From a virus: 28,771 nucleotides of DNA. Shown here one piece after another: positions 1 through 28,771 of this stretch. Under the pieces are notes generated by a model that saw only the letters and a program-made list of their open reading frames with translations, ran no database searches and was not told the DNA's origin. The stretch is from the IMG/VR virus record IMGVR_UViG_3300025087_000260, positions 1 to 28,771 of that record, one strand, 5' to 3'. Position 1 is the stretch's first letter, and every line of letters starts with the position of its first letter. The translations under genes and the position numbers were made by a program.

Positions 1-2
1 AA

Positions 3-212
3 AAGCAAGCCGCTAACCTTGCGGTTGAACGAGCCAAGTCCGAGGCCGAGAAGCGAGCCCTTGAGGAAAAAGCCCATGTGGAGAAAGAGAAAGCGCGGAA
101 AAAACTTGAGGCCGAGAAGCAGGAACGCGAGAGATTAGAACAGGTATTGAGAGATCAAATTCAATGCCCGTTCTGCCGTAAAAAATTCACACTGACAAAG
201 GAGGTCGCATGA
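3..212 (+). CDS. C-terminal part of a coiled-coil protein ending in a CxxC knuckle (5' truncated)
   Basis: The reading frame is open from the window edge to a TGA that overlaps the next ATG (ATGA). About 50 visible residues are an uninterrupted charged helix rich in Ala, Glu, Lys and Arg with heptad character. They are followed by a short tail with one CPFC pair, which looks like half of a zinc ribbon. The start and any N-terminal domain lie outside the window. I do not recognise the family. A structural or DNA-associated coiled-coil role is possible but is only inference. Confidence 0.7.
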   Translation, partial: KQAANLAVERAKSEAEKRALEEKAHVEKEKARKKLEAEKQERERLEQVLRDQIQCPFCRKKFTLTKEVA

Positions 213-400
213 AGTATTTTGACGTATGCACGAAGAAGGTATACCAGAAGGATGGGAAAGAAAAGGTTATCTGGCTGAAAGCCGGAACCATGAAACTGAC
301 TGACGATGGAAAGACATTTCTGGAATTGAATATGTTTCCCATGACTCCCTTCTATGTCTTCGAGCAGAAGAAGAAAGAAGAAGCAGAGTTTGGAGCGTAA
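209..400 (+). CDS. Small hypothetical protein, 63 aa
   Basis: The ATG overlaps the upstream stop and follows a strong Shine-Dalgarno (AAAGGAGG) about 5 nt away, so the start is secure. The protein is polar, mixes beta-type segments with a Lys/Glu-rich C-terminus, and has no cysteine pair, signal or membrane segment. It resembles single-domain phage accessory proteins such as MKYFDVCTKK-type openings, but I cannot name a family or function. Confidence 0.65.
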   Translation: MKYFDVCTKKVYQKDGKEKVIWLKAGTMKLTDDGKTFLELNMFPMTPFYVFEQKKKEEAEFGA

Positions 401-401
401 T

Positions 402-632
402 ATGGAAACAGAAAGACCGAAAAATTCAGACGAAATAGCGTCTGAGTTGGTGGAGAAGGACAAGGAGATTATAGAGGCCGGGAATGAATTGGACACAGTC
501 CTGTCCGAACTTTACACACATAAAAAGAGGGTTGTTGAACTGACAGAGGATGCTCGGAAGGGTAAACATAATCTGAGCAGGATGAGGACGGAGAAGGATA
601 TTTTGGAACGGCAGTATTGGAAAAGTCGTTGA
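402..632 (+). CDS. Small coiled-coil hypothetical protein, 76 aa
   Basis: ATG at 402 lies just after the preceding TAA. An in-frame ATG at 354 would need a long overlap, so 402 is preferred. Nearly the whole protein is one predicted charged helix with regularly spaced Leu, Ile and Val (for example IIEAGNELDTVLSEL), typical of a short coiled coil. It has no cysteines, membrane segment or catalytic motif. The function is unknown; it is the third gene of a tightly packed early operon. Confidence 0.6.
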   Translation: METERPKNSDEIASELVEKDKEIIEAGNELDTVLSELYTHKKRVVELTEDARKGKHNLSRMRTEKDILERQYWKSR

Positions 633-751
633 CCCCATCCGAACTTGTCCGCAAATTTGAAGAATCCGGCAAGGCAATCCACGACTTCTGCGTTGAGCAT
701 GTTATTAACGAATCGCAATTTATAAGATTTTTGGCAGAACAAAGAGGTTGA
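617..751 (+). CDS. Possible 44-aa protein with TTG start
   Basis: An open frame overlaps the end of the previous gene. TTG at 617 has a GGAA about 8 nt upstream; a second TTG at 629 is an alternative. The product is acidic, looks helical and contains the stretch SELVRKFEESGKAIHDF. It fills a gap that would otherwise be non-coding, and its stop sits just before the next start, in keeping with the local packing. The start codon and even its reality are uncertain. Confidence 0.35.
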   Translation: MEKSLTPSELVRKFEESGKAIHDFCVEHVINESQFIRFLAEQRG

Positions 752-752
752 C

Positions 753-884
753 TTGGATAAGAAGAATCAAATGAATGTTCGGATTTGCTGTAAATGTAAA
801 AAGAAAATGAAGAAATTTGAACATAGTTGGTCATGGATTGACAACGGTATGATCATATACGAGCATATAAGAACTTGCCCCTGA
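753..884 (+). CDS. 43-aa cysteine-rich (zinc-knuckle-like) protein
   Basis: TTG at 753 has AGAGG 5-6 nt upstream; ATG at 771 is an alternative without a clear ribosome site. The product has a CCKC cluster near the N-terminus followed by a Lys-rich stretch, a His, and a last Cys three residues from the end, so a single zinc site is plausible. It is one of several micro-proteins with paired cysteines in this genome. Function unknown. Confidence 0.5.
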   Translation: MDKKNQMNVRICCKCKKKMKKFEHSWSWIDNGMIIYEHIRTCP

Positions 885-986
885 ATGGGTTGCCCGCAGT
901 AATTTTTTATGAACTTTTACGATAATCCTAAAGTCATTCAGGCATAGAAACCATAAAATACCTTGTACTTGCGGATTGGTGCATAA

Positions 987-1262
987 GTGAAAATCTCAGC
1001 CAAAGAAGCTATCCGTAACCGCTTGAAGGGAGCGTCTACGCCGTTGGCAATCCACGAGTTTTTATTGCAAGGATACAGTGAAAATGCAATCGGTTCACGG
1101 CTCCCAGAAATGGCTCTTGCGGGTGAAGTGGTAGGAACGAAGCGTCACGGGACTTCATATAAAGAGTGGCGGTTAGTTGAAAAATCACCATGCGACATAG
1201 CAAGCACGGTGCAAAAAGTTGAGGTTAAATTCGATGGAAATCAGGCGGTGATGTTCGGATGA
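987..1262 (+). CDS. Winged-helix-like DNA-binding protein, 91 aa
   Basis: GTG at 987 is the chosen start; the ribosome site is weak. Residues 1-65 read as a small helix-turn-helix/winged-helix fold: a helical start (SAKEAIRNRLKG), a second helix, a recognition-type segment (ENAIGSRLPEMALAGEV) and a beta wing (VVGTKRHGTSYKEWRLV). The pattern resembles phage proteins that control access to DNA. The stop overlaps the helicase start by ATGA, so the two genes are translated together. It could be a regulator or a helicase accessory factor. Fold call is by pattern only. Confidence 0.6.
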   Translation: MKISAKEAIRNRLKGASTPLAIHEFLLQGYSENAIGSRLPEMALAGEVVGTKRHGTSYKEWRLVEKSPCDIASTVQKVEVKFDGNQAVMFG

Positions 1263-2575
1263 ACTATCAAGAGTTTTTGCAGAATAAAGGCAAGCGGTTT
1301 TCTGGGGTTGGACTAGATATTCAACCGCACAACTTCCTCTACGAATGGCAACGCCTGATAATTGGTGAAGCTCTCAAAAAGGAACGTTTTGCGATATGGG
1401 CAGACTGTGGACTTGGAAAGACTCCCATGCAATTATCCTGGGCGCAGAAGATCGTGGAGACTACCGGCAAGAAGGTTTTAATTGTGGCTCCCCTTGCGGT
1501 ATCTCTGCAGACTGTCCATGAAGCGGAAAAGTTTGGAATCATGGTCAAGTATTCCAGGGGGAAAGAAGTGGACTCCAAAATCATCATAACGAACTATGAA
1601 ATGTTGGAGCATTTTTCAGCGTCAGACTTTATCGGGGTAGTTCTTGACGAGTCATCCATCCTCAAAAACTACTCCGGCAAGATCAGGAACCTGATTATTG
1701 AGATGTTTTCCAATACTCCCTATCGGTTGGCCTGTACAGCGACTCCGTCTCCCAACGACTTTATGGAGATCGGGAATCACTCGGAGTTTTTAGGGATTAT
1801 GAAACGGACTGAGATGCTTTCAAATTACTTTGTCCACGACGGCGGGGAAACTTCAAAATGGCGTTTGAAAGGCCACGCTGAAGGCATTTATTGGGATTGG
1901 ATAGCGACATGGGCTATTGTTATAAGCAAGCCGTCAGATATTGGATTTGAAGATGGAGGATTCAAACTTCCGCAGTTGAATTACAACGATCATTTTTTGG
2001 ACTCAGACGTGCCAACGGAAGGGTATTTAATCTCCATGCCTGCCATCTCTTTGGGAGAACAGCGTAAAGTTAAATCGGTCAGCGTTGAATCCAGGGTACA
2101 AAAAGCCGTTAATATTGTTGGTGGGATAAAACAATCTGTTGTTGTATGGTGCGAATTGAACCGTGAGGGTGATCTGTTGGAGTCGAAACTGAAAGGATTG
2201 GGAGCCGTCCAGATTTCAGGTGCGGACTCAATCGAAGAAAAGGAAAAGAAACTGATCGGGTTTTCGAATGGGGATATTCGGATTCTGATTACCAAGACAT
2301 CCATCGCCGGATTTGGATTGAACTGGCAACATTGCCATAACGCCATATATGTAAACGTGACTCATTCCTACGAGGATTTATATCAATCCGTTAGACGGTT
2401 TTGGAGATTCGGACAGAAGAAACCAGTAAACATCCATCGCATTTTACTAACTAGCGAGCAGCCGATTTTAGCGAACATTGAAAGAAAACATCTGGAAGCG
2501 GAGCGAATGAAAAAATCTATGATCGAAGTATGGAGGAAGAAATGGAATACAAACTTATCAATGGCGATTGTGTAG
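1259..2575 (+). CDS. SNF2-family (superfamily 2) DNA helicase/translocase
   Basis: The 438-residue protein carries the SF2 motifs in order: Walker A DCGLGKT at residues 49-55, motif II DESS at 130-133 in place of DEAH, motif III CTATPS near 159-164, and motif VI QSVRRFWRFGQ near 377-387. The DESS box and the RRFWRFGQ form are typical of compact phage SNF2-like helicases. It should use ATP to move along duplex DNA. It has no nuclease domain. Its 3' end overlaps the methyltransferase gene by 34 nt, so both are probably made together and may act on the same DNA (replication, repair or protection from host restriction). The partnership is inference; the helicase call is firm. Confidence 0.93.
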   Translation: MNYQEFLQNKGKRFSGVGLDIQPHNFLYEWQRLIIGEALKKERFAIWADCGLGKTPMQLSWAQKIVETTGKKVLIVAPLAVSLQTVHEAEKFGIMVKYSRGKEVDSKIIITNYEMLEHFSASDFIGVVLDESSILKNYSGKIRNLIIEMFSNTPYRLACTATPSPNDFMEIGNHSEFLGIMKRTEMLSNYFVHDGGETSKWRLKGHAEGIYWDWIATWAIVISKPSDIGFEDGGFKLPQLNYNDHFLDSDVPTEGYLISMPAISLGEQRKVKSVSVESRVQKAVNIVGGIKQSVVVWCELNREGDLLESKLKGLGAVQISGADSIEEKEKKLIGFSNGDIRILITKTSIAGFGLNWQHCHNAIYVNVTHSYEDLYQSVRRFWRFGQKKPVNIHRILLTSEQPILANIERKHLEAERMKKSMIEVWRKKWNTNLSMAIV

Positions 2576-3393
2576 AGGAAACTGAAAAACTGGAATCGGA
2601 AAGCATAGGGTATACGATATTCAGCCCTCCGTTTGCCTCGCTCTACACATACTCAGACAACCCGAAAGACATGGGGAACTGCTCTGGTTCAGAGGAATTT
2701 TTCAGGCATTTTGACTACTTGATTCCTGAGCTTTTCCGGGTCACGAAGTCAGGGAGGTGTCTTTCATTCCATTGCATGAACCTGCCAACTAGCAAGGAAA
2801 AACATGGAGTGATAGGGATTGAAGATTTCAGGGGTAAGCTCATTTTGGCTTTTCAAAAACACGGGTTCATATATCGGTCTGAGGTTTGTATCTGGAAGGA
2901 TCCCGTGGTTGCAATGCATAGAACGAAGTCAATCGGCTTGCTTTACAAGCAGTTGAAAAAAGACTCCTGCATTTCCCGTCAGGGAATAGCCGATTATCTT
3001 ATTACCATGTGGAAGCCTGGGGAAAATAAGGACAGGGTTTTCAAAAAGCCAGAAAACTTTCCGGTGACTTTGTGGCAACAATACGCCTCTCCAGTTTGGA
3101 TGGACATAAACCCGTCGAACACTTTGCAGTCATTCCGTGATGTCAGGGAAACGAAAGATGAGAGGCATATTTGTCCACTTCAATTAGAGATCATAGAAAG
3201 GGGAATTATTCTATGGTCGAATCCGACCGATACCATTCTTTCTCCGTTCGCAGGTGTTGGGTCGGAGGGCTATGTTTCTCTTAAAAACGGACGGAATTTC
3301 ATCGGGTTTGAATTGAAAAAATCCTACTACGATCAAGCTATCAAGAATCTGGAATTTGCAAAAAATGAGCAAGAATCTGGAATGTTGATATGA
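2542..3393 (+). CDS. DNA methyltransferase, beta-class (N6-adenine or N4-cytosine)
   Basis: ATG at 2542 is preferred over ATG at 2530 because GGAGGAAG at 2532-2539 lies 2-5 nt before it. The catalytic motif IV is SPPF at residues 28-31. The AdoMet-binding motif I region SPFAGVGSEG sits near 234-243 and is followed by IGFELKKSYY. This order (catalytic motif first) defines the beta class. The SPP(F/Y) form occurs in both amino-methyltransferase specificities, so the methylated base cannot be fixed. No cognate restriction endonuclease is next to it, so it is probably an orphan enzyme protecting phage DNA or marking it for the neighbouring helicase. Confidence 0.92.
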   Translation: MEYKLINGDCVEETEKLESESIGYTIFSPPFASLYTYSDNPKDMGNCSGSEEFFRHFDYLIPELFRVTKSGRCLSFHCMNLPTSKEKHGVIGIEDFRGKLILAFQKHGFIYRSEVCIWKDPVVAMHRTKSIGLLYKQLKKDSCISRQGIADYLITMWKPGENKDRVFKKPENFPVTLWQQYASPVWMDINPSNTLQSFRDVRETKDERHICPLQLEIIERGIILWSNPTDTILSPFAGVGSEGYVSLKNGRNFIGFELKKSYYDQAIKNLEFAKNEQESGMLI

Positions 3394-3551
3394 CCGACTG
3401 GACTCAAAGAGAATCCAGACTCTCTCCCTGTTGCGGCATAATCATATTCCTTGACCAATGGGACTCTTATAAATCGAAGTGTTCCAAGTGCAAGCAAGAA
3501 TGTCCCAGGGAGCCGGTAAGGGATTTTAAGAGTGAAGCAGGTGGATCGTAA
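3390..3551 (+). CDS. 53-aa zinc-ribbon-like protein
   Basis: The ATG overlaps the methyltransferase stop (ATGA). The sequence has two cysteine pairs, a Cys-Cys at SPCCGI and CSKCKQEC about 20 residues later, separated by a short hydrophobic/aromatic linker (IIIFLDQWDSYKSK). That is the layout of a minimal zinc ribbon. It may bind nucleic acid or join two proteins. Function is not recognised. It ends the methyltransferase cluster just before the AT-rich HNH block. Confidence 0.6.
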   Translation: MTDWTQRESRLSPCCGIIIFLDQWDSYKSKCSKCKQECPREPVRDFKSEAGGS

Positions 3552-3589
3552 AAGGAGGAACAGGTATTTAACTTCAATCAGGAAGCATA

Positions 3590-3618
3590 TTGACATTAAA
3601 ATGAAAAAGGTATATAAT
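3590..3618 (+). promoter_or_regulatory. Perfect sigma70-type promoter for the HNH gene
   Basis: TTGACA at 3590-3595 and TATAAT at 3613-3618 both match consensus exactly and are separated by the optimal 17 nt. The expected transcription start (about 3624-3626) falls on the ATG of the HNH gene, so the message would be leaderless or nearly so. Confidence 0.8.
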
Positions 3619-3625
3619 ACTAATT

Positions 3626-4018
3626 ATGAAATGGGATAAATCTGATATAGGTAAAGAATATCATAAAAAATATAATAAAAAGTACAGGGGAACTCACAAA
3701 AAATATTTTCGCCTATCTCAAAAAAAATATTACTTAACACATAGGGATTATTACAAAATAAAATCAATAGAACATTACAATAAATTTCGTTTTGGAGGTT
3801 TAAGAGGATTAGTTTTAGAAAGGGATGGATACAAGTGCCTTCATTGCGGGATGACTGATGTGGAGCACAGAAAAATATGGGGCAGGTCAATTACCATAGA
3901 CCATATAGATGGATTTGGGAGATATTCAAAAATAAAACACAATACGATGGAAAATTTACAAATACTTTGTTTGTCATGTCATGGTAAAAAAGACATTAAA
4001 AGGAGATATATAAAATGA
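3626..4018 (+). CDS. HNH endonuclease, free-standing (homing-type)
   Basis: The 130-residue protein has a Lys/Tyr-rich basic N-terminal arm (residues 1-55) and then an HNH nuclease core. A zinc pair CLHC at 71-74, the catalytic segment TIDHIDG with D92 and H93, Asn110 in ENLQIL, and a second zinc pair CLSCH at 115-119 are all present, so the enzyme should be active. It is clearly more AT-rich than its neighbours. It sits between intact genes behind its own consensus promoter rather than in an operon, as expected of a selfish mobile endonuclease gene. No intron boundaries are visible. The ATG has no Shine-Dalgarno, in keeping with leaderless translation. Confidence 0.9.
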   Translation: MKWDKSDIGKEYHKKYNKKYRGTHKKYFRLSQKKYYLTHRDYYKIKSIEHYNKFRFGGLRGLVLERDGYKCLHCGMTDVEHRKIWGRSITIDHIDGFGRYSKIKHNTMENLQILCLSCHGKKDIKRRYIK

Positions 4019-4209
4019 AAAAGTTAATTCTAGGCATAGCAATCGGACTGGCGTTAGCGTTGAGTGGGAAGGTGATAGCGGGATGTTTCAAGTGCTTCTC
4101 TTGCGATGGGACAGGAATGAAATGGAGCCAATGCTATTCCTGCAACGGACAGGGCGGGAGTTACTCTACCTGTTTTTCCTGTTCAGGCAGAGGCGAGAAT
4201 TGTTATTGA
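4015..4209 (+). CDS. Exported small protein with three CxxCxGxG (DnaJ-type) zinc repeats
   Basis: Start ATG overlaps the HNH stop and has AAAAGGAGA upstream. Residues 1-22 are a clean Sec signal peptide (MKK, hydrophobic core, cleavage after VIA). The mature part of about 42 residues is almost only three repeats: C27-x2-C30-x-G-x-G, C40-x2-C43-x-G-x-G and C53-x2-C56-x-G-x-G. This is the zinc-finger motif of DnaJ/Hsp40 chaperones, but without a J domain and directed to the cell envelope. DnaJ uses four such motifs for two zinc ions; three plus C24 and C63 could form an incomplete set. It may be a periplasmic thiol or zinc protein; its role is unknown. Confidence 0.75.
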   Translation: MKKLILGIAIGLALALSGKVIAGCFKCFSCDGTGMKWSQCYSCNGQGGSYSTCFSCSGRGENCY

Positions 4210-4227
4210 TCGTCGGTAAATGTGGTA

Positions 4228-4256
4228 TTGACAAACTAATTGTGAAATGTTAAATT
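4228..4256 (+). promoter_or_regulatory. Sigma70-type promoter upstream of the structured RNA
   Basis: TTGACA at 4228-4233 matches consensus exactly. After a 17-nt spacer, TAAATT at 4251-4256 matches 4 of 6 positions of the -10 box. The same -10 sequence and spacer length recur in the promoter at 10818. Transcription would start within a few bases of the stem at 4260. Confidence 0.6.
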
Positions 4257-4259
4257 TTA

Positions 4260-4358
4260 GTATGCGCTTACGGTTTAATTCAAAATTTATACAAATCGAA
4301 AACCCTTCGAGGGTGGCCGTAGGCGCATACCTTCCTAAGCCCTCGGGGGGACTTTTTT
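4260..4358 (+). ncRNA. Predicted pseudoknotted structured RNA or leader element
   Basis: Arms at 4260-4273 and 4317-4330 pair over 14 consecutive positions with one G-U wobble. Inside the loop, 4302-4306 and 4310-4314 form a small ACCCU/AGGGU hairpin. The alternative is stronger: 4306-4314 pairs with 4339-4347 (core CGAGGG with CCCTCG), which would make an H-type pseudoknot crossing the long stem. It ends in GGGGGG-AC-TTTTTT, a G-rich block plus a U-tract. With a promoter just upstream this is either a short independent RNA or a 5' regulatory element for the gene starting at 4357, whose ribosome site would be the G-rich block. I do not recognise an Rfam family. Confidence 0.6.
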
Positions 4359-4572
4359 GAATCACATCTCAGTTATTGTTAATGATTTTTTAATGGAAAT
4401 GGAATACAGGACGAACATAAACGAAATGACCATATCATTGTTAGAAAGTAAAATTAAGGACAATGAATCGCTTGATCTTGAAACTAGAGTAAACATTGTA
4501 AAAAGACTTCCTGAGTTTTCTCCCGAACAGCAGAAAAAAATAACATCTCTTTTAATTCAAATTAAATACTAA
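4357..4572 (+). CDS. Small hypothetical protein, 71 aa (start uncertain)
   Basis: TTG at 4357 lies in the U-tract after GGGGGGA (a possible ribosome site); the first in-frame ATG at 4393 gives 59 residues but has no Shine-Dalgarno. The product is a helical, acidic protein (for example LLESKIKDNESLDLETR and FSPEQQKKITSLLIQI) without cysteines or membrane segments. Its stop overlaps the primase ATG (TAATG), so it is coupled to the replication genes. Function unknown; if the upstream RNA is regulatory, this gene and the primase would be its targets. Confidence 0.55.
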   Translation: MNHISVIVNDFLMEMEYRTNINEMTISLLESKIKDNESLDLETRVNIVKRLPEFSPEQQKKITSLLIQIKY

Positions 4573-5006
4573 TGAAAGACACAGCCATTTCTTACGCTCA
4601 AAAAGGATGGGCTGTGTTTCCTCTCATACCAAACTCAAAGAAACCACTTACTACTCATGGACTCAAAGACGCTTCCAAAGACATTCGGCAGATAGAAGAA
4701 TGGTGGACAAAATGGCCTGACGCTAACATCGGAATTGCGACAGGAGCTATTTCTGGAATTGATGTTGTTGACGTCGATGTAAAAAATGGCGCAAAGGGTT
4801 TGGAAACATTAAAAAAGTTATTTTTAGCGCCGACATTAACAGTTAAAACTCCTAGCGGTGGATTCCATTTTTATTATAAACATACTCCTGGATTGAAAAA
4901 TAGGACAAATTTTTTACCTGGGATAGACTTTAAGACAGATGGCGGTTATGTGGTCGGGGCAGGATCTAAAATAGGAGAAACAGGTTATGAATCATCCTAT
5001 AATTGA
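4572..5006 (+). CDS. Prim-Pol (AEP) primase-polymerase catalytic domain, separate ORF
   Basis: The 144-residue protein matches the bifunctional DNA primase/polymerase N-terminal domain of the archaeo-eukaryotic primase superfamily. It begins with the usual helix and PxxxSKKP segment. The metal-binding motif I is VVDVDVKNG with D67 and D69, motif II is the SGGFH segment ending at H99, and the third motif is GIDFKTDGGYVVG with D119 and D123. The core therefore looks catalytically complete. It should make primers, and perhaps extend them, at the phage origin. Unlike most family members it stops right after the core, and the expected C-terminal PriCT part is in the next gene in the +1 frame, overlapping by 20 nt. 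Confidence 0.88.
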   Translation: MKDTAISYAQKGWAVFPLIPNSKKPLTTHGLKDASKDIRQIEEWWTKWPDANIGIATGAISGIDVVDVDVKNGAKGLETLKKLFLAPTLTVKTPSGGFHFYYKHTPGLKNRTNFLPGIDFKTDGGYVVGAGSKIGETGYESSYN

Positions 5007-5574
5007 ACTGCCACAAGTTATCATGGACGCTTTCAAGATTCAAAAGATTTTCGCTCCAATATGTGAAAAGGAGCAAATAGTATCTGGTGGAAGAAACGCC
5101 AGACTTGCTTCTATGGCCGGAGCCATGAGGCGGCAAGGAATGACTGCGGAACAAATACTGCCTTCCTTGCGAACAGTCAATAATCAAAAATGCAATCCTC
5201 CGCTTTCGGATGGTGAAGTTCAATCCATAGCCAATAGTATAGGCCGTTACATCCCTAATATCTTTGGTGAAAAGCTGTCTGGTGAAAAGCTGTCTGGTGA
5301 AAAACTGTCAGAGGAATCTCTTAAATTGAAGACTCGGCAGATTATTGGAAGCATTAAAATAATACATGATGAATTTGAAGCTATGGGTTGTAATAATGAT
5401 TTCTGGGACAGGGCAAAAAAGACTATCCCAAAACTTACCGAAGAACTGATGTTAGCCGGAGAAAACATAGACAATAAATTTCAAATATACAAGGAAAATG
5501 GAGATTTTACCATAGTTGAATTTGCCATTAAGCAGTATAGAAACGCATGGAGCAAATTACTTTCGGCAAGTTGA
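4987..5574 (+). CDS. PriCT-type primase C-terminal protein (split partner of Prim-Pol)
   Basis: Residues about 30-85 match the primase C-terminal (PriCT-1) pattern: GGRNARLASMAGAMRRQG, then a VNNQKCNPPLSDGEVQSI segment and an RYIP end. The start ATG has AGGAG 9 nt upstream, so it can be translated on its own, inside the end of the Prim-Pol gene. A three-fold GEKLS repeat follows near residues 94-108, then a helical C-terminal region of unknown role. In relatives the two parts are usually one chain. Here they may re-associate, or be joined by a +1 frameshift near 4990-5006. The domain call is good; the reason for the split is open. Confidence 0.75.
   Translation: MNHPIIELPQVIMDAFKIQKIFAPICEKEQIVSGGRNARLASMAGAMRRQGMTAEQILPSLRTVNNQKCNPPLSDGEVQSIANSIGRYIPNIFGEKLSGEKLSGEKLSEESLKLKTRQIIGSIKIIHDEFEAMGCNNDFWDRAKKTIPKLTEELMLAGENIDNKFQIYKENGDFTIVEFAIKQYRNAWSKLLSAS
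5266..5310 (+). repeat. Three tandem copies of a 15-nt unit (encodes GEKLS)
   Basis: GGTGAAAAGCTGTCT occurs at 5266-5280 and 5281-5295 without change and at 5296-5310 with two substitutions. It is in frame in the PriCT protein and encodes a flexible GEKLS linker, so copy number can vary without breaking the gene. Confidence 0.9.
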
Positions 5575-5798
5575 TGGATAGAGAGACTCAGAGGGTATTT
5601 AATGCTTTGCAAAGTGATTCAAATTTCAATACCATTGAGAACCTTGAAGAATACGCAGACAGACTTTACAAGACATACTGGAATAAATGCGATATAGTCA
5701 GAGAGGTGAACAAGGCAGGACTCTGGATTTTATCGAACCCACGGAGGTCGAAGAAAAATTGGAAACGATACCTGACAAACTGGTTGGCGAGAAAGTAA
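5574..5798 (+). CDS. Hypothetical protein, 74 aa, between primase parts and helicase
   Basis: ATG at 5574 overlaps the preceding stop as TGATG; an upstream in-frame ATG at 5547 would add 9 residues but overlaps more. The N-terminal half is acidic and helical (MDRETQRVFNALQSDSN, ENLEEYADRLYKTYW). The last 35 residues are basic and overlap the next gene by 112 nt. No family recognised. The long overlap suggests that this or the next start could be wrong, or that one of them is a remnant of a formerly longer gene. Confidence 0.5.
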   Translation: MDRETQRVFNALQSDSNFNTIENLEEYADRLYKTYWNKCDIVREVNKAGLWILSNPRRSKKNWKRYLTNWLARK

Positions 5799-6940
5799 AT
5801 TTTTTAGATTCTTACTATGAGTATGCCAGTCATGTGACCGACGCGCCTGTAAAATTTCATGAATTTATGGCTTTAGTAACGGCAGGGATAGTTATGGCAA
5901 GGCATAGATACTTTCAATTCGGACACCAGAGGATTTATCCTAATTTCTACATGGTCATTTTAGCTCCTTCGTCTCTTTTTCGCAAATCAACGGCATTGTC
6001 AATCAGTCAAGGCATGATTCGAGCCATTGATCCGATGAGAGTTTATCCTTCGGACTTTTCCCAAGAGAAGATCATGGAAACGTTAAAAGAAACCCCGACA
6101 GGCGCGTTCTATTATTATGAGTTCAAGTCTCTTATGGAATTGATGAACCGCGATTATATGGCTTCAGCCAAATCTTTTTTTACAGAGCTTTACGATTGCA
6201 ACGATATGGGAGTTGCGAGGATTTCAAAATCTTTTGAGATTAAAGATCCCTGCTGTTCCATAATCGCCGCCACGACTTCGGATTGGTTTACTGAAAGCAT
6301 TAAAAGAGGCGATGTTGAAGGTGGATTTTTGGGTAGATTTATATATATTTACTCCAAAGTTAAACTCAGGGACGATTCTATTCCCCCTGACCCTGACATT
6401 AAAAAATGGGCTGAATGCATGCAGGAATTGAGATCAATTCAGGGCGCGGATGATTGCCAGATGACCCTAACCTCAGAAGCCAGGGAAAGGTACGATGTTT
6501 TTTACAAAACTTTCGCCAAAAAATACGAAGATATGAATCATTCATATAGATCACTTTTTTCCAGATTAAACATATATTGCTTGAAATTAGCTATGGTTTT
6601 GGAGACTTGCAACACTAAAGGCTCCCAGATTAGCCTTAAAACGCTTGAAAATGCCATTTATTTGGTAGGATGGCTTACTGAGACTACCATTAAACTATGT
6701 CAGAGCGAATTGAGCTTTTCCAAGTCTGAAAGTCAAGAAAAGAAAGTTTTGGCCTACCTGGACGACCGTAAGACAGCGCCAAGATCTGAAGTATTGAGGG
6801 CTTCCCACTTATCTTCCAAAGAAATGGACGCTGTCATAGTAACGCTTGTAGCAAAGGAATTGGTCATTTTAGAGAAAAAGACCATTGATGGGAGCCATAA
6901 ACAGACAGAAATGATAACCTTAAACGGCCACCATGAATAG
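5687..6940 (+). CDS. DUF3987-like replicative helicase/ATPase
   Basis: The 417-residue protein resembles the DUF3987 family that accompanies Prim-Pol in phages and plasmids. A degenerate P-loop, ILAPSSLFRKST at about residues 91-102, has the RKST ending typical of that family instead of GKT. It is followed by an acidic Walker-B-like region (YYYEFKSLMELMN) and the conserved segment GGFLGRFIYIYS. A C-terminal winged-helix-like region near residues 345-410 may bind DNA. It should unwind or load onto phage DNA with the primase encoded just upstream. The start is uncertain: ATG 5687 has only a weak ribosome site. Candidate origin repeats lie directly downstream. Confidence 0.78.
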   Translation: MRYSQRGEQGRTLDFIEPTEVEEKLETIPDKLVGEKVNFLDSYYEYASHVTDAPVKFHEFMALVTAGIVMARHRYFQFGHQRIYPNFYMVILAPSSLFRKSTALSISQGMIRAIDPMRVYPSDFSQEKIMETLKETPTGAFYYYEFKSLMELMNRDYMASAKSFFTELYDCNDMGVARISKSFEIKDPCCSIIAATTSDWFTESIKRGDVEGGFLGRFIYIYSKVKLRDDSIPPDPDIKKWAECMQELRSIQGADDCQMTLTSEARERYDVFYKTFAKKYEDMNHSYRSLFSRLNIYCLKLAMVLETCNTKGSQISLKTLENAIYLVGWLTETTIKLCQSELSFSKSESQEKKVLAYLDDRKTAPRSEVLRASHLSSKEMDAVIVTLVAKELVILEKKTIDGSHKQTEMITLNGHHE

Positions 6941-7140
6941 TTCACGGCTTGTAAACCTTGTGAAATATCGGCCAATAGTTCACAACTTAATTCACAGGCC
7001 GCTTTTTAACAACTTTTACTGTCTTAAACCATACCAATACTTCACACTTCACACACATACATACACACACACACAACAACAACAAAAGAATGACTAGGTT
7101 GATTTGATTGTAGGGGTAGGCAAACTTTGTGAATTGTGAA
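6941..7140 (+). repeat. Iteron-like TTCACA/TGTGAA heptamers; candidate replication origin
   Basis: This non-coding stretch follows the helicase gene. TTCACAn heptamers occur at 6979, 6991, 7041 and 7048 (the last two in direct tandem), and the reverse form TTGTGAA at 6958, 7127 and 7134 (the last two in direct tandem). The 6958 and 6979 copies form a perfect inverted pair. A degenerate TTCACGG is at 6941. A (CA)n/(CAA)n run at about 7050-7084 and AT-rich DNA lie between them. Repeated short sites next to primase and helicase genes are the usual makeup of an initiator-dependent origin. No classic DnaA box is seen. Confidence 0.6.
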
Positions 7141-7198
7141 TTATTGGATTTAGATGCGTTTAAATGCAGATTTAACAAACTAGCAAGGGAGGTGAAGA

Positions 7199-7561
7199 AT
7201 GAAACCCTGGAGCATGGCAACAGCCGATCGCCGATTTGCGGATTTTATAAAGAGTCGGGATGGTGAGTGTCAGAGGTGCGGGCGCAAAAGTAACCTGACC
7301 TGTTCGCATTTCGTTCGGCGCAACATTTTTGCTTTAAGATACGATCCTCAAAATTGTATCGCTTTATGCTTAAAATGCCACAGAAAGTGGGAGGACGACA
7401 AGCATGGCGAGTATCAGAGTTTCATGGAATCGCGTATCGGTGCGGCGGCGGTATATCATCTGTGGTTCCTTTCCAGAAATGCAATGATGAAAAAGCGAGA
7501 GGCGGTGGAGCGGTGCCGGGAGTTTCTAGATGGGCAGTACAAGGTTGGGGGGACGAAATGA
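7199..7561 (+). CDS. NinG/Rap-like recombination endonuclease (HNH-type zinc protein)
   Basis: GGGAGGTGAAG directly precedes the ATG, one of the best ribosome sites in the window. The 120-residue protein has CQRCG near residue 27, then CSHFVRRN, ALRYDPQNCIALCLKCH and a C-terminal HGEYQSFMESRIGAAAV helix. The order (two zinc pairs around a His-rich catalytic part, an RYDPQN segment and a closing helix with RIG) follows the lambda NinG/Rap family, which cuts branched recombination intermediates. A RusA-like resolvase two genes on supports a recombination role. A general HNH nuclease is the alternative. Confidence 0.72.
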   Translation: MKPWSMATADRRFADFIKSRDGECQRCGRKSNLTCSHFVRRNIFALRYDPQNCIALCLKCHRKWEDDKHGEYQSFMESRIGAAAVYHLWFLSRNAMMKKREAVERCREFLDGQYKVGGTK

Positions 7562-7707
7562 AACCAATGAGAAGTTTTACAAATGCCAAAGGACATGGGT
7601 TTGCCCCATTGAATTTGGCAAATGACGCCAAGTGCATAGGGGTTTTTGGCATAGTGGCAAATAGCAACAAACATGCCACAAATGAACAGGTGTTTTGGAC
7701 GTTTTAA
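7558..7707 (+). CDS. Hypothetical protein, 49 aa
   Basis: ATG overlaps the preceding stop (ATGA). The product is small, neutral and unusually rich in Asn, Ala and Gly (for example FAPLNLANDAKCIGVFGIVA). No motif, signal or membrane helix is evident. Its DNA contains several TTGGCA/TGCCAA stretches, which may simply reflect the repeated Leu-Ala and Ala-Asn codons. Function unknown. Confidence 0.55.
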   Translation: MKPMRSFTNAKGHGFAPLNLANDAKCIGVFGIVANSNKHATNEQVFWTF

Positions 7708-7733
7708 TGACTAGAAGCAGAGGCAGTTTATAG

Positions 7734-8117
7734 ATGCCGGCTAAATTCTCGGTTCATTCTTACCGTAAAAAGGTGCTTGTTTTTGACTTTCCATTTACCT
7801 ATCCGTCGCTGAATCAGGTCAACGGAATGGGGTGGAGGAAGCGTAAGAAAGCCCACGACGAGTTCCAGGAGCAAGTGGGTAAGCATTTGTTGAATCCAGT
7901 GAAGTTTGACGGCAAGGTCAAGATTTTTATTGACCTCTGTTTCAAGACCAAAAAGCGCCGGGACAAGGACAACTACACGCCGAAGTGGTTGCTGGACTGT
8001 CTGGTGAAAAGCGGGATCATCAAGGACGATAGTTCCGAATTTATACCGCAACCGGCGGACATAGAATTTTTTCAGGACCATATGGAAAGAACCGTTGTGA
8101 AGATCGAAGAAATATGA
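7734..8117 (+). CDS. RusA-like Holliday junction resolvase
   Basis: The 127-residue length fits RusA (about 120). The N-terminal part gives the beta strand and YPSLNQVNG start typical of the family. The catalytic block is RRDKDNYTPKWLLDCL with D77, D79 and D88, followed by GIIKDDS with the last two acidic residues, which together bind the metal ion in RusA. It should cut four-way junctions made during phage recombination and before packaging. It lies in the same direction and close to the NinG-like nuclease. The ribosome site (AGAGG, far) is weak. Confidence 0.88.
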   Translation: MPAKFSVHSYRKKVLVFDFPFTYPSLNQVNGMGWRKRKKAHDEFQEQVGKHLLNPVKFDGKVKIFIDLCFKTKKRRDKDNYTPKWLLDCLVKSGIIKDDSSEFIPQPADIEFFQDHMERTVVKIEEI

Positions 8118-8233
8118 CCCTCACCCTCCTCACCTACCTCCCGATGGTAGTCTTTTGGCATGAGGCGTGGGTGGTTGCGTTGTGGCTTAATTTGCCGTTG
8201 ATCGTGATACTCTGGAAATTGAGGGAGGGATAA
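8114..8233 (+). CDS. 39-aa membrane protein
   Basis: ATG overlaps the RusA stop and the TAA overlaps the next ATG, so it is tightly built into the operon. Nearly the whole chain is hydrophobic: one strong membrane segment (VVALWLNLPLIVILW) with a short LREG tail, and a less hydrophobic first segment. Single-span micro-proteins of this type in phages can be holin-like or membrane regulators, but nothing here decides this, and no lysozyme gene adjoins it. Confidence 0.5.
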   Translation: MTLTLLTYLPMVVFWHEAWVVALWLNLPLIVILWKLREG

Positions 8234-8673
8234 TGGAGAGAGCAATAATCGTTGACATAGACGGAACGCTTGCAGATTGTGAACATCGATTGCATTTTAT
8301 AAAAGAACAGAATCCGAAGGATTGGAAGTCTTTTCATGCCGGAGTGAAAGACGACAAGATAAATTACTGGTGTCTGGCTTTAATTTCTGGGATGACAGAT
8401 ATGTGCAAGATAATTTTTGTTTCCGGCAGAGTTTACGAAAGCAGAGAAGATACTTGCAAATGGTTGTTTTTGAATAAAATCCCATACGATCTGCTTTTCA
8501 TGCGAGAGAAAGGAGACTATCGAAACGACGACATTTTGAAAGAAGAAATATACGAGAAATATATCAAGGACAAGTACGAGATACTTTTCGTTATAGACGA
8601 CCGCAAGCGAATAGTTGATATGTGGCGAAGAAAAGGACTTGTCTGTTTGCAATGTGCAGAGGGACTCTTTTGA
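8233..8673 (+). CDS. HAD-superfamily phosphatase, T4 Pnk 3'-phosphatase-like
   Basis: The 146-residue protein shows all four HAD motifs: DIDGTLAD with nucleophile D8 and acid D10, motif II VSGR near residue 59, a Lys in MREKGDYR near 90-97 as motif III, and FVIDDRKR with paired Asp near 120-126. The C2-less layout and the REKGDYRNDDILKEEIY segment resemble the phosphatase half of T4 polynucleotide kinase, without any kinase domain. It may remove 3'-phosphates from nicked nucleic acid, or act on nucleotides. The family call is firm; the substrate is inference. Confidence 0.85.
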   Translation: MERAIIVDIDGTLADCEHRLHFIKEQNPKDWKSFHAGVKDDKINYWCLALISGMTDMCKIIFVSGRVYESREDTCKWLFLNKIPYDLLFMREKGDYRNDDILKEEIYEKYIKDKYEILFVIDDRKRIVDMWRRKGLVCLQCAEGLF

Positions 8674-8697
8674 AACTGTGTAAGGAAGATTGTGCGG

Positions 8698-8943
8698 ATG
8701 GGAATTTCTGAGGGAAAGATAAAAGTGGCGAAATACTGGGTATGGAGTTTTGACGTTAAAAATGAACCATTCAGAATTTACGGAATCAAAAATTATTATT
8801 TTCCACTGAAAGAAAAAGGGGTTATGCCGTGGTCGGGAGATTCGCTGGACGAGGCAAGACGGGAATGCAAGCTGGCAAATGCGAAAAGAAAAGTGACAAT
8901 TGAAAATCCGAATCAAGAATTTCTGTGGAGGCCAAAGCCATGA
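8698..8943 (+). CDS. Hypothetical protein, 81 aa
   Basis: ATG at 8698 has GGAAG 9 nt upstream, better spaced than GTG at 8692. The chain mixes beta-type, aromatic-rich segments (YWVWSFDVKNEPFRIYGIKNY) with a basic helix (DEARRECKLANAKRK). No cysteine pair, signal or membrane segment. I do not recognise it. The TGA overlaps the next ATG. Confidence 0.6.
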   Translation: MGISEGKIKVAKYWVWSFDVKNEPFRIYGIKNYYFPLKEKGVMPWSGDSLDEARRECKLANAKRKVTIENPNQEFLWRPKP

Positions 8944-9179
8944 CTAAGAATGAAATAGAGAAGTTGGCAGAGAAAGTTCGATTATGGATAATTGAAGTTT
9001 TGAAAAATAGGTTGTCCCAGAATGAAGTTGCGTTTGAAATCTCCGAATTGATCGAGAAGGAGAAAGCCGGGTTATTGAAGGACGCTATCGAATTGGCAGA
9101 GATAGCTGAAATGGAGGGCGGCCTTGCAGGAGAGTTGGGTGAGAAGTTCCTCGCCAAGTATAAAAAGGAGAAGAAATGA
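8940..9179 (+). CDS. Hypothetical helical protein, 79 aa
   Basis: ATG at 8940 has GGAGG 9 nt upstream and overlaps the prior stop, so it is preferred over the in-frame GTG at 8925. The product is almost entirely helical and strongly charged (KNEIEKLAEKVRLWIIEVLKNR, EAGLLKDAIELAEIAEME type spacing). It ends in a Lys-rich tail. Function unknown. Confidence 0.6.
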   Translation: MTKNEIEKLAEKVRLWIIEVLKNRLSQNEVAFEISELIEKEKAGLLKDAIELAEIAEMEGGLAGELGEKFLAKYKKEKK

Positions 9180-9499
9180 AATATATTTTCATCATATTTT
9201 GCCTTGTATTAAGTGGGTGTGGTGTATTAAGGGACGCGAGAAGTTACAGGAATTATTGGGTTAAAAATTCGGTTGGTTTCATGTGCCTTCAATGCGCTTT
9301 TAATGGGAGGGCTGAAAGAGCGCGTATGGTAGCCCAGGGCGGTGAAGATCGGTGCTTCAAATGTGAGCGAGGTCATTCCTTTTGGATTTTCATGGATAAA
9401 TTTGATTCAAAGGAATACTATTATCACAATGAAATGCGCAATCTTTCCCAATACAAAATAAGTGTTTGGATAGATGATGAGTATGGTATAAAGCCATGA
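9176..9499 (+). CDS. Phage-encoded lipoprotein with zinc-ribbon-like cysteines
   Basis: AAAAGGAGAAG precedes the ATG. Residues 1-15 form a lipoprotein signal with the lipobox L12-S13-G14-C15, so Cys15 should be lipidated and the mature protein anchored to a membrane. The mature part has C37-x2-C40 and C60-x2-C63 followed by His67, a possible zinc ribbon or two disulfides once outside the cytoplasm. It could be an outer-membrane spanin (Rz1-like), but it is longer than usual, lacks the Pro-rich linker and has no Rz-type partner nearby. A superinfection-exclusion lipoprotein is an alternative. Confidence 0.65.
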   Translation: MKYIFIIFCLVLSGCGVLRDARSYRNYWVKNSVGFMCLQCAFNGRAERARMVAQGGEDRCFKCERGHSFWIFMDKFDSKEYYYHNEMRNLSQYKISVWIDDEYGIKP

Positions 9500-9570
9500 A
9501 GAATAAAAAGGTTTGGGAAGTAAGCATAGAGTTTGCTGAATGTAATTATGGATTCAAAAACATTTCATAG
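9496..9570 (+). CDS. Possible 24-aa micro-protein
   Basis: ATG overlaps the lipoprotein stop (ATGA) and the frame ends inside the next small gene. The short product (MKNKKVWEVSIEFAECNYGF...) could be real in this tightly packed run, but 24 codons carry little weight. No function can be inferred. Confidence 0.3.
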   Translation: MKNKKVWEVSIEFAECNYGFKNIS

Positions 9571-9682
9571 TCTAACGAAAGAAGAATCAAGAATCAAGCA
9601 ACAGGCGATAATCTACGATGAGTTGTCTGAAACATCGGAACAGGATTGGGATAAACTAACAGAGTTTATGAGGAAAGCATGA
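9548..9682 (+). CDS. Hypothetical protein, 44 aa
   Basis: The frame starts at ATG 9548 and ends in TGA overlapping the next ATG (ATGA). It is acidic and helical (SRIKQQAIIYDELSETSEQD). There is no clear Shine-Dalgarno, so translation probably depends on the gene before it. Function unknown. Confidence 0.45.
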   Translation: MDSKTFHSLTKEESRIKQQAIIYDELSETSEQDWDKLTEFMRKA

Positions 9683-9825
9683 CCCCCGACAAGCTTGATA
9701 AGCTGGCGAGGGAGGTATATAAAATTTATTGGGCTGATATTGAAAATGCAGCATGGAAAAAAAGTTCAATAAAAGAAATCTGGCGTTCGATAGTCAGGCA
9801 CATAGAAAAGAATTTAGGTGAGTAA
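9679..9825 (+). CDS. Hypothetical protein, 48 aa
   Basis: ATG overlaps the prior stop. The protein looks like two helices with several Trp residues (KIYWADIENAAWKKSSIKEIW) and a basic end. It has no cysteines or membrane segment. Function unknown. Confidence 0.5.
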   Translation: MTPDKLDKLAREVYKIYWADIENAAWKKSSIKEIWRSIVRHIEKNLGE

Positions 9826-9847
9826 AAATCAGGAGAGGAGGCCACCC

Positions 9848-10024
9848 ATGACCGATAACAGCAAGCAGGCGCAGTACAAGACGCTCCGTGAATACTACGC
9901 AGGGAAGGCGATGGAGGGGCTATTGTCGCAGACAATACCGGGAGAATTGGCTGAAAGTGTGGCAAGACGATCTGTTGCCTACGCCGACGCTCTAATAAAA
10001 GCATTGAAGGAAACCCATGAGTGA
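9848..10024 (+). CDS. Hypothetical protein, 58 aa
   Basis: ATG at 9848 has GGAGG 7 nt upstream; GTG at 9818 is in frame but overlaps the previous gene and has no ribosome site. The sequence (KTLREYYAGKAMEGLLSQ, then SVARRSVAYADALIKALKE) is a pattern common in short phage and prophage ORFs annotated as hypothetical, with the form REYYAGKAMEGLL...A..YADALI. The role is not known. Confidence 0.7.
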   Translation: MTDNSKQAQYKTLREYYAGKAMEGLLSQTIPGELAESVARRSVAYADALIKALKETHE

Positions 10025-10175
10025 AACAAAGAAAGACCTTGAGAGGCAGTTAAAGCAAATGAGCGTTAATTGCCATTTTCTGATCGAGCAAATTGACAAA
10101 GTTCACATGGCATTTAATTTGCCAATAGGAACATGGCAACAGAGGGCTGAAATGGTAGGGAACTTAAAACCATGA
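10017..10175 (+). CDS. Hypothetical protein, 52 aa
   Basis: ATG overlaps the end of the previous gene by 8 nt. The N-terminal half is a charged helix (TKKDLERQLKQMSVNCHFL) and the rest is mixed, with one His and one Cys. The TGA overlaps the next ATG (ATGA), typical of this block. Function unknown. Confidence 0.45.
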   Translation: MSETKKDLERQLKQMSVNCHFLIEQIDKVHMAFNLPIGTWQQRAEMVGNLKP

Positions 10176-10336
10176 ATGATGAAATTATACACAAATATGT
10201 GAATCTGATTCTGGATGAGTACATTGAATATGTAACATGGGATGATAAATTAAATCCTGAGCAAAAGGCGATGCGAAAAAAATCCGTTCAAGCCATGCGG
10301 AAGTTTACTTTTGTAAAGGAGGAAAACCATGAATGA
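10172..10336 (+). CDS. Hypothetical protein, 54 aa
   Basis: Starts within the prior stop (ATGA). The chain is acidic at the start (NDEIIHKYVNLILDEYIEY) and basic at the end (MRKKSVQAMRKF). Its last codons contain the Shine-Dalgarno and ATG of the next gene. Function unknown. Confidence 0.5.
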   Translation: MNDEIIHKYVNLILDEYIEYVTWDDKLNPEQKAMRKKSVQAMRKFTFVKEENHE

Positions 10337-10514
10337 AATCACGCCGGAAATAGTGAAGAAATGGCCTGAGTTTTTCATAGAACATTATAAATGTATTCAT
10401 TGTTTTGCGTGGGTAAAACATGAAGATTATTGTTTGGTTCCCGAAGTCATCCGACTCCGTGAAGAACTGGCTTCAGCCCATGAGAAGATTGAGGCACTGG
10501 GAGGGAAAATATGA
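10329..10514 (+). CDS. Hypothetical protein with Cys/His cluster, 61 aa
   Basis: AAAGGAGG lies 7 nt before the ATG, a strong start. Residues 19-35 contain HYKCIHCFAWVKHEDYC, a Cys2 pair with several His and a third Cys, so a single zinc site is plausible. A short amphipathic helix (VIRLREELASAHEKIEAL) follows. Function unknown. Confidence 0.6.
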   Translation: MNEITPEIVKKWPEFFIEHYKCIHCFAWVKHEDYCLVPEVIRLREELASAHEKIEALGGKI

Positions 10515-10735
10515 GCGCAACCGATGACGGCGATTTAGAAACATGGACGGTTCAGGAATTGAAGCAGTACATTTATAAACTCATCGAAGATTATGAAACA
10601 GAAATACACAAACATGAAAAAACAAGATTGCGGGAAATAAAATTAGTGAAGGAAATGGAAGCGATAAAATTGGAGCTGGCTCTGGCGAAGAAAGTGGTGG
10701 CGGCGGAGATATCCCCTCCATCTCAAAAAAAGTGA
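10511..10735 (+). CDS. Small coiled-coil protein, 74 aa
   Basis: ATG overlaps the prior stop. Residues 10-65 are a continuous charged helix with hydrophobic heptads (TVQELKQYIYKLIEDYETEI, then LVKEMEAIKLELALAKKVV), ending in a short Pro/Ser tail. Last gene of the packed run; a 118-nt AT-rich gap with a promoter follows. Function unknown. Confidence 0.55.
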   Translation: MSATDDGDLETWTVQELKQYIYKLIEDYETEIHKHEKTRLREIKLVKEMEAIKLELALAKKVVAAEISPPSQKK

Positions 10736-10817
10736 TTTATTAAACAGCCGCCAATAGGGTTTATTTGAAGTCTAAAAAGTTTTTGAAAGGTTTTATTTTT
10801 TATTTCTTTCACTTGAC

Positions 10818-10846
10818 TTGACAATAAATACATAGTTTTGTAAATT
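10818..10846 (+). promoter_or_regulatory. Sigma70-type promoter
   Basis: TTGACA at 10818-10823 is a perfect -35 box. A 17-nt spacer leads to TAAATT at 10841-10846, the same -10 as in the promoter at 4228. The predicted start (about 10852-10854) coincides with the GTG of the next ORF, another probable leaderless message. Confidence 0.6.
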
Positions 10847-10853
10847 ACTGTAA

Positions 10854-11075
10854 GTGGCGCGGGTAAAAGTTTTTTTCAAAAAGAAGTTGAGCAAGAAAAA
10901 GTTCAAAAAACTTATCAACGCTTTTGCTCTAAAAAAACTTTATGAGATGACGAGGACGCAAAAAGACGGCGCCCACTATCAGTCGGGCTGGGATCGACTG
11001 GACGATAAAAAGATTTATGAGGACGTTTATCAGGGGTCTCATTGCTTTCGCAAAAAAAGACACGGCGGCGCTTGA
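10854..11075 (+). CDS. Very basic small protein, 73 aa, probably leaderless
   Basis: GTG at 10854 lies at the predicted transcription start of the promoter at 10818 and has no Shine-Dalgarno. The first 25 residues are extremely basic (VKVFFKKKLSKKKFKKL); the centre is mixed (RTQKDGAHYQSGWDRLDD) and the end is again basic (CFRKKRHGG). Nucleic-acid binding is the obvious guess. ATG at 10947 would give a shorter form. A -35 box for the next promoter overlaps its stop. Confidence 0.5.
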   Translation: MARVKVFFKKKLSKKKFKKLINAFALKKLYEMTRTQKDGAHYQSGWDRLDDKKIYEDVYQGSHCFRKKRHGGA

Positions 11076-11100
11076 CAGAAAAAGGTTGGTACAGTACAAT
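11072..11100 (+). promoter_or_regulatory. Sigma70-type promoter
   Basis: TTGACA at 11072-11077, 17-nt spacer, TACAAT at 11095-11100 (5 of 6 to consensus). The predicted start is near 11106-11108. It overlaps the last codon of the upstream ORF and would transcribe the small ORFs at 11114-11675. Confidence 0.65.
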
Positions 11101-11113
11101 CATTGCAGAGGTA

Positions 11114-11206
11114 GTGCGTGTATTGAACGGTTGGATAACCCAGGGAAAGGAGTCAGTTGGAGAAGCTGATCCATTAAAAGAAGAATTTTTAAGAGTAGTT
11201 GCATGA
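11114..11206 (+). CDS. Possible 30-aa micro-protein
   Basis: GTG at 11114 lies just after the predicted transcript start, with GAGG only 2-3 nt before it, too close for ideal use. The product (VLNGWITQGKESVGEADPLKE) is acidic and ends in a TGA overlapping an ATG. It may be a real leader peptide or chance. No function can be inferred. Confidence 0.3.
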   Translation: MRVLNGWITQGKESVGEADPLKEEFLRVVA

Positions 11207-11219
11207 ATCAAAAGATAAA

Positions 11220-11522
11220 ATGACCATTCACATCCACAGCATAGAAGGCGCGAGAAAAAGGATTGGGGTGATAAACTTGAAAGAAGCTTTGACCAGTCAG
11301 AACCTCCCGAAGATAATGAAAAAAATCCGCAGTAAATTCTCCCTAAAAACATACCCAACTTTAATAATCTCAGACCAAAAGACACTGCACAGACACAAAG
11401 AAGATCAAACAAGAAAAGTGAATCCCTTTACGGACCGATGGAGCCCAGGATCAACTTGGATCGAGCCTTCCATGTTAAGTTCTCACGGTAGGACAGGACA
11501 CGCAAAGGCCGCCAGGAGTTGA
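11220..11522 (+). CDS. Hypothetical basic protein, 100 aa
   Basis: ATG at 11220 is chosen over the in-frame TTG at 11199; neither has a strong ribosome site. The chain is basic, begins with a beta-type segment (MTIHIHSIEGARKRIGVI), has a helical middle (LPKIMKKIRSKFSL) and an unusual Ser/Gly/His-rich end (SMLSSHGRTGHAKAARS). Base composition changes after about 11410. No family recognised; it could be partly spurious. Confidence 0.4.
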   Translation: MTIHIHSIEGARKRIGVINLKEALTSQNLPKIMKKIRSKFSLKTYPTLIISDQKTLHRHKEDQTRKVNPFTDRWSPGSTWIEPSMLSSHGRTGHAKAARS

Positions 11523-11528
11523 ATTGCA

Positions 11529-11675
11529 ATGAACAGAAAAAAAGTGAGGAAAAGATCAGCACGAAGATGGACTGATAAATATGAGCTGGAGCACGCCGGT
11601 TATGGGATCGGGAAGATAGGCAAAGAAAGGCAAAGATGTGATCGCAGGGATAGTATAGGAATGAGTAGAGGCTAA
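11529..11675 (+). CDS. Very basic 48-aa protein
   Basis: AGGAG 10 nt upstream supports the ATG. About a third of residues are Arg or Lys (MNRKKVRKRSARRWTDKYEL, then KIGKERQRCDRR), so it probably binds nucleic acid or acts as a packaged basic peptide. No match to a named family by eye. It ends three bases before a palindrome. Confidence 0.5.
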   Translation: MNRKKVRKRSARRWTDKYELEHAGYGIGKIGKERQRCDRRDSIGMSRG

Positions 11676-11677
11676 TG

Positions 11678-11694
11678 TTAAAGTGTTACTTTAA
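11678..11694. promoter_or_regulatory. 17-bp perfect palindrome before the PC4-like gene (operator or weak terminator)
   Basis: TTAAAGT-GTT-ACTTTAA is perfectly symmetric around 11686 and lies 15 nt before the ATG at 11709. A TATTAT (-10-like) sits at 11701-11706. The position suits an operator for autoregulation. As RNA, the 7-bp AU-rich hairpin is too weak for a convincing terminator. Confidence 0.5.
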
Positions 11695-11708
11695 CTTAAT
11701 TATTATAC

Positions 11709-11948
11709 ATGTCATTTGAAACGCTTGAGGAGGTTATTGTAAACGTTTCAGAGCTAACTCAGGTGAGAGTTACGAGAAAAGAGAGTTCTAGCGCAGGAAA
11801 GGGCGTCGAAATACGAAAATGGTACAATTTTCCATCGAATGGAGAATGGAGACCGAGCCCGAAAGGCATATTTATAGCTGAAAAGATTTTCTGGAGAGAT
11901 GTCATGCCAATCTTAAAACGATATGAGGAATCAATACGAAAATTGTAA
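11709..11948 (+). CDS. PC4/Sub1-like single-stranded-DNA-binding transcription cofactor
   Basis: The 79-residue protein matches the PC4 (p15)/YdbC fold: a beta-rich start (EVIVNVSELTQVRVTRKES), the signature EIRKWYNFPSNGEWRPSPKG followed by IFIAEKIFWRDVMPIL, and a last helix. In PC4 the strands bind single-stranded DNA and the helix makes the dimer. Bacterial and phage members bind ssDNA and are linked to replication or transcription control. It stands alone, with a palindrome upstream and a 411-nt gap downstream, so it is probably its own transcription unit. Confidence 0.75.
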   Translation: MSFETLEEVIVNVSELTQVRVTRKESSSAGKGVEIRKWYNFPSNGEWRPSPKGIFIAEKIFWRDVMPILKRYEESIRKL

Positions 11949-12359
11949 GCATTTGAAACGAATGTAAAGATGGATTATGTTATGTTGCCTGATCGTGAAA
12001 AGGTTTAATTGATAGGGGTTTTGGAGATTTGAGCACGTAACATAACCATTATTATCGGAACTTGGAAGTGTCGCAACCAACTTTTGAAGTGAGAAATGCA
12101 GAATCAGACACCGTAAAGTCGGGTAAAACGATATGAAAAGTCAACATGGTTTTTTAATGCAAAGAAATGTAAATGAGACCCCGCACCGGTAGGCGGGTAG
12201 TCCGGGAGGGGGGGTGGGTGAATTTATCCCTATCCCAACTCACCAGAAAAGCATTAAAACGAAAATTCAATTTTAATATTAAATGGATTGCTGTAATGCC
12301 AAGCCACAATGCCAATTAGTCGAGCGGGGATAGGGTTTAATTGAAAGAATGGTATTAGA
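11949..12359. other. 411-nt gap without a convincing gene; weak hairpins
   Basis: No supported ORF here; the longest ATG frames are below 20 codons. A hairpin CCCGC/GCGGG (12180-12184 with 12093-type symmetry at 12193-12197) precedes a G-run at about 12206-12214. A second stem pairs GGTGAATT at 12217-12224 with AACTCACC at 12237-12244 with one mismatch. AATGCCAA occurs twice near 12296 and 12309. It may hold the late promoter or a packaging site before the terminase genes, but I see no consensus promoter. Confidence 0.5.
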
Positions 12360-12827
12360 ATGAACGAGTTGAAGGTGGCAGGTAGTACGGAGGGGATGTC
12401 AAACCGCAAGTTTCCGGTGGTATATGACTATGGCAATAAGGATTCAATAAATTTGAGCATGAGGGAGCGGTATGTATGTGACATGTGGTTGGAGTGCGGG
12501 AATTACGATAATGTTATGAAGATGGTGAATGAGAGGTTTAAGTGGAGGACGATAAGTAACAGGACGGTTAGCAGGTGGTTACATAGTGGGAAGGTGAGCA
12601 AGTATTTGATAAGGAGGATGGAGGATGGGGCATATGCGAGGGGGATGACGAAGGAGAAGTGGGAGCGGGAGGCGATAGATTTTCGGGATGGGAGGGTGAA
12701 GGCGAACAGCACGACGTATTTATTTCACAAGTTGATAGGGATGGCGAGGGGGTATTTGGTGGAGGAGAAGCCGGTGTTTAACAACAATGTGCAGATCAAT
12801 TTTACGCAAAGGGATGGGGAGAGGTGA
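12360..12827 (+). CDS. Terminase small subunit-like protein
   Basis: The 155-residue protein lies just upstream of the large terminase gene. It has a helix-turn-helix-like N-terminal half (LSMRERYVCDMWLECGNYD, then RTVSRWLHSGKVSKYLIRRM) and a C-terminal EIAID-like part (REAIDFRDGRVKANSTTYLF) ending in VFNNNVQINFTQ. That N-to-C order is typical of small terminases, which recognise the packaging site and hand DNA to TerL. Its coding strand is extremely G-rich and C-poor with AGG as main Arg codon, unlike the flanking virion genes. The ribosome site is weak. The call rests on position and pattern. Confidence 0.7.
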   Translation: MNELKVAGSTEGMSNRKFPVVYDYGNKDSINLSMRERYVCDMWLECGNYDNVMKMVNERFKWRTISNRTVSRWLHSGKVSKYLIRRMEDGAYARGMTKEKWEREAIDFRDGRVKANSTTYLFHKLIGMARGYLVEEKPVFNNNVQINFTQRDGER

Positions 12828-12964
12828 AGGAGGAGGACAGGAGGTTTATTTTCAGGAACTGGTGCAGATGTCATTTTGGGTATGGGGAGAGGGTGGAGAC
12901 GAGGAGTGAGAGTGGTGGATCAGTTCATGTTGTTTGTGATGGGTGGTTATTAAGGTGGGGATGA
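12824..12964 (+). CDS. 46-aa Cys/His micro-protein
   Basis: GTG overlaps the stop of the terminase small subunit and GGGGAGAG lies before it. The product has WCRCH near residue 13-17 and one later Cys (VVCDGW), a possible zinc site, and shares the extreme G bias of the preceding gene. It fills the gap between the terminase genes. Function unknown. Confidence 0.45.
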   Translation: MKEEDRRFIFRNWCRCHFGYGERVETRSESGGSVHVVCDGWLLRWG

Positions 12965-12970
12965 GGCAAG

Positions 12971-13051
12971 GTGGTTGATTTTTTGGAAGAGGATGAACTT
13001 TTTACGAGGAAGACTGAGTGTGAAGGCAGGAGGCGCGATGTTTTAGAGTAA
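12971..13051 (+). CDS. Possible 26-aa micro-protein
   Basis: GTG at 12971 with a nearby GAGG gives a short acidic-then-basic chain (VVDFLEEDELFTRKTECEGR). It keeps the purine-rich bias of the region, and that bias alone can keep frames open, so its reality is doubtful. Confidence 0.25.
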   Translation: MVDFLEEDELFTRKTECEGRRRDVLE

Positions 13052-13106
13052 CCATTACGTAAATCCCGGATGGACTGCCCATGACCTAGCGGCAGTTAAT
13101 CTGGTT

Positions 13107-13165
13107 AACCCCGATCAATTTGAGCCCATCGTTTTTGGGAGCTTCTTGATCGGGGTTTCCTTTTG
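13107..13165 (+). terminator. Strong stem-loop between terminase subunit genes
   Basis: AACCCCGATCAA at 13107-13118 pairs perfectly with TTGATCGGGGTT at 13146-13157. Inside, AGCCCA (13123-13128) can pair with TGGG-A-GCT (13136-13143) with one bulged A. The right arm is followed by TCCTTTT, a short pyrimidine tract. The shape fits a rho-independent terminator, but it could also be a structured site for packaging initiation. Confidence 0.7.
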
Positions 13166-13203
13166 GGGGAGTAGGGCGAACATCTCGAAACCCCAAAGAT
13201 TTT

Positions 13204-14541
13204 ATGGATAATGTGGCGTTAAACATCATTTTGCACGCAAACCAGAAGAAGATACACGCTTCTGGAGCGAGGTTTAACGTTATTAAGGCTGGGAAGCGTT
13301 TTGGCAAGACGAAATTGGCGTTATATCGGGCGTGTCAGAAGGCGGAGATGCCGAATCGGGTGATCTGGTACATAGCTCCGACTTACAAGCAAGCCAAGAA
13401 TATAGCCTGGTGGGAATTGAATTGGATGTTGCCGAAGCATATTGTAAATCGTTCGATTGAGAATGAGCTTTTCAAAGAGCTTCACAATGGAACCAGGATT
13501 CAATTGATTGGGGCTGATAATGAGGATTCGTTGCGCGGGCCAAAGCTTGACCATGTTGTTTTGGATGAGGCCGCCTACCAGAAGGAGTATGTATGGTCTG
13601 GGATCATATCAGGGCAGTTGTTGGGGTCTGGAGGCAGTGAGCCTGGGACGGCTGATTTTATATCCAGCCCGAACAAAACGGGGAGGAATTGGTTTACCAA
13701 CTTTCACGCGGAAGCCAGGAGGAAGCAGGAAGCTGGGGACAAGGATTGGGCGGCGCATTTTTACACGATTTACGATAATCCGACATTAAACCGCGAGGAG
13801 ATAGAGAAGTTGAAGGAGAACACTCCTGATGACACGTGGAATCTTGAGTATATGGCTCAGGAATCCGAGTATGCCGGCCAGTTGTATGGGGAGTTTGATT
13901 CTGAGAAGAACATGGGAGAGTATCAGGGCAAAGACGCACTCCCTGCTTTCAGGGTTATAGACTGGGGAATTGCCCATCCTACGGTATGTTTGTGGGCGAA
14001 GCTGGATATTCTCACGAAGACGATTTATTTTTACGATGAATTTGTCAAGAGCGGGCTAGTGATAGCGGAGAGTTGCGCGATGATTAAGCAGATCACCGGC
14101 CGGACTCCGATTGACTGGACTGTTATTGATCCTTCCACGGCCAAGAGGAACTCTCAAACGGGCAGGAGTGATTCCGTAGAGTTTGCCCGCAATGGCGTAA
14201 CGTGCATACCAGCCGACAACCGCGACAGGGGTTACGACGTGGCGAAGATGTTTTTAAAGAAAGGCATGGTGAAGATCAGCCCGAAGTGCAAGGAGTTGAT
14301 TTACGCTTTAAAAAACGTGCAGAGGGGAGATAAAGAGGGTGATGACACAACAGATTGCGCGAGGTATCTTATTTTGAGGATTCACGATTATATAAATGGA
14401 ATGAACGTCTTTGATCATGAGCAGGTTATTTCCAGACCGCAAGTTATTGGAGACGAGATCAATTTGAACGATGACGGATTATTTCCAAAAAGAAATACTG
14501 AGTCAAAAAATATGCAGTGGGAACTTAGTGAGGTGGCATGA
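13204..14541 (+). CDS. Terminase large subunit (packaging ATPase and nuclease)
   Basis: The 445-residue protein has Walker A AGKRFGKT at residues 29-36, Walker B HVVLDEAAY with D121 and E122, and the coupling motif ISSPNK near 157-162. The RNase H-like nuclease follows: first Asp in FRVIDWGIAHP, second in WTVIDPSTAKR, and third in GDDTTDCARYLI. All catalytic acids are present. It pumps DNA into the prohead through the portal and cuts it to length. Length is normal for compact podovirus-type TerL. The ATG has no clear Shine-Dalgarno, unusual for an essential gene, and it follows a strong stem-loop. Confidence 0.96.
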   Translation: MDNVALNIILHANQKKIHASGARFNVIKAGKRFGKTKLALYRACQKAEMPNRVIWYIAPTYKQAKNIAWWELNWMLPKHIVNRSIENELFKELHNGTRIQLIGADNEDSLRGPKLDHVVLDEAAYQKEYVWSGIISGQLLGSGGSEPGTADFISSPNKTGRNWFTNFHAEARRKQEAGDKDWAAHFYTIYDNPTLNREEIEKLKENTPDDTWNLEYMAQESEYAGQLYGEFDSEKNMGEYQGKDALPAFRVIDWGIAHPTVCLWAKLDILTKTIYFYDEFVKSGLVIAESCAMIKQITGRTPIDWTVIDPSTAKRNSQTGRSDSVEFARNGVTCIPADNRDRGYDVAKMFLKKGMVKISPKCKELIYALKNVQRGDKEGDDTTDCARYLILRIHDYINGMNVFDHEQVISRPQVIGDEINLNDDGLFPKRNTESKNMQWELSEVA

Positions 14542-14708
14542 CAATGGCATATCCTACGGTTGCGCTTAAAAATTATCCTAATTACGCTAGAAAGTTTGAG
14601 GTATTGGGCCATAGAATTCAGTTAAGGAAGGAATATAAAGAAAGAGAGCGGTTTTTAAAGTCTGAAATGAAGCGTCTGAAAAAATTTGAGCAAGATTACA
14701 TGATATAA
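14538..14708 (+). CDS. Hypothetical protein, 56 aa, between TerL and portal
   Basis: ATG overlaps the TerL stop (ATGA). The first 25 residues are mixed (AYPTVALKNYPNYARKF); the rest is a basic, charged helix (RKEYKERERFLKSEMKRLKK). Genes at this site often encode small head-completion or portal-associated factors, but nothing in the sequence proves that. Confidence 0.6.
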   Translation: MTMAYPTVALKNYPNYARKFEVLGHRIQLRKEYKERERFLKSEMKRLKKFEQDYMI

Positions 14709-14710
14709 AA

Positions 14711-16669
14711 ATGGACTTACTCGACCAATTTTCTAATCCCCTACAGGCAATATCCGAGACGCCGGTTATTCCCGGCATGCCTTCCATTATTATTCCCGAG
14801 CCTTTCATTTTATCCGAACAGAATACTTTGCATTTGGAGAAGATTCGGGATGAGGTGATGGATAAGCAGAAGGCCTGCGAGAACGATCTGGTCAAATTCT
14901 ACGGCGAGTATGAGGAGTTCGAGCAGAGCTGGAGGATACAGCCGAAATCCGGGCCCAGGCCGAAGGGATTGTCGAACACGAAGTCAGGGGAGACTCACAG
15001 AGCTACAGAGACGATGGCGACGCTGTGGTTTAGAATGATGACAGCCCAGGACAGATTTTTCGATTCCGTTAAAAGCGGGCTCGATCCGTCAGGCAGGGAA
15101 TTGACGGAGAGTGATCTTTACATGGTCGAAGAGACTTTGCTTCATCAGCTCAGGAAGACTCATTTTAAGAAGAACCTCTTAAATTCACTCAGGTCTTTGG
15201 GGCTTTTCGGGACGTTGATTTTTGAAGAGCCGTGGGTGAGGCGTTTGAACGTGGATGGACAGACGTACTTTGAAGGAACCGGGTTTCAGATGAGGTCTAT
15301 CATTCAAATGTTTTTCGATACGATGGTTCCTGATTTGGAGATGAGCGATTTCATGGGGTCGGTTGACTATCCGACGATTTGGAGACTGAGGCAGTGGGCG
15401 AAGAACGACTCTTCCGTATGGGACAAGAGCGCGATAGAAAAGAAGTTGTCGGAGTATAAAGATTCTTCAAAGAATTCCGTGAATTCAGTGACCACGGGAA
15501 CGGACGTTTTGAACCGGATCAGGACGAGGATGCAGAGGGCGGGATATGCGAATTTGGACAACAACATTCGAGAGTTAATCAGTTACCACGGAAAGATAGA
15601 TACTGACAATGAGGTCGTTCAAAAGTATTGGGAGTCTGAGAACAGAACGGACGACCCCCAGGATTATGATTTTACTGTTGGAATACTAGACGGAGACCCT
15701 ATTGTGAAGTTTCACGTTACGCAGTACGGAACGTGGAGATCGAAATTTAAAACTTGCACATGGAAGAACCTGGAGCTAGAGCCTTTGGGTTACGGAGTCG
15801 GGAAGATCGGTCAGAAAGGTCAGGCTGAGCTTGATACTGTCGGTTCGAGGGCTGACGACGTTTTGAAGTTTTCTCAATACATGATGTGGAAAGTTGGGAG
15901 GTACGCTGGACTCAAGTCGAGTCAGTTGACGATCAAACCCTGGAACATCGTAGAGTTAGACGATATCAATCAACTCGAACCCATAAGGCCTGATTTAAAC
16001 GCCATTGTCCAGGCTTTGGCCGTGATGGCAGGCAAGAGGGAGGAATTCAGGAGCAACACCGGAGCCAGCTCCAATCTTCAAGCCGTTCTAACGAAGGCCA
16101 CGGCCACGGAGTCATCTATAACCCAGACTGAGGCTATCAGGGCGGCGAGCGTTTACGCCGAGATCATGGCTGAGATTCTTATCAGGGATCATTTGGAGCA
16201 GATGCATATCAACAATCTTGATAATTTGGATGAAGACATTTGGGTTTCCGTTACAGGGGAACCGATGCCGCGGCGGGTTAATAAGAACGTCCTCCCGAGG
16301 AACATTGGATTCGAGATAAAAGTAACGACTGATAAAGACTTCAGACCTGAGAGGCTTCAAAAGATTTTAGAGACTTTGCAGATGGCCACGAGCATCAGGA
16401 ATGACATTCCAGAGTCGATCAATATCGTGAGGCCTCTTTTCGAGGAACTTTTAAGAGCTATGGGAATGAATCCGCGTCTTTTGAATGAAGCTCAGCCGAT
16501 GGGAGATTTTTTGGCTTCGCGTATGCGCAGGATGGAGAGGATTGGAGCCAATCCTCAACTGCTTGGCAATGAAGTCGAAGGCGAGGCCGCAAGCGCAGGC
16601 CAGGGAGGCGGGATAACGACTCCTGTCGGAGAAGTGCCTACGAGCCCAATATCTCCGGTATACGCATGA
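14711..16669 (+). CDS. Portal protein (head-tail connector)
   Basis: The 652-residue length, the position right after TerL and the sequence fit a podovirus-type portal. The NTKSGETHRATETMATLWF segment near residues 95-113 followed by a MMTAQDRFF helix is typical of the clip/wing part in this class. The C-terminal third has a long helical region (ATESSITQTEAIRAASVYAE) and a Gly-rich end. Twelve copies should form the ring at one capsid vertex through which TerL drives DNA. ATGA coupling to the next gene. Confidence 0.88.
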   Translation: MDLLDQFSNPLQAISETPVIPGMPSIIIPEPFILSEQNTLHLEKIRDEVMDKQKACENDLVKFYGEYEEFEQSWRIQPKSGPRPKGLSNTKSGETHRATETMATLWFRMMTAQDRFFDSVKSGLDPSGRELTESDLYMVEETLLHQLRKTHFKKNLLNSLRSLGLFGTLIFEEPWVRRLNVDGQTYFEGTGFQMRSIIQMFFDTMVPDLEMSDFMGSVDYPTIWRLRQWAKNDSSVWDKSAIEKKLSEYKDSSKNSVNSVTTGTDVLNRIRTRMQRAGYANLDNNIRELISYHGKIDTDNEVVQKYWESENRTDDPQDYDFTVGILDGDPIVKFHVTQYGTWRSKFKTCTWKNLELEPLGYGVGKIGQKGQAELDTVGSRADDVLKFSQYMMWKVGRYAGLKSSQLTIKPWNIVELDDINQLEPIRPDLNAIVQALAVMAGKREEFRSNTGASSNLQAVLTKATATESSITQTEAIRAASVYAEIMAEILIRDHLEQMHINNLDNLDEDIWVSVTGEPMPRRVNKNVLPRNIGFEIKVTTDKDFRPERLQKILETLQMATSIRNDIPESINIVRPLFEELLRAMGMNPRLLNEAQPMGDFLASRMRRMERIGANPQLLGNEVEGEAASAGQGGGITTPVGEVPTSPISPVYA

Positions 16670-16986
16670 AGATTTTTGTAGATAAGAAGAAAGGAGACGT
16701 AAGGTTTCAGGTAGAAAACGACGTTGATTTAAACAACGTCAGAAAGATCGCCGCTGTTGTGAACATGGAAGGATGGAAGATTTTACAGGATTATCTTGAC
16801 ATTGGACGGGAAGCCGTGATCGAATCCGCGAAGGAATGCATAGACGAGGAAAAAACGTCCAAAAGAATTGCTCAATTAAAGGGATACGATAATTGCGTTT
16901 CCATTCCTGAGACTTTAGTTGAGAACGCGAGGATTTTTGTTGAAGACGTGGAAACGAAGGCAAAGGAGGAAATCAATGAAGGATGA
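16666..16986 (+). CDS. Hypothetical protein, 106 aa, in the portal operon
   Basis: ATG overlaps the portal stop. The protein begins with a beta-hairpin-like segment and then is helical with acidic bias (GWKILQDYLDIGREAVIESA, then ETLVENARIFVEDVETKAKE). The pattern WxxLxxYLxxxxxxxxxxA with later LVENAR occurs in small virion-module proteins of many phages with no known function. Possibly a head-assembly accessory protein. Confidence 0.65.
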   Translation: MKIFVDKKKGDVRFQVENDVDLNNVRKIAAVVNMEGWKILQDYLDIGREAVIESAKECIDEEKTSKRIAQLKGYDNCVSIPETLVENARIFVEDVETKAKEEINEG

Positions 16987-17215
16987 AATGATGGAAGCGC
17001 CGGAAGCGTCTCCTTTGGATGATATTATTTCAAAGGTTGAGTCGTACATTCAAGACCCGAAGATGGCAACGTCGGAAACTTTGGGAGAGTTGAAAGCCGA
17101 TTTGATTGATTTGAAGTCGGTGATTGACGAAGAAGAAAAGCCGGAAGGCATGGATGAAGACATGGGCAAAGATCGGGATGGAGGACTTGCCATTATGATC
17201 GGGAGGAACAAATGA
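16976..17215 (+). CDS. Acidic hypothetical protein, 79 aa
   Basis: AAAGGAGG precedes ATG 16976 by 5-6 nt, which decides the start against an earlier in-frame ATG at 16919. The chain is strongly acidic with short helices (SPLDDIISKVESYIQDPKMA, then GELKADLIDLKSVIDEEEK) and a Met-Asp-rich tail. Small acidic proteins in this position can be scaffold-like or portal chaperones; this is only inference. Confidence 0.65.
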   Translation: MKDEMMEAPEASPLDDIISKVESYIQDPKMATSETLGELKADLIDLKSVIDEEEKPEGMDEDMGKDRDGGLAIMIGRNK

Positions 17216-17628
17216 AGCGTTTAATTTTAAGTCTGATTTTATGTCTCGCTGTTTCTGAGGTCTATGCCGGATGGCCTCCGACCCGCGAAGAGTGGATGAA
17301 CACTCCGAGTCCGTCTTATAGTTCGCAGGGCGTTTATCGTTCCACTCAAATGACGCTCTTGTATGTTTCAACGTGGGCGGCGGTCATAAGCACTTATGCC
17401 AGTGTCTTCCATACGGCTTGGATAAGTTCGCCAGTGGCTAATTCGTGGATTGACTTTTACGATAGTAGACTGACGACGGTGGCATATCTTGCGCCTTTGA
17501 TGTTTTCAATCGACAATTCAAGAACATGGCAATATCCTCAGTTTGACGTGTTTTTTGCAAGTGGCATAGTTGCCATGCCTAGAGGACAAAGCAATCCGAA
17601 TTCCGGGTTCTCTTACAGAGAGAGATAA
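17212..17628 (+). CDS. Exported virion-module protein with signal peptide (paralog of the 20320 gene)
   Basis: ATG overlaps the previous stop and GGAGG lies 8 nt upstream. Residues 1-19 are a textbook Sec signal (MKRL, hydrophobic core, cleavage after VYA). The mature part of about 119 residues is beta-type and rich in Ser, Thr and aromatics, with no cysteines. Residues 65-90 (VFH...P.A...WIDFYDS..TTV) match residues 62-88 of the exported protein after the capsid gene, so the two are probably paralogs of one fold. It may be a capsid decoration, a fibre or a protein shown on the host envelope. Function not known. Confidence 0.75.
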   Translation: MKRLILSLILCLAVSEVYAGWPPTREEWMNTPSPSYSSQGVYRSTQMTLLYVSTWAAVISTYASVFHTAWISSPVANSWIDFYDSRLTTVAYLAPLMFSIDNSRTWQYPQFDVFFASGIVAMPRGQSNPNSGFSYRER

Positions 17629-17630
17629 AA

Positions 17631-18515
17631 ATGAGGCAGGAGCTTTTGAATATCCTTCATTTGAATCGGGAAAAGATCATTCCTAAAGACATAAAAAAGG
17701 AATATGACTTTTCCGTTCTTGTGGTTCCGTGCGTTCATCGGGGTGTAGACCCTGATACGTGGGAAAGCCTTATTCCTCTGCTTTTCTGTAAAAATCCCAG
17801 GATAGTGGTGAAGTTTAGAAGCGGAGATGCTTTGATTGACCGGTCAAGGAGCATAGTAGCCTCAAGGTTCCTTGAAAGCGATTTCGACATTCTTCTTTTC
17901 ATTGACGATGACATTATTTTCGATCCAAAAAAGATCGGAGCCATGCTTCAAGTGATGTGGAAAGAGAAACTCGACATATGCGGCGCGCCATACGTTAAGA
18001 AACAGCCCGAAAAGACCCACTTTGCTATCAAGCTGCTTGACGAGGCTCCGGTGATTCCTTTCGGGGAAAGAGAGGGAGCGATTTGCGAGGTAAGGATGAT
18101 TTCCACCGGATGCATGGCAATTCAAAGATGGGTTTTACAGGAGATGGCGGATAAAGAGATCGTCCATAAATGCCACATTCATGACGCCAAATTTTACCCG
18201 TTTTTCAAGCCGGAAGAAGCGCAATTAGAGAATGGCAACTGGATTTATTTGTCAGAAGACTGGGCATTTACCGAGAGAGCGCGAAAGTTAGGATTTAAAG
18301 TCTGGTGCGACACATCCCAAAAGCTTGGCCACGCCGGCCGGTACGTTTACGCGTGGGATGATATGAAAACCAAGAAAAGACATCATCTTGACAATGGCAA
18401 GTATTGGGAAGTAGACGGAACAATGCCCGATTTCAAGGAAATAGAAGACCCGAAGGAACAGATTTCCGGGGTGACTATCAATCAACCCGAGGCCGTGATA
18501 GCGGCTGTGAAGTAA
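17631..18515 (+). CDS. GT-A fold glycosyltransferase (family-2-like)
   Basis: The 294-residue protein has a GT-A start (VLVVPCVHRGVDPDTWE), a substrate-side segment FRSGDALIDRSRS and the metal-binding DxD-type motif FIDDDIIFDP with D92-D94. The later segment LSEDWAFTERARKLGFKVW near residues 207-225 carries the acidic catalytic-type ED. It has no membrane segment, so it acts in the cytoplasm on a nucleotide-sugar donor. Lying between an exported protein and the scaffold gene, it most likely glycosylates a virion or exported phage protein; the acceptor is not shown by sequence. Confidence 0.85.
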   Translation: MRQELLNILHLNREKIIPKDIKKEYDFSVLVVPCVHRGVDPDTWESLIPLLFCKNPRIVVKFRSGDALIDRSRSIVASRFLESDFDILLFIDDDIIFDPKKIGAMLQVMWKEKLDICGAPYVKKQPEKTHFAIKLLDEAPVIPFGEREGAICEVRMISTGCMAIQRWVLQEMADKEIVHKCHIHDAKFYPFFKPEEAQLENGNWIYLSEDWAFTERARKLGFKVWCDTSQKLGHAGRYVYAWDDMKTKKRHHLDNGKYWEVDGTMPDFKEIEDPKEQISGVTINQPEAVIAAVK

Positions 18516-18525
18516 AGGAGCGACA

Positions 18526-19425
18526 ATGCTACAAACAGAGACGCAGACGTTTACCTCCCCCGTAGTTGAGGGAGTTGTGCCTGAAAGCACATCGCAGGCG
18601 ACTGAGCCAACCCCGAAAGAGGAAGTTCAGCCGCAAGAAACTACTCCTGCTAAGGTCGATAGCAAGGAACAACCTACTTCAAGTTTAACCACAGAGAGGC
18701 CGAGACCGTCTGACCATTACCGTCAGAGGAAGGAGCTTCAAGGTTTGAGAAATCAAATGCTTGAAATCCAGAAAACGATCGAGGCTATAAAAACTAAGGA
18801 AACACCCTCCGTGGAAAAGCCGAAGTCTCAGGAATTTGATAACGATAAGTTTTGGGGCAATCCGTTGCAATATATGACGGAGAGGGAAAAGACTATAAGA
18901 GAAGAACTGTCAAAAGAACTTCTCGAAAAAGGCCTTCCAGAAGCCCTGAAGAATCGTGAACAGAAGATCGAGACTGAACGGAATGGACAAGAAGCGTTGG
19001 AATTGATTTTCCCTAAAACGGACAATCCAAGAGAAACGCTGAAAGAAAGAATCCAGAAGGACAAAGTACGAGCTGAAAGGATGGAAGAAATCCTCTATGA
19101 AGAAGATGAGGGTTTCAGTTTGGATAAGTTAAGTGTAACTTATCCGAAACAGGCCGCGAAGTTAGCTTTGCAGGAATACGCAAAGCGATACCCTGAGCCT
19201 GCTAAAAATCCCAACGCTCCGAAAAAAGCCCAAATGGAATCTACTTCCACATCTCAACCCGTGGGTGGGTCTAAGACTCTTTCCACTGACGAGATAGCAT
19301 CCCAATACCAGCAGATGACCAAGCAGTTGGGTGATAACCCTGGTCTTTTGCAGGACGAGAAGTTTAAATCAAAATGGGACGCTTTAAAGCTTGAGATTGC
19401 CAATGCTCAAAAGGGAAATCAATAA
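18526..19425 (+). CDS. Capsid scaffolding protein
   Basis: The 299-residue protein lies directly before the capsid gene. Residues 1-60 are Pro/Thr/Glu-rich and disordered, the centre is a long charged coiled coil (RQRKELQGLRNQMLEIQKTI), and the end is a short helical domain (LLQDEKFKSKWDALKLEIAN). Disordered start, helical middle and C-terminal capsid-binding helices are typical of phage scaffolds, which guide coat assembly and then leave. A diverged copy of its last 30 codons is found near 22317. GGAGCGAC lies before the ATG. Confidence 0.82.
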   Translation: MLQTETQTFTSPVVEGVVPESTSQATEPTPKEEVQPQETTPAKVDSKEQPTSSLTTERPRPSDHYRQRKELQGLRNQMLEIQKTIEAIKTKETPSVEKPKSQEFDNDKFWGNPLQYMTEREKTIREELSKELLEKGLPEALKNREQKIETERNGQEALELIFPKTDNPRETLKERIQKDKVRAERMEEILYEEDEGFSLDKLSVTYPKQAAKLALQEYAKRYPEPAKNPNAPKKAQMESTSTSQPVGGSKTLSTDEIASQYQQMTKQLGDNPGLLQDEKFKSKWDALKLEIANAQKGNQ

Positions 19426-19446
19426 AGAAGTAAAAAGGTAAATAAT

Positions 19447-20304
19447 ATGGCTGTATATACAAACGCTACATTAAACAACATCACCATACCCAACAAGTTC
19501 GATATGGACGTTCTGGAAGCTCGTTACGCCGCTGGCGTACTCTTTCCGAAGGTCTTGAATAAATCGCAACTTGTGAAAGAAAACGGACTTCGGGTTTCAA
19601 TCGAGATCGAGCCTACTTTCACGGCCGGAACGGTGTCAGTTGGCGGGGCTTTCACGCCTACCAACGACGCTCCGTCTCAGGTCAATCTCACGTTGAATAC
19701 TTGGATTTACGTTGCGGCTGAAATTGACAGACAGGCTGAAGCTCAGTCTTTCTGGCAACCCACCGAAAGGCTGGGGAAGGCCGCTGGGAAAGCTATGGGT
19801 GTGCGTTACGACACTGACTTGTTTGCGCTTCATGGAAGCCTGACTTTGACTGCTGTCGGAGATGCGACCACTGGAGGAACTTTCGATGATGGAATGGCGA
19901 GGATCGCGATGCTTCGCATTTCCGACGCCAACATTCCGAAAGACTCTCTTAATTGGTTCCTGCCTCCCGTTGCTTTTTACAACGGATGGTTTTCCAAAAC
20001 GGAACTGACGGCGGCTTACAGTACTGGACAATCGAAGAACGCCAACATGACGGACTTCAGACCAACCATACTGGGAGCTCCAGCGCATGAGTCAACGCTA
20101 GTAACAACCGTAGGAGACGTGCGTAAGGGCTTGCTGTTGCACAAACAAGCTCTTGCTATCGCAATGCAGATCGAGAATGAGCTTGAACAGGCCAGCCGAG
20201 TTGCGGCTAACAACCTCTCAAAGGTTGCTGTTGTCCATTCTCTCATCGGTGTCGCTGTTCCCAGAACGGATCACGGCGTCGTGTGTAACATCAAAGCCAC
20301 ATAA
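19447..20304 (+). CDS. Major capsid protein
   Basis: The 285-residue protein follows the scaffold gene as in most tailed phages. It has an N-arm, an opening FDMDVLEARYAAGVLFPKVL, an alternating beta pattern (GLRVSIEIEPTFTAGTVSVG), a helix rich in Ala (AGKAMGVRYDTDLFALHG) and a C-terminal domain, consistent with a compact HK97-fold coat protein of the podovirus/P22-5-like type. Hundreds of copies would form the shell. No signal peptide, in contrast to its neighbours on both sides. Assignment rests on position, length and pattern. Confidence 0.85.
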   Translation: MAVYTNATLNNITIPNKFDMDVLEARYAAGVLFPKVLNKSQLVKENGLRVSIEIEPTFTAGTVSVGGAFTPTNDAPSQVNLTLNTWIYVAAEIDRQAEAQSFWQPTERLGKAAGKAMGVRYDTDLFALHGSLTLTAVGDATTGGTFDDGMARIAMLRISDANIPKDSLNWFLPPVAFYNGWFSKTELTAAYSTGQSKNANMTDFRPTILGAPAHESTLVTTVGDVRKGLLLHKQALAIAMQIENELEQASRVAANNLSKVAVVHSLIGVAVPRTDHGVVCNIKAT

Positions 20305-20319
20305 AAGGAGGTAACTGAA

Positions 20320-20808
20320 ATGAAGAAATACATTCTGGTTGCCGCCGTTATGTGCTTGATGTTTGGGAAGGCGGAGGCAGGGGATAAGAGGAACACTCCC
20401 TACGGCCCAAGTCAAGCCCTTGCGAGCGCAGACTACGGCGGTGTTGACGTGAGTACGTTGTCATTGAGCGCATCCTTAAAACTTGCGTTCATTGGCGAAG
20501 GAGTATTTCATGGCGTTAATATGACGACGCCAACGGCCTTGAATGAATATGTCGACGTCTTTGATTCCAGCTCAACAACTGTTGGACTCGACGGCGGGAT
20601 TGGTGATTATCCCCAATCGAGCACTTTCATTCCAATAGCCCGTATCTATAACAGCACTCAGGCTGTTACATCACCTGGCACAGTTTATCCAGGTAATGTT
20701 ATTGGATTGAAGTACCCTCTCAGGGTAAAGAATGGACTGGTGTTTAAATACCAGGTCAATACTTTATACCTGTTGAGCGTACTCTACACTAAGTACCCTG
20801 ACCAGTAA
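20320..20808 (+). CDS. Exported virion-module protein with signal peptide (paralog of the 17212 gene)
   Basis: AAAAGGAGGTAACTG precedes the ATG. Residues 1-20 are a Sec signal peptide (MKKY, hydrophobic core, cleavage after AEA). The mature 142 residues are beta-rich in Ser, Thr, Gly and Tyr. Residues 62-88 (VFH...P.A...YVDVFDS..TTV) match those of the exported protein upstream of the scaffold. It ends in a stem-loop that may terminate transcription, so it is expected to be expressed strongly with the capsid gene. A decoration or surface protein is likely; how a signal-bearing protein joins a cytoplasmic capsid is unclear. Confidence 0.78.
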   Translation: MKKYILVAAVMCLMFGKAEAGDKRNTPYGPSQALASADYGGVDVSTLSLSASLKLAFIGEGVFHGVNMTTPTALNEYVDVFDSSSTTVGLDGGIGDYPQSSTFIPIARIYNSTQAVTSPGTVYPGNVIGLKYPLRVKNGLVFKYQVNTLYLLSVLYTKYPDQ

Positions 20809-20824
20809 TTTGTAAACACTTTCC

Positions 20825-20858
20825 GGGGGATCGTGTCTAAAGAATCCCCCACAATTTT
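20825..20858 (+). terminator. Stem-loop after the capsid/exported gene pair
   Basis: GGGGGAT (20825-20831) and ATCCCCC (20844-20850) form a perfect 7-bp GC-rich stem with a 12-nt loop, followed by ACAATTTTA. The U-tract is short, so termination may be partial, letting some transcripts reach the tail genes. Confidence 0.6.
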
Positions 20859-21134
20859 ATGACAAACTGTAAGACGTGCGGAAAAGTGGAAAAGAACGAC
20901 GGCAGAAAATATACAAGGACTTTCTGCGATTCGTGCGTTTCCGATAAAAAAATCGGTGTTTCAAAGATCATCGAAATGGTTTTTCTGAAAGGTTACGGAA
21001 TGGTGGAAAAATCCAGGTTGAGGGAGATGGACAGGAGAGTTATTCTGCCATACAAACACCCTGAGAGCGGATGTTATTATTTGGGTCGTAAAGGGGAAAA
21101 TAATAAAATTTCTGAGAAGTGGCCGTCATATTAA
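20859..21134 (+). CDS. Zinc-binding hypothetical protein, 91 aa
   Basis: ATG follows the stem-loop directly, with no clear Shine-Dalgarno. The N-terminal 30 residues carry CKTCGKVEK and CDSCVSDKK, two CxxC pairs 20 residues apart, a typical small zinc ribbon. The rest is helical and basic with a second Cys and Tyr-rich end. Possibly a DNA- or protein-binding adaptor. No family recognised. Confidence 0.6.
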   Translation: MTNCKTCGKVEKNDGRKYTRTFCDSCVSDKKIGVSKIIEMVFLKGYGMVEKSRLREMDRRVILPYKHPESGCYYLGRKGENNKISEKWPSY

Positions 21135-21146
21135 AGGAGGCGTAAA

Positions 21147-21557
21147 ATGGCAAGACCGGAAGAAATTACAGAAGTTTTGAAGCAATTGATGGTATTGTGC
21201 AGACAGGTAACCGAATGGGCGTCGTCGGAAAATGTCAGTTACAGAATGCTGAAAGACGACATTTCAGCGATCTCTCAAAAGCATCAGGATTTAATTAGGC
21301 AGACTCAGGAGATCGAGAAATACAATCTTGACTTGAAAAAACAGTCAGAAGGAATTATCTCAAAAGCGCAAATGGAGGCCGATCAAATACGTCATCTGGT
21401 TAGGGAGAAGCTAGCCGAAGCCCATAAAAAGGAGGCGATAGCCGCCATGACGGTGGAAAAGGCCAATCAAGCCAAGTATCTGGCGGAGAAGAAACTTGAT
21501 GAAGTTGTCGAGAATTACGCAAAGGCAGAAAAAGATAAAGTTAAGAATGGAAAATGA
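21147..21557 (+). CDS. Coiled-coil protein, 136 aa, in the head-tail module
   Basis: AAAGGAGG lies about 6 nt before the ATG. Residues 35-135 are one long charged helix with heptads (KHQDLIRQTQEIEKYNLDLK, then EKANQAKYLAEKKLDEVVEN). It overlaps the adaptor gene by ATGA. Such coiled-coil proteins here may be scaffolds for the neck or internal virion components. Function not known. Confidence 0.65.
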   Translation: MARPEEITEVLKQLMVLCRQVTEWASSENVSYRMLKDDISAISQKHQDLIRQTQEIEKYNLDLKKQSEGIISKAQMEADQIRHLVREKLAEAHKKEAIAAMTVEKANQAKYLAEKKLDEVVENYAKAEKDKVKNGK

Positions 21558-22273
21558 AAAAAACACTCCAACAACTTATCGCTCAGGATAGGGTTTTAAT
21601 AAGCCAGCCCGATCCTGCCTTTTCCGATTTCACAGACGCGGAATTGAGGGGATTCAACAACGAGGGTCTTCAATTCATCGCCGCCAGGATAGAATGGCCG
21701 AGGGATCAGGTGTCCTATCAGGCAGAGGTTGGAGTGCCTTCTTACCCGCTGCTGTCAGACACGTTGAAGATCAGGACGGCGTATTTTGGAGACGTTAGCA
21801 TTGCCAGAGACATGACGCCGTTGACCATACTTGACGAATCCCAATTAAAAGAGGTCGTACCTGGATGGCTGGACGCCACGACATCCTCGCGCGGCAAACC
21901 AAGTAGAATAATTCTTCTTGACCGGAAAACGATCCTGGTGCATCCCACGCCAGACACCGACAATTCCGCTTCCGGTAAAAAGATATACCTGGGGTACGTT
22001 TACTATCCTGCGGCTTTAGCCGCCGATGGCGATTATCCAGACTTACCGGATATTTACCATGATGAGTTAAAACTGTACGTTGGGCATCTTTGTTACATGG
22101 GGAAGTTGAAAAATCCGACATTAGCGACTTCAATGCTGGATATGCTCATTAAAAAAATCGACTTATTGAAGCCTCCTTTGCTGGATGGATTTGAAGAAAA
22201 AAGCTGGCAATGGGGAGATTACGACGGTCAAATGAGGGCAAATAACGGATTGGCCGATCTTACTTTGGGGTGA
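21554..22273 (+). CDS. Head-tail adaptor (connector) protein
   Basis: The 239-residue protein has the layout of podovirus adaptors such as P22 gp4-type proteins: a helical start (KKTLQQLIAQDRVLISQPDP), the pattern FTDAELRGFNNEGLQFIAAR, a beta-rich centre with PLLSDTLKIRTAYFG and ILVHPTPD, and C-terminal helices. It should bind below the portal and help hold DNA in the filled head. Its last 13 codons are repeated 187 bp downstream by the duplication described at 22230. Confidence 0.78.
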   Translation: MKKTLQQLIAQDRVLISQPDPAFSDFTDAELRGFNNEGLQFIAARIEWPRDQVSYQAEVGVPSYPLLSDTLKIRTAYFGDVSIARDMTPLTILDESQLKEVVPGWLDATTSSRGKPSRIILLDRKTILVHPTPDTDNSASGKKIYLGYVYYPAALAADGDYPDLPDIYHDELKLYVGHLCYMGKLKNPTLATSMLDMLIKKIDLLKPPLLDGFEEKSWQWGDYDGQMRANNGLADLTLG

Positions 22274-22321
22274 TAATATGATACCTAAAAGCACTCAAAC
22301 CGCAGTTAAGAACAGGGATAA
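22230..22321 (+). repeat. 92-bp direct repeat, copy 1
   Basis: Identical over 92 bp to 22417-22508. It covers the last codons and stop of the adaptor gene, the gap, and the first 14 codons of the next gene. Identity without a single change suggests a recent event or ongoing homogenisation. Confidence 0.97.
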
Positions 22322-22409
22322 CCCGGGTCTTTTGCAGGACGAGAAGTTTAAAGCGAAATGGGACGCTATAAAACTTGAGATTGCCAATGCTCAAAAGGGA
22401 AATCAGTAG
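22278..22409 (+). CDS. Chimeric 43-aa ORF: start of the 22465 gene fused to scaffold C-terminus
   Basis: The first 13-14 residues (MIPKSTQTAVKNRD) are identical to those of the 62-aa gene at 22465. From residue 14 the sequence follows the scaffold C-terminus: the last 30 residues differ from it at only two places (Ser to Ala, Leu to Ile), and the stop is TAG instead of TAA. It should yield a free copy of the scaffold helix that binds coat protein. The start lies 5 nt past the adaptor stop. It could be a small assembly modulator, a relic of recombination, or a population/assembly artefact. See the finding on this locus. Confidence 0.6.
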   Translation: MIPKSTQTAVKNRDNPGLLQDEKFKAKWDAIKLEIANAQKGNQ

Positions 22410-22419
22410 ATAAGTAAAA
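22317..22419 (+). repeat. Diverged duplicate of the scaffold gene 3' end
   Basis: 103 bp align without gaps to 19333-19435, with 8 substitutions that I count by eye. The match extends about 10 nt past the scaffold stop codon, so it was copied as DNA rather than kept only as coding sequence. GATAA at the left edge is shared by source and target and may be the microhomology used. Confidence 0.92.
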
Positions 22420-22508
22420 TGAGGGCAAATAACGGATTGGCCGATCTTACTTTGGGGTGATAATATGATACCTAAAAGCACTCAAACCGCAGTTAAGAAC
22501 AGGGATAA
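22417..22508 (+). repeat. 92-bp direct repeat, copy 2
   Basis: Identical to 22230-22321 with an offset of 187 bp. It restores the start of the downstream 62-aa gene. It also contains ATG (22419) followed by the 13 last codons of the adaptor frame, giving a tiny in-frame remnant of that gene. Confidence 0.97.
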
Positions 22509-22653
22509 TCCTTTTATCCCTATTAGTAACGCCACGAGCGCATGGCAGGGAGATAATTTGACCAGTGGTGAGTATGGTTTTGACGATATGGAAAGCGGGA
22601 TTCCGTTTGGAGAAGGTGAGTTTGGAGGTATCAAACATTTTGAAGGCTCTTAG
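22465..22653 (+). CDS. Hypothetical protein, 62 aa
   Basis: This is the intact copy of the gene whose start is duplicated at 22278. Weak ribosome site (TTGGGGTGATAAT). The chain is neutral to acidic, rich in Asn, Gly and Phe (NPFIPISNATSAWQGDN, then DDMESGIPFGEGEFGG), without helices of note. It overlaps the start of the gp10-like gene by 14 nt. Possibly a small neck protein; unknown. Confidence 0.6.
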   Translation: MIPKSTQTAVKNRDNPFIPISNATSAWQGDNLTSGEYGFDDMESGIPFGEGEFGGIKHFEGS

Positions 22654-24934
22654 TTTTATATTTACGATTATGATTGTTTCGCCTCTATTTTCCGAGCCGC
22701 TCCCTACAATATCGATACCCGTTGTTTTAACCGATTTTTCAGGCGGTTTAAATACGAGCGCGCCCGCGTCGAAGATAGACATAACCGAAACTCCAGACAT
22801 CAGGAATTATTACATAGACAATGATAGACTGGAAAAATCAAAAGGATTTACTCTTGTTGGAAGCACTCCGACTCTTGATAAAGTAACAAAGTTTTTCATA
22901 TTCAACAAAGAAAACGGGAGCAAGGAGTTCATCGTTACGGATTCAAGCCGCGTTTTAACAACCACTGATTTTATTACTTTTACTCTCATAAGGTCTGGAT
23001 TAAGTGGAACCACAGTGCCGGATTTTTTTCAGTTGAGGAACAAGGTCTGGTGTACGAATGGAGTTGACGCTGTATTTACATGGGATGGAACCACGGCGCA
23101 GACGTTGGATGGGACTTCCGGAACGCCTGACGTTCCCATATCAAAATTCGGAGAGTCGTTTCAGGAGAGGGCTTTCCTTTGGAATGGGGAGGGGGGAGCT
23201 TCTAATCTTAGATTTTCTTCTCTGGTGGACACCAACGCCGTTAATATTGCGCCTGACAGTTTTCTGGCATGGCCGGAGACGAACGGTCGAAATGTTGGCC
23301 AGGGAGACGGTCAGTCTGGGTCTGCTATGTGGAAGCAGGCAGGACAGCTCCAACTTGGAAAGGAACGGTCTATTTATACGCTTTTCGGGGATGATGTCTA
23401 TACTTACAATGTCGTGCCTACCAATCCAGGGGTGGGGGTTGTTTCTGATGAATCGGTTGTATTCGACCAGGACATCGTTTATTTTTTCGGGTCTCCTCCA
23501 GGGTTCTATGCGTACGATGGAAGGAACGTTAAAAGAATATCCGACAAAATACAGCCGGACATGGATTCCGTCGTAAATAATCTAGCAAAGATAATCGGGG
23601 ATACGTGGGATACAAGAACGGAGTTTGCCACTGGTGGGAGTTTTGACGGAACCACAACTACGGCATCTGGTCTTTTGACGCTTATTCCAGACGCGGAAGC
23701 TACGGATACAGATGGCAATGAAACTGGTATTTTTACACCAACCCAGGAGCAGGATATAAGAACGATACCGGAATTATTCCAGGCAAACGCAACATGGCAT
23801 GTTAGTAGAATTTCCATGACAACAAGTTTGGAAGGATGCGGCGGATCAGGCAACAGAAATGCTTATTTGAAAGTTAGAAACGAGAGGACGGGATTTATTA
23901 TTGCCGGAGGGACGATTTCCGTTCCGGCTTCCCAGACTGTTAGCTTTAGCACTTTTAATGTTTCAGATGCCAACAATTCATTCACTTCCGACGATATAAG
24001 GTTGTCGAGCTTTACAATTATAGGCGGGTGGAGCCCTCCAACTTGTACGAGAATTATTTTTTATGCTTCTCATACCATATCACTTAGTGCCAACACAACA
24101 AGTCAATTCATTTCCAACGTCGCAACGATAGCGACGATTACGTCATGGGGGACGTTTCAATCCGAGAGAGACATTGGGGATGGAGACGTTGATTATTTTT
24201 ATAGGGCGGCTACTTCGGCGGTGAATATCACAACCTATCCGTGGATTGCGGTTACTCCAGGATTGGTTATTGGCGCGACAGCGGCTTATACCCGCATTCA
24301 ATGGGCTTCTACCATGACGGGTACGTCTGAAATAGATAATGTGGTTATAAACCACAATGAGGGCGGTATTGGAGACGCGAGGCCGCTGGGGGAATTTTGG
24401 AAAAATCGCTTATGGTTTGCAGTATCAACTCAGACGACCGTGGACTCTAATTTTATTTACGTTAAATCAAAATCATCTTCAAGGAATCCATACGCTTTTA
24501 CTTTGTTTGACGGTATCAATATCAAGGCAATTGTAAACGATGCCAACGAAACATTATACGGCGGATCTGGGTCGACCGGTGATTTCTATAAACTTGACGA
24601 TGGGTTGACTTATAATGGGACTGTCTTTGAAGCCTATTACAAGACTCCTCAAATGGATTTCGGGGAGACATTTTTTAGAAAGAAACAATCTGCTTTATTT
24701 ATAAATTGCGACAGAGAAACAAGCGCGAATTTAACCGTTTCCTATTCAAATGACGGCGCGGCTTTCACTGATATCGCTTTCAGTATAAACGGAACAGGAA
24801 GGATTTTAAAATCTCTTTATGGACTTAAACAGTCTGGATTTTATTTCCAGTACAAATTCTCCAATTCTGAAAGTACGGATTTGAAGATTAACTCTTTTTC
24901 TGTTCTTTACACTCCGACGGAGATATTGCCGTGA
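22640..24934 (+). CDS. Large tail/neck protein, P22 gp10-like, with a signal peptide
   Basis: TTG at 22640 is chosen: GGAGG lies 10 nt upstream and this start yields a clean Sec-type signal, MKALSFIFTIMIVSPLFS followed by EPLP. A GTG at 22616 and an ATG at 22670 are alternatives. The mature part opens with LTDFSGGLNTSAPASKID and NYYIDNDRLEKSKGF, the pattern of large podovirus neck proteins (P22 gp10 / tail-tube-B type) with a beta-propeller core (repeats such as VWCTNGVDAVFTWDG and LSNDGV-type blades). About 765 residues fit. It should plug the portal and carry fibres. The signal peptide is very unusual for such a protein. Confidence 0.75.
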   Translation: MKALSFIFTIMIVSPLFSEPLPTISIPVVLTDFSGGLNTSAPASKIDITETPDIRNYYIDNDRLEKSKGFTLVGSTPTLDKVTKFFIFNKENGSKEFIVTDSSRVLTTTDFITFTLIRSGLSGTTVPDFFQLRNKVWCTNGVDAVFTWDGTTAQTLDGTSGTPDVPISKFGESFQERAFLWNGEGGASNLRFSSLVDTNAVNIAPDSFLAWPETNGRNVGQGDGQSGSAMWKQAGQLQLGKERSIYTLFGDDVYTYNVVPTNPGVGVVSDESVVFDQDIVYFFGSPPGFYAYDGRNVKRISDKIQPDMDSVVNNLAKIIGDTWDTRTEFATGGSFDGTTTTASGLLTLIPDAEATDTDGNETGIFTPTQEQDIRTIPELFQANATWHVSRISMTTSLEGCGGSGNRNAYLKVRNERTGFIIAGGTISVPASQTVSFSTFNVSDANNSFTSDDIRLSSFTIIGGWSPPTCTRIIFYASHTISLSANTTSQFISNVATIATITSWGTFQSERDIGDGDVDYFYRAATSAVNITTYPWIAVTPGLVIGATAAYTRIQWASTMTGTSEIDNVVINHNEGGIGDARPLGEFWKNRLWFAVSTQTTVDSNFIYVKSKSSSRNPYAFTLFDGINIKAIVNDANETLYGGSGSTGDFYKLDDGLTYNGTVFEAYYKTPQMDFGETFFRKKQSALFINCDRETSANLTVSYSNDGAAFTDIAFSINGTGRILKSLYGLKQSGFYFQYKFSNSESTDLKINSFSVLYTPTEILP

Positions 24935-25197
24935 GTAGAGATTTTGTTATCGGGCTAGTTTCAGGGATTGGATTTATGTGCATCATTGCGATGACCCCAA
25001 TCCAAAACCCCGGGCAAGACCCAAACATCAGAACTTTATTTGATCTTGTTCAAAGCAGGCAATTCCGTATTGAAATAAGTTCTCCTGAAATCAATGAAAT
25101 TCGAGAACAGGAAGTTTTACTGATGAACACTGGGGATTTAAAATTTGTTACAAGATATGGGAACGCAAGATATTTCGTTAAAATGTCTACTTTTTAG
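24931..25197 (+). CDS. Small protein with N-terminal membrane segment, 88 aa
   Basis: GTG overlaps the preceding TGA and CGGAG lies 8 nt upstream. Residues 5-22 (FVIGLVSGIGFMCIIAM) form one hydrophobic helix, either a membrane anchor or an uncleaved export signal. The remainder is soluble and beta/helix-mixed (RQFRIEISSPEINEIREQEV). It lies between the gp10-like gene and ejection-protein genes. Function unknown. Confidence 0.6.
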   Translation: MSRDFVIGLVSGIGFMCIIAMTPIQNPGQDPNIRTLFDLVQSRQFRIEISSPEINEIREQEVLLMNTGDLKFVTRYGNARYFVKMSTF

Positions 25198-25206
25198 GAG
25201 GATGAT

Positions 25207-26235
25207 ATGGCACTATCGCTAGCACAAAGAAATGAGTACGCCGCCGCTGAACAGCAGGCGCAAGCACAGCAGGCGCAAGCGGCCTTAGAAAAAGCCAAAT
25301 CTGCTCCTGGTTATAAACCGCCGGCTAGAGAAATTGATTTAAATGCCTATCTTCCTATTTATCAGAAGGCGTTTGCTGAGAATTTGGGTCAACTTGGAGC
25401 GATCAATCTTGATCCGGTAAGGTCAGGGACGGCTACTCTTATCCAGACATTCAATGCCGGATTTCAGAAAGCCAATAAAAGACCTCCCACGACGGAAGAA
25501 ACCGAAGCGTTTTTAGCGGAGAATTTGACCCCTGGATATGCGGCAGGTGTTTTGCAAGGAACCAATCAAATAGCTCAGGCCAATCAAGCGGTAAGCGGTT
25601 ATTTGCAGGCCAATCCGCTCCAAGTCGAAGGTGTTGGCGCACAGGGAGGGATTGACGCGCGGGAGCAGGAGTTAAGGAAAAGACTTGACGCTATTTATCC
25701 CGAGTTGGAAAGGAGCTTAGGTGAGCGGATCAGGGCTTCTTTCATACCCCAGAGAGAAAGATTGGCTTCAGAGGAGGCCGCCCTGGGGCGTCTACGATCT
25801 CCGGCTTCGATAGCTACTATGGCGCGATTAGACGACGCTGAGAGAGCCGCTATGACTCAAGGATTGGGACAATTAGCCGCTAATCGGGCTCAAGGCGAGT
25901 TAGGCATTGCCGGGACCATAGAAAGCATATTGCAAGCCGAAAGAGCAGGAGGCCGTCAGGAAAGCCAGTTTGCGCGTCAATTAGGGCTTCAAAATAGGCA
26001 ATTCAGGTCTGGACAAGAGCAACAGGACATTGCCAACCAACTTCAAAGACAGGAGCTTTCCATTGCCGATCAAATTGGGAGAGCACAAGCAGAAGCCAAT
26101 AAGCCGGGAACGTTGGATTATATCAATACTGGTTTTGGCGGGTTAGCCGCGCTTGGAGGACTCGGAGCTGGAGCCGGCGGGTTGGCAAGCATGGGGAAAG
26201 GCATCGGCAGTTCATTTAAGAAAAAGACGAGGTGA
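25207..26235 (+). CDS. Probable internal virion (ejection) protein, 342 aa
   Basis: AGGAGG lies 5-6 nt before the ATG. The first 35 residues are a Gln/Ala helix with a tandem CAGGCGCAAGC repeat in the DNA (AQAQQAQA). The middle is helical and polar (REQELRKRLDAIYPELERSL, QFARQLGLQNRQFRSGQEQQ), and near the C-terminus lies a Gly/Ala/Leu-rich stretch (GFGGLAALGGLGAGAGG) able to insert in membrane, before a Lys-rich end. Small Ala/Gln-rich proteins with a terminal glycine-rich segment in this position are typical podovirus ejection proteins that leave the head with the DNA. Confidence 0.68.
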   Translation: MALSLAQRNEYAAAEQQAQAQQAQAALEKAKSAPGYKPPAREIDLNAYLPIYQKAFAENLGQLGAINLDPVRSGTATLIQTFNAGFQKANKRPPTTEETEAFLAENLTPGYAAGVLQGTNQIAQANQAVSGYLQANPLQVEGVGAQGGIDAREQELRKRLDAIYPELERSLGERIRASFIPQRERLASEEAALGRLRSPASIATMARLDDAERAAMTQGLGQLAANRAQGELGIAGTIESILQAERAGGRQESQFARQLGLQNRQFRSGQEQQDIANQLQRQELSIADQIGRAQAEANKPGTLDYINTGFGGLAALGGLGAGAGGLASMGKGIGSSFKKKTR

Positions 26236-26240
26236 TTACA

Positions 26241-27275
26241 ATGGCTCTTTCAGATTTAATCCGAGAACTAGCGTATTTGAAGGCAGGCGGTCAACCTCAA
26301 GGGCAGAGGGATATTGACAAGATCAATCAGACTTTTTCTTCCGTCGGTAAATTAGGTGATGTTGGAAGACAATACGCCGCTGACACAACGGCGCAATGGA
26401 AGAATCAAGCTGAACTGGAAAAGACTCAATCTGAAACTAAGAAGAATTTGGCTACGGCGAGTCTTGCCGGACAGGGAAAGTATGTCAATCCGCTAAATGG
26501 GGCTATTTCCGATACTCCAAATGAGTCATGGATTGGTCCCGTTAGTAACGCCACGGCTTTGACGGTAGCTTCAAGGTTTAATGCCGCCGCCGCCGCAAAT
26601 GCTCCGCAACCTGTCACGACAAGAGCCGAAGCAAAGAAATCCGGAAGTGTTGCGAAGGGAACTATCATACTACCCGATCCCGAAAAACCACTACTAGAAG
26701 GCAAGACCATGACAGCCCCTTCTATCATGGCCTTGAATGAAGGCAAAAAGGCATATCTTACACTCCCAGACGTTGAAAGTGCTGTTATCAACAACAAGAG
26801 TCTATTTGGGCCAGTAAGGGGTAGGGTTGGACAGAACAATCCCTATGACACTCAATCCCAAACTGTTGACGCTCAGATGAGGGCTTCTTCTCAAGCGTTC
26901 GGTAGATTTATGGAAGGTGGAGTCTTGAGAAAAGAGGACGAGGAAAAATACAGGCATATGTTCCCAATGCTTAGCGATACATACGATGTTGCTCAAAACA
27001 AATTAAAGATCGTTCAAAAAATACTCGCAGATAAATACGAAAGCGACAGAATAGCATTGGGAAAATCTGGCTACGATGTATCGGGTTTTGAACAGTTGGG
27101 TATTCCCAAATCTTTATTTAAAACTCAGCCAACTTCTTTCGCTCCTCAAAGATCAGTACAGGAAGAAATGGCGCAAATAAATCAAGAGGCAGACGAAGCT
27201 ATTAAGGAAGGTAAAAACCCTATTCTAGTAAATAAAAGAAGACAAAAGCTTATATCTGAACTGGGTAAAAAATAA
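26241..27275 (+). CDS. Probable internal virion protein, 344 aa
   Basis: ATG at 26241 has GAGG 8 nt upstream and is preferred over GTG at 26232. The protein is polar and helix-rich with a low-complexity Ala segment (FNAAAAANAPQP) and a charged, Glu/Lys/Gln-rich C-terminus (EEMAQINQEADEAIKEGKN). It has no signal peptide, membrane segment or enzyme motif. Its position between two other internal-protein candidates and before the fibre suggests an ejection protein. Confidence 0.6.
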   Translation: MALSDLIRELAYLKAGGQPQGQRDIDKINQTFSSVGKLGDVGRQYAADTTAQWKNQAELEKTQSETKKNLATASLAGQGKYVNPLNGAISDTPNESWIGPVSNATALTVASRFNAAAAANAPQPVTTRAEAKKSGSVAKGTIILPDPEKPLLEGKTMTAPSIMALNEGKKAYLTLPDVESAVINNKSLFGPVRGRVGQNNPYDTQSQTVDAQMRASSQAFGRFMEGGVLRKEDEEKYRHMFPMLSDTYDVAQNKLKIVQKILADKYESDRIALGKSGYDVSGFEQLGIPKSLFKTQPTSFAPQRSVQEEMAQINQEADEAIKEGKNPILVNKRRQKLISELGKK

Positions 27276-28573
27276 TGGGATTATTTGACGATATACCACA
27301 GGAAAATTCTGAATCTGCTGTAACTTTGGGGATGTTTGATGATATTCCGATTGAACCTAAAGAAAAGACTACGATCGAAAAAATAAGCGAATATCGAAAG
27401 AAACCGGCAGAGTTTGCCTCTAAATTGTTAAACGTTTTGAATCCCTTTTCTGATATTGAAGAAGCGGCAGAAAAAACGACAAGGAGAATAAGTGGAATAA
27501 CTCAAGGCTCTGATACTTTAAGAACTGCCGATATTGTGCCTTTTGATCCATCAGGTTTAAGGACATTGGAGCAGGCAGGAACTGAGGTAAAAGGAGCGGC
27601 TTCCGATGTTATAGGGCGTGGAATAGAAAAAATACCTATCCCACAATTTCAAAATCCAAATTTTCAAGTGGCGGCAGAATTAGGCAGGCAGATAGGTAAA
27701 AAGATCATTCAAACTGGAATTGAAGCCGCGCCTTTTACTCCTTCTGAGTTTTCTGCCGCCGCTGGCGGGGAGATGTTGTCAGTTGCGGGATTGCCGTTTC
27801 TGGCGAAAAGAAAACAGATCGCCAAATCAATCGCAGAAGAATATGCTCCGGAATCAATAAAAGTTATGACAAAAAGGGTTAAAACAAAAGGAGCTTCTTT
27901 GGGTGAAGAACTGCTTAAAAATCCAAAATATGAAGGTTCAAGAAGGAAGGTTTTAAATAAAGCGTTAAATGAAAGGGAAGTCTTAGAAAATCAAATTCAA
28001 GATGAGCTTTCAAAAACAGCTAAAGAGGAAATTTTATCAGGGCACAACACTATAAAAAAAGATGAAATTTCAGGTGTTTTAGATGATCTTGTGAATGAAT
28101 ATAAAATTTCAGGAGTGAATGAAAGCGATGTGAATAAATTGCTAAATTTAAAAAGAATGTTTGAGGCAAATCATCCTGGTACAATGACTGTTATGACTGC
28201 AAACAGAATAAAAAGAGCTTTATATAGAAACATAGGTGATATTAATTACGTCAAAGAAAATCCAACGGCTATAATTCAGGGTGAGCAAGCTTTGGCAAGA
28301 GCATTGAGAGAAAAAATAGCTGAAATAGTACCTGCCATTCGGAAATTGAATTCAGAGCAGGGATTTGCTTTGAGGCTTATTGATTCATTGGCTCCGACGA
28401 TAGCAAAGAGTGAAAAAGCCATTGGAACTGCCATAAAAGGTGGATTTAAGGAGGCGACGGTTCTTAGAGCGGCCAGATCACAATATCGCGGAAGTCTACC
28501 GGTTAATGAACGCACAGGAATCGGACTTGGATTAGGAACAATTTTAAATCAGTTAGGAAAGGAGAACCGATGA
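27275..28573 (+). CDS. Probable internal virion protein with GxFDDIP repeats, 432 aa
   Basis: ATG lies directly after the previous stop without a strong ribosome site. The N-terminus repeats GLFDDIP (residues 2-8) and GMFDDIP (19-25), a motif seen at the start of many podovirus internal or large virion proteins. The rest is helical: an amphipathic region near 50-170, then long charged helices (LNEREVLENQIQDELSKTAK) and KRALYRNIGDINYVKEN. No lytic transglycosylase or peptidase motif is visible. It probably enters the cell with the DNA. Confidence 0.65.
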   Translation: MGLFDDIPQENSESAVTLGMFDDIPIEPKEKTTIEKISEYRKKPAEFASKLLNVLNPFSDIEEAAEKTTRRISGITQGSDTLRTADIVPFDPSGLRTLEQAGTEVKGAASDVIGRGIEKIPIPQFQNPNFQVAAELGRQIGKKIIQTGIEAAPFTPSEFSAAAGGEMLSVAGLPFLAKRKQIAKSIAEEYAPESIKVMTKRVKTKGASLGEELLKNPKYEGSRRKVLNKALNEREVLENQIQDELSKTAKEEILSGHNTIKKDEISGVLDDLVNEYKISGVNESDVNKLLNLKRMFEANHPGTMTVMTANRIKRALYRNIGDINYVKENPTAIIQGEQALARALREKIAEIVPAIRKLNSEQGFALRLIDSLAPTIAKSEKAIGTAIKGGFKEATVLRAARSQYRGSLPVNERTGIGLGLGTILNQLGKENR

Positions 28574-28771
28574 AACGCTTATTTTATCTTATGCCAATTC
28601 TATTCATAGGACAACTTTACGCCGATCAAACGACGAGCGGGGTTGGTTTGATTTTACCAACTACTGGAGCTGTGGACAGGACTCGGAGTTATGGAGATAA
28701 ATTAAACAGCAATTTTTCAATGATAGCGTCTTCTTTAACGACTGCGGATACAAGGTTAGATAACCTGGATA
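28570..28771 (+). CDS. Tail fibre protein, N-terminal part, with a signal peptide (3' truncated)
   Basis: ATG overlaps the preceding stop (ATGA) and GGAGAA lies just before it. Residues 1-18 look like a Sec signal (MKRLFYLMPILFIGQLYA, cleavage before Asp19). What follows, GLILPTTGAVDRTRSYGDKL and then NSNFSMIASSLTTADTRLDN, is the usual start of podovirus tail fibres and receptor-binding proteins (a trimer-forming beta/coiled-coil head with the layout LPxTG...D...Y...lN.Nf..I). The rest is outside the window, so receptor domains cannot be judged. Confidence 0.75.
   Translation, partial: MKRLFYLMPILFIGQLYADQTTSGVGLILPTTGAVDRTRSYGDKLNSNFSMIASSLTTADTRLDNLD

Follow-up and report, generated by a model that had tools for sequence, protein, structure and literature searches.

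The accepted view is that tailed phages assemble their particles entirely in the cytoplasm. In T7 and the cyanophages A-4L and Pf-WMP3 (Saffermanviridae), the structural genes run in the order portal, scaffold, capsid, adaptor, nozzle, small gene, internal proteins and fibres, and the structural proteins are signal-less. Filamentous phages differ in that their virion proteins (M13 pIII and pVIII) are exported across the inner membrane and their signals cleaved, so that the whole coat is exported and the particle is extruded. Late proteins of tailed phages that carry export signals include SAR endolysins and spanins, for example JG068 gp47 (PMC3765740), which are lysis proteins and not virion parts. 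In one paper, the fact that phage variable proteins lack signal peptides is taken to support their phage origin (PMC6199706). In the open-access literature that was searched, signal peptides on virion, fibre or decoration proteins of tailed phages were not reported, and the novelty of what is described here is accordingly provisional.

The window, meaning the whole 28.8 kb virus fragment that was analysed, has a T7/P22-like podovirus block filling its right half (Table 1), with further small genes between the portal gene and the gene at 17212, here called SP1, and between SP2 and the adaptor gene. The capsid, adaptor and nozzle are homologues of podovirus counterparts, and the capsid of a relative matches those of A-4L, Pf-WMP3 and pelagiphages by tblastn. 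The T7-like order of portal, scaffold, capsid, adaptor, nozzle, internal proteins and fibre is present in the window and its relatives. However, SP1 and SP2 are extra genes that T7 and the two cyanophages do not have, and the T7-like trait of virion proteins that all lack export signals fails, as SP1, SP2, the fibres and, in the clade that contains the window, the nozzle have signals. Filamentous-type assembly, in which the major coat protein is exported, is not matched either: the head proteins are signal-less, including the major capsid protein in 17/17 lineages, and only outer parts have signals.

Table 1. Genes of the morphogenetic block in the window
Feature	Position	Strand	N-terminus and domains	Basis
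Large terminase	13204..14541	+	no signal	
Portal	14711..16669	+	no signal	
SP1 (138 aa), between portal block and scaffold	17212..17628	+	signal peptide (predicted cut after residue 19), jelly-roll domain	positional homologues in relatives; fold of a homologue
Glycosyltransferase-like protein	17631..18515	+	no signal	
Scaffold-like protein	18526..19425	+	no signal, no cysteine	position
Major capsid protein	19447..20304	+	no signal	PHROG 267
SP2 (162 aa), directly 3' of major capsid gene	20320..20808	+	signal peptide (predicted cut after residue 20), jelly-roll-like domain	
Head-tail adaptor	21554..22273	+	no signal	PF24175 SU10 adaptor
Tail nozzle (T7 gp12/P22 gp10-like)	22640..24934	+	TTG start; signal peptide (predicted cut after residue 18)	PHROG 3287
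Small post-nozzle protein	24931..25197	+	N-terminal hydrophobic segment	
Internal virion protein candidate	25207..26235	+	no signal, no cysteine	position as in A-4L/T7
Internal virion protein candidate	26232..27275	+	no signal, no cysteine	position as in A-4L/T7
Internal virion protein candidate	27275..28573	+	no signal, no cysteine	position as in A-4L/T7
First tail fibre, 5' part	28570..28770	+	signal peptide (predicted cut after residue 18), fibre N-terminal module	

The first-pass annotation had claimed signal-like N-termini on the proteins that start at 17212, 20320, 22640 and 28570, and all four were found there with good starts. They are MKRLILSLILCLAVSEVYA/G in SP1, MKKYILVAAVMCLMFGKAEA/G in SP2, LKALSFIFTIMIVSPLFS/E in the nozzle and MKRLFYLMPILFIGQLYA/D in the fibre, where the slash marks the predicted cut; the fibre gene is truncated by the end of the window, leaving 67 codons visible. 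Every one of these starts is marked by a ribosome site, by overlap with the gene before it, or by both. The starts at 17212 and 28570 form an ATGA overlap with the stop of the preceding gene and have GGAGG/AAGGAG sites, the start at 20320 is preceded by AAAGGAGGT, and the TTG codon at 22640 lies 10 bases downstream of GGAGGT and overlaps the end of an ORF at 22465-22653. N-termini were scored with a home-made measure that combines a cleavage matrix of the von Heijne/EMBOSS sigcleave type with a hydrophobic core and a basic n-region, using a cut-off of 10. By this measure a basic n-region, a hydrophobic h-region and an AxA-type c-region are found at real translation starts, and three of the four N-termini pass, with SP2 at 8.7. 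Charged residues in GKAEAG are behind the near miss of SP2. The list of four holds in that all its members are real, but it left out the hydrophobic N-terminus of the post-nozzle protein (24931), which scores 2.6 and in the window is nearer to a membrane segment than to a cleavable signal.

The capsid, portal, scaffold and internal proteins had been said to lack signals, and none of the 102 inner proteins (terminase, portal, scaffold, capsid, adaptor and internal proteins from lineages of the family) passes the cut-off. The same is true of the 91 structural-region proteins of six reference podoviruses (A-4L, Pf-WMP3, HTVC112P, T7, P22 and MW202692). Pass rates were 0.2% for internal windows and 4.6% for shuffled N-termini, and the Fisher test of outer versus inner proteins gave 7e-34 for lineages that are not independent. 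Chance hydrophobic N-termini were rejected on the strength of the reference podoviruses, the inner proteins and the shuffled and internal windows, and wrong start calls on the strength of Shine-Dalgarno (SD) sites, ATGA overlaps and conserved positions. A related explanation is that the N-termini are uncleaved hydrophobic segments, used for membrane contact of the particle at infection or placed in the host membrane, or else wrong starts. The post-nozzle segments, including that of the window, do look membrane-like and some scores are weak. However, AxA-type cleavage sites and short h-regions recur across lineages, few shuffled N-termini pass, and SD sites and ATGA overlaps fix the starts, making this explanation very improbable.

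Relatives were gathered with terminase, portal and capsid profiles, which yielded 16 lineages and then five more; the portal profile returned 23 loci. When single sequences were used as queries, the window terminase returned one relative, and the capsid and nozzle returned no close relatives. Four lineages are close (G001, G002, G003 and G005, the last with near-copies), with portals that are 44-50% identical, and about a dozen are distant, with portals that are 32-35% identical. Every relative comes from metagenomes. Reference phages gave no match to the family portals or to SP1, two GTDB genome scans that used terminase and portal returned no prophage relatives, and no relatives were found on plasmids.

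Signals recur by gene position in these relatives. At the SP1 position, after the portal block, 16/17 proteins score above the cut-off, as do 13/15 at the SP2 position, after the capsid gene (the window SP2 being one of those counted), and 22/27 fibres, with four of the five fibre misses still signal-like in shape. Five lineages found via the capsid profile had not been used in forming the idea and served as a fresh test set. Among them, the N-terminus is signal-shaped in 5/5 SP2 proteins, in 3/3 SP1 proteins (2/3 above the cut-off) and in the sole fibre seen, and the nozzles have no such N-terminus. Relatives that lack these N-termini had been proposed as grounds for abandoning the reading; the relatives carry them, and it was not refuted. 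The signals of the fibres, SP1 and SP2 are family-wide, but that of the nozzle is found in the window clade and one fragment.

The fibres can be compared with a protein of known location. Sinorhizobium phage phiM5 gp19, a tail fibre whose annotation records its detection in the particle proteome, has the same N-terminal fibre module, here ADTYTTRMGLTKPEDG, and is signal-less, whereas here approximately 20 signal residues precede the module. In distant-group fibres such as that of L051, the module, (A)DTxTxxxxLTKPExG..WGxKxN, is not at the protein's own N-terminus but follows this signal, and the predicted mature N-terminus of the group is A/ADTYTTRMGLTKP. Residues 21-55 of the L051 fibre (..GYA/ADTYTTRMGLTKPEDGSTGWGTKI) match phiM5 gp19 and three other signal-less fibres from residue 2 or 3 onward. 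As the predicted mature end aligns with signal-less fibres, the signal has been added precisely ahead of a module known from virion fibres, a coincidence that also argues against uncleaved segments. In the window fibre the module is more divergent and was recognised by eye (TTSGVGLILPTTG..GDKLNSNF). Pfam returned nothing useful for the fibres, and their cysteine counts (17 even, 7 odd) were judged too weak for use. A large fibre-region protein in G003 (L020:17164) has no signal, and small signal-less proteins were seen in L048 (5405), L052 (8845) and, beside SP1, L002 (5385).

Signal-bearing fibres are also known in bacteria. The MAT fibres of Bdellovibrio are phage-fibre-like, related to phage adhesins and have signal peptides, but are bacterial predation proteins that do not come from a phage structural operon (PMC10769870). 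The fibre genes described here, and perhaps SP1 and SP2, could on that model be host-derived genes for secreted adhesins, with signals kept as relics or for host-side use; their repeats look similar to those of MAT-type proteins by eye, and structural comparison of SP1 gave, among its weak matches, one MAT fibre tip (8ok3). We consider such an origin very unlikely, as phage-specific parts, namely the nozzle, the fibre attachment module and the post-capsid gene, bear signals too, and as the signals persist over the deep divergence of the portals, where relics would decay.

A more serious alternative, to which we nevertheless give a low probability, is that the exported proteins have no place in the virion and act instead in or outside the envelope of the infected or lysogenic cell, for example by masking receptors, by superinfection exclusion or by surface adhesion, and are merely encoded in the late operon. 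An integrase in G001 would allow a lysogenic role. Against this, genomes in which the fibre region is represented show hardly any alternative fibre without a signal, and the virion fibre must therefore be among those with signals. The mature N-terminus of distant-group fibres is, moreover, the same module as in a fibre proven to be in particles, and the nozzle is a structural core protein. An envelope role for SP1 and SP2, the chief form of this alternative, would account for neither the fibres nor the nozzle.

SP1 and SP2 themselves have no family matches and a generic fold, which leaves room for a role outside the virion. In nearly all genomes, however, SP2 lies directly 3' of the capsid gene, and its ribosome site is often strong; in the window clade SP2 has a conserved ALATADYGGV motif. 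The SP1 model (pLDDT 86) comprises a signal helix and eight strands that form a predicted jelly roll. Its nearest solved folds are nucleoplasmin-like, and among its best viral fold matches are small phage proteins (86-100 aa, uncharacterised) that are approximately as long as the domain without its signal. Confidence in the SP2 model is low (pLDDT 67), and its fold matches, which include the KHP30/KHP40 cement protein (Helicobacter phages) and a viral turret, are weak. For the two proteins together, the nucleoplasmin type is nearest, and the KHP30/KHP40 cement proteins and the HTV1 turret are also matched, at Z scores of only 5-9. The capsid-adjacent position and the modelled fold suggest that SP1 and SP2 may be capsid cement or decoration proteins.

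Cysteine counts in SP1 and SP2 tend to be even. Among proteins with cysteine, 14 SP1 sequences have an even number and none an odd number, and seven SP2 sequences have an even and one an odd number, giving 21 even and one odd together. Counts in inner proteins (portal, terminase, capsid and adaptor) are even in 22 and odd in 28, and the difference in parity (p = 2e-5) is a guide only, as the lineages are related. In the distant group SP1 has four conserved cysteines, with C2 and C3 missing together from L040, and the SP1 proteins of L018 and L020 have another pair in common. Several different pairs occur in SP2 of different lineages. In the fresh lineages, all eight SP1 and SP2 proteins have an even count. 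We infer that this pairing is a trace of disulfide bonds formed in an oxidising compartment, which would also argue against uncleaved segments. Nozzle cysteines (6 even, 8 odd) show no clear evenness.

Because the signals recur by position in approximately 22 lineages and are absent from the inner proteins, the mature fibre ends coincide with signal-less virion fibres, and the cysteines are paired, SP1, SP2, the fibres and the window-clade nozzle are very likely exported, and the annotation's claim of export is well supported. Its suggestion that these proteins join late, outside the cytoplasm, fits the signal pattern; cleavage, location and disulfides, presence in the particle (that of SP1 and SP2 included) and the time and place of joining are what we infer. 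The best explanation, at a probability of roughly 0.6, is a T7-like assembly divided between two compartments, in which exported outer parts join late. Heads would be made in the cytoplasm in T7 fashion from the portal, scaffold, capsid, internal proteins and adaptor, with DNA packaging there, none of these proteins having a signal. The outward-facing parts (the fibres, SP1 and SP2, and in the window clade the nozzle and its small neighbour) would be made with Sec signals, exported and cut by signal peptidase I, and would fold, trimerise, form disulfides and be stored in the periplasm. Most likely, the DNA-filled heads would meet the stored parts once holin action has opened the inner membrane, shortly before lysis; alternatively, heads may dock at the inner membrane. 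Points against the proposal are the signal-less fibre-region proteins, the weak scores of the window SP2 and post-nozzle proteins, the lack of clear evenness in the cysteine counts of nozzles and fibres, and the basis on which SP1 and SP2 are placed in the virion, namely gene position and a fold that is common.

The particle parts are of a known, T7-like kind, and the export route of the outer parts is provisionally new; if virion proteomics agrees, the assembly route would itself be of a new kind. If outer parts are exported, assembly would have a second site, fibres and coat proteins could be disulfide-bonded, and closing the tail and adding the fibres would become late steps that can be separated. 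More such phages could be found by a simple genomic mark, namely signals on fibre and post-capsid genes. The chances appear evenly balanced that the wider picture is also correct, namely that in widespread uncultured tailed phages heads are cytoplasmic, Sec-exported outer parts that are oxidised in the periplasm are added at or after the opening of the inner membrane, and in one clade the compartment boundary has moved inward to take in the nozzle and its neighbour.

That clade is the window clade, which has 100/100 support in the portal tree and in which 5/5 nozzles have a signal. In the G002 nozzle, no ATG, GTG or TTG codon is found in frame before the signal, IKSVWLLTFLLLPTVAFS/AD, which seems to begin at an ATT codon after GGAG. 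The nozzles of the sister group, L042 and the reference cyanophages are signal-less and start shortly before a shared GGLNT..P motif. A nozzle with a signal is also present in the fragment L043, outside the window clade, which could reflect two separate gains of the signal or poor resolution of that part of the tree. Searches by sequence for solved structures that match the nozzle returned spurious matches only. The filled heads of T7 and P22 are closed by the nozzle. With an exported nozzle, heads of the window clade would have to be held shut by the adaptor and internal proteins until late, for which we know of no precedent, and this counts against the proposal. The gain of the nozzle signal in one clade would serve as a natural experiment for locating the end of the cytoplasmic stage. 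The small post-nozzle protein has a hydrophobic N-terminal extension of approximately 16 residues in exactly the clade with the nozzle signal (5/5) and lacks it in the sister group, as if the two proteins had changed compartment together, as partners.

Outside the first 22 residues, cysteine is absent from all internal-protein candidates (0/26) and scaffold-like proteins (0/17) counted in the window and its relatives. T7 gp15 and gp16 and P22 gp7, gp20 and gp16 are also cysteine-free, and it is as if ejected proteins avoid this residue.

In the tail nozzle gene of the close lineage G002, there is no ATG, GTG or TTG ahead of the signal peptide, and the gene seems to start with ATT. A short protein with a composition biased to F/N/S/T overlaps or precedes the nozzle start, and recurs in relatives. 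Small proteins that lack signals adjoin the signal-bearing proteins, and the two sets provide a natural contrast on what determines export.

In the window clade (the window and its closest lineages), a glycosyltransferase-like gene is embedded among the structural genes, with a possible role in modifying either the phage particle or the surface of its host. A possibly related gene lies before the fibres in the distant group of relatives. Several relatives encode a DUF5675 protein downstream of the structural genes, with weak likeness to YkuD L,D-transpeptidase in one case. Two small proteins in the early region of the window have N-termini that are signal-like (MKKLILGIAIGLALALSGKVIAGC) and lipoprotein-like (MKYIFIIFCLVLSGCG).

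Table. Positions of features in the window and in loci (L) of related uncultured phages; rc, reverse-complement coordinates
Feature	Window	Related loci
Cysteine-free internal-protein candidates	25207-28573	
Cysteine-free scaffold-like protein	18526-19425	
G002 nozzle gene, stretch with the apparent ATT start		L019 8851-9028 (rc)
Short F/N/S/T-biased protein	22465-22653	L019 4379-4633; L023 9667-9930
Small signal-less proteins		L002 5385-5684, L020 3462-3761, L048 5405 (all rc)
Glycosyltransferase-like or possibly related genes	17631-18515	L002 10709; L019 8496; L020 4191; L023 13586; L050 15311, L051 11309 (rc)
DUF5675 protein		L022 18266-18703; L018 716-1111; L048 6632-7075
Early-region small proteins	4015-4209; 9176-9499
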